DNA of 64,000 nucleotides, taken from contig OW285191.1 in assembly GCA_935421135.1 (NCBI GenBank), forward strand, positions 868,001 to 932,000, given 5' to 3'. Below the pieces are notes generated by a model, which was not told where the DNA came from, ran no database searches, and saw nothing but the letters and a program-made list of their open reading frames with translations. The position numbers were made by a program, and so were the translations under genes. This DNA is from Bugulina stolonifera (taxonomy: Eukaryota; Bryozoa; Gymnolaemata; Cheilostomatida; Bugulidae). Shown here in pieces: positions 1 to 64,000 of the stretch. How positions within the stretch are numbered: the stretch's first letter is position 1; every line of letters starts with the position of its first letter.

Positions 1-354
1 CTGTTCCGCGGAACCCAGTCTAAAGAGCAAACCCCGCGCCCCGCCCTCGCCCCGTCCCACGGCTCGGGCGAGGAGGCGCGCGTACGCGCGCGCCCCCCCG
101 CCCCGCGAACCCCACCCGTCCTCCCTCCACCCGTCCCCGCCCCTCCCCACCCCTCCCCACCCCTCCCCTCTGCCTCGCCCTCCGCCTCGCGGCGGTTCTC
201 GTTTGCGAGTCCAGCCGTGGCCCCACGCCGCCCTCCCCCCGCCCATCCCCCGCCCCTCCCCCGCCCTCCCGCCCCAACGACCCGTCGCGGCCCTCGCGGG
301 CGGACTGTCGGCTGGAGTAGGGTGAAGCGAAGGAAAATACGGGTTAGAGTAATG
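1..354 (+). repeat. Left terminal inverted repeat of element 1 (partial)
   Basis: GC-rich, pyrimidine-rich sequence that is the reverse complement of 11603-11941. It is about 15 bp longer than the right arm because of an insertion near 110-125 (a repeated CCCACCCGTCCTCC-type block). Homology stops at 354, after GGGTTAGAGTAATG. The arms differ by this indel and several substitutions, so they have diverged since insertion. ORFs here are low-complexity Pro/Arg or Gly/Arg and are not genes. Confidence 0.9.
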
Positions 355-398
355 ATAGGCTACACCCGTGCGGAGTGCCCGTGCAGAGTTTACGACGC

Positions 399-412
399 TG
401 ACTATACTACTA
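399..412 (+). other. Internal copy of the element end motif
   Basis: CTGACTATACTACT here matches the right-terminal 14 bp of elements 1 and 2 and has the same orientation as a right end. It lies 45 bp inside the left TIR of element 1, where no terminus is expected. It may be a relic end of another copy or a product of recombination between elements. Confidence 0.6.
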
Positions 413-748
413 TAAGAAACTTACCGAGTGGTGGTGGTGCTTCCGGATGATTTCTTCGCCGGGGACTGTTGAGACTGAACTGGTCGGGGTGACACCGCAC
501 TCGCGCGCTCCTCCGTTCGAGCGCCCCCGGACCTTCGATGAAAGACTCGCGCCTTAACCCTCATTTCCCCCGGACCCTCCCCTAGGGAAATCGCCCGTCC
601 CCGTGACGAGCGGCGAGGGAAAGTGAAGGCGGTGGCTCTTCCACGCTTCAAACCGTAGACTTCGCGAGGAAGTTAGCCGACGACATCATCGCTCGGATGG
701 GTAGAAATAGAAATAGATAAACGGGATAGATGGATGCTTGTCTTCTCA

Positions 749-752
749 TCGC

Positions 753-788
<36 letters not shown>
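749..788. repeat. CAT trinucleotide microsatellite
   Basis: Uninterrupted ATC/CAT triplets, about 13 units. On the minus strand it reads as a poly-Met run in a short spurious ORF. Confidence 0.95.
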
Positions 789-792
<4 letters not shown>

Positions 793-1048
793 CAAATAGA
801 CCCGCCTCTACGATGATGTCGTTGACTCGCCACCAATTTCTTTGACCACCGCGTCCACTTTCCCCCGGGTAGCAAACTCCGATAGGGAGAGAGCGCATCG
901 TGCGCGTGCGATGTCACCCCCCACCTACGAATGAAGACAATAGAAGAAATGTGAACTGATAAGGGGTGAGTATGAGCGGAAGCTGCGCTAGTACCGTCTA
1001 CCCCTTTGGTTTGGAGAGGTAAATGGTTTTTAATGTATTAGCTAGTGT

Positions 1049-1054
1049 TTTATT
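1049..1054 (-). terminator. Candidate polyadenylation signal of polymerase gene
   Basis: TTTATT on the plus strand, AATAAA on the minus strand, downstream of the polymerase stop at 1228. Position is reasonable; cleavage-site evidence is absent. Confidence 0.4.
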
Positions 1055-1227
1055 GCTCAGTTTTAAGGCTACAACCGGTAAACCCTCCGTTTTGAGGACG
1101 GAGACCCTTTACAATAGAGAGTGAATGTGAAAAAAATTATACGGGTATATGTACAAGGGTTATGATGCACTGTTCGTTTACTTTCCAGTTTATCGAATGA
1201 AGTAGTCTCATCTCCGAGAAATCAGTA

Positions 1228-4200
1228 CTAGCATTCTATAGGACTCGTACTCACCCCGTCTTCTGCAACCTTCCGCTTACCATAGAAGTAGGTGAGTCCG
1301 GTCTTTAGCTGGGTGTAGCTATACGTTTGGTTTCCTCTTCTGATAAAACCCCGATTGTCCCCTCTCACCGACTCCCCTGTCCTGAGCACGGAGAGGAACT
1401 TCTCTTTGGTTAGGGCGTTTCCTCTTTTGTTTAGTCCTTTGCTGCTATACTTGCTATCACCATCAGCGGACCAGCAAAAGTATGTTTTTGAGTTGAGCGC
1501 GATGACCCCCTCCCCCCGAAACTCCTCCTTAAACAGGCCGGGGGTTCGTGTTTCGTATCGTTGCACCTTCTCACAACATTCCCTCATCTCCCACTCTTGG
1601 CCGAGCACCTTGGTCGTGATAAAGTCTCCCTTGTGCCTATCGCAGAAGGGTCTGGGAAACCATCTACCATATTCTCTGTAGAACTCTTCTTTTTTATCTT
1701 TTCGGATGACCTCATCTATACTACGAGCACTCAGAGCCATGTAAGCGCTATCCGTGTCCATTTCTACGTACTCAAAGTCCTCTCTGCTGACGAATCTGTG
1801 AAAATAAAACGAACGGGTTGTAGGGGGGGGGGGGGTGGGGGTTGACACCAAAGAATAAATAGAGAAGGATTTGATAAAATCTTTGTATAGTCTAGTTCTA
1901 CTTACCTATCCATAAAGTCGTAGTAGAATTCTAGCATTCTCAACTTGGCTCTCTGGAGGATAACGAATCCTACGACAGATGGAACATCCATTCGAATCTA
2001 AAAGAAAGAAAGAGAGAGAGAGAGTTTACCCTACCACTCAGAAAAAGTTTCGTCAAATCAAGAATCAAAATAAAAAAAAAAGATTGTCAACACTTGCCTT
2101 TTTCTTGTGAAGCTCTATCTCAAAGTAGTTTTCATCAACTTCGTTGAGACTAGAAAAGTGCCTACTCCTCACTTTGACAGCCGCCTCCTCTACTGTCTCC
2201 ACATACTTGACAGTCTTATGTTTCTCTTTATTTGTTATAGTCTTTCCGTAGGCTGAATTCCCAACGAGCTTGCTGGTGCTGGCCAAGAGGGCCAGGTCGG
2301 GGTTCACATCCCCACCTCTTCTTGCGTCTGAGACCGAAGAACCAAAGTCTTTGTAGATGGCTCGTGGGATAAAGTGAACAAACTGATAGATCCTGGTAAT
2401 TATCAAACCTTGATCTAGATACCATCTAGCCAGATCGGAGAGTAGTGTGATTCGCTCGCCAAAAAGACTCCCCACGAGCATTCGCTGAGGTCTCTTCAAG
2501 AATCCGTTCTGTTCGGCAAAAGCGCGCATGTGTTCGCTAAGGTGTTCTCTTCCCACGTTTATATTCTTGAAAATAGGTGCCATCTCAGAGAACTTCGCTT
2601 TTAGCTCTTCGGGTACGGAAATGTCACACTCCACTAAACCATAGTACTCTCCACTACGAATGTTATTGATTATCTTATCGAGGTTGACGTAACCCCTCTC
2701 CGGATAGAGAGAAGAAAAGAAGATGGCGAGAAATGTCCTAACTTCTACATCCGAACGAACTCGCGCTTCCCACTCACACTGCCGAGTGGTGATGAGCTTA
2801 TAGCCTAGAGCCTTGATGTAATCTTCTTTCCTTGCAGTGTCCACCCGGAGCTCTTCATTCGTCATGTTTCTGACACCTTTTCCGTTCCCTCCTAGCTCGC
2901 ACTCGTGCCCATGCCAGTAGCAACCGTGGAATTGGTACACCGTCCGACTCTGTTCGCTATAACCATCCACTGGTAGGTTGTGACAGCCTATCCTCATTTC
3001 TCCTCCATTCTGTTGGTGAAGGATGACCTCTCCTCTCTTCCACGATTGGAACTCTAACCAACCATGCGCCACTTTGCTGAACTTTTTAATAGGTTCTAGA
3101 GCAAAGCCTCGGCTCTCTAGCCTCCGCCTGGGATAACCCGTAGGCATATTCCCCATCATACAGTATAGGTAGAGGGCGTTGGCATCAACTCCCAGAATGG
3201 ACCTACAGGGTTTTGCGGATGTGCCATACATCTTCTCTCGAATAGAGGTCACTCCAACTTCATGATGTCTGTGAAAGATAATGCTTGGCCCTCCCACGAG
3301 GTTATCGCGAAGAGTATGGTACAGACTTTTGCTCTCCTCATTGAACAGACATATGGGTTGCGAGTTGCAAAGTTCGTCTCGGAGAGACATTAACCTATGC
3401 AGCGGAAGAGCGGCTTGTGGAGGAGAGTAGCCATAAGGTCGGGCCTCCACCTCCATAAACAACCATCTGATAGCCAAGCCTGGAAGCGAGATTGCGGATT
3501 TCAACATGTCAATACCCTTTTGTCGATAGATAGAGCTCTGACGTGCAATGGCCTCGATGAATGGGGCCACATCGAGGTTGTTGTACCAGATGAGAAAATC
3601 CCTGAACGTTTCCATGTTCTCTCTTTCCCACACGACCTGACAGTGGTGATAATCTTGCTCACTCAATTCTTGCTGAGTCAGCGAGTTGAAAAAACTCTCT
3701 CGGGGAGGGAGTCCATAATAATCCAACCTTCTCAGGGAATCTACCCAGTCGTAAGGAAAGAATCCCTTACTCTCTGACACACCAAATGCCTTCAAGTATT
3801 TGGAGTAGTTGAAGCCCGGTGCGATAAAGTTGCATATGTCAAGGAACCTAAAACGTCTACTCTCCACGCAGGACATACTGTTAACACGCTTAACGATGAA
3901 GACAAAATCTTCTCCCTCCTCCTCTTGTAGAGAGCGAAGCAAAGGTCCCTTTAGTATATTTAGGTCATACTTTTGTGAGTTGAAACCAACCACCGGAACG
4001 CTGGAGATGTGCTGTTCTAACTCTCTTTCTAATCCGGAGAGACCGGACTTCACCCTGTAAGTCGAGACGTTAGAGAACTTTTCGTCAGCAAAGGCTTCTT
4101 CTCTATCCGCCCGATCCGCAAGGAAAGTAGAGAGTCGCTTGCGTACATCCCGGAATCTTTCTCCGAACAAATCTCCTGCCACGTCAGCAATCTTTGCTAT

Positions 4201-5352
4201 GTATTGGACGAATTGACGAATGCACTTCGTTCCATCCTTGCTGTCGACACTCCTCACAAAACACTTGGCCTGCTCAAACCCCGGGACGTTAGAACATACA
4301 GATATGCTCAGTAACTCGTGTCTTGCACTAAAAGTCATTGTGGAGGTGTTAGTTTGTAGGTTGTCTTTTGGCATGAAGCATTCAATATCATAGGTGATAT
4401 AGTAGGGGTAGTATAAGAGGTCGGGGTTCACCACCTCTATTCCCGCCACTCGCTTGAGTTTTGTGAATATGGTTGGTGGGGGTCCAAACGTTCCACCAGG
4501 GAAAACAAACACCGATGCTTCCTCTGGCGAGCACTTATGTCGCCGTAGGCTGGACAAACGTGTGAAAGCGCCATCGCACAACTTGCAGGTGAAACATCTG
4601 GCAAACGAATCAACATTCTTTATCCAGCTGAAGTGTTTTTCGTACATGTTGACAAAGAGTTTACGGGCTTTGTTTCGTGCCCCAGATGACCAAACTATCG
4701 GAGCTACCCCCTCATCAGTTAGGCAGAAGACTATTATAGATATGTCAAAATGATCTTCCAAAGCCAGCAGATCACTCGCGCCCACCCCGGGAAAGTCTGA
4801 CAAAGTTGATGAGGGTGGGGAAGAAGATCTAGATTGTCTCATGTATTGTTTAAACAAGCGATGTGTTGTGGTCTGAGAGGGGCGATGACAGCAACATCCC
4901 TTCTTTGGGTCGCAGTTACAGTCATACATCATGGCCAAACATCTAAAGAAACACAATTTGTCTGGGTAGGGACGGGCACCTCCTCTGGCCCAAAAGTCTA
5001 CATCTAGTGCTATCACATGTCGGTTGTTAAGTATGTAGTCTGGGAGTTTGCTCACTACACCACCCACCTTGCCAATCTCTAGGAGTTTATAGATGTAGAA
5101 TGTCAAATTTGCAATGTGACGTAAAACCCAAGCGGTGTTCGGTCTCCTTTGTGCTGACCTCTCTCTCAAGTCGAGCTCCTGCACAGATTCGCAAAACTCT
5201 CTCATCTCATTCTCTGCTCTGATCAGTCTTGGCTTGGGGAAGAACGCGGCATTGTTGCTTGATGAGTGAAAGTAGCGCAACTCTCCACTGGTCTTATGCT
5301 CGAGGATGACTCCAGCGCTACAGTTAATCTTCACAGTACAAGGTACTCTCTT
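1228..5352 (-). CDS. Protein-primed family-B DNA polymerase (Polinton type), three exons
   Basis: Replicates the element DNA by protein priming. Exons are 5352-2098, 1997-1906 and 1795-1228. Exon joins keep the frame (phase 0, then phase 2), with polypyrimidine acceptors and an AG|GCAAGT donor for intron 1, a GC-AG intron. Order of motifs: Cys-rich N-terminal region with a CKLC...HKC finger-like motif; ExoI YDIECF (about 4400-4380); ExoII FNSQKYD (about 3985); ExoIII YNNLDV (about 3575); motif A DANALYLY (about 3190); an endonuclease-like FHGCYWHGHEC insert; motif B KLVGNSAYGK (about 2265); motif C EMDTDSAY (about 1755); a KxSSKG motif (about 1445). The C-terminus YFYGKRKVAEDGVSTSP resembles family ends. 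All catalytic acids are present. An in-frame TGA (5355-5353) separates this ORF from the zinc-finger exon. The first ATG after it is at 5205, giving about 1255 residues. Confidence 0.92.
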
Positions 5353-5780
5353 TCACATCGCTCTCAATTTAGTCCACACCTCTTCATCTCCTTCATCTTC
5401 ACATTCCCCTCTCCACACTCGAACGTTGAGAATGTCTTCTACAGGACGAGAGTGTATTGTGGACCTGATCGAACTCCAATAGCGGGCTAGTAGCACCCCC
5501 ATCTCATCCCCCTCTTCAGCTGTTGGAGGTTTGGACCAGAAAACATCATCAAACTTCTCTGCATCCCCCTCATCTTTTTCCGCCTTGGCCTCGCTATGAA
5601 ATCGTCTCATGTGATGACCTAGCTTTCTCCTCCCATCAAAACATCCGCCACAAACCGGGCACTTGTGTGGGTGAGCCTGCGCATGCATTCTCTTCGTGTG
5701 CCTGTCTAGAGAAAACGCTGTTTTGAGAACCAGACCGCATAGTTGACAGGTGTGCTCGGCCTGACGAGAGCTCTCCCCCC
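5353..5780 (-). CDS. C2H2 zinc-finger exon upstream of and in frame with polymerase
   Basis: The minus-strand reading frame opens after a TTTTTATAG acceptor-like site (AG at 5782-5781). It encodes two C2H2 fingers with C-x2-C-x12-H-x4-H spacing (TCQLCG...RMH and CPVCGG...RFH), then about 80 charged residues, ending at TGA 5355-5353. The polymerase frame continues in the same phase directly after this TGA. It may therefore be the true N-terminal part of the polymerase gene, now interrupted by one stop (a CGA-to-TGA change would explain it), or a separate small DNA-binding protein. The 5' exon carrying the start codon was not found; an ATG at 6156 on the minus strand is a possible but phase-mismatched start. 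Role in DNA binding is inferred from the fingers alone. Confidence 0.65.
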
Positions 5781-6126
5781 CTATAAAAATACAAAATAGT
5801 AGGGTGTAAGTTATTCTTTTACCTCATACTACTATTAGCAATCCACAATTGTTACCAACTACCTCATTTAGCACTAACCTTTTTTACTTGTTGACATCTC
5901 TGATCAGGTGCTGACTAGTAGGTAAGTGTCTCTGTTTAGTCTCCCTATAAAAAATATATAGTAGTAGGGTGTAAGTTAATTTTTTTTGTTTTTGGCTCAA
6001 TAGCGTTATATACAATAGACACTTCACAATTGCTGCCGATTACCCTATTTAGCACTAACCTTATGTTGTACTTGTTGACATCTCTGATCAGGCGCTGACT
6101 AGTAGGTAGCTGTCTCTGTTTACTCT
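5779..6126. repeat. Two-copy direct repeat, about 165 and 183 bp
   Basis: Copy 1 (5779-5943) and copy 2 (5944-6126) both begin CCCTATAAAAA, share TAGTAGGGTGTAAGTTA, ATTTAGCACTAACCTT, CTTGTTGACATCTCTGATCAGG and GCTGACTAGTAGGTA, and end TGTCTCTGTTTA. They diverge moderately; copy 2 has a 20-bp insertion. They lie in the 5' untranslated or intronic part of the minus-strand transcription unit. Confidence 0.85.
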
Positions 6127-6181
6127 CACTCTGTTGACTAGAGGCTGATTGTTCATACTGCTAGAGTGAGAAACTCATACC

Positions 6182-6188
6182 TTAAATA
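6182..6188 (-). promoter_or_regulatory. TATA-like box for minus-strand polymerase unit
   Basis: On the minus strand the sequence reads CTATTTAAGG, just outside the 31-bp array and upstream of the zinc-finger exon. It mirrors the TATA box of the divergent plus gene on the other side of the array. Position and motif only. Confidence 0.4.
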
Positions 6189-6238
6189 GTAGTATTCAGT
6201 GGGCGGAGTCTAACCATTTCCCCACCCTTGGCAATACC

Positions 6239-7080
6239 ACCCCGATGTGAATCCGAAGCCTCCCGATGTGAATCCGAAGCCTCCCGATGTGAATCCGAAG
6301 CCTCCCGATGCACCCCGATGTGAATCCGAAGCCTCCCGATGTGAATCCGAAGCCTCCCGATGCACCCCGATGTGAATCCGAAGCTTCCCGATGCATCCCG
6401 ATGTGAATCCGAAGCTTCCCGATGCATCCCGATGTGATTCCGAAGCCTCCCGATGCATCCCGATGTGAATCCGAAGCCTCCCGATGCATCCCGATGTGAA
6501 TCCGAAGCTTCCCGATGCATCCCGATGTGATTCCGAAGCTTCCCGATGCATCCCGATGTGAATCCGATGCATCCCGATGCACCCCGATGTGAATTGACAC
6601 ATCGGGACACATCGGGATGCATCGGGAAGCTTCGGAATCACATCGGGATGCATCGGGAAGCTTCGGAATCACATCGGGATGCATCGGGAAGCTTCGGAAT
6701 CACATCGGGATGCATCGGGAAGCTTCGGATTCACATCGGGATGCATCGGGAAGCTTCGGATTCACATCGGGATGCATCGGGAAGCTTCGGAATCACATCG
6801 GGATGCATCGGGAAGCTTCGGATACACATCGGGATGCATCGGGAAGCTTCGGAATCACATCGGGATGCATCGGGAAGCTTCGGATTCACATCGGGATGCA
6901 TCGGGAGGCTTCGGATTCACATCGGGGTGCATCGGGAGGCTTCGGATTCACATCGGGATGCATCGGGAGGCTTCGGATTCACATCGGGATGCATCGGGAG
7001 GCTTCGGATTCACATCGGGAGGCTTCGGATTCACATCGGGGTGCATCGGGAGGCTTCGGATTCACATCGGGGTGCATCGG
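6239..7080. repeat. 31-bp-period satellite arranged as a giant inverted repeat
   Basis: From 6239 to about 6597 the unit reads CCCGATGTGAATCCGAAGC on the plus strand; from about 6600 to 7080 the reverse complement, ACATCGGGATGCATCGGGAAGCTTCGGAATC-type units, follows. The period is 31 bp (for example CTTCGG at 6661 and 6692), with shortened units near both outer ends. The arms are about 355 and 480 bp and can fold into a long hairpin around 6598. The block lies exactly between the divergent polymerase and plus-strand genes. Open frames across it (His/Arg/Ser/Gly-rich on both strands) are a by-product of the repeat, since three copies of a 31-bp unit span all frames. Confidence 0.97.
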
Positions 7081-7131
7081 GTCACATTGGGATTGGATAA
7101 AAAAAAAGGGAGGAGTCAAGAAATGAGCAGT

Positions 7132-7140
7132 TGTATAAAG
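7132..7140 (+). promoter_or_regulatory. TATA box of plus-strand gene of element 1
   Basis: TGTATAAAG lies about 85 bp before the first ATG (7223), with two inverted CCAAT motifs (ATTGG at 7086 and 7092) about 40-50 bp upstream. The transcription start would fall near 7165. The spacing closely matches that of the plus gene in element 2. Confidence 0.6.
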
Positions 7141-7222
7141 GGAGAGTGGGATCACAGTCTCAGCATTCAAAGTTCAGCACATCACTACTGTACAGCTACA
7201 CTACTACAATAGTACATTATCA

Positions 7223-8582
7223 ATGGATACTGACAACATAGTCCAAAACCAAGAAGAGTTATTTGCGGGCTTAACGGACTCACAAATGGATGGAATTATT
7301 GAAGAAGAAGAGTGCAGTTAGAAGAGGAAAGAAGAGGTGGATGCGTTAAAAGAGGCACGGAAGAAGGGGAAAATAATAGGAGTGGGGAGTCTTGCCCGAA
7401 AGGATCTTTCTAACATGGCGGACTCTCCATCCTCCCCGGAGCGGACCTCGGATAGGGGCGAGACCACAACAACCAAGAAGAGGAAGAACCCAAAAGGAGA
7501 TGAAATCTGTGCTAAGAAAAAGAAGAAACCCCAGGTGATTGTAATATCAGATGATGATGATGATGATGGCCACGGAGCCGATACGGCTACGGAAGAAATG
7601 GATGGTGGTGAGACGACGAAGGGAAAAAAAGCTACCAAGTCCCCTTGCAAGGGGAAGAAAAAGAGCGGGGGACTAAGCCTGGAGAAAGCTCGTGCAGTGG
7701 CGGCAACCCTAATGTAAGTAGCCCTATTCGTATATCTATAAATTACCGTACTATCTTTCTCCCGTTTAACCGCTTTGTCGGATCTATATACACCACTTTC
7801 GTTATTGTAGGAGCATGGGAGCGGAGAAGAGGAGCTCTCTGCAGACAACGGTGAAGCTGTCAGAGCTAGAGCCAGGAACTGTGCTAGAAGTGAGTGGAGG
7901 TTCGGTGGTTGAAACGGCATTCGGAAAAGCATTCTTAGCCAGGGCAAGCTATGTGGATGACAAGGGGATGAGACATTGCATCAGCTTTCACACCAACATT
8001 CGTCACGCCATGCCCAAGCTAGCGGATGTCAAAGAAGAGGAGCTAAAGGACCTTACCCTTCCACCTAGGATCATGGTGTACTTGGGACAGCAGGAGACCG
8101 CTAAAGGACAAAACACATTCAATCGTATCGAGAGCGTGTGCTCCCTGCCAGGAGCAGCCATGAAAAAGCTGGCCGGTGACTTGAGAAAGAAGACCTTGGC
8201 CCAGTTGGAAGAATTTTTTCGAGTGCAAACGCTATCTTCATTCCCTGTTGGTTCTGTGCTGGTGGTGACCGCGCTCCGACCCACATACGTCCCAAGATGC
8301 GGTGATGGTGATAATGCGAGCAACTCCATTGCCACCTACGAGTGCCGGATTGGAAACGAAGAAAAAAAGGGAGAGGTCTTCCTTCCGGGACGTCTGGCAG
8401 TTTCGATGAAAGAGCTCCTCCCCTCCGTGATGGTGTACAAGGGACAGAAGACTTCCAAGAGTGGGAGAACATTCTACGATTGTGCCATTCTAGACTCCAT
8501 CCTCGGCGAGCGTCTCCCACTGCACAGTTTTGAGGCAAAAACTTTTGTCATTCACACTCATTCGTGTCTACTTATCAATTGA
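7223..8582 (+). CDS. Protein with acidic/basic tail and duplicated beta-rich domain, two exons
   Basis: Exons 7223-7713 and 7811-8582 join across a 97-bp intron (GTAAGT...TTATTGTAG), which completes an ATG codon. A frame opens at ATG 7223 but meets TAG at 7319-7321. The next good start is ATG 7415 (AACATGG), giving 356 residues; the 32-codon piece could be an upstream ORF, or the stop a lesion. The N-terminal part is low complexity: Lys/Arg clusters, a D6 run, GKKKSGG. The C-terminal part holds two copies of one domain: PGTVLEVS...MVYLGQQETAKGQNTFNRIES and VGSVLVVT...MVYKGQKTSKSGRTFYDCAIL, about 100 residues each. This pattern would suit OB-fold single-strand DNA-binding protein and the polymerase neighbour fits, but I do not recognise the family. 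The last 15 residues run into tandem-repeat DNA, so the original C-terminus may be lost. Confidence 0.7.
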
Positions 8583-8700
8583 TTTTATATTATTACTCTC
8601 AAACTCGTGTATCGTTAGCCTTACTCATATTTTTCATAGTCGTATATCGGTTTTTATCGATTGATTTTATATTATTACTCCCAAACGTATTGAAAATTAA
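8577..8700. repeat. 105-bp tandem repeat, left part (split by insertion)
   Basis: Contains TTGATTTTATATTATTACTC, ACTCGTGTATCGTTAGCCTTACTCATATTTTTCATAGTCGTATATC and CAAACGTATTGAAAATTAA. The same blocks recur three times at 11311-11600. The nested element at 8701-11310 separates the two halves. Confidence 0.9.
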
Positions 8701-11314
8701 CCCATTAGGTCCTATACCGCCCGTTGCCGCCCTGGCAACTTTTTCCTGTAACGCCCGTAGCCGCCTGCTCCACTGAGGTTTCACTTTCATTTCTGTATCA
8801 GCTTTTATCAAGCTGAAACTGCTATAATAATTGGTTGCTAGGATACTAGAGCTATCCAGCAGTATTCTAGGAGTAGAAAATTATATAGGTCAGATGAGAA
8901 AATTTTGAGAACAGCGTGTTTGAAAATTGGAGATTTTACCGCGATGGCTGCTTCCATTTGGACATTGCCAATGATTGATAATGACATTGCTTGTTGTGAT
9001 AGAGCTTGTGATTATAGCTGATTGAGAGTATGTAAGTATTATGACAGCTATAAAGCATTTGCTCAGCTATTGGAATAAAAATTACAGAAATAATCATAAT
9101 GAAGATTGATGTTCCAGCTATTACTATCACACTAAATCACTCAATGATTTTGATGAATAATCCAAGATATTTCTAACATTTTAGTAGCAGAGTTAAAACA
9201 TAATGCCCTACTGCTATAATTATTATAAAGATGTAGCTAGTCCCAGGCTAGTGGCCTTGCAGATTTATTTATTTATTATTATATTTATTTTATTTCTATA
9301 TTTATATCTGCTGGCTACTAGCTGGTACTCTGGACTGGCATACACAATATATCTTACAATTATTCTTTACTCAATCTTATGACATGGTGTAAAACTACCA
9401 CATATAACAATATACATGTACATGTAGGCATATGTTATATTAGTAGATATTTTTCATAAGGTCATCTAACAAGTTCTAAATTCAGAAGGAGCATGGCCTA
9501 TAGCCTGTATATATGCAGCATATCCACTTCCTGGTTATAGTAGTTTCCACATCTAATGTACAAGCACAGGTTCACAGGTTCCATGCAGGTAGCCAGGTAT
9601 CATTATTCACTTCCTGGTTAGCAACGGAAACTCATCTCTGCCCTCTGTGTTATTTGTACTTCTAATAGTACACAGTTGATGTTCTAGTAGACTAGTAGGA
9701 ACATGTGCATCTAGGTGGCCAGGTACCATTGTTCACTTCCAGGTTAGCAGTGGAAACTCATCCAAATGCCTCTTGTTATCTGTACATGTACTGGTACACA
9801 GTTAGTGTTTTGGTAGCTCAGTAGGTACAGATGCTTGTACATGTAGGTGGTCAGGCAAAAACACTCACTTCCCGGTTCATAGTTTTTCATCCGTATTTTT
9901 TCTGATATTTCGTACATGATTCCATGTTCAAGTCGCCTAGTAGGGAAGCCCAAGTGTACATGTATGTTGCCAGACAACCAACCATCTAGTTAGTCACTTG
10001 TGAATTATCCATGGTTCAGACTACATCATATAGTACACAGGTTCACTTGGTAGCAAGTTCCAATATCATTGTTCCGCTTCTTGTTCTGTTGCGCACACAC
10101 ACCAGCCTAGTAGTTAGACCCTTCCTCCTGTAAGTACATGTACTAGACTGACTGCCACTGGCTCCGCAATCATTGATCTTCCCAGTGTAGGTCCTATGTG
10201 CTGTGTGGAGGCTACATGCACTAAATTTACAAGCTAATAGCCAGCCTTGTAGTTATGAATCAAGCTTTACCCCTTATACTCTCTCTAATTGCACTTGCAC
10301 CTGTAGGTGTACATCTATCATGTTCACTTTCTGGTTAGAAAGTTAGTACCAGGTTCAATGTTATAGTAACCTAGCAGACACATATACATGGGGGGGGGGG
10401 GAGAGAACAAACTAAGAATTCACTTCCTGGCCATTAGTTTCCAATTCATAAGATTATATTTTACCCAAAAGTTTGTGTAAATTATAATTATTTATTTGCA
10501 CAGGTAAAGGTAGAGGTACTAACAGTAACAAGCCATCAACATTGATCCCATCATTAGCAGGCATTGTTTGTGACATTACTTTTCCGTGTCATTTGCCACA
10601 TGCATATCCACCTGTTATATTATTCTGTTTCTATTATTTATGTACATATTATATGTAGCTACGTACCATCTTCTCAACTGTATGGCATATTTTATATAAT
10701 ACCATATTATTTTTATCGACATTGCACATACTGATCATAAATAGATCACATGTAAACATTTTGATGTAGTATTGGTTTTATAAGGTAGCACCTCTAACAC
10801 TATCTGACATAAAACAGTTCTATTATACAATGTACATGTACTTGTATGAAATGTATTCATGATAATTTTCAAATTGACATACCCAGAAACTCTTCCTCTG
10901 TTGAGCATTACACATAAGACTTGGAGAGCTATTACATATATCAAATTGTAGAGAATTTTGTGCAGATTCAGAATAAGTAAGAAAATAGAATACATCTAAG
11001 AGAGAATTCAAATTAGAGGATATGATATGTGAGCCCTCAGCCTTGTGCATTGAGGGAAATGATAAAAGTAATATAGCTAAAGTTCATTGCCCTCTTGGAT
11101 GTTCAATATAGGCAGCACAAAATTGAAATACATGTCAAGATGTAGAGAATGTTCTGCTGATTCGGAATATATGCATATGTGTATATGAAAATGTTGATAT
11201 TTTTAACACAAATTACATAATAATGAAGCTATGTCCATAAGCCTGCTAAACAATGAATTCTCTTAGGACAGAAATGCCCATTGAATTAGAACACAATAGG
11301 ACCTAATGGGTTAA
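8697..11314. mobile_element. Nested piggyBac-like non-autonomous element with TTAA duplication
   Basis: The element proper is 8701-11310 (2610 bp), flanked by TTAA at 8697-8700 and 11311-11314. The ends are a 15-bp inverted repeat, CCCATTAGGTCCTAT. TTAA duplication and CCC...GGG ends are diagnostic of piggyBac-superfamily insertion. Removing it with one TTAA restores GAAAATTAAAACAAACTCG, the sequence present in the uninterrupted copies near 11413 and 11519. The interior is AT-rich, has no ORF over about 90 codons and no transposase, and contains repeated CACTTCCTGGTT-type subunits. It must have moved with a transposase supplied elsewhere. Confidence 0.88.
9524..9990. repeat. Diverged tandem subrepeats inside the piggyBac-like element
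   Basis: CACTTCC(T/A/C)GGTT recurs near 9524, 9609, 9734 and 9866, each followed by similar text with GGAAACTCATC, TAGTACACAG, TAGTAGG and ACATGTAGGTGG..CAGG. The period is about 85-130 bp. More diverged copies continue near 10325 and 10419. No coding content. Confidence 0.65.
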
Positions 11315-11600
11315 AACAAACTCGTGTATCATTACCCTTACTCATATTTTTCATAGTCGTATATCAAGTTTTTTATCGCTTGATTTTATATTATTACTCT
11401 CAAACGTATTGAAAATTAAAACAAACTCGCGTATCATTACCCTTACTCATATTTTTTTTGTAGTCACATATCAAGTTTTTTATCGATTGATTTTATATTA
11501 TTACTCTAAAACGCATTGAAAATTAAAACAAACTCGTGTATCATTACCCTGACTCATATTTTTCATAGTCGCATATCATCTATTCTAGAATACATCACAC
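11311..11600. repeat. 105-bp tandem repeat, right part (three copies)
   Basis: Copies start near 11315, 11420 and 11523. Each holds AACAAACTCG(T/C)GTATCATTACCC, TTACTCATATTTTT, ATATCAAGTTTTTTATCG and GATTTTATATTATTACTC, ending CGTATTGAAAATTAA; the last is truncated at the TIR. This array forms the subterminal region of element 1. Confidence 0.93.
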
Positions 11601-11602
11601 AC

Positions 11603-12139
11603 CATTACTCTAACCCGTATTTTCCTTCGCTACACCCTACTCCAGCCGACGGTCCGCCCGCGAGGGCCGCGACGGGTCGTTGGGGCGGGAGGGCGGGGTA
11701 GGGGCGGGGGATGGGCGGGGGGAGGGCGGCGTGGGGCCACGGCTGGACTCGCAAACGAGAACCGCCGCGAGGCGGAGGGCGAGGCGGAGGGGAGGGGTGG
11801 GGAGGGGTGGGGAGGGGCGGGGACGGGTGGAATTCGCAGGGCGGGGGGGCGCGCGCGTACGCGCGCCCCCTCGCCCGAGCCGTGGGATGGGGCGAGGGCG
11901 GGGCGCGGGGTTTGCTCTTTAGACTGGGTTCCGCGGAACAGCCGATGAGGTTTTTGAAACCCCACCCGCGATGGGGGGGAGTAGGTTCTAGGGCTTTGCA
12001 CATAGAGTGAGGTTTAGGGGAGAGGAGGGGGCGAGAGGACGGGTGGGGTGGTCGTCCGCCCGGGGAGTTTTTGGATCTAGGGCTAATACGACGCGGAAAT
12101 GGCCGGGTGTCTGTGTAGATCTGCACTGACTATACTACT
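11603..12139 (-). repeat. Right terminal inverted repeat of element 1
   Basis: Complete arm of 537 bp. Its inner 339 bp pair with 1-354; the outer 198 bp have their partner outside the window. It is GC-rich and ends TGCACTGACTATACTACT. ORFs here are Gly/Arg or Pro/Arg low complexity and not genes. Confidence 0.9.
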
Positions 12140-15100
12140 ATTGTATGCATAGAATACATTGATTACATAGAATGCATTCTATGCACTCTATGCATTCCAT
12201 GTAATCTATGCGTTCTATGCATAGGATACATAGATTGCATTCTATGAATTCCATGCATAGAATACATAGAATACATAGATTGCACTCTATGCACTCTATG
12301 CATTCCATGTAATCTATGCATTCTATGTATTCTATGCATTCGGTGCATAGAATACATTTTATGCATAGAATGCATAGAATACATTGATCACATAGATCAC
12401 ATAGAATGCATTCTATGCACTGAATGCATAGAATGCATAGGATGCATAGAGTGCATTCTATTCATTCTATGTATTCTAAGCATTCTATGTAGTCTTTGCA
12501 TTGCATAGAATACATAGAGTACATAGATTGCACTCTATGCACTCTATGCATTCCATGTAATCTATGCATTCTATGTATTCTATGCATTCGGTGCATAGAA
12601 TACATTTTATGCATAGAATGCATAGAATACATTGATCACATAGAATGCATTCTTTGCACTCTATGCATTCCATGTAATCTATGCGTTCTATGCATAGAAT
12701 ACATAAATTGCATTCTGTGCATTCTATGCATAGAATACATATAATACATAGATTGCATTCTATGCACTCTATGCATTCCATGTATTCTATGCATTCTATG
12801 TATTCTATTCATTCGATGCATAGAATACATTTAATGCATAGAATGCAAGGAATACATTGATCACATAGAATTCATTCTATGCATTCTATGCATTCCATGC
12901 AATCTATGCATTCTATGCATAGAATACATAGATTGCATTCTATGCATTCTATGCATAGAATACATAGAAGACATAGAATGCATAGAATGCATTCCGTGCA
13001 ATCTATGCGCTCTATGCATAGAATACATAGATGGCACTCTATGCACTCTATGCATTCAATGTAATCTATGCATTCTATGTATTCTATGCATTCGGTGCAT
13101 AGAATACATTTTATGCATAGAATGCATAGAATACATTGATCACATAGAATGCATTCTATGCACTCTATGCATTCCATGTAACCTATGCATTCTATGCATA
13201 GAATACATAGATTGCATTCTATGCCTTCTATGCTTAGAATACATTGAATACATAGAAGACATAGAATGCATATTATGCATTCCATGTAATCTATGCACTC
13301 TACGCATAGAATACATAGAGAACATAGAAGACATAAAATGCATATAATGCATTTCATGTAATCTATGCACTCCATGCATAGAATACATTGATCACATAGA
13401 ATGCATTCTATGCACTGAATGCATAGAATGCATAGGATGCATAGAGTACATTCTATTCATTCTATGTATTCTATGCATTCTATGTAGTCTATGCAGTGCA
13501 TAGAACACATAGATTGCATTCTATGCACTCTATGCATTCCATGTAATCTATGCATTCTATGTATACTATGTTTCCTATGCATTCGATGCATACAATACAT
13601 TTTATGCATAGAATGCATAGAATACATTGATCACATAGAATGCATTCTATGCACTCTATGCATTCCATGTAATCTATGCATACTATGCATAGAATACATA
13701 GATTGCATTCTATGCATTCTATGCATAGAATACATTGAATACATAGAAGACATAGAAGACATAGAATGCATAGAATGCATTCCATGTAACCTATGCACTC
13801 TATGCATAGATTACATAGATTGCACTCTATGCATTCGATGCATAGAATACATAGAATACATTGAATACATAGAAGGCATTGTATGTAATCAATGTATTTT
13901 ATGCATTGTATGCATAGAATACATTGATTACATAGAATGCATTCTATGCACTCTATGCATTCCATGTAATCTATGCGTTCTATGCATAGGATACATAGAT
14001 TGCATTCTATGCATTCCATGCATAGAATACATAGAATACATAGATTGCACTGTATGCACTCTATGCATTCCATGTAATCTATGCATTCTATGTATTCTAT
14101 GCATTCGGTGCATAGAATACATTTTATGCATAGAATGCATAGAATACATTGATCACATAGAATGCATTCTTTGCACTCTATGCATTCCATGTAATCTATG
14201 CGTTCTATGCATAGAAGACATAGATTGCATTCTATGCATTCTATGCATAGAATACATAGAAGACATCGAAGGCATGGAAGACATAGAATGCATTCTGTGC
14301 AATCTATGCACTCTATGCAGAGAATACATGAATTGCATTCTATGCATTCTATGCATATAATACATATAATACATAGATTGCATTCTATGCACTCTATGCA
14401 TTCCATGTATTCTATGCATTCTATGTATTCTATTCATTCGATGCATAGAATACATTTTACGCATAGAATGCAAGGAATACATTGATCACATAGAATTCAT
14501 TCTATGCATTTTATGCCTTCCCTGCAATCTATGCATTCTATGCATAGAATACATAGATGGCACTCTATGCACTCTATGCATTCCATGCACTCTATGCATT
14601 CCATGTAATCTATGCATTCTATGTATTCTATGCATTCGGTGCATAGAATACATTTTATGCATAGAATGCATAGAATACATTGATCACATTGAATGCATTC
14701 TATGCACTCTATGCATTCCATATAACCTGTGCATTCTATGCATAGAATACATCGATTGCATTCTATGCCATCTATGCATAGAATACATTGAATACATAGA
14801 AGACATATAATGCATTCCATGTAATCTATGCACTCTATGCATAGAATACATTGATCACATAGAATACATTCTATGCACTGAATGCATAGAATGCATAGGA
14901 TGCATAGAGTGCATTCTATTCATTCTATGTATTCTAAGCATTCTATGTAGTCTTTGCATTGCATAGAACACATAGATTGCATTCTATGCACTCTATGCAT
15001 TCCATGTAATCTATGCATTCTATGTATACTATGTATTCTATGCATCCGATGCATAGAATACATTTTGTGCATAGAATGCATTGAATACATTGATCACATA

Positions 15101-16413
15101 GAATGCATTCTATACACTCTATGCATTCCATGTAATCTATGCATTCTATTCATGGAATACATAGATTGCATTCTATGCATTCTATGCATAGAATACATTG
15201 AATACATAGAAGACATAGAAGACATAGAATGCATATAATGCCTTCCATGTAATCTATGCACTCTATGCATAGAATACATAGAAGACATAGAAGACATAGA
15301 ATGCATATAATGCATTCCATGTAATCTATGCACTCTATGCATAGAGTACATTGATCACATAGAATGCATTCTATGCACTGAATGCGTAGAATGCATAGCA
15401 TGCATGGAGTGCATTCTATTCATTCTATGTATTCTATGCATTCTATGTAGTCTATGCATTGCATGGAACACATAGATTGCATTCTATGCACTCTATGCAT
15501 TCCATGTAATCTATGCATTCTATGTATACTATGTTTTCTATGCATTCGATGCATAGAAAACATTTTATGCATAGAATGCATAGAACACATTGATCACATA
15601 GAATGCATTGTATGCACTCTATGCATTCCATGTAATCTATGCATTCTATGCATAGAATACATAGATTGCATTCTTTACATTCTATACATTCTATGCATGA
15701 AATACATAGAAGACATAGAAGACATAGAATGCATAGAATGCGTTCCATGTAATCTATGCACTCTATGCATAGAATACATAGATTGCATACCATGCATTCG
15801 ATGCATAGAATACGTAGAATACATTGATTACGTAGAAGGCATTGTATGTAATCAATGTATTTTATGCATTCTATGCATAGAATACATTGATCACATAGAA
15901 TGCATTCTATGCACTCTATGCATTCCATGTAATCCATGCGTTCTATGCATAGGATACATAGATTGCATTCTATGCATTCTATGCATTCTATGCATAGAAT
16001 ACATATAAGTCTATGTCTATGTATTCTATGCATGGAATGCATAGAATACATAGAGTACATAGATTGCACTCTATGCATTCCATGTAATCTATGCATTCTA
16101 TGTATTCTATGCATTCGGTGCATAGAATACATTTTATGCATAGAATGCATAGAATACATTGATCACATAGATCACGTCATAGAATGCATTCTATGCACTG
16201 AATGCATAGAATGCATAGGATGCATAGAGTGCATTCTATTCATTCTATGTATTCTAAGCATTCTATGTAGTCTTTGCATTGCATAGAATACATAGAGTAC
16301 ATAGATTGCACTCTATGCACTCTATGCATTCCATGTAATCTATGCATTCTATGTATTCTATGCATTCGGTGCATAGAATACATTTTATGCATAGAATGCA
16401 TAGAATATTTTGA

Positions 16414-17474
16414 TCACATAGAATGCATTCTTTGCACTCTATGCATTCCATGTAATCTATGCGTTCTATGCATAGAATACATAGATTGCATTCTATACAT
16501 TCTATGCATAGAATACATAGAAGACATCGAAGGCATAGAAGACATAGAATGCATTCTGTGCAATCTATGCACTCTATGCAGAGAATACATGAATTGCATT
16601 CTATGCATTCTATGCATATAATACATATAATACATAGATTGCATTCTATGCACTCTATGCATTCCATGTATTCTATGCATTCTATGTATTCTATTCATTC
16701 GATGCATAGAATACATTTTATGCATAGAATGCAAGGAATACATTGATCACATAGAATTCATTCTATGCATTCTATGCCTTCCATGCAATCCATGCATTCT
16801 ATGCATAGAATACATAGATGGCACTCTATGCACTCTATGCATTCCATGCACTCTATGCATTCCATGTAATCTATGCATTCTATGTATTCTATGCATTCGG
16901 TGCATAGAATACATTTTATGCATAGAATGCATAGAATACATTGATCACATTGAATGCATTCTTTGCACTCTATGCATTCCATGTAATCTATGCGTTCTAT
17001 GCATAGAATACATAGATTGCATTCTATGCATTCTATGCATAGAATACATAGAAGACATCGAAGGCATAGAAGACATAGAATGCATTCTGTGCAATCTATG
17101 CACTCTATGCAGAGAATACATGAATTGCATTCTATGCATTCTATGCATAGAATACATATAATACATAGATTGCATTCTATGCACTCTATGCATTCCATGT
17201 ATTCTATGCATTCTATGTATTCTATTCATTCGATGCATAGAATACATTTTATGCCTAGAATGCAAGGAATACATTGATCACATAAAATTCATTCTATGCA
17301 TTCTATGCATTCCATGCAATCTATGCATTCTATGCATTGAATACATAGATGGCACTCTATGCACTCTATGCATTCCATGCACTCTATGCATTTCATGTAC
17401 TCTATGCATTCTATGTATTCTATGCATTCGGTGCATAGAATACATTTTATGCATAGAATGCATAGAATACATTG
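16414..17474. repeat. 531-bp tandem repeat inside the 3778-bp unit
   Basis: Blocks starting at 16414 and 16747 recur at 16945 and 17278 with a 531-bp offset (59 nonamers). The same pair is copied in the next 3778-bp unit. Confidence 0.8.
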
Positions 17475-20400
17475 ATCACATTGAATGCATTCTATGCATT
17501 CTATGCACTCTATGCATTCCATATAACCTATGCATTCTATGCATAGAATACATAGATTGCATTCTATGCCATCTATGCATAGAATACATTGAATACATAG
17601 AAGACATATAATGCATTCCATGTAATCTATGCACTCTATGCATAGAATACATTGATCACATAGAATACATTCTATGCACGGAATGCATAGAATGCATAGG
17701 ATGCATAGAGTGCATTCTATTCATTCTATGTATTCTAAGCATTCTATGTAGTCTTTGCATTGCATAGCACACATAGATTGCATTCTATGCACTCTATGCA
17801 TACCATGTAATCTATGCATTCTATGTATACTATGTATTCTATGCATCCGATGCATAGAATACATTTTGTGCATAGAATGCATTGAATACATTGATCACAT
17901 AGAATGCATTCTATACACTCTATGCATTCCATGTAATCTATGCATTCTATTCATGGAATACATAGATTGCATTCTATGCATTCTATGCATAGAATACATT
18001 GAATACATAGAAGACATAGAAGACATAGAATGCATATAATGCCTTCCATGTAATCTATGCATTCTATGCATTCCATGTAATCTATGCGTTCTATGCACAG
18101 GATACATAGATTGCATTCTATGCATTCCATGCATAGAATACATAGAATACATAGATTGCACTCTATGCACTCTATGCATTCCATGTATTCTATGCATTCT
18201 ATGTATTCTATTCATTCGATGCATAGAATACATTTTATGCATAGAATGCAAGGAATACATTGATCACATAGAATTCATTCTATGCATTCTATGCCTTCCA
18301 TACAATCTATGCATTCTATGCATAGAATACATAGATGGCACTCTATGCACTCTATGCATTCCATGCACTCTATGCATTCCATGTAATCTATGCATTCTAT
18401 GTATTCTATGCATTCGGTGCATAGAATACATTTCATGCATAGAATGCATAGAATACATTGATCACATTGAATGCATTCTATGCACTCTATGCATTCCATA
18501 TAACCTGTGCATTCTATGCATAGAATACATAGATTGCATTCTATGCCATCTATGCATAGAATACATTGAATACATAGAAGACATATAATGCATTCCATGT
18601 AATCTATGCACTCTATGCATAGAATACATTGATCACATAGAATACATTCTATGCACTGAATGCATAGAATGCATAGGATGCATAGAGTGCATTCTATTCA
18701 TTCTATGTATTCTAAGCATTCTATGTAGTCTTTGCATTGCATAGAACACATAGATTGCATTCTATGCACTCTATGCATTCCATGTAATCTATGCATTCTA
18801 TGTATACTATGTATTCTATGTATCCGATGCATAGAATACAATTTGTGCATAGAATGCATTGAATACATTGATCACATAGAATGCATTCTATACACTCTAT
18901 GCATTCCATGTAATCTATGCATTCTATTCATGGAATACATAGATTGCATTCTATGCATTCTATGCATAGAATACATTGAATACATAGAAGACATAGAAGA
19001 CATAGAATGCATATAATGCCTTCCATGTAATCTATGCACTCTATGCATAGAATACATAGAAGACATAGAAGACATAGAATGCATATAATGCATTCCATGT
19101 AATCTATGCACTCTATGCATAGAGTACATTGATCACATAGAATGCATTCTATGCACTGAATGCGTAGAATGCATAGCATGCATGGAGTGCATTCTATTCA
19201 TTCTATGTATTCTATGCATTCTATGTAGTCTATGCATTGCATGGAACACATAGATTGCATTCTATGCACTCTATGCATTCCATGTAATCTATGCATTCTA
19301 TGTATACTATGTTTTCTATGCATTCGATGCATAGAATACATTTTATGCATAGAATGCATAGAACACATTGATCACATAGAATGCATTGTATGCACTCTAT
19401 GCATTCCATGTAATCTATGCATTCTATGCATAGAATACATAGATTGCATTCTTTACATTCTATACATTCTATGCATGAAATACATAGAAGACATAGAAGA
19501 CATAGAATGCATAGAATGCGTTCCATGTAATCTATGCACTCTATGCATAGAATACATAGATTGCATACCATGCATTCGATGCATAGAATACATAGAATAC
19601 ATTGATTACATAGAAGGCATTGTATGTAATCAATGTATTTTATGCATTCTATGCATAGAATACATTGATCACATAGAATGCATTCTATGCACTCTATGCA
19701 TTCCATGTAATCCATGCGTTCTATGCATAGGATACATAGATTGCATTCTATGCATTCTATGCATTCTATGCATAGAATACATATAAGTCTATGTCTATGT
19801 ATTCTATGCATGGAATGCATAGAATACATAGAGTACATAGATTGCACTCTATGCATTCCATGTAATCTATGCATTCTATGTATTCTATGCATTCGGTGCA
19901 TAGAATACATTTTATGCATAGAATGCATAGAATACATTGATCACATAGATCACGTCATAGAATGCATTCTATGCACTGAATGCATAGAATGCATAGGATG
20001 CATAGAGTGCATTCTATTCATTCTATGTATTCTAAGCATTCTATGTAGTCTTTGCATTGCATAGAATACATAGAGTACATAGATTGCACTCTATGCACTC
20101 TATGCATTCCATGTAATCTATGCATTCTATGTATTCTATGCATTCGGTGCATAGAATACATTTTATGCATAGAATGCATAGAATATTTTGATCACATAGA
20201 ATGCATTCTTTGCACTCTATGCATTCCATGTAATCTATGCGTTCTATGCATAGAATACATAGATTGCATTCTATACATTCTATGCATAGAATACATAGAA
20301 GACATCGAAGGCATAGAAGACATAGAATGCATTCTGTGCAATCTATGCACTCTATGCAGAGAATACATGAATTGCATTCTATGCATTCTATGCATATAAT

Positions 20401-22240
20401 ACATATAATACATAGATTGCATTCTATGCACTCTATGCATTCCATGTATTCTATGCATTCTATGTATTCTATTCATTCGATGCATAGAATACATTTTATG
20501 CATAGAATGCAAGGAATACATTGATCACATAGAATTCATTCTATGCATTCTATGCCTTCCATGCAATCCATGCATTCTATGCATAGAATACATAGATGGC
20601 ACTCTATGCACTCTATGCATTCCATGCACTCTATGCATTCCATGTAATCTATGCATTCTATGTATTCTATGCATTCGGTGCATAGAATACATTTTATGCA
20701 TAGAATGCATAGAATACATTGATCACATTGAATGCATTCTTTGCACTCTATGCATTCCATGTAATCTATGCGTTCTATGCATAGAATACATAGATTGCAT
20801 TCTATGCATTCTATGCATAGAATACATAGAAGACATCGAAGGCATAGAAGACATAGAATGCATTCTGTGCAATCTATGCACTCTATGCAGAGAATACATG
20901 AATTGCATTCTATGCATTCTATGCATAGAATACATATAATACATAGATTGCATTCTATGCACTCTATGCATTCCATGTATTCTATGCATTCTATGTATTC
21001 TATTCATTCGATGCATAGAATACATTTTATGCCTAGAATGCAAGGAATACATTGATCACATAAAATTCATTCTATGCATTCTATGCATTCCATGCAATCT
21101 ATGCATTCTATGCATTGAATACATAGATGGCACTCTATGCACTCTATGCATTCCATGCACTCTATGCATTTCATGTACTCTATGCATTCTATGTATTCTA
21201 TGCATTCGGTGCATAGAATACATTTTATGCATAGAATGCATAGAATACATTGATCACATTGAATGCATTCTATGCATTCTATGCACTCTATGCATTCCAT
21301 ATAACCTATGCATTCTATGCATAGAATACATAGATTGCATTCTATGCCATCTATGCATAGAATACATTGAATACATAGAAGACATATAATGCATTCCATG
21401 TAATCTATGCACTCTATGCATAGAATACATTGATCACATAGAATACATTCTATGCACTTAATGCATAGAATGCATAGGATGCATAGAGTGCATTCTATTC
21501 ATTCTATGTATTCTAAGCATTCTATGTAGTCTTTGCATTGCATAGCACACATAGATTGCATTCTATGCACTCTATGCATACCATGTAATCTATGCATTCT
21601 ATGTATACTATGTATTCTATGCATCCGATGCATAGAATACATTTTGTGCATAGAATGCATTGAATACATTGATCACATAGAATGCATTCTATACACTCTA
21701 TGCATTCCATGTAATCTATGCATTCTATTCATGGAATACATAGATTGCATTCTATGCATTCTATGCATAGAATACATTGAATACATAGAAGACATAGAAG
21801 ACATAGAATGCATATAATGCCTTCCATGTAATCTATGCATTCTATGCATTCCATGTAATCTATGCGTTCTATGCACAGGATACATAGATTGCATTCTATG
21901 CATTCCATGCATAGAATACATAGAATACATAGATTGCACTCTATGCACTCTATGCATTCCATGTATTCTATGCATTCTATGTATTCTATTCATTCGATGC
22001 ATAGAATACATTTTATGCATAGAATGCAAGGAATACATTGATCACATAGAATTCATTCTATGCATTCTATGCCTTCCATACAATCTATGCATTCTATGCA
22101 TAGAATACATAGATGGCACTCTATGCACTCTATGCATTCCATGCACTCTATGCATTCCATGTAATCTATGCATTCTATGTATTCTATGCATTCGGTGCAT
22201 AGAATACATTTTATGCATAGAATGCATAGAATACATTGAT

Positions 22241-22582
22241 CACATTGAATGCATTCTATGCACTCTATGCATTCCATATAACCTGTGCATTCTATGCATA
22301 GAATACATAGATTGCATTCTATGCCATCTATGCATAGAATACATTGAATACATAGAAGACATATAATGCATTCCATGTAATCTATGCACTCTATGCATAG
22401 AATACATTGATCACATTGAATGCATTCTATGCACTCTATGCATTCCATATAACCTGTGCATTCTATGCATAGAATACATAGATTGCATTCTATGCCATCT
22501 ATGCATAGAATACATTGAATACATAGAAGACATATAATGCATTCCATGTAATCTATGCACTCTATGCATAGAATACATTGAT
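22241..22582. repeat. 171-bp tandem duplication
   Basis: CACATTGAATGCATTCTATG begins at 22241 and again at 22412 and is followed by the same text, an exact 171-bp (19 nonamers) duplication absent from the preceding 3778-bp copy. It looks recent. Confidence 0.93.
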
Positions 22583-24269
22583 CACATAGAATACATTCTA
22601 TGCACTGAATGCATAGAATGCATAGGATGCATAGAGTGCATTCTATTCATTCTATGTATTCTAAGCATTCTATGTAGTCTTTGCATTGCATAGAACACAT
22701 AGATTGCATTCTATGCACTCTATGCATTCCATGTAATCTATGCATTCTATGTATACTATGTATTCTATGTATCCGATGCATAGAATACATTTTGTGCATA
22801 GAATGCATTGAATACATTGATCACATAGAATGCATTCTATACACTCTATGCATTCCATGTAATCTATGCATTCTATTCATGGAATACATAGATTGCATTC
22901 TATGCATTCTATGCATAGAATACATTGAATACATAGAAGACATAGAAGACATAGAATGCATATAATGCCTTCCATGTAATCTATGCACTCTATGCATAGA
23001 ATACATAGAAGACATAGAAGACATAGAATGCATATAATGCATTCCATGTAATCTATGCACTCTATGCATAGAGTACATTGATCACATAGAATGCATTCTA
23101 TGCACTGAATGCGTAGAATGCATAGCATGCATGGAGTGCATTCTATTCATTCTATGTATTCTATGCATTCTATGTAGTCTATGCATTGCATGGAACACAT
23201 AGATTGCATTCTATGTACTCTATGCATTCCATGTAATCTATGCATTCTATGTATACTATGTTTTCTATGCATTCGATGCATAGAATACATTTTATGCATA
23301 GAATGCATAGAACACATTGATCACATAGAATGCATTCTATGCACTCTATGCATTCCATGTAATCTATGCATTCTATGCATAGAATACATAGATTGCATTC
23401 TTTACATTCTATACATTCTATGCATGAAATACATAGAAGACATAGAAGACATAGAATGCATAGAATGCATTCCATGTAATCTATGCACTCTATGCATAGA
23501 ATACATAGATTGCATACTATGCAATCGATGCATAGAATACATTTTATGCATAGAATGCAAGGAATACATTGATCACATAGAATTCATTCTATGCATTCTA
23601 TGCATTCCATGCAATCTATGCATTCTATGCATAGAATACATAGATGGCACTCTATGCACTCTATGCATTCCATGCACTCTATGCATTCCATGTAATCTAT
23701 GCATTCTATGTATTCTATGCATTCGGTGCATAGAATACATTTTATGCATAGAATGCATAGAATACATTGATCACATTGAATGCATTCTATGCACTCTATG
23801 CATTCCATATAACCTATGCATTCTATGCATAGAATACATAGGTTGCATTCTATTCCATCTATGCATAGAATACATTGAATACATAGAAGACATATAATGC
23901 ATTCCATGTAATCTATGCACTCTATGCATAGAATACATTGATCACATACAATACATTCTATGCACTGAATGCATAGAATGCATAGGATGCATAGAGTGCA
24001 TTCTATTCATTCTATGTATTCTAAGCATTCTATGTAGTCTTTGCATTGCATAGAACACATAGATTGCATTCTATGCACTCTATGCATTCCATGTAATCTA
24101 TGCATTCTATGTATACTATGTATTCTATGCATCCGATGCATAAAATACATGTTGTGCATAGAATGCATTGATACATTGATCACATAGAATGTATTCTATA
24201 CACTCTATGCATTCCAGGTAATCTATGCATTCTATTCATGGAATACATAGATTGCATTCTATGCATTCT

Positions 24270-27200
24270 ATGCATAGAATACATTGAATACATAGAAGAC
24301 ATAGAAGACATAGAATGCATATAATGCCTTCCATGTAATCTATGCACTCTATGCATAGAATACATAGAAGACATAGAATGCATATAATGCATTCCATGTA
24401 ATCTATGCACTCTATGCATAGAATACATTGATCACATAGAATGCATTCTATGCACTGAATGCGTAGAATGCATAGGATGCATGGAGTGAATTCTATTCAT
24501 TCTATGTATTCTATGCATTCAATGTAGTCTATGCATTGCATGGAACACATAGATTGCATTCTATGCACTCTATGCATTCCATGTAATCTATGCATTCTAT
24601 GTATACTATGTTTTCTATGCATTCGATGCATAGAATACATTTTATGCATAGAATGCATAGAACACATTGATCACATAGAATGAATTCTATGCACTCTATG
24701 CATTCCATGTAATCTATGCATTCTATGCGTAGAATACATAGATTGCATTCTTTGCATTCTATGCATTCTATGCATGAAATACATAGAAGACATAGAAGAC
24801 TTAGAATGCATAGAATGCGTTCCATGTAATCTATGCACTCTATGCATAGAATACAGAGATTGCATACTATGCATTCGATGCATAGAATACATAGAATACA
24901 TTGATTACATAGAAGGCATTGTATGTAATCAATGTATTTTATGCATTCTATGCATAGAATACATTGATCACATAGAATGCATTCTATGCACTCTATGCAT
25001 TCCATGTAATCCATGCGTTCCATGTATTCTATGCATTCGATGCATAGAATACTTTTTATGCATAGAATGCATAGAATACATTGATCACATAGAATGCATT
25101 CTTTGCACTCTATGCATTCCATGTAATCCATGCGTTCTATGCATAGGATACATAGATTGCATTCTATGCATTCTATGCATAGAATACATAAAAGACATTG
25201 AAGGCATGGAAGACATAGAATGCATTCTGTGCAATCTATGCACTCTATGCAGAGAATACATAAATTGCATTCTGTGCATTCTATGCATAGAATACATATA
25301 ATACATAGATTGCATTCTATGCACTCCATGCATTCCATGTATTCTATGCATTCTATGTATTCTATTCATTCGATGCATAGAATACATTTTATGCATAGAA
25401 TGCAAGGAATACATTGATCACATAGAATTCATTCTATGCATTCTATGCATTCCATGCAATCTATGCATTCTATGCATAGAATACATAGATTGCATTCTAT
25501 GCATTCTATGCATAGAATACATAGAAGACATAGAATGCATAGAATGCATTCCGTGCAATCTATGCACTCTATGCATAGAATACATAGATGGCACTCTATG
25601 CACTCTATGCATTCAATGTAATCTATGCATTCTATGTATTCTATGCATTCGGTGCATAGAATACATTTTATGCATAGAATGCATAGAATACATTGATCAC
25701 ATAGAATGCATTCTATGCACTCTATGCATTCCATGTAACCTATGCATTCTATGCATAGAATACATAGATTGCATTCTATGCCTTCTATGCTTAGAATACA
25801 TTGAATACATAGAAGACATAGAATGCATATTATGCATTCCATGTAATCTATGCACTCCACGCATAGAATACATAGAAAACATAGAAGACATAAAATGCAT
25901 ATAATGCATTTCATGTAATCTATGCACTCTATGCATAGAATACATTGATCACATAGAATGCATTCTATGCACTGAATGCATAAAATGCATAGGATGCATA
26001 GAGTGCATTCTATTCATTCTATGTATTCTATGCATTCTATGTAGTCTATGCATTGCATAGAACACATAGATTGCATTCTATGCACTCTATGCATTCCATG
26101 TAATCTATGCATTCTATGTATACTATGTTTTCTATGCATTCGATGCATACAATACATTTTATGCATAGAATGCATAGAATACATTGATCACATAGAATGC
26201 ATTCTATGCACTCTATGCATTCCATGCAATCTATGCATTCTATGCATAGAATACATAGGTTGCATTCTTTGCATTCTATGCATTCTATGCATGAAATATA
26301 TAGAAGACATACAAGACATAGAATGCATAGAATGCGTTCCATGCAATCTATGCACTCTATGCATAGAATACATAGATTGCATACTATGCATTCGATGCAT
26401 AGAATACATAGAATACATTGATTACTTAGAAGGCATTGTATGTAATCAATGTATTTTATGCATTCTATGCATAGAATACATTGATCACATAGAATGCATT
26501 CTATGCACTCTATGCATTCCATGTAATCCATGCGTTCTATGCATAGGATACATAGGTTGCATTCTATGCATTCTATGCATAGAATACATATAATTCTATG
26601 TCTTCTATGTATTCTATGCATTCCATGCATAGAATACATAGATTGCACTCTATGCACTCTATGCACTCTATGCATTCCATGTAATCTATGCATTCCATGT
26701 ATTCTATGCATTCGATGCATAGAATACTTTTTATGCATAGAATGCATAGAATACATTGATCACATAGAATGCATTCTTTTCACTCTATGCATTCCATGTA
26801 ATCCATGCGTTCTATGCATAGGATACATAGATTGCATTCTATGCATTCTATGCATAGAATACATTGAATACATAGAAGACATAGAAGACATAGAATGCAT
26901 ATAATGCCTTCCATGTAATCTATGCACTCTATGCATAGAATACATAGAAGACATAGAATGCATATAATGCATTCCATGTAATCTATGCACTCTATGCATA
27001 GAATACATTGATCACATAGAATGCATTCTATGCACTGAATGCGTAGAATGCATAGGATGCATGGAGTGAATTCTATTCATTCTATGTATTCTATGCATTC
27101 AATGTAGTCTATGCATTGCATGGAACACATAGATTGCATTCTATGCACTCTATGCATTCCATGTAATCTATGCATTCTATGTATACTATGTTTTCTATGC

Positions 27201-30200
27201 ATTCGATGCATAGAATACATTTTATGCATAGAATGCATAGAACACATTGATCACATAGAATGAATTCTATGCACTCTATGCATTCCATGTAATCTATGCA
27301 TTCTATGCGTAGAATACATAGATTGCATTCTTTGCATTCTATGCATTCTATGCATGAAATACATAGAAGACATAGAAGACTTAGAATGCATAGAATGCGT
27401 TCCATGTAATCTATGCACTCTATGCATAGAATACAGAGATTGCATACTATGCATTCGATGCATAGAATACATAGAATACATTGATTACATAGAAGGCATT
27501 GTATGTAATCAATGTATTTTATGCATTCTATGCATAGAATACATTGATCACATAGAATGCATTCTATGCACTCTATGCATTCCATGTAATCCATGCGTTC
27601 CATGTATTCTATGCATTCGATGCATAGAATACTTTTTATGCATAGAATGCATAGAATACATTGATCACATAGAATGCATTCTTTGCACTCTATGCATTCC
27701 ATGTAATCCATGCGTTCTATGCATAGGATACATAGATTGCATTCTATGCATTCTATGCATAGAATACATAAAAGACATTGAAGGCATGGAAGACATAGAA
27801 TGCATTCTGTGCAATCTATGCACTCTATGCAGAGAATACATAAATTGCATTCTGTGCATTCTATGCATAGAATACATATAATACATAGATTGCATTCTAT
27901 GCACTCCATGCATTCCATGTATTCTATGCATTCTATGTATTCTATTCATTCGATGCATAGAATACATTTTATGCATAGAATGCAAGGAATACATTGATCA
28001 CATAGAATTCATTCTATGCATTCTATGCATTCCATGCAATCTATGCATTCTATGCATAGAATACATAGATTGCATTCTATGCATTCTATGCATAGAATAC
28101 ATAGAAGACATAGAATGCATAGAATGCATTCCGTGCAATCTATGCACTCTATGCATAGAATACATAGATGGCACTCTATGCACTCTATGCATTCAATGTA
28201 ATCTATGCATTCTATGTATTCTATGCATTCGGTGCATAGAATACATTTTATGCATAGAATGCATAGAATACATTGATCACATAGAATGCATTCTATGCAC
28301 TCTATGCATTCCATGTAACCTATGCATTCTATGCATAGAATACATAGATTGCATTCTATGCCTTCTATGCTTAGAATACATTGAATACATAGAAGACATA
28401 GAATGCATATTATGCATTCCATGTAATCTATGCACTCCACGCATAGAATACATAGAAAACATAGAAGACATAAAATGCATATAATGCATTTCATGTAATC
28501 TATGCACTCTATGCATAGAATACATTGATCACATAGAATGCATTCTATGCACTGAATGCATAAAATGCATAGGATGCATAGAGTGCATTCTATTCATTCT
28601 ATGTATTCTATGCATTCTATGTAGTCTATGCATTGCATAGAACACATAGATTGCATTCTATGCACTCTATGCATTCCATGTAATCTATGCATTCTATGTA
28701 TACAATGTATTCTATGCATTCTATGCATACAATACATTTTATGCATAGAATGCATAGAATACATTGATCACATAGAATGCATTCTATGCACTCTATGCAT
28801 TCCATGCAATCTATGCATTCTATGCATAGAATACATAGGTTGCATTCTTTGCATTCTATGCATTCTATGCATGAAATATATAGAAGACATACAAGACATA
28901 GAATGCATAGAATGCGTTCCATGCAATCTATGCACTCTATGCATAGAATACATAGATTGCATACTATGCATTCGATGCATAGAATACATAGAATACATTG
29001 ATTACTTAGAAGGCATTGTATGTAATCAATGTATTTTATGCATTCTATGCATAGAATACATTGATCACATAGAATGCATTCTATGCACTCTATGCATTCC
29101 ATGTAATCCATGCGTTCTATGCATAGGATACATAGGTTGCATTCTATGCATTCTATGCATAGAATACATATAATTCTATGTCTTCTATGTATTCTATGCA
29201 TTCCATGCATAGAATACATAGATTGCACTCTATGCACTCTATGCACTCTATGCATTCCATGTAATCTATGCATTCCATGTATTCTATGCATTCGATGCAT
29301 AGAATACTTTTTATGCATAGAATGCATAGAATACATTGATCACATAGAATGCATTCTTTTCACTCTATGCATTCCATGTAATCCATGCGTTCTATGCATA
29401 GGATACATAGATTGCATTCTATGCATTCTATGCATAGAATACATAAAAGACATTGAAGGCATGGAAGACATAGAATGCATTCTGTGCAATCTATGCACTC
29501 TATGCAGAGAATACATAAATTGCATTCTGTGCATTCTATGCATAGAATACATATAATACATAGATTGCATTCTATGCACTCCATGCATTCCATGTATTCT
29601 ATGCATTCTATGTATTCTATTCATTCGATGCATAGAATACATTTTATGCATAGAATGCAAGGAATACATTGATCACATAGAATTCATTCTATGCATTCTA
29701 TGCATTCCATGCAATCTATGCATTCTATGCATAGAATACATAGATTGCATTCTATGCATTCTATGCATAGAATACATAGAAGACATAGAATGCATAGAAT
29801 GCATTCCGTGCAATCTATGCACTCTATGCATAGAATACATAGATGGCACTCTATGCACTCTATGCATTCAATGTAATCTATGCATTCTATGTATTCTATG
29901 CATTCGGTGCATAGAATACATTTTATGCATAGAATGCATAGAATACATTGATCACATAGAATGCATTCTATGCACTCTATGCATTCCATGTAACCTATGC
30001 ATTCTATGCATAGAATACATAGATTGCATTCTATGCCTTCTATGCTTAGAATACATTGAATACATAGAAGACATAGAATGCATATTATGCATTCCATGTA
30101 ATCTATGCACTCCACGCATAGAATACATAGAAAACATAGAAGACATAAAATGCATATAATGCATTTCATGTAATCTATGCACTCTATGCATAGAATACAT

Positions 30201-31080
30201 TGATCACATAGAATGCATTCTATGCACTGAATGCATAAAATGCATAGGATGCATAGAGTGCATTCTATTCATTCTATGTATTCTATGCATTCTATGTAGT
30301 CTATGCATTGCATAGAACACATAGATTGCATTCTATGCACTCTATGCATTCCATGTAATCTATGCATTCTATGTATACTATGTTTTCTATGCATTCGATG
30401 CATACAATACATTTTATGCATAGAATGCATAGAATACATTGATCACATAGAATGCATTCTATGCACTCTATGCATTCCATGCAATCTATGCATCCTATGC
30501 ATAGAATACATAGGTTGCATTCTTTGCATTCTATGCATTCTATGCATGAAATATATAGAAGACATACAAGACATAGAATGCATAGAATGCGTTCCATGCA
30601 ATCTATGCACTCTATGCATAGAATACATAGATTGCATACTATGCATTCGATGCATAGAATACATAGAATACATTGATTACTTAGAAGGCATTGTATGTAA
30701 TCAATGTATTTTATGCATTCTATGCATAGAATACATTGATCACATAGAATGCATTCTATGCACTCTATGCATTCCATGTAATCCATGCGTTCTATGCATA
30801 GGATACATAGGTTGCATTCTATGCATTCTATGCATAGAATACATATAATTCTATGTCTTCTATGTATTCTATGCATTCCATGCATAGAATACATAGATTG
30901 CACTCTATGCACTCTATGCACTCTATGCATTCCATGTAATCTATGCATTCCATGTATTCTATGCATTCGATGCATAGAATACTTTTTATGCATAGAATGC
31001 ATAGAATACATTGATCACATAGAATGCATTCTTTTCACTCTATGCATTCCATGTAATCCATGCGTTCTATGCATAGGATA
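24270..31080. repeat. 2580-bp and 1675-bp higher-order repeats
   Basis: Blocks at 24529, 25418, 26046 and 26530 recur 2580 bp later (27109, 27998, 28626, 29110). Blocks at 27665, 27998, 28277 and 28626 recur again 1675 bp later (29340, 29673, 29952, 30301). The third copy is a shortened version of the 2580-bp unit. Boundaries are approximate. Confidence 0.9.
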
Positions 31081-31739
31081 CATAGATTGCATTCTATGCA
31101 TTCTATGCATAGAATACATATAATTCTATGTCTTCTATGTATTCTATGCATTCCATGCATAGAATACATAGAATACATAGGTTGCACTCTATGCACTCTA
31201 TGCACTCTATGCATTCCATGGAATATATGCATTCTATGTATTCTATGCATTCGATGCATAGAATACTTTTTATGCATAGAATGCATAGAATACATTGATC
31301 ACATAGAATGCATTCTTTGCACTCTATGCATTCCATGTAATCTATGCGTTCTATGCGTTCTATGCGTAGAATACATAGATTGCATTCTATGCATTCTATG
31401 CATAGAATACATATAATGCTATGTCTTCTATGTATTCTATGCATTCCGTGCATAGAATACATAGAATACATAGATTGCACTCTATGCACTCTATGCATTC
31501 CATGTAATCTATGCATCCTATGTATTCTATGCATTCGGTGCATATAATACATTTTATGCATAGAATGCATAGAATACATTGATCACATAGAATGCATTCT
31601 ATGCACTGAATGCATAGAATGCATAGGATGCATAGAGTGCATTCTATTCATTCTATGTATTCTATGCATTCTATGTAGTCTTTGCATTGCATAGAACACA
31701 TAGATTGCATTCTATGCACTCTATGCATTCCATGTAATC

Positions 31740-33161
31740 TATGCATTCTATGTATACTATGTTTTCTATGCATTCGATGCATAGAATACATTTCATGCAT
31801 AGAATGCATAGAATACATTGATCACATAGAGTACATTCTATGCACTCTATGCATTCCATGTAATCTATGCATTCTATGCATAAAATACATAGATTGCATT
31901 CTTTACATTCTATACATTCTATGCATGAAATACATAGAAGACATAGAAGACATAGAATGCATAGAATGCGTTCCATGTAATCTATGCACTCTATGCATAG
32001 AATACATAGATTGCATACTATGCATTCGATGCATAGAATACATAGAATACATTGATTACATAGAAGGCATTGTATGTAATCAATGTATTTTATGCATTCT
32101 ATGGATAGAATACATTGATCACATAGAATGCATTCTATGCACTCTATGCATTCCATGTAATCCATGCGTTCTATGCATAGGATACATAGATTATATTCTA
32201 TACATTCTATGCATGAAATACATAGAAGACATAGAAGACATAGAATGCATAGAATGCGTTCCATGTAATCTATGCACTCTATGCATAGAATACATAGATT
32301 GCATACTATGCATTCGATGCATAGAATACATAGAATACATTGATTACATAGAAGGCATTGTATGTAATCAATGTATTTTATGCATTCTATGCATAGAATA
32401 CATTGATCACATAGAATGCATTCTATGCACTCTATGCATTCCATGTATTCTATGCATTCTATGTATACTATGTTTTCTATGCATTCGATGCATAGAATAC
32501 ATTTCATGCATAGAATGCATAGAATACATTGATCACATAGAGTACATTCTATGCACTCTATGCATTCCATGTAATCTATGCATTCTATGCATAAAATACA
32601 TAGATTGCATTCTTTACATTCTATACATTCTATGCATGAAATACATAGAAGACATAGAAGACATAGAATGCATAGAATGCGTTCCATGTAATCTATGCAC
32701 TCTATGCATAGAATACATAGATTGCATACTATGCATTCGATGCATAGAATACATAGAATACATTGATTACATAGAAGGCATTGTATGTAATCAATGTATT
32801 TTATGCATTCTATGGATAGAATACATTGATCACATAGAATGCATTCTATGCACTCTATGCATTCCATGTAATCCATGCGTTCTATGCATAGGATACATAG
32901 ATTATATTCTATACATTCTATGCATGAAATACATAGAAGACATAGAAGACATAGAATGCATAGAATGCGTTCCATGTAATCTATGCACTCTATGCATAGA
33001 ATACATAGATTGCATACTATGCATTCGATGCATAGAATACATGGAATACATTGATTACATAGAAGGCATTGTATGTAATCAATGTATTTTATGCATTCTA
33101 TGCATAGAATACATTGATCACATAGAATGCATTCTATGCACTCTATGCATTCCATGTATTC
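31740..33161. repeat. 711-bp tandem duplication next to element 2
   Basis: The text around TTTCATGCATAGAATGC at 31791 recurs at 32502, a 711-bp (79 nonamers) offset, and the two copies are nearly identical. Confidence 0.9.
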
Positions 33162-33205
33162 TATGCATTCTATGTATTCTATGCATTCGGTGCATAGAAT
33201 ACATT

Positions 33206-33576
33206 AGTAGTATAGTCAGTGCACTTCTAGACAGACACGCACTCATTGACCCCTGTTTTCAACCAATCACAAGCCGGTATTTCCGATTTCAACCAATCAC
33301 AGAAGAGCACAAAAATTTTGCACACGACCTTGCCAAGGTCACCCCAAAATCCCCCCTTCTGATTGGTCGAAAAAACATTTGCACACTTGACCCCGAACCC
33401 GGCCACGACCCCTTCCCTTCCTCCTTCCCACCCTCCTCCCCTCCCCCTCCCCCACCTCCCACTCCTCCCTCCTCCCCGCCACCGCCCTCGTCCCGTCCGC
33501 GCCACCGCCGTCGCCGCCGCCGCCACCGCCGCCCTCACCACCGCCGCCGCCGCCGCCACCACCACCGCCCTCACCA

Positions 33577-33607
<31 letters not shown>

Positions 33608-34483
33608 CGCCACCACCACCACCGCCGCCACCACCACCACCGCCACCGCCGCCGCCGCCGCCACCACCACCACCACCACCGCCGCCGCCGCCGCCGCCAT
33701 CACCGTCATCACCGCCACCCCTCCTCCACCGCCGCCCACCCTCCCCCCCGCAACCCCCACTCACCCGAACGACCAATCGTTTGAGGCGGTCAAGCCGCGT
33801 CCGCCCACGTTGCGTGCGGCGCCGACCGTACACGTGGAGGCGACGCCGGTGCCCCGTATCCACCGGGCCAAGCGACTAGGCAGCGGCCCGCCGCTTCTCC
33901 CGAGCCCTCCACTCGAAAAGCTTGTGATCTAAACGAGCGAATTCGGCTGCGCTTCTTCGCCTATAACTCTCATTAGCGATAAGAAGAAGTACTACGGAAG
34001 GCTTGGTTTCAGCGATAAGAAGAAGTACTACGGAAGGCTTGGTTTATGATGTGCATTGCATTGTTAATAAAGAAATGTGTAAAGTCTCGGCTATAAATAT
34101 ACTGATGGGAAGAAGGGTTGTTTCTATAATATACATTGTATTGACAACAAAGAACCGTGTGCATGTGTTAAGTCAGCATATATATATATAATGCATTAAA
34201 TAAACTTTTCACAATGGTGACAATAGAATGAATAAAAGATTGTGTACACGTGTTAAAACACAATTGAAAGAATAAAAGACACATATTTAAAAGAGTATGT
34301 CATATCTGTTATTAGCAAGGAAGTCTGTGTGCATGTGTTAAGACAGTGTATATTATACATTAGATAAAATTTTCACAATAGTAGCAATAGAATAAATAAA
34401 AGGTTGTGTGCATGTGTTAAGTCAGCATTATGTAATATATTAAATAAACTTTTTACAATAGTAGCAATAGAATAAATAAAAGA
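33206..34483 (+). repeat. Left terminal inverted repeat of element 2
   Basis: Pairs with 42757-41521. From the end inward: terminal AGTAGTATAG; four CCAATCA(C/G)-like sites; a GC-rich CCG/CCA tract; a CpG-rich segment; AT-rich repeated text. This arm has a 37-bp direct duplication (AGCGATAAGAAGAAGTACTA... twice, near 33977-34045) absent from the right arm, explaining the 41-bp length difference. ORFs of Pro/His/Arg or pure Gly across the arm are low complexity and not genes. Confidence 0.95.
33480..33720. repeat. CCG/CCA triplet tract in left TIR
   Basis: Long run of CCG and CCA triplets (GGC/GGT on the other strand, at 42215-42470 in the right TIR). The G-rich strand has many GG-N1 repeats and could form quadruplexes. 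The two arms differ by about one triplet. Confidence 0.9.
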
Positions 34484-34930
34484 TTGAGTGTATGTGTTAA
34501 GTCAGCATTATGTAATACATTAAATACACTTTTTACAACACTAGCAATAGAATGAATAAAAAAAGCTACATATGTAAAGGAGTATGTCATAGCTATTGTT
34601 AGCAAGAAAAATCTGTGTACATGTGTTAAGGGCAGCATATATAATACATTAAATAAACTTTTCACAATAGTAGCAATAGAATAAATAGAGATTGTGTACA
34701 CATGTTGAAATATCATTATAATATGATTTAAACACAATTGAAAGAATAAAAGACACATATGTAAAGGAGTATGTCATAGCTATTATAGCAAGAGACAGCT
34801 GTGTGCATGTGTTAAGTCAGCACATATAATACATTAAACAAACTTTTTACAAAAGTAGCAATAGAATGTATAAAAGGATGTGTATAAGTGTTAGAATACC
34901 ATTATATAATAATTTAAAAAATAATTTAAA
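34158..34930. repeat. AT-rich tandem repeats of about 80 bp
   Basis: Units with GTGTGCATGTGTTAAGTCAGCA, TACATTAAATAAACTTTT, ACAATAGTAGCAATAGAAT and AATAAAAGATTG recur near 34158, 34329, 34406, 34488, 34614 and 34803. They straddle the inner TIR boundary. No gene is seen between 33920 and 35036. Confidence 0.8.
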
Positions 34931-35036
34931 AAAATCCTCACTGATTTGATATCACATAAAAGTAAATGCAGAGGGAATGAGACACTACAGAGAGAGAGAG
35001 TGGGAGAAAGAGAGTGGGAGAAAAAAGAAAAGATGA

Positions 35037-38000
35037 TTAGAGCTTTTCTTCACTGACTCGAAGGTAAGCTTCAGCTTGTGCTATTACCTCTCTGTGATAC
35101 CCATTCTTCTTGAGATGAAAAATGGCAGAGCGGTAATACTCAACTGCTCCAGAGAAAAAAGATGGGGGGAGTCTGCTTCGATCAACTAGTTCACTGACAG
35201 TCTCCTCTTCTATGGGGGTAATAGTGGTGGGGGTATTAAGATTGAGTTCAGACGAACAAGAAGGAGATTGCGAGCTAAGTAGCTCTCTTCCAAAAGAAAG
35301 AGAGGGTGAAGCTAAAGAAAAGGAAGAAGTGGTAGTAGTAGAAGTAGTAATAAAAGTAGGTATTGAAAGACTAGTAATTGTATTATTAGACCTTCCAAGA
35401 GAAAAAGAGGGTGAATCTAAGAAAAAGAGTGGAGCAGGTGAAGAGGTGAGAGTAGAAGTAGGTATCGAAACAGTGGTAACTGTATCATCAAATCTTTCAG
35501 GAGAATGAGAGGGTGAATGTGAAGAAAAGAGTGGGGGAAAAGAAGCAGTAGAAGGAGTGGTAGTAATGGTAGTAGTAATAGTAGTAGTTGTAAGAGAAGA
35601 AGTAGAGGTGGTAATGTCTCCATTAGTAAGAGAGTTACTGATGGAAGAAGCATCTGAATCAAAATGATGGTGAGAAGGGAGAGGAAATTGTGAAGAGCAC
35701 ACCCCAGACTTTACAGATCTTTCAGGAGAATGAGAGGGTGAATGTGAAGAAAAGAGTGGAGGAAAAGAAGTAGTAGAAGGAGTAGTAGTAATAGTAGTAG
35801 TTGTAAGAGAAGAAGTAGAGATGGAAATGTCTCCATTAGTAAGAGAGTTACTGATGGAAGAAGCATCTGAATCAAAATGACGGTGAGAAGGGAGAGGAAA
35901 TTGTGAAGAGCACACCCCAGACTTTAAAGAGAATGGAGTAGTAGACATCCCCTTAAAGAAGGGAGGGTATACTACCCCACCAACAGTTGTTGGAGTGTAT
36001 GCGGGGATGAGTATTTTGGAAGGTGGAGAGTGACCAGTGACCCTTTGCAAAAAGGATACGGTCTTTTTTAGTGAATAGATATCTGTTAGAAAGCGTGTGT
36101 TGAATGAGATGTGTCGGTGACAGGGCTTTCCATCAATATGATGATTAGATGGAAAGTTGTAGTGTCTATTCATCCCCTCATCATCTACTGTTATGTGATA
36201 GCAAAAACAGATTCGGAGCAAAAAATGCTGTTGAATGTGGACACCTCGTCGGTGCCCAACATTCTTATTGCATAAAAAACAGGGGTCATCCGATTCAAAT
36301 GGCTTTGTTAGTGACATCTCCAGTCTTCTTTTTGTCTCATCACTAACAAAGACATAGAATCTTAGACCCCCCTTACATATCGACTTTGCTCTGAGTCCTA
36401 AAAAAGAAAGAAAATAACAAGAATAAGTGAGAGAGAACATATGACTTACTTGTAAATCAGAAAAAAAAAAAGATTCTAAATCTACAAATAGATACTAAAT
36501 CATTCTTACCTATCTCGAAGCCATCTACTCCCCCACATTGTTCAAATAAAGCAATCTCTTCTTCCCCTAGTTCTGTTTCTTTTTCATTCTATAATGTAAA
36601 TAAAATGTGCAGTGACTAATTAACAAACTACATTAACATAGCTATTTGTAATATATGGTTTTTGAAGAATTTGATGAAAAAACTGGCACTCTAAGTACTA
36701 AGCAAGTCTACTAAAGCCTGTCTATTTACTCACATAAAGAGAAATACATCATCAACATAAGAAAACCAGTTGTAATTTATGTTATATTTTTTCACATAAG
36801 AAAAGAAAAAAAAAGTGTCTTATTGATAAAAATAATACATAAGAAAGAAAGTGCAATACTTATAATAAAAATATCACTAATCTTTAACATCTTAGACATG
36901 GTAAGAGACTTATAGAATTAGAGAAAATCATACTATGACTAATTAACATCTGGCTTTAAAAAGGAAGTAGTCTCTTTTGACATTCTAGACATGGTAAGAG
37001 GCTTATAGTATAAAAAAGTACATCATCATTATGTGTAACTAACATGTACTTCTGCAGAAATGTCAGTAATCTCCTTTGACATCTTAGAAACCCAACACCA
37101 TAGTGGATTGAAGGTGTAATGCATGTGTGAACAAATAAGATAATAGACTAACCATTTCTGGAGATGGGATTCTTTTCCTCGAGATTCGTCTTCTGTCTTC
37201 CGAGTCGTACGTAATCATATACTTCGTACCTTTTTTTGATGTTTTAATTTTTCTTATATATTTCTTTCTTTGATATTTAGATGTAGAAGCCTGTAAGTAT
37301 ATGTAGAGTAATAAACATATACCAAAGCATAAGTCAAGTAAACGGAACTACTAATGCAACATAGTTACTAAACAAAGAAAATAAGAATGAATAAAAATAT
37401 ATAGGAAACATGAGCATAGTGGTAGTGTACAAGTCAAGTATACAAAAATACTAATCCCTATAGTTATTGAGCAAGAGAATAAGAATACTGATAACAACTA
37501 CTTTTAGAATGAATAGCATAGGCAAGTTAAATAACAAGTAATAATATATACTAAAGCCTTAACTGTGTGGATAAAACCACCAACTCACCATAGTCACTGG
37601 GGAATAGAAACAAGAACAGATAAACAGAACATGTGTTAGCAAGAATTAATTTTGAAGTGAATAATCAGTATAAGACAGAAAAAAAACCAAAAATACCACC
37701 CCTTACTTTTTATGTGTTTTTCAACCAATTGAGTCTTTCTGATGGTAAGCTCCTCCCAAACAGAGAGATAAATTACTCTTGTGTTAGTGCAGATCTATTT
37801 ATTAGAATTAATCAGTTAGTCTTTTTAGCTTCAAGTTCATCCTAAGTAGTGTAATAAATCACTTTGGTGTAGACCTATTTATTAGAATTATTCAGTTAAT
37901 CTTTTTAGCAACAAGTTCATCCCAAGTAGTGTAATAAATCACTTTAGTGCAGACCTATTCATTAGAATTATCCAGTTAATCTTTTTAGCAGCAAGTCCAC

Positions 38001-38716
38001 CCCAAGTATTGTGATAGGCCACTTTAGTACAGTATAGTCTTGGATGTAGAGTATAGGCTACACTTGATAATATACTTCTTTGCTAGGATGTACAAGTATA
38101 GTCAGTACAAGTGGTAATAAACTGTTTTGATACTTATTACCCTACTAGTGGTATAACTACTCATATTGAAAATAAATCTCACCACTTATAAAGTTTCTAA
38201 GCTATGGTCACACTAATTGTAGTATAGACAGAGCAGATCTCTACACACATGCTTTCATGTTGAGAATCAAAACAGTTTAATATATAAGCTTACAAAGTTT
38301 CTAAGCCCTGGACATACCAAAGGAGAATTATACCACTACTAAAATATAATTAGCCCCAATGTTAACTCAAATGAGTAAGTTCATATTAAAATACATATTA
38401 AAATAGCTAGGATGTACTAGTATAGCCAGTACAAGTGGTAATAAACTGTTTTGATACTTATTACACTACTAGTGGTATAACTACTCATATTGAAAAAAAT
38501 CTCACCACACAAATTGTAGTATAGACAGATCAGATCTCTACATACTTGCTCTCATGTTGAGAATCAAAACAGTTTAATACATAAGCTTACAAAGTTTCTA
38601 AGCTCTAGTCATACCAAGGGAGTATTATATCACTACTAAAATAGAATTAGTCCCAATGTTAACTCAAATGAGTAAATTCATACTAAAATACATATTAAAA
38701 TAAGTTTACTCACCAT
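35037..38716 (-). CDS. Unrecognised Cys/His and Ser/Thr-rich protein, four exons
   Basis: Proposed exons 38716-38714, 37290-37153, 36588-36510 and 36397-35037 give 526 residues. Phases chain without error (0, 0, 1), with acceptors ACTTACAG, ACATTATAG and TTTTTTAG, and donors ATG|GTGAGT, ATG|GTTAGT and ATAG|GTAAG. The start ATG would be the last three bases of exon 1, followed by a 1.4-kb intron; this step is the least certain. The N-terminal 50 residues are Lys/Arg-rich. Next comes a Cys/His region with CFLC, a HIQQHF stretch, ICFCYH and KPCHRH, possibly zinc-binding. The rest is Ser/Thr/Pro-rich with two about 71-residue tandem copies (213-bp DNA duplication). A short charged helical C-terminus ends VSEEKL. 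It might be a nuclear regulator; I do not recognise the family. Confidence 0.62.
35475..35925 (-). repeat. 213-bp tandem duplication inside the Ser/Thr-rich gene
   Basis: ACCCCAGACTTTA at 35701 recurs at 35914, with near-identical text between. In protein both copies start KSGVCSSQFPLPSH and end SSHSPSHSPER. The duplication keeps the frame (71 codons). One copy has a few extra Ile/Thr codons. Confidence 0.9.
37783..38035. repeat. About 80-bp tandem repeat in intron 1
   Basis: Three copies of text with GTGCAGA(T/C)CTATT(T/C)ATTAGAATTA, CAGTTA(A/G)TCTTTTTAGC and AAGT(T/C)CA(T/C)CC(C/T)AAGTA. They lie in the long first intron of the minus-strand gene. Confidence 0.85.
38080..38705. repeat. About 320-bp direct duplication in intron 1
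   Basis: GCTAGGATGTAC(A/T)AGTATAG(T/C)CAGTACAAGTGG occurs near 38082 and 38405. Both copies continue through ATACTTATTAC, CTACTAGTGGTATAACTACTC, GACAGA, CAAAACAGTTTAATA and CAATGTTAACTCAAATGAGTAA. The second copy is about 20 bp shorter. It lies just downstream (minus strand) of the proposed start-codon exon. Confidence 0.9.
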
Positions 38717-38823
38717 ATTAATTGTTGAGTGATGTTTATTCAGAGAAATTAGTAAATATCCACAGAGTTGCAAGTCTTTACTAGGTGGTTGAGTGGTAAT
38801 GATAAAAATCCTCTCTCACGCTT

Positions 38824-38850
38824 GCTTTTATGGAAATCTCTGTCCAATCA
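38824..38850 (-). promoter_or_regulatory. Promoter of minus-strand gene of element 2
   Basis: On the minus strand an inverted CCAAT box (TGATTGG, 38850-38844) is followed by CCATAAAAGC (38833-38824). The proposed ATG lies about 110 bp further on. The same CCAATCAG plus TATA arrangement is found on the other side of the array. Confidence 0.55.
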
Positions 38851-38881
38851 GAAGTGATTTGCCTTTTTTTAGTCTGATTTA

Positions 38882-39900
38882 TTGCATCCCGATGTGATTC
38901 GATGTAACCCGATGTAACCCGATGTAACCCGATGTAACCCGATGTAACCCGATGTAACCCGATGTAACCCGATGTAACCCGATGTAACCCGATGTAACCC
39001 GATGTGTTTTCGACCTCCCCCGATGTGTTTTCGACCTCCCCCGATGTGATTCGATGTGTCTCGATGTGTTTTCGACCTCCCCCGATGTGATTCGATGTGT
39101 CCCGATGTGTTTTCGACCTTCCCCGATGTGACCCGATGTAACCCGATGTAACCCGATGTAACCCGATGTGTTTTTTACCTCCCCCGATGTGTTTTCGACC
39201 TCCCCCGATGTGATTCGATGTGTCTCGATGTGTTTTTGACCTTCCCCGATGTAACCCGATGTGTTTTTGACCTCCCCCGATGTGATTCGATGTGTCCCGA
39301 TGTGTTTTCGACCTCCCCCGATGTGATTCGATGTGTTTTCGACCTCCCCCGATGTGATTCGATGTGTTTTCGACCTCCCCCGATGTGATTCAATGTGTTT
39401 TCGACCTCCCCCGATGTGATTCAATGTGTCCCGATGTGTTTTCGACCTCCCCCGATGTGTTTTCGACCTCCCCCGATGTGATTCGATGTGTTTTCGACCT
39501 CCCCCGATGTGATTCGATGTGTTTTCGACCTCCCCCGATGTGATTCGATGTGTTTTCGACCTCCCCCGATGTGATTCGATGTGTTTTCGGCCTCCCCCGA
39601 TGTGATTCGATGTGTTTTCGACCTCCTCCGATGTGTTTTCGACCTCCCCCGATGTGATTCGATGTGTTTTCGACCTCCCCCGATGTGATTCGATGTGTCC
39701 CGATGTGTTTTCGACCTCCCCCGATGTGATTCGATGTGTCCCGATGTGTTTTCGACCTCCCCCGATGTGATTCGATGTGTCCCGATGTGTTTTCGACCTC
39801 TCCCGATGTGTTTTCGACCTTTCCCGATGTGTTTCGATGTTTCCCTATGTGTTTTCGATCTTTCCCGATGTGATTCGATGCACTCTGATGTGTTTCCAAT
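38882..39900. repeat. 31-bp-period array with CCCGATGTG core, element 2
   Basis: On the plus strand the unit is CCCCGATGTGATTCGATGTG followed by TTTTCGACCTC; the period is 31 bp (ATTCGATGTG at 39481 and 39512). Shortened units lack the ATTCGATGTG half. The left end has about ten 10-bp units, CCCGATGTAA. All units share one orientation, unlike element 1. The array sits exactly between the two divergent promoters. The core CCCGATGTGATTC also occurs in the element 1 array. ORFs across it (His/Ile/Gly/Arg/Ser/Lys-rich) are repeat artefacts. Confidence 0.97.
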
Positions 39901-39924
39901 GCACTCCAATGTATATGCTGTTAG

Positions 39925-39965
39925 CCAATCAGCTTTATTTGTATCTTTTTATTCACTATATAAAG
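39925..39965 (+). promoter_or_regulatory. CCAAT and TATA promoter of the IkB-like gene
   Basis: CCAAT (39925-39929) and CTATATAAAG (39956-39965) lie about 85 bp before ATG 40051, predicting a start of transcription near 39990. This is the strongest core promoter in the window. Confidence 0.7.
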
Positions 39966-40050
39966 AGAGGTGGAAACAGTAGTTTAGTTAACTCTTTCTA
40001 GCTCCAGTCTGTTCTTAATAGAAATTAAAGAAGGTTAGCACACAAATAGC

Positions 40051-41504
40051 ATGGAAAGTGGATATGGATCAAGCGAGTATAGCAACAAGCTAATGACTCC
40101 TATAAACCAAGAGCTGATGAAGGTAACAGTGGAAAGATGTACAGAACAAAGCAAGTATGAGAATAAAGACTTATTTGAGGGGGTGTCTGAGCTCTTTCTC
40201 CAAAAAAGCTTACCTCTAGATTGGCAGAAATGGGATCCTTTAACCGATATTCGTAATAAGCTTAGCACACAGTTACTAGAAGAAATTCGTTCTATCTTTT
40301 GGGAGCAAGATGGAAAGGATGAAGAGTTGTAAGTTATACATACTTCCAACTATTTTTTTTTTTTTTTTTTTTTTGTTTCGTATTGTCTTTTATGATCAAA
40401 ATAAAATATGATAGACAAATTTCCCATATAACTACCTCTCAACTATGTGAAAAACAAATATCATGCTAAATGATGTAGTGAGGTACTAGAAGCAGCCCGA
40501 GATAGAGATGAGAGAGCCATTGCACTCGCGGTATTTGTTGCGAGGAGTCACAAACAACTGAATACAAAGAATGCGAATCGGCAGACATTACTTCACCTAA
40601 CTGTACAGTCTTATTGTTCGGATTCACTAATTCGTCTCATCATCACAAGGGGAGCGGATGGAGCAATAGCCGATGCTTGGGGTTAGTGTTTTATAGCACC
40701 AATGTTTGCATGCATTGCTTGTTAAAAAATATAGTATTGCAAAACTTGTAACAATTCGATACTTATCTATATTGCTAATGTTTATTTGGAAGGTGACACC
40801 CCCCTTCACATTGCTGCACGTCTGGGTAGAGCTAAGGTTATTCATGCTCTAACCACAAGTTTGACCAGAGCAGAAGTAAAGCATCCATACTTCAGAGTTC
40901 CTTACAAATCACTTCCCCAAGACAATGTACAGAGCTACAATCATGATGGAAGGAGTGTAGTCCACCTCATTGTTGAAACAGCGCATAGCAGCAAGCATAG
41001 AGAGGCACTAAAAGTACTAAAAAAAAATACTCGGGCTGACTTAGATATGAGGGTAAGTGAATACATTACAGTGGAATAAAAGTAGAGTAGATCGAATTGA
41101 TAAGTTAGATGGGGAGTTTAATTCTATTCTCTTGTTTGATATTATAGCGAATGGGAGATGGATATGCCCCATCTCACATTGCCATAGAGAATGAAGACTA
41201 CGAATGTCTACATACATGTCTAAGATTGGGAGCTGATTCTGAAGTTCGTAACTACAAAAGTGAAACTCCTCAACAACCAGCTCACCTCTACAAATCAGCA
41301 GATATGGTAAGGGACCAACAACATAAAGAAGTATAGATTTCTTGCTTTGTCCACCTTGAGTGATATTCGTCTGAGTAAAAAACTAAAATCATCTTGTAGG
41401 TAAGACTGTGTCAAGAGTTTGGAGCTGGAGCATATCAATTAGAGTATGCTGAGACCGAAGTCGTAAACATTATAGCTCCTACGACTTCTGATGAAGATGA
41501 GTAA
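40051..41504 (+). CDS. IkB-like ankyrin-repeat protein, five exons
   Basis: Exons 40051-40328, 40479-40681, 40793-41052, 41148-41306 and 41400-41504 join in frame (phases 2, 1, 0, 0), all with GT...AG sites, giving 334 residues. That is close to the usual 300-360 of IkB proteins. Residues 2-7 are ESGYGS, matching the DSGxxS-type beta-TrCP phosphodegron with E for D. Ankyrin signature motifs are at TLLH (129-132), TPLH (163-166, in GDTPLHIAARLGRAKVI), SVVH (215-218) and APSH (254-257), with the longer linker before the SVVH repeat that IkB proteins also show. The C-terminus TSDEDE is acidic, like an IkB PEST tail. IkB proteins hold NF-kB in the cytoplasm; a version on a mobile element could blunt host innate signalling. 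Other ankyrin proteins remain possible. Confidence 0.8.
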
Positions 41505-41520
41505 TAAGTACCTAAACCCC

Positions 41521-42355
41521 TCTTTTATTTATTCTATTGCTACTATTGTGAAGTTTATTTAATATATTACATAATGCTGACTTAACACATGCACACAACC
41601 TTTTATTTATTCTATTGCTACCATTGTGAAAAGTTTATCTAATGTATAATATACACTGTCTTAACACATGTACACAGACTTTCTTGCTAATAACAGATAT
41701 GACATACTCTTTTAAATATGTGTCTTTTATTCTTTCAATTGTGTTTTAACACGTGTACACAATCTTTTATTCATTCTATTGTCACCATTGCGGAAAGTTT
41801 ATTTAATGTATTATATATGCTGACTTAACACATGCACACGTTTCTTTATTGTCAATACAATGTATATCATAGAACCAACCCTTCTTCCCATCAGTGTATT
41901 TATAGCCAAGACTTTACACATTTCTTTATTAACAATGCGATGCACATCATAAACCATCCCTTCCGTAGTACTTCTTCTTATCGCTAATGAGAGTTATAGG
42001 CGAAGAAGCGCAGCCGAATTCGCTCGTTTAGATCACAAGCTTTTCGAGTGGAGGGCTCGGGAGAAGCGGCGGGCCGCTGCCTAGTCGCTTGGCCCGGTGG
42101 ATACGGGGCACCGGCGTCGCCTCCACGTGTACGGTCGGCGCCGCACGCAACGTGGGCGGACGCGGCTTGACCGCCTCAAACGATTGGTCGTTCGGGTGAG
42201 TGGGGGTTGCGGGGGGGAGGGTGGGCGGCGGTGGAGGAGGGGTGGCGGTGATGACGGTGATGGCGGCGGCGGCGGCGGCGGCGGTGGTGGTGGTGGTGGT
42301 GGCGGCGGCGGCGGCGGTGGCGGTGGTGGTGGTGGCGGCGGTGGTGGTGGTGGCG

Positions 42356-42386
<31 letters not shown>

Positions 42387-42757
42387 TGGTGAGGGCGGTG
42401 GTGGTGGCGGCGGCGGCGGCGGTGGTGAGGGCGGCGGTGGCGGCGGCGGCGACGGCGGTGGCGCGGACGGGACGAGGGCGGTGGCGGGGAGGAGGGAGGA
42501 GTGGGAGGTGGGGGAGGGGGAGGGGAGGAGGGTGGGAAGGAGGAAGGGAAGGGGTCGTGGCCGGGTTCGGGGTCAAGTGTGCAAATGTTTTTTCGACCAA
42601 TCAGAAGGGGGGATTTTGGGGTGACCTTGGCAAGGTCGTGTGCAAAATTTTTGTGCTCTTCTGTGATTGGTTGAAATCGGAAATACCGGCTTGTGATTGG
42701 TTGAAAACAGGGGTCAATGAGTGCGTGTCTGTCTAGAAGTGCACTGACTATACTACT
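41521..42757 (-). repeat. Right terminal inverted repeat of element 2
   Basis: 1237 bp, the reverse complement of 33206-34483 apart from the missing 37-bp duplication and small differences. It starts 16 bp after the IkB-like stop codon, so the 3' end of that transcript must lie in the TIR. It ends GCACTGACTATACTACT. Confidence 0.95.
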
Positions 42758-45700
42758 TACATTTTATGCATAGAATGCATAGAATACATTGATCACATAG
42801 AATGCATTCTTTGCACTCTATGCATTCCATGTAATCTATGCGTTCTATGCATAGAATACATAGATTGCATTCTATGCATTCTATGCATAGAATACATAGA
42901 AGACATCGAAGGCATAGAAGACATAGAATGCATTCTGTGCAATCTATGCACTCTATGCAGAGAATACATAGAAGACATAGAAGACATAAAATGCATATAA
43001 TGCATTCCATGTAATCTATGCACTCTATGCATAGAATACATTGATCACTTAGAATACATTCTATGCACTGAATGCATAGAATGCATAGGATGCATAGAGT
43101 GCATTCTATTCATTCTATGTATTCTAAGCATTCTATGTAGTCTTTGCATTGCATAGAACACATAGATTGCATTCTATGCATGAAATACATAGAAGACATA
43201 GAAGACATAGAATGCATAGAATGCGTTCCATGTAATCTATGCACCCTATGCATAGAATACATAGATTGCATACTATGCATTCGATGCATAGAATACATAG
43301 AATACATTGATTACATAGAAGGCATTGGATGTAATCAATGTATTTTATGCATTCTATGCATAGAATACATTGATCACATAGAATGCATTCTATGCACTCT
43401 ATGCCTTCCATGTAATCCATGCGTTCTACGCATAGGATACATAGATTGCATTCTATGCATTCTATGCATAGAATACATATAATACATAGATTGCATTCTA
43501 TGCACTCTATGCATTCCATGTATTCTATGCATTCTATGTATTCTATGCATTCGGTGCATAGAATACATTTTATGCATAGAATGCATAGAATACATTGATC
43601 ACATAGAATGCATTCTTTGCGCTCTATGCATTCCATGTAATCTATGCATTCTATTCATGGAATACATAGATTGCATTCTATGCATTCTATGCATAGAATA
43701 CATTGAATACATAGAAGACATAGAAGACATAGAATGCATATAATGCCTTCCATGTAATCTATGCATTCTATGCATTCCATGTAATCTATGCGTTCTATGC
43801 ACAGGATACATAGATTGCATTCTATGCATTCCATGCATAGAATACATAGAATACATAGATTGCACTCTATGCACTCTATGCATTCCATATATTCTATGCA
43901 TTCTATGTATTCTATTCATTCGATGCATAGAATACATTTTATGCATAGAATGCAAGGAATATTGATCACATAGAATTCATTCTATGCATTCTATGCCTTC
44001 CATACAATCTATGCATTCTATGCATAGAATACATAGATGGCACTCTATGCACTCTATGCATTCCATGCACTCTATGCATTCCATGTAATCTATGCATTCT
44101 ATGTATTCTATGCATTCGGTGCATAGAATACATTTTATGCATAGAATGCATAGAATACATTGATCACATTGAATGCATTCTATGCACTCTATGCATTCCA
44201 TATAACCTGTGCATTCTATGCATAGAATACATAGATTGCATTCTATGCCATCTATGCATAGAATACATTGAATACATAGAAGACATATAATGCATTCCAT
44301 GTAATCTATGCACTCTATGCATAGAATACATTGATCACATAGAATACATTCTATGCACTGAATGCATAGAATGCATAGGATGCATAGAGTGCATTCTATT
44401 CATTCTATGTATTCTAAGCATTCTATGTAGTCTTTGCATTGCATAGAACACATAGATTGCATTCTATGCACTCTATGCATTCCATGTAATCTATGCATTC
44501 TATGTATACTATGTATTCTATGTATCCGATGCATAGAATACATTTTGTGCATAGAATGCATTGAATACATTGATCACATAGAATGCATTCTATACACTCT
44601 ATGCATTCCATGTAATCTATGCATTCTATTCATGGAATACATAGATTGCATTCTATGCATTCTATGCATAGAATACATTGAATACATAGAAGACTTAGAA
44701 GACATAGAAGACATAGAAGACATAGAATGCATATAATGCCTTCCATGTAATCTATGCATTCTATGCATAGAATACATAGATTGCATTCTTTACATTCTAT
44801 ACATTCTATGCATGAAATACATAGAAGACATAGAAGACATAGAATGCATAGAATGCGTTCCATGTAATCTATGCACTCTATGCATAGAATACATAGATTG
44901 CATACTATGCATTCGATGCATAGAATACATTTTATGCATAGAATGCAAGGAATACATTGATCACATAGAATTCATTCTATGCATTCTATGCATTCCATGC
45001 AATCTATGCATTCTATGCATAGAATACATAGATGGCACTCTATGCACTCTATGCATTCCATGCACTCTATGCATTCCATGTAATCTATGCATTCTATGTA
45101 TTCTATGCATTCGGTGCATAGAATACATTTTATGCATAGAATGCATAGAATACATTGATCACATTGAATGCATTCTATGCACTCTATGCATTCCATATAA
45201 CCTATGCATTCTATGCATAGAATACATAGGTTGCATTCTATTCCATCTATGCATAGAATACATTGAATACATAGAAGACATATAATGCATTCCATGTAAT
45301 CTATGCACTCTATGCATAGAATACATTGATCACATACAATACATTCTATGCACTGAATGCATAGAATGCATAGGATGCATAGAGTGCATTCTATTCATTC
45401 TATGTATTCTAAGCATTCTATGTAGTCTTTGCATTGCATAGAACACATAGATTGCATTCTATGCACTCTATGCATTCCTTGTAATCTATGCATTCTATGT
45501 ATACTATGTATTCTATGCATCCGATGCATAAAATACATTTTGTGCATAGAATGCATTGATACATTGATCACATAGAATGTATTCTATACACTCTATGCAT
45601 TCCAGGTAATCTATGCATTCTATTCATGGAATACATAGATTGCATTCTATGCATTCTATGCATAGAATACATTGAATACATAGAAGACATAGAAGACATA

Positions 45701-45909
45701 GAATGCATATAATGCCTTCCATGTAATCTATGCACTCTATGCATAGAATACATAGAAGACATAGAATGCATATAATGCATTCCATGTAATCTATGCACTC
45801 TATGCATAGAATACATTGATCACATAGAATGCATTCTATGCACTGAATGCGTAGAATGCATAGGATGCATGGAGTGAATTCTATTCATTCTATGTATTCT
45901 ATGCATTCA

Positions 45910-48900
45910 ATGTAGTCTATGCATTGCATGGAACACATAGATTGCATTCTATGCACTCTATGCATTCCATGTAATCTATGCATTCTATGTATACTATGTT
46001 TTCTATGCATTCGATGCATAGAATACATTTTATGCATAGAATGCATAGAACACATTGATCACATAGAATGAATTCTATGCACTCTATGCATTCCATGTAA
46101 TCTATGCATTCTATGCATAGAATACATAGATTGCATTCTTTGCATTCTATGCATTCTATGCATGAAATACATAGAAGACATAGAAGACTTAGAATGCATA
46201 GAATGCGTTCCATGTAATCTATGCACTCTATGCATAGAATACAGAGATTGAAGGCTATGCATTCGATGCATAGAATACATAGAATACATTGATTACATAG
46301 AAGGCATTGTATGTAATCAATGTATTTTATGCATTCTATGCATAGAATACATTGATCACATAGAATGCATTCTATGCACTCTATGCATTCCATGTAATCC
46401 ATGCGTTCTATGCATAGGATACATAGGTTGCATTCTATGCATTCTATGCATAGAATACATTGATCACATAGAATGCATTCTATGCACTCTATGCATTCCA
46501 TGTAATCCATGCGTTCTATGCATAGGATGCATAGGTTGCATTCTATGCATTCTATGCATAGAATACATATAATTCTATGTCTTTTATGTATTCTATGCAT
46601 TCCATGCATAGAATACATAGAATACATAGATTGCACTCTATGCACTCTATGCACTCTATGCATTCCATGTAATCTATGCATTCCATGTATTCTATGCATT
46701 CGATGCATAGAATACTTTTTATGCATAGAATGCATAGAATACATTGATCACATAGAATGCATTCTTTGCACTCTATGCATTCCATGTAATCCATGCGTTC
46801 TATGCATAGGATACATAGATTGCATTCTATGCATTCTATGCATAGAATACATAAAAGACATCGAAGGCATGGAAGACATAGAATGCATTCTGTGCAATCT
46901 ATGCACTCTATGCAGAGAATACATAAATTGCATTCTGTGCATTCTATGCATAGAATACATATAATACATAGATTGCATTCTATGCACTCCATGCATTCCA
47001 TGTATTCTATGCATTCTATGTATTCTATTCATTCGATGCATAGAATACATTTTATGCATAGAATGCAAGGAATACATTGATCACATAGAATTCATTCTAT
47101 GCATTCTATGCATTCCATGCAATCTATGCATTCTATGCATAGAATACATAGATTGCATTCTATGCATTCTATGCATAGAATACATAGAAGACATAGAATG
47201 CATAGAATGCATTCCGTGCAATCTATGCACTCTATGCATAGAATACATAGATGGCACTCTATGCACTCTATGCATTCAATGTAATCTATGCATTCTATGT
47301 ATTCTCTGCATTCGGTGCGTAGAATACATTTTATGCATAGAATGCATAGAATACATTGATCACATAGAATGCATTCTATGCACTCTATGCATTCCATGTA
47401 ACCTATGCATTCTATGCATAGAATACATAGATTGCATTCTATGCCTTCTATGCTTAGAATACATTGAATACATAGAAGACATAGAATGCATATTATGCAT
47501 TCCATGTAATCTATGCACTCCACGCATAGAATACATAGAAAACATAGAAGACATAAAATGCATATAATGCATTTCATGTAATCTATGCACTCTATGCATA
47601 GAATACATTGATCACATAGAATGCATTCTATGCACTGAATGCATAAAATGCATAGGATGCATAGAGTGCATTCTATTCATTCTATGTATTCTATGCATTC
47701 TATGTAGTCTATGCATTGCATAGAACACATAGATTGCATTCTATGCACTCTATGCATTCCATGTAATCTATGCATTCTATGTATACTATGTTTTCTATGC
47801 ATTCGATGCATACAATACATTTTATGCATAGAATGCATAGAATACATTGATCACATAGAATGCATTCTATGCACTCTATGCATTCCATGCAATCTATGCA
47901 TTCTATGCATAGAATACATAGGTTGCATTCTTTGCATTCTATGCATTCTATGCATGAAATATATAGAAGACATACAAGACATAGAATGCATAGAATGCGT
48001 TCCATGCAATCTATGCACTCTATGCATAGAATACATAGATTGCATACTATGCATTCGATGCATAGAATACATAGAATACATTGATTACTTAGAAGGCATT
48101 GTATGTAATCAATGTATTTTATGCATTCTATGCATAGAATACATTGATCACATAGAATGCATTCTATGCACTCTATGCATTCCATGTAATCCATGCGTTC
48201 TATGCATAGGATACATAGGTTGCATTCTATGCATTCTATGCATAGAATACATATAATTCTATGTCTTCTATGTATTCTATGCATTCCATGCATAGAATAC
48301 ATAGATTGCACTCTATGCACTCTATGCACTCTATGCATTCCATGTAATCTATGCATTCCATGTATTCTATGCATTCGATGCATAGAATACTTTTTATGCA
48401 TAGAATGCATAGAATACATTGATCACATAGAATGCATTCTTTTCACTCTATGCATTCCATGTAATCCATGCGTTCTATGCATAGGATACATAGATTGCAT
48501 TCTATGCATTCTATGCATAGAATACATATAATGCTATGTCTTCTATGTATTCTATGCATTCCGTGCATAGAATACATAGAATACATAGATTGCACTCTAT
48601 GCACTCTATGCATTCCATGGAATATATGCATTCTATGTATTCTATGCATTCGATGCATAGAATACTTTTTATGCATAGAATGCATAGAATACATTGATCA
48701 CATAGAATGCATTCTTTGCACTCTATGCATTCCATGTAATCTATGCGTTCTATGCGTAGAATACATAGATTGCATTCTATGCATTCTATGCATAGAATAC
48801 ATATAATGCTATGTCTTCTATGTATTCTATGCATTCCGTGCATAGAATACATAGAATACATAGATTGCACTCTATGCACTCTATGCATTCCATGTAATCT

Positions 48901-51900
48901 ATGCATCCTATGTATTCTATGCATTCGGTGCATATAATACATTTTATGCATAGAATGCATAGAATACATTGATCACATAGAATGCATTCTATGCACTGAA
49001 TGCATAGAATGCATAGGATGCATAGAGTGCATTCTATTCATTCTATGTATTCTATGCATTCTATGTAGTCTTTGCATTGCATAGAACACATAGATTGCAT
49101 TCTATGCACTCTATGCATTCCATGTAATCTATGCATTCTATGTATACTATGTTTTCTATGCATTCGATGCATAGAATACATTTCATGCATAGAATGCATA
49201 AAATACATTGATCACATAGAGTACATTCTATGCACTCTATGCATTCCATGTAATCTATGCATTCTATGCATAAAATACATAGATTGCATTCTTTACATTC
49301 TATACATTCTATGCATGAAATACATAGAAGACATAGAAGACATAGAATGCATAGAATGCGTTCCATGTAATCTATGCACTCTATGCATAGAATACATAGA
49401 TTGCATACTATGCATTCGATGCATAGAATACATAGAATACATTGATTACATAGAAGGCATTGTATGTAATCAATGTATTTTATGCATTCTATGGATAGAA
49501 TACATTGATCACATAGAATGCATTCTATGCACTCTATGCATTCCATGTAATCCATGCGTTCTATGCATAGGATACATAGATTATATTCTATACATTCAAT
49601 GCATGAAATACATAGAAGACATAGAAGACATAGAATGCATAGAATGCGTTCCATGTAATCTATGCACTCTATGCATAGAATACATAGATTGCATACTATG
49701 CATTCGATGCATAGAATACATAGAATACATTGATTACATAGAAGGCATTGTATGTAATCAATGTATTTTATGCATTCTATGCATAGAATACATTGATCAC
49801 ATAGAATGCATTCTATGCACTCTATGCATTCCATGTAATCCATGCGTTCTATGCATAGGATACATAGGTTGCATTTTATGCATTCTATGCATAGAATACA
49901 TATAATTCTATGTCTTCTATGTATTCTATGCATTCCATGCATAGAATACATAGAATACATAGATTGCACTCTATGCACTCTATGCACTCTATGCATTCCA
50001 TGTAATCTATGCAAATTCCATTTATTCTATGCATTCGATGCATAGAATACTTTTTATGCATAGAATGCATAGAATACATTGATCACATAGAATGCATTCT
50101 TTGCACTCTATGCATTCCATGTAATCCATGCGCTCTATGCATAGGATACATAGATTGCATTCTATGCATTCTATGCATAGAATACATATAATTCTATGTC
50201 TTCTATGTATTCTATGCATTCCATGCATAGAATACATAGAATACATAGGTTGCACTCTATGCACTCTATGCACTCTATGCACTCTATGCATTCCATGGAA
50301 TATATGCATTCTATGTATTCTATGCATTCGATGCATAGAATGCTTTTTATGCATAGAATGCATAGAATACATTGATCACATAGAATGCATTCTTTGCACT
50401 CTATGCATTCCATGTAATCTATGCGTTCTATGCATAGAATACATAGATTGCATTCTATGCATTCTATGCATAGAATACATATAATTCTATGTCTTCTATG
50501 TATTCTATGCATTCCATGCATAGAATACATAGAATACATAGGTTGCACTCTATGCACTCTATGCACTCTATGCACTCTATGCATTCCATGGAATATATGC
50601 ATTCTATGTATTCTATGCATTCGATGCATAGAATACTTTTTATGCATAGAATGCATAGAATACATTGATCACATAGAATGCATTCTTTGCACTCTATGCA
50701 TTCCATGTAATCTATGCGTTCTATGCGTAGAATACATAGATTGCATTCTATGCATTCTATGCATAGAATACATATAATGCTATGTCTTCTATGTATTCTA
50801 TGCATTCCGTGCATAGAATACATAGAATACATAGATTTCACTCTACGCACTCTATGCATTCCATGTAATCTATGCATCCTATGTATTCTATGCATTCGGT
50901 GCATATAATACATTTTATGCATAGAATACATTGATCACATAGAATGCATTCTATGCACTGAATGCATAGAATGCATAGGATGCATAGAGTGCATTCTATT
51001 CATTCTATGTATTCTATGCATTCTATGTAGTCTTTGCATTGCATAGAACACATAGATTGCATTCTATGCACTCTATGCATTCCATGTAATCTATGCATTC
51101 TATGTATACTATGTTTTCTATGCATTCGATGCATAGAATACATTTTATGCATAGAATGCATAGAACACATTGATCACATAGAATGAATTCTATGCACTCT
51201 ATGCATTCCATGTAATCTATGCATTCTATGCATAGAATACATAGATTGCATTCTTTGCATTCTATGCATTCTATGCATGAAATACATAGAAGACATAGAA
51301 GACTTAGAATGCATAGAATGCGTTCCATGTAATCTATGCACTCTATGCATAGAATACAGAGATTGCATGCTATGCATTCGATGCATAGAATACATAGAAT
51401 ACATTGATTACATAGAAGGCATTGTATGTAATCAATGTATTTTATGCATTCTATGCATAGAATACATTGATCACATAGAATGCATTCTATGCACTCTATG
51501 CATTCCATGTAATCCATGCGTTCTATGCATAGGATACATAGGTTGCATTCTATGCATTCTATGCATAGAATACATTGATCACATAGAATGCATTCTATGC
51601 ACTCTATGCATTCCATGTAATCCATGCGTTCTATGCATAGGATGCATAGGTTGCATTCTATGCATTCTATGCATAGAATACATATAATTCTATGTCTTTT
51701 ATGTATTCTATGCATTCCATGCATAGAATACATAGAATACATAGATTGCACTCTATGCACTCTATGCACTCTATGCATTCCATGTAATCTATGCATTCCA
51801 TGTATTCTATGCATTCGATGCATAGAATACTTTTTATGCATAGAATGCATAGAATACATTGATCACATAGAATGCATTCTTTGCACTCTATGCATTCCAT

Positions 51901-54900
51901 GTAATCCATGCGTTCTATGCATAGGATACATAGATTGCATTCTATGCATTCTATGCATAGAATACATAAAAGACATCGAAGGCATGGAAGACATAGAATG
52001 CATTCTGTGCAATCTATGCACTCTATGCAGAGAATACATAAATTGCATTCTGTGCATTCTATGCATAGAATACATATAATACATAGATTGCATTCTATGC
52101 ACTCCATGCATTCCATGTATTCTATGCATTCTATGTATTCTATTCATTCGATGCATAGAATACATTTTATGCATAGAATGCAAGGAATACATTGATCACA
52201 TAGAATTCATTCTATGCATTCTATGCATTCCATGCAATCTATGCATTCTATGCATAGAATACATAGATTGCATTCTATGCATTCTATGCATAGAATACAT
52301 AGAAGACATAGAATGCATAGAATGCATTCCGTGCAATCTATGCACTCTATGCATAGAATACATAGATGGCACTCTATGCACTCTATGCATTCAATGTAAT
52401 CTATGCATTCTATGTATTCTCTGCATTCGGTGCGTAGAATACATTTTATGCATAGAATGCATAGAATACATTGATCACATAGAATGCATTCTATGCACTC
52501 TATGCATTCCATGTAACCTATGCATTCTATGCATAGAATACATAGATTGCATTCTATGCCTTCTATGCTTAGAATACATTGAATACATAGAAGACATAGA
52601 ATGCATATTATGCATTCCATGTAATCTATGCACTCCACGCATAGAATACATAGAAAACATAGAAGACATAAAATGCATATAATGCATTTCATGTAATCTA
52701 TGCACTCTATGCATAGAATACATTGATCACATAGAATGCATTCTATGCACTGAATGCATAAAATGCATAGGATGCATAGAGTGCATTCTATTCATTCTAT
52801 GTATTCTATGCATTCTATGTAGTCTATGCATTGCATAGAACACATAGATTGCATTCTATGCACTCTATGCATTCCATGTAATCTATGCATTCTATGTATA
52901 CTATGTTTTCTATGCATTCGATGCATACAATACATTTTATGCATAGAATGCATAGAATACATTGATCACATAGAATGCATTCTATGCACTCTATGCATTC
53001 CATGCAATCTATGCATTCTATGCATAGAATACATAGGTTGCATTCTTTGCATTCTATGCATTCTATGCATGAAATATATAGAAGACATACAAGACATAGA
53101 ATGCATAGAATGCGTTCCATGCAATCTATGCACTCTATGCATAGAATACATAGATTGCATACTATGCATTCGATGCATAGAATACATAGAATACATTGAT
53201 TACTTAGAAGGCATTGTATGTAATCAATGTATTTTATGCATTCTATGCATAGAATACATTGATCACATAGAATGCATTCTATGCACTCTATGCATTCCAT
53301 GTAATCCATGCGTTCTATGCATAGGATACATAGGTTGCATTCTATGCATTCTATGCATAGAATACATATAATTCTATGTCTTCTATGTATTCTATGCATT
53401 CCATGCATAGAATACATAGATTGCACTCTATGCACTCTATGCATTCCATGTAATCTATGCATTCCATGTATTCTATGCATTCGATGCATAGAATACTTTT
53501 TATGCATAGAATGCATAGAATACATTGATCACATAGAATGCATTCTTTTCACTCTATGCATTCCATGTAATCCATGCGTTCTATGCATAGGATACATAGA
53601 TTGCATTCTATGCATTCTATGCATAGAATACATATAATGCTATGTCTTCTATGTATTCTATGCATTCCGTGCATAGAATACATAGAATACATAGATTGCA
53701 CTCTATGCACTCTATGCATTCCATGGAATATATGCATTCTATGTATTCTATGCATTCGATGCATAGAATACTTTTTATGCATAGAATGCATAGAATACAT
53801 TGATCACATAGAATGCATTCTTTGCACTCTATGCATTCCATGTAATCTATGCGTTCTATGCGTAGAATACATAGATTGCATTCTATGCATTCTATGCATA
53901 GAATACATATAATGCTATGTCTTCTATGTATTCTATGCATTCCGTGCATAGAATACATAGAATACATAGATTGCACTCTATGCACTCTATGCATTCCATG
54001 TAATCTATGCATCCTATGTATTCTATGCATTCGGTGCATATAATACATTTTATGCATAGAATGCATAGAATACATTGATCACATAGAATGCATTCTATGC
54101 ACTGAATGCATAGAATGCATAGGATGCATAGAGTGCATTCTATTCATTCTATGTATTCTATGCATTCTATGTAGTCTTTGCATTGCATAGAACACATAGA
54201 TTGCATTCTATGCACTCTATGCATTCCATGTAATCTATGCATTCTATGTATACTATGTTTTCTATGCATTCGATGCATAGAATACATTTCATGCATAGAA
54301 TGCATAAAATACATTGATCACATAGAGTACATTCTATGCACTCTATGCATTCCATGTAATCTATGCATTCTATGCATAAAATACATAGATTGCATTCTTT
54401 ACATTCTATACATTCTATGCATGAAATACATAGAAGACATAGAAGACATAGAATGCATAGAATGCGTTCCATGTAATCTATGCACTCTATGCATAGAATA
54501 CATAGATTGCATGCTATGCATTCGATGCATAGAATACATAGAATACATTGATTACATAGAAGGCATTGTATGTAATCAATGTATTTTATGCATTCTATGG
54601 ATAGAATACATTGATCACATAGAATGCATTCTATGCACTCTATGCATTCCATGTAATCCATGCGTTCTATGCATAGGATACATAGATTATATTCTATACA
54701 TTCAATGCATGAAATACATAGAAGACATAGAAGACATAGAATGCATAGAATGCGTTCCATGTAATCTATGCACTCTATGCATAGAATACATAGATTGCAT
54801 ACTATGCATTCGATGCATAGAATACATAGAATACATTGATTACATAGAAGGCATTGTATGTAATCAATGTATTTTATGCATTCTATGCATAGAATACATT

Positions 54901-56130
54901 GATCACATAGAATGCATTCTATGCACTCTATGCATTCCATGTAATCCATGCGTTCTATGCATAGGATACATAGGTTGCATTTTATGCATTCTATGCATAG
55001 AATACATATAATTCTATGTCTTCTATGTATTCTATGCATTCCATGCATAGAATACATAGAATACATAGATTGCACTCTATGCACTCTATGCACTCTATGC
55101 ATTCCATGTAATCTATGCAGATTCCATTTATTCTATGCATTCGATGCATAGAATACTTTTTATGCATAGAATGCATAGAATACATTGATCACATAGAATG
55201 CATTCTTTGCACTCTATGCATTCCATGTAATCCATGCGCTCTATGCATAGGATACATAGATTGCATTCTATGCATTCTATGCATAGAATACATATAATTC
55301 TATGTCTTCTATGTATTCTATGCATTCCATGCATAGAATACATAGAATACATAGATTGCACTCTATGCACTCTATGCACTCTATGCACTCTATGCATTCC
55401 ATGGAATATATGCATTCTATGTATTCTATGCATTCGATGCATAGAATGCTTTTTATGCATAGAATGCATAGAATACATTGATCACATAGAATGCATTCTT
55501 TGCACTCTATGCATTCCATGTAATCTATGCGTTCTATGCATAGAATACATAGATTGCATTCTATGCATTCTATGCATAGAATACATATAATTCTATGTCT
55601 TCTATGTATTCTATGCATTCCATGCATAGAATACATAGAATACATAGGTTGCACTCTATGCACTCTATGCACTCTATGCACTCTATGCATTCCATGGAAT
55701 ATATGCATTCTATGTATTCTATGCATTCGATGCATAGAATACTTTTTATGCATAGAATGCATAGAATACATTGATCACATAGAATGCATTCTTTGCACTC
55801 TATGCATTCCATGTAATCTATGCGTTCTATGCGTAGAATACATAGATTGCATTCTATGCATTCTATGCATAGAATACATATAATGCTATGTCTTCTATGT
55901 ATTCTATGCATTCCGTGCATAGAATACGTAGAATACATAGATTGCACTCTATGCACTCTATGCATTCCATGTAATCTATGCATCCTATGTATTCTATGCA
56001 TTCGGTGCATATAATACATTTTATGCATAGAATACATTGATCACATAGAATGCATTCTATGCACTGAATGCATAGAATGCATAGGATGCATAGAGTGCAT
56101 TCTATTCATTCTATGTATTCTATGCATTCT
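45910..56130. repeat. About 5.1-kb higher-order tandem repeat, two copies
   Basis: Blocks at 45917, 48511, 49061, 50171 and 50714 recur 5106 bp later (51023, 53617, 54167, 55277, 55820). Blocks at 46748, 47081 and 47709 recur 5115 bp later, so one 9-bp unit was gained and then lost within the copy. This is the longest simple tandem unit in the window. Confidence 0.92.
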
Positions 56131-59100
56131 ATGTAGTCTTTGCATTGCATAGAACACATAGATTGCATTCTATGCACTCTATGCATTCCATGTAATCTAT
56201 GCATTCTATGTATACTATGTTTTCTATGCATTCGATGCATAGAATACATTTCATGCATAGAATGCATAGAATACATTGATCACATAGAGTACATTCTATG
56301 CACTCTATGCATTCCATGTAATCTATGCATTCTATGCATAAAATAAATAGATTGCATTCTTTACATTCTATACATTCTATGCATGAAATACATAGAAGAC
56401 ATAGAAGACATAGAATGCATAGAATGCGTTCCATGTAATCTATGCACTCTATGCATAGAATACATAGATTGCATACTATGCATTCGATGCATAGAATACA
56501 TAGAATACATTGATTACATAGAAGGCATTGTATGTAATCAATGTATTTTATGCATTCTATGGATAGAATACATTGATCACATAGAATGCATTCTATGCAC
56601 TCTATGCATTCCATGTAATCCATGCGTCCTATGCATAGGATACATAGATTATATTCTATACATTCTATGCATGAAATACATAGAAGACATAGAAGACATA
56701 GAATGCATAGAATGCGTTCCATGTAATCTATGCACTCTATGCATAGAATACATAGATTGCATACTATGCATTCGATGCATAGAATACATAGAATACATTG
56801 ATTACATAGAAGGCATTGTATGTAATCAATGTATTTTATGCATTCTATGCATAGAATACATTGATCACATAGAATGCATTCTATGCACTCTATGCATTCC
56901 ATGTATTCTATGCATTCTATGTATTCTATGCATTCGGTGCATAGAATACATTTTATGCATAGAATGCATAGAATACATTGATTACATAGAAGGCATTGTA
57001 TGTAATCAATGTATTTTATGCATTCTATGCATAGAATACATTGATCACATAGAATGCATTCTATGCACTCTATGCATTCCATGTATTCTATGCATTCTAT
57101 GTATTCTATGCATTCGGTGCATAGAATACATTTTATGCATAGAATGCATAGAATACATTGATCACATAGAATGCATTCTTTGCACTCTATGCATTCCATG
57201 TAATCTATGCGTTCTATGCATAGAATACATAGATTGCATTCTATGCATTCTATGCATAGAATACATAGAAGACATCGAAGGCATAGAAGACATAGAATGC
57301 ATTCTGTGCAATCTATGCACTCTATGCAGAGAATACATAGAAGACATAGAAGACATAAAATGCATATAATGCATTCCATGTAATCTATGCACTCTATGCA
57401 TAGAATACATTGATCACTTAGAATACATTCTATGCACTGAATGCATAGAATGCATAGGATGCATAGAGTGCATTCTATTCATTCTATGTATTCTAAGCAT
57501 TCTATGTAGTCTTTGCATTGCATAGAACACATAGATTGCATTCTATGCATGAAATACATGGAAGACATAGAAGACATAGAATGCATAGAATGCGTTCCAT
57601 GTAATCTATGCACCCTATGCATAGAATACATAGATTGCATACTATGCATTCGATGCATAGAATACATAGAATACATTGATTACATAGAAGGCATTGGATG
57701 TAATCAATGTATTTTATGCATTCTATGCATAGAATACATTGATCACATAGAATGCATTCTATGCACTGAATGCATAGAATGCATAGGATGCATAGAGTGC
57801 ATTCTATTCATTCTATGTATTCTATGCATTCTATTTAGTCTATGCATTGCATAGAACACATAGATTGCATTCTATGCACTCTATGCATTCCATGTAATCT
57901 ATGCATTCTATGTATACTATGTTTTCTATGCGTTCGATGCATACAATACATTTTATGCATAGAATACATTGATCACATAGAATGCATTCTATGCACTCTA
58001 TGCATTCCATGCAATCTGTGCATTCTATGCCTAGAATACATAGGTTGCATTCTTTGCATTCTATGCATTCTATGCATGAAATATATAGAAGACATACAAG
58101 ACATAGAATGCATAGAATGCGTTCCATGTAATCTATGCACTCTATGCATAGAATACATAGATTGCATACTATGCATTCGATGCATAGAATACATAGAATA
58201 CATTGATTACTTAGAAGGCATTGTATGTAATCAATGTATTTTATGCATTCTATGCATAGAATACATTGATCACATAGAATGCATTCTATGCACTCTATGC
58301 ATTCCATGTAATCCATGCGTTCTATGCATAGGATACATAGGTTGCATTTTATGCATTCTATGCATAGAATACATATAATTCTATGTCTTCTATGTATTCT
58401 ATGCATTCCATGCATAGAATACATAGAATACATAGATTGCACTCTATGCACTCTATGCACTCTATGCATTCCATGTAATCTATGCAAATTCCATGTATTC
58501 TATGCATTCGATGCATAGAATACTTTTTATGCATAGAATGCATAGAATACATTGATCACATAGAATGCATTCTTTGCACTCTATGCATTCCATGTAATCC
58601 ATGCGCTCTATGCATAGGATACATAGATTGCATTCTATGCATTCTATGCATAGAATACATATAATTCTATGTCTTCTATGTATTCTATGCATTCCATGCA
58701 TAGAATACATAGAATACATAGGTTGCACTCTATGCACTCTATGCACTCTATGCACTCTATGCATTCCATGGAATATATGCATTCTATGTATTCTATGCAT
58801 TCGATGCATAGAATGCTTTTTATGCATAGAATGCATAGAATACATTGATCACATAGAATGCATTCTTTGCACTCTATGCATTCCATGTAATCTATGCGTT
58901 CTATGCATAGAATACATAGATTGCATTCTATGCATTCTATGCATAGAATACATATAATTCTATGTCTTCTATGTATTCTATGCATTCCATGCATAGAATT
59001 CATAGAATACATAGGTTGCACTCTATGCACTCTATGCACTCTATGCACTCTATGCATTCCATGGAATATATGCATTCTATGTATTCTATGCATTCGATGC

Positions 59101-62100
59101 ATAGAATACTTTTTATGCATAGAATGCATAGAATACATTGATCACATAGAATGCATTCTTTGCACTCTATGCATTCCATGTAATCTATGCGTTCTATGCG
59201 TAGAATACATAGATTGCATTCTATGCATTCTATGCATAGAATACATATAATGCTATGTCTTCTATGTATTCTATGCATTCCGTGCATAGAATACATAGAA
59301 TACATAGATTGCACTCTATGCACTCTATGCATTCCATGTAATCTATGCATCCTATGTATTCTATGCATTCGGTGCATATAATACATTTTATGCATAGAAT
59401 ACATTGATCACATAGAATGCATTCTATGCACTGAATGCATAGAATGCATAGGATGCATAGAGTGCATTCTATTCATTCTATGTATTCTATGCATTCTATG
59501 TAGTCTTTGCATTGCATAGAACACATAGATTGCATTCTATGCACTCTATGCATTCCATGTAATCTATGCATTCTATGTATACTATGTTTTCTATGCATTC
59601 GATGCATAGAATACATTTCATGCATAGAATGCATAGAATACATTGATCACATAGAGTACATTCTATGCACTCTATGCATTCCATGTAATCTATGCATTCT
59701 ATGCATAAAATAAATAGATTGCATTCTTTACATTCTATACATTCTATGCATGAAATACATAGAAGACATAGAAGACATAGAATGCATAGAATGCGTTCCA
59801 TGTAATCTATGCACTCTATGCATAGAATACATAGATTGCATACTATGCATTCGATGCATAGAATACATAGAATACATTGATTACATAGAAGGCATTGTAT
59901 GTAATCAATGTATTTTATGCATTCTATGGATAGAATACATTGATCACATAGAATGCATTCTATGCACTCTATGCATTCCATGTAATCCATGCGTTCTATG
60001 CATAGGATACATAGATTATATTCTATACATTCTATGCATGAAATACATAGAAGACATAGAAGACATAGAATACATAGAATGCGTTCCATGTAATCTATGC
60101 ACTCTATGCATAGAATACATAGATTGCATACTATGCATTCGATGCATAGAATACATAGAATACATTGATTACATAGAAGGCATTGTATGTAATCAATGTA
60201 TTTTATGCATTCTATGCATAGAATACATTGATCACATAGAATGCATTCTATGCACTCTATGCATTCCATGTATTCTATGCATTCTATGCATAAAATGTAT
60301 TCTATGCACCGAATGCATAGAATACATTTTATGCATAGAATGCATAGAATACATTGATTACATAGAAGGCATTGTATGTAATCAATGTATTTTATGCATT
60401 CTATGCATAGAATACATTGATCACATAGAATGCATTCTATGCACTCTATGCATTCCATGTATTCTATGCATTCTATGTATTCTATGCATTCGGTGCATAG
60501 AATACATTTTATGCATAGAATGCATAGAATACATTGATCACATAGAATGCATTCTTTGCGCTCTATGCATTCCATGTAATCTATGCGTTCTATGCATAGA
60601 ATACATAGATTGCATTCTATGCATTCTATGCATAGAATACATAGAAGACATCGAAGGCATAGAAGACATAGAATGCATTCTGTGCAATCTATGCACTCTA
60701 TGCAGAGAATACATAGAAGACATAGAAGACATAAAATGCATATAATGCATTCCATGTAATCTATGCACTCTATGCATAGAATACATTGATCACTTAGAAT
60801 ACATTCTATGCACTGAATGCATAGAATGCATAGGATGCATAGAGTGCATTCTATTCATTCTATGTATTCTAAGCATTCTATGTAGTCTTTGCATTGCATA
60901 GAACACATAGATTGCATTCTATGCATGAAATACATAGAAGACATAGAAGACATAGAATGCATAGAATGCGTTCCATGTAATCTATGCACCCTATGCATAG
61001 AATACATAGATTGCATACTATGCATTCGATGCATAGAATACATAGAATACATTGATTACATAGAAGGCATTGGATGTAATCAATGTATTTTATGCATTCT
61101 ATGCATAGAATACATTGATCACATAGAATGCATTCTATGCACTCTATGCCTTCCATGTAATCCATGCGTTCTACGCATAGGATACATAGATTGCATTCTA
61201 TGCATTCTATGCATAGAATACATATAATGCTATGTCTTCTATGTATTCTATGCATTCCATGCATAGAATACATAGAATACATAGATTGCACTCTATGCAC
61301 TCTATGTATTCCATGTAATCTATGCATTCTATGTATTCTATGCATTCGGTGCATAGAATACATTTTATGCATAGAATGCATAGAATACATAGAGTGCATA
61401 GAGTGCATTCTATTCATTCTATGTATTCTATGCATTCTATGTGGTCTTTGCATTGCATAGAACACATAGATTGCATTCTATGCACTCTATGCATTCCATG
61501 TAATCTATGCATTCTATGTATACTATGTATTCTATGCATTCGATGCATAGAATACATTTTGTGCATAGAATGCATAGAATACATTGATCACATAGAATGC
61601 ATTCTATACACTCTGTGCATTCCATGTAATCTATGCATTCTATGCATGGAATACATGGATTGCATTCTATGCATTCTATGCATAGAATACATTGAGTACA
61701 TAGAAGACATAGAAGACATAGAATGCATATAATGCATTCCATGTAATCTATGCACTCTATGCATAGAATGCATAGAAGACATAGAAGACATGGAATGCAT
61801 ATAATGCATTCCATGTAATCTATGCACTCTATGATCACATAGAATGCATTCTATGCACTGAATGCATAGAATGCATAGGATGCATGGAGTGCATTCTATT
61901 CATCCTATGTATTCTATGCATTCTATGTAGTCTATGCATTGCATAGAACACATAGATTGCAATCTATGCACTCTATGCATTCTATGTAATCTATGCATTC
62001 TATGTATACTATGTTTTCTATGCATTCGATGCATAGAATACATATTATGCATAGAATGCATAGAATACATTGATCACATAGAATGCATTCTATGCACTCT

Positions 62101-63990
62101 ATGCATTCCATGTAATCTATGCATTCTATGCATAGAATACATAGATTGCATTCTTTGCATTCTATGCATTCTATGCATGAAATACATAGAAGACGTAGAA
62201 GACATAGAATGCATAGAATGCGTTCCATGTAATCTATGCACTCTATGCATAGAATCCATAGATTGCATACTATGCATTCGATGCATAGAATACATAGAAT
62301 ACATTGATTACATAGAAGGCATTGTATGTAATCAATGTATTTTATGCATTCTATGCATAGAATACATTGATCACATAAAATGCATTCTATGCACTCTATG
62401 CATTCCATGTTATCCATGCGTTCTATGCATAGGATACATAGATTATATTCTATACATTCTATGCATGAAATACATAGAAGACATAGAAGACATAGAATAC
62501 ATAGAATGCGTTCCATGTAATCTATGCACTCTATGCATAGAATACATAGATTGCATACTATGCATTCGATGCATAGAATACATAGAATACATTGATTACA
62601 TAGAAGGCATTGTATGTAATCAATGTATTTTATGCATTCTATGCATAGAATACATTGATCACATAGAATGCATTCTATGCACTCTATGCATTCCATGTAT
62701 TCTATGCATTCTATGTATTCTATGCATTCGGTGCATAGAATACATTTTATGCATAGAATGCATAGAATACATTGATTACATAGAAGGCATTGTATGTAAT
62801 CAATGTATTTTATGCATTCTATGCATAGAATACATTGATCACATAGAATGCATTCTATGCACTCTATGCATTCCATGTATTCTATGCATTCTATGTATTC
62901 TATGCATTCGGTGCATAGAATACATTTTATGCATAGAATGCATAGAATACATTGATCACATAGAATGCATTCTTTGCGCTCTATGCATTCCATGTAATCT
63001 ATGCGTTCTATGCATAGAATACATAGATTGCATTCTATGCATTCTATGCATAGAATACATAGAAGACATCGAAGGCATAGAAGACATAGAATGCATTCTG
63101 TGCAATCTATGCACTCTATGCAGAGAATACATAGAAGACATAGAAGACATAAAATGCATATAATGCATTCCATGTAATCTATGCACTCTATGCATAGAAT
63201 ACATTGATCACTTAGAATACATTCTATGCACTGAATGCATAGAATGCATAGGATGCATAGAGTGCATTCTATTCATTCTATGTATTCTAAGCATTCTATG
63301 TAGTCTTTGCATTGCATAGAACACATAGATTGCATTCTATGCATGAAATACATAGAAGACATAGAAGACATAGAATGCATAGAATGCGTTCCATGTAATC
63401 TATGCACCCTATGCATAGAATACATAGATTGCATACTATGCATTCGATGCATAGAATACATAGAATACATTGATTACATAGAAGGCATTGGATGTAATCA
63501 ATGTATTTTATGCATTCTATGCATAGAATACATTGATCACATAGAATGCATTCTATGCACTCTATGCCTTCCATGTAATCCATGCGTTCTACGCATAGGA
63601 TACATAGATTGCATTCTATGCATTCTATGCATAGAATACATATAATGCTATGTCTTCTATGTATTCTATGCATTCCATGCATAGAATACATAGAATACAT
63701 AGATTGCACTCTATGCACTCTATGCATCCCATGTAATCTATGCATTCTATGTATTCTATGCATTCGGTGCATAGAATACATTTTATGCATAGAATGCATA
63801 GAATACATAGGATGCATAGAGTGCATTCTATTCATTCTATGTATTCTATGCATTCTATGTGGTCTTTGCATTGCATAGAACACATAGATTGCATTCTATG
63901 CACTCTATGCATTCCATGTAATCTATGCATTCTATGTATACTATGTATTCTATGCATTCGATGCATAGAATACATTTTGTGCATAGAATG
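56130..63990. repeat. 3367-bp and 2418-bp higher-order repeats
   Basis: Blocks at 56129 and 56383 recur at 59496 and 59750 (3367 bp); 57479 recurs at 60855 (3376 bp, one nonamer more). Blocks at 60855, 60878 and 61164 recur at 63273, 63296 and 63582 (2418 bp). Boundaries are approximate. Confidence 0.88.
57127..57132. other. Paralogous empty site for element 2
   Basis: TACATT within text that matches both flanks of element 2 without interruption: CGGTGCATAGAATACATT then TTATGCATAGAATGC, continuing to GAATGCATTCTTTGCACTC. It shows what the target looked like before insertion. Confidence 0.9.
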
Positions 63991-64000
63991 CATAGAATAC

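What the first reader, a model, noticed from the sequence alone, without database searches (positions are those of the whole stretch)
40051..41504. IkB-like inhibitor carried by a Polinton-ended element
Five exons that splice in frame encode a 334-residue protein with IkB-type ankyrin repeats, an N-terminal ESGxxS motif like the IKK/beta-TrCP degron, and an acidic C-terminus. The gene lies inside a precisely delimited mobile element. Polydnaviruses are known to carry IkB-like vankyrins that dampen NF-kB. A transposon-borne version would be an unusual case of a mobile element carrying a host immune regulator. Motifs and exon structure are seen; the function is inferred.
Basis: partly seen in the sequence, partly recalled or inferred. 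Interest (0 to 1): 0.9.

Follow-up and report, generated by a model that had tools for sequence, protein, structure and literature searches.

The report
Jumping element carrying an immune brake
A virus-like jumping DNA element in this genome carries, in many near-identical copies, a gene that closely matches what looks like the host's own gene for IkB, the protein that restrains NF-kB immune signalling, which suggests the element uses a stolen brake on its host's defences.

Summary
Five GT-AG exons at 40051-41504 encode 334 residues inside a 9.55-kb element (33206-42757) with ~1.3-kb inverted ends and a 6-bp target duplication. Indels sit mostly in introns, and exon changes are biased to silent ones.

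A locus without this element's sequence (C5:15.18 Mb) has the same gene: exons 48-80% identical, four of four intron positions the same, plus an N-terminal extension bearing a canonical DSGFES degron. I read it as the host IkB gene and the mobile gene as a capture that lost the extension and kept ESGYGS (40 of 40 copies).

The element is not a Polinton by itself: no polymerase, integrase or capsid gene was found in it. Its ends are shared with a ~10.6-kb element carrying integrase, packaging ATPase and a double-jelly-roll capsid protein. The polymerase sits on a third class (window 1-12139). None of 42 scored polymerase copies lies within 20 kb of a scored capsid or IkB copy. This looks like a Polinton split over three elements, one carrying an immune regulator.

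NF-kB inhibition is inferred; expression, binding and co-mobilisation are untested, and a satellite is not excluded.

The parts
33200..33205 (.). left target-site duplication TACATT
   Evidence: sequence
33206..34483 (+). left terminal inverted repeat of element E2, starting AGTAGTATAGTCAGTGC
   Evidence: 94% to the right end; first 205 bases at 100% at 40 of 40 scored places
35040..36404 (-). last exon of a companion gene of unknown function (455 codons used as query)
   Evidence: open frame; no Pfam family over cut-off for 35040-36491, no PDB hit; 93 scored places, 87 of them 3.3-7.4 kb from an IkB exon 3
38888..39895 (.). minisatellite array between the two genes (CCCGATGTG-type units), similar array in element E1
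39957..39965 (+). TATATAAAG, possible TATA box of the IkB-like gene
   Evidence: sequence; function not tested
40051..40328 (+). IkB-like gene exon 1, starts MESGYGSS
   Evidence: 48% to the host locus over 92 residues
40479..40681 (+). IkB-like gene exon 2
   Evidence: 75% to the host locus; profile's best PDB match Bcl-3, 4.3e-8
40793..41052 (+). IkB-like gene exon 3
   Evidence: 80% to the host locus; Pfam Ank over cut-off
41148..41306 (+). IkB-like gene exon 4
   Evidence: 79% to the host locus; Pfam Ank below cut-off
41400..41504 (+). IkB-like gene exon 5, acidic end PTTSDEDE and stop
   Evidence: 71% to the host locus with a 6-residue gap; end kept in 40 of 40 copies
41521..42757 (-). 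right terminal inverted repeat of element E2
42758..42763 (.). right target-site duplication TACATT
   Evidence: sequence
1..12139 (.). element E1 (polymerase class); its left end lies 198 bases outside the window, at C5:867803; 6-bp duplication ATTGTA
2065..5352 (-). type B DNA polymerase frame of E1
   Evidence: Pfam DNA_pol_B_2 1.8e-6, 27.6 bits, over cut-off; 42 scored copies; 90 relatives

Best explanation
A Polinton-type (Maverick) virus-like element family captured its host's IkB gene at the DNA level, introns included, and carries it with one companion gene on a separate TIR-bounded segment. That segment has the same ends as the segment carrying integrase, packaging ATPase and capsid, so it is probably moved, and perhaps packaged, in trans by those proteins and copied by the polymerase made from a third segment. 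The encoded protein is an IkB-type ankyrin protein without the host protein's N-terminal canonical degron. It most likely binds the host's Rel/NF-kB proteins, resists signal-driven destruction, and keeps the host's NF-kB response down while the element replicates. Shown here: gene structure, kinship to the host locus, mobility, copy number, constraint on the protein, shared ends, separation of the three gene sets among scored copies. Inferred: direction of capture, Rel binding, degron loss as gain of stability, trans-mobilisation and packaging.
For: Intron positions the same in four of four and exon identities 48/75/80/79/71% to the locus at C5:15.18 Mb; no E2 sequence in the 4 kb held on each side of it; DSGFES in the host extension, absent from the mobile gene, ESGYGS in both. 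Exon changes biased to silent: 51 changing to 44 silent where about 78% changing is expected, and 34 to 37 without the ascertained exon 3, p 1e-8, or 1.5e-5 with transitions weighted fourfold; host against mobile pN 0.195, pS 0.698. 6-bp duplications in 13 of 13 pairs with both flanks held. Same TIR on IkB and virion classes. Rel-homology exons at two places in the host.
Against: Exons 1, 2 and 5 have no Pfam hit, and exons 3 and 4 match ankyrins in general; IkB-alpha (0.0035) and IkB-beta (0.025) rank below Bcl-3, Mib1 and engineered repeat proteins for exon 2. No kB consensus site found in the element. The silent bias is the same for changes seen once and changes shared by copies, so selection on the spreading lineage is not separated from selection after insertion. 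ESGYGS might still act as a degron. No tree, transcript, fold or binding test.
Confidence: 0.7

Rival explanations
1. The IkB element is a satellite: an independent TIR element that uses the Polinton's integrase, capsid and polymerase but is not part of its genome. The IkB gene serves the satellite, or even the host by tempering inflammation or limiting the helper.
For: It has no mobility or virion gene of its own by tblastn and more scored places (149) than capsid (92) or polymerase (42), though scoring caps differ. A non-coding-looking element with the same ends also exists.
Against: The virion class has no polymerase either in the pieces read, so no class is self-sufficient in the copies read.
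Confidence: 0.4
2. The protein is an IkB relative of the Bcl-3 type, a nuclear cofactor that tunes or activates Rel-driven transcription rather than holding it back, perhaps for the element's own promoter.
For: Exon 2 matches Bcl-3 best.
Against: N-terminal degron-type motif and short acidic end fit cytoplasmic IkBs better (recalled); no kB consensus in the element.
Confidence: 0.15
3. Passive capture: the gene hitch-hikes and has no function for the element.
For: Many copies are nearly identical, so spread may be too recent for decay; 10 of 42 copies examined carry a stop or exon indel.
Against: Silent bias in exons and indels mainly in introns; strong silent excess against the host gene, though part of that constraint may lie on the host branch.
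Confidence: 0.12
4. Reverse direction: the C5:15.18 Mb gene is an old element copy taken over by the host.
For: Synonymous sites are saturated, so the two parted long ago or in another lineage.
Against: No E2 sequence in the 4 kb on each side; longer, degron-bearing N-terminus and open exons.
Confidence: 0.08

Closest known systems
Polintons / Mavericks (polintoviruses)
   Same: 6-bp target duplications and AG...CT ends (recalled as Polinton traits), rve integrase, packaging ATPase, double-jelly-roll capsid, type B polymerase, here spread over three element classes
   Different: Described as single 15-20 kb units with these core genes together (PMC4028283, passages); here the copies read are 9.5-12.3 kb and hold exclusive gene sets, and one class carries an IkB gene
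IkB / Cactus / Bcl-3 ankyrin proteins
   Same: Ankyrin repeats, N-terminal degron-type motif, acidic C-terminus, close match to a host locus with canonical DSGFES
   Different: Carried by a mobile element; lacks the 126-residue host extension with DSGFES
Bidnaviruses
   Same: Segmented viruses with a Polinton-derived polymerase and inverted ends (PMC4061559, passages)
   Different: Single-stranded genomes of two segments packed in separate capsids, parvovirus-type capsid gene; not known to me as multi-copy chromosomal insertions with integrase
Polydnavirus vankyrins and poxvirus ankyrin proteins
   Same: Virus-borne ankyrin proteins that act on NF-kB (recalled; PMC4353913 seen only as a listing)
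   Different: Vankyrins are recalled as short and without degron or acidic tail; this gene keeps the host's five-exon structure

Membership tests
IkB family | tandem ankyrin repeats | tested here: met
   exon 3 over the Pfam Ank cut-off, exon 4 below it, exon 2 by PDB profile; number of repeats not settled
IkB family | closer to IkB proteins than to other ankyrin proteins | tested here: inconclusive
   exon 2 best to Bcl-3 but IkB-alpha and -beta are ranked behind Mib1 and engineered proteins; exons 3, 4 general; close to the host locus with IkB-type architecture; no tree
IkB family | N-terminal DSGxxS degron | tested here: inconclusive
   mobile gene has ESGYGS, the host locus has DSGFES and ESGYGS; phosphorylation not testable
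IkB family | acidic C-terminal tail | tested here: met
   PTTSDEDE in 40 of 40 copies
IkB family | binds and inhibits Rel/NF-kB | not testable with these tools
   host has Rel-homology exons at two places
Polinton (element E2 alone) | inverted ends and 6-bp target duplication | tested here: met
   E2 and 13 of 13 E2-type pairs
Polinton (element E2 alone) | polymerase, integrase, ATPase, capsid genes | tested here: not met
   tblastn of these proteins against E2 finds none
Polinton (the three element classes taken together) | type B polymerase, rve integrase, packaging ATPase, double-jelly-roll capsid | tested here: met
   protease only a weak hit, E 0.4
Polinton (the three element classes taken together) | core genes in one 15-20 kb unit | tested here: not met
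   0 of 42 scored polymerase places within 20 kb of any of 92 scored capsid places; E1 and the read part of one virion element exclusive apart from one shared gene start. Unscored candidates (436 of 478 and 180 of 272) not examined

The most novel reading that the evidence does not exclude
A Polinton virus whose genome is divided over three separately integrated segments (polymerase; virion and integration; immune control), where the third is a dedicated segment built round a captured, degron-trimmed host IkB: a segmented polintovirus with a stolen NF-kB brake, multiplying in the genome of its animal host.
Probability: 0.4. Interest if true: 0.93.

Novelty: new variant of a known kind. Interest (0 to 1): 0.85.

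Why it matters
Whether animal Polintons are live viruses that face host immunity is still open (my reading of the field, from recall). An IkB gene under constraint on a Polinton-ended element would suggest that they are, and that NF-kB acts against them. The split of polymerase, virion genes and IkB over three element classes would be the first segmented Polinton I know of (recall, and nothing like it in the listings). With many near-identical copies in one genome, transcription, packaging and NF-kB effects can be tested directly in this host.

Tried and rejected
Rejected: chance open frames (indels mostly in introns, splice sites kept in 42 of 42 copies); an unrelated ankyrin gene (host locus and exon 2 profile), though the sequence evidence for IkB over other ankyrins is moderate; capture from the host's p105-like NF-kB gene (best match 28% over 28 residues, E 0.27, in the part of C1:15.07-15.08 Mb held). 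A first idea that E1 had unrelated ends was wrong: its termini lie at C5:867803 and 880139. My note says 6 capsid-bearing E2-type pairs; the table shows 7.

Led nowhere: Rfam on the window, no match at gathering thresholds; viral contigs for capsid (twice), IkB exon 3 and polymerase, 4 scans without a confirmed relative; PHROGs, useful for the integrase only; a kB consensus in E2, none; naming the host from sponge genome papers (listing only).

Papers: passages read in PMC11071296, PMC6431247, PMC4028283, PMC4061559; PMC11071308 searched for six terms, none found; the rest seen as search listings with starts of abstracts.

Full report
What is there. The gene at 40051-41504 is as described: five exons (278, 203, 260, 159, 105 nt), four GT-AG introns, 334 codons and a stop. 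It starts at 40051 behind an in-frame stop ending at 40038, with TATATAAAG at 39957-39965, and ends 16 bases before the inner edge of the right inverted repeat. The element spans 33206-42757, has inverted repeats of about 1.3 kb at 94% identity and TACATT on both sides. On the other strand it holds a companion gene of unknown function, and between the two lies a minisatellite.

It is mobile and abundant. The first 205 bases of the end were found at 100% at 40 of 40 scored places (800 candidates); all 40 lie on contig C1, and 36 form 18 head-to-head pairs 8.6-15 kb apart. Of the 13 pairs whose two flanks I held, 13 show a 6-bp duplication; three of these share one flank and so look like one insertion duplicated later. 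Exon 3 was scored at 150 places of 179 candidates: 82 full-length at 100% identity, two with a stop, a few partial; one of the 150 is the host locus below and one is the window's own copy. 87 of 93 scored copies of the companion gene (237 candidates) have an IkB exon 3 within 3.3-7.4 kb, so the two genes travel together.

The gene model is real and under constraint. In 42 of 42 aligned copies the start codon and the splice dinucleotides stand; 32 of 42 have neither an in-frame stop nor an exon indel. Four of 46 loci were dropped before this count (the host locus, three truncated copies). Over 40 copies, 16 distinct indels fall in 449 intron bases and 7 in 1005 exon bases, the latter in four decayed copies. 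Distinct exon substitutions are 51 changing to 44 silent where 78% changing is expected; with exon 3 left out, because copies were picked by it, 34 to 37 (p 1e-8, or 1.5e-5 with transitions weighted fourfold). Exon 3 taken alone shows no silent excess (17 changing or stop to 7 silent). Changes shared by several copies and changes seen once show the same bias, so this does not separate selection on the spreading lineage from selection after insertion, and the tests treat changes as independent.

Likely host parent. One locus, C5:15.178-15.181 Mb, carries the same gene: four of four intron positions the same, exon identities 48, 75, 80, 79 and 71%, and 126 further N-terminal residues in one open frame with DSGFES at 39 and ESGYGS at 128. 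No E2 sequence was found in the 4 kb held on each side (only E2 was compared). Host against mobile, summed over exons 1-4: pN 0.195, pS 0.698. The mobile gene thus looks like a host IkB caught as DNA and trimmed of the part with the canonical degron. Mobile exon 1 also aligns to the host's first motif region (50% over 24 columns), so how the trimming happened is open. That this locus is the source, or a sister of the source in another lineage, is inference from architecture; synonymous sites are saturated. The host N-terminus is an open frame, not a proven transcript.

Is it IkB. The exon 2 profile of host and mobile copy finds Bcl-3 first (4.3e-8), with IkB-alpha at 0.0035 and IkB-beta at 0.025 further down, behind Mib1 and engineered repeat proteins. 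Exons 3 and 4 match ankyrins in general. With the degron-type motif, the acidic tail and a host genome that has Rel-homology exons at two places, one with ankyrin-like frames downstream on the same strand, IkB is the best reading. I worked exon by exon; no whole-protein fold was made.

The element is one of three classes. An E2-ended pair without IkB, C1:14200014-14210583, was read in two pieces (8 of 10.6 kb). It encodes a packaging ATPase (Pox_A32 1.9e-6), an rve integrase with chromodomain (1.3e-11, 1.2e-6), a 461-residue capsid protein and other frames, with a weak protease hit. A public protein identical to the capsid frame (448 residues) folds with mean pLDDT 85.5 and matches PBCV-1, Sputnik and mavirus capsid proteins, best E 1.3e-18; Pfam alone gave only a weak capsid hit, 0.2. 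Eleven of 30 inner ends of E2-type TIR loci match its left end. The polymerase is on E1, whose ends share 17 bases with E2 and 91% over 33, with its own 6-bp duplication ATTGTA. By tblastn the gene sets exclude each other in the copies read, apart from the start of one gene shared by E1 and the virion type.

Genome-wide separation. Places scored: polymerase 42 of 478 candidates, capsid 92 of 272, IkB 149 mobile. Pairs within 20 kb: polymerase-capsid 0, polymerase-IkB 0, capsid-IkB 3 (none within 8 kb). The 18 E2-type pairs on C1 hold IkB in 7, capsid in 7, neither in 4, both in none; of 13 E1-type pairs two (C5:867803 and C1:6086149) hold a scored polymerase copy and eleven do not. Unscored candidates are many, so complete units elsewhere are not excluded.

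How it may work. The integrase of the virion class would insert elements with the common ends; the polymerase of E1 would copy them; the IkB class would supply a Rel-binding ankyrin protein that lacks the host's DSGFES and so may escape signal-driven loss. Only the anatomy and the constraint are shown. Satellite status of the IkB element is the main rival, a Bcl-3-like activating role the second.

Known relatives. Polintons are described as 15-20 kb transposons with the core genes (PMC4028283, passages). Bidnaviruses show that Polinton-derived replication can be segmented (PMC4061559 and PMC11071296, passages). Ankyrin repeats, BIR and BCL2-like motifs are reported in giant Gypsy-like elements of planarians (PMC6431247, passage), a precedent for such cargo in another kind of element. 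IkB-like proteins of polydnaviruses and poxviruses are recalled. Searches for a Polinton with ankyrin, NF-kB or captured host immune genes gave no such case in their listings; the main adintovirus paper is not held. Polymerase relatives include frames from sea anemone, lancelet and sea urchin records.

Odds.

Noticed in passing
window 7224-8580: The E1 gene starting MDTDN has an early in-frame stop in the window copy; its first 112 residues are 97% like a frame at the end of the virion-type element, where it reads on.
   Followed up: partly
window 2065-5823: The polymerase frame is 1095 codons in the window copy but 1238-1303 in the other 41 scored copies, so the window copy looks interrupted upstream.
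   Followed up: no
window 12140-33199 and 42764-64000: Large ATGCATTC/GAATGCAT-type satellite arrays into which both elements are inserted.
   Followed up: no
L015-L020 (C1:14.20, 14.30, 14.36 Mb): Three virion-type elements share one target duplication (GCCATG) and flank, so they look like later segmental duplicates of one insertion.
   Followed up: partly
L088 (C1:17540000-17543400): An 8.6-kb pair with E2-type ends shows no frame of 100 or more codons in the 3.4 kb read; perhaps a non-coding derivative.
   Followed up: partly
L041, L043: Both IkB copies carry a 188-base insertion in intron 3.
   Followed up: no
L066 (C1:15070001-15080000, minus strand): Ankyrin-like frames lie downstream of a Rel-homology exon at C1:15080926 on the same strand, perhaps a p105-like host NF-kB gene.
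   Followed up: partly
window 400-411: A second copy of the terminus motif GACTATACTACT lies inside E1 near its left end.
   Followed up: no
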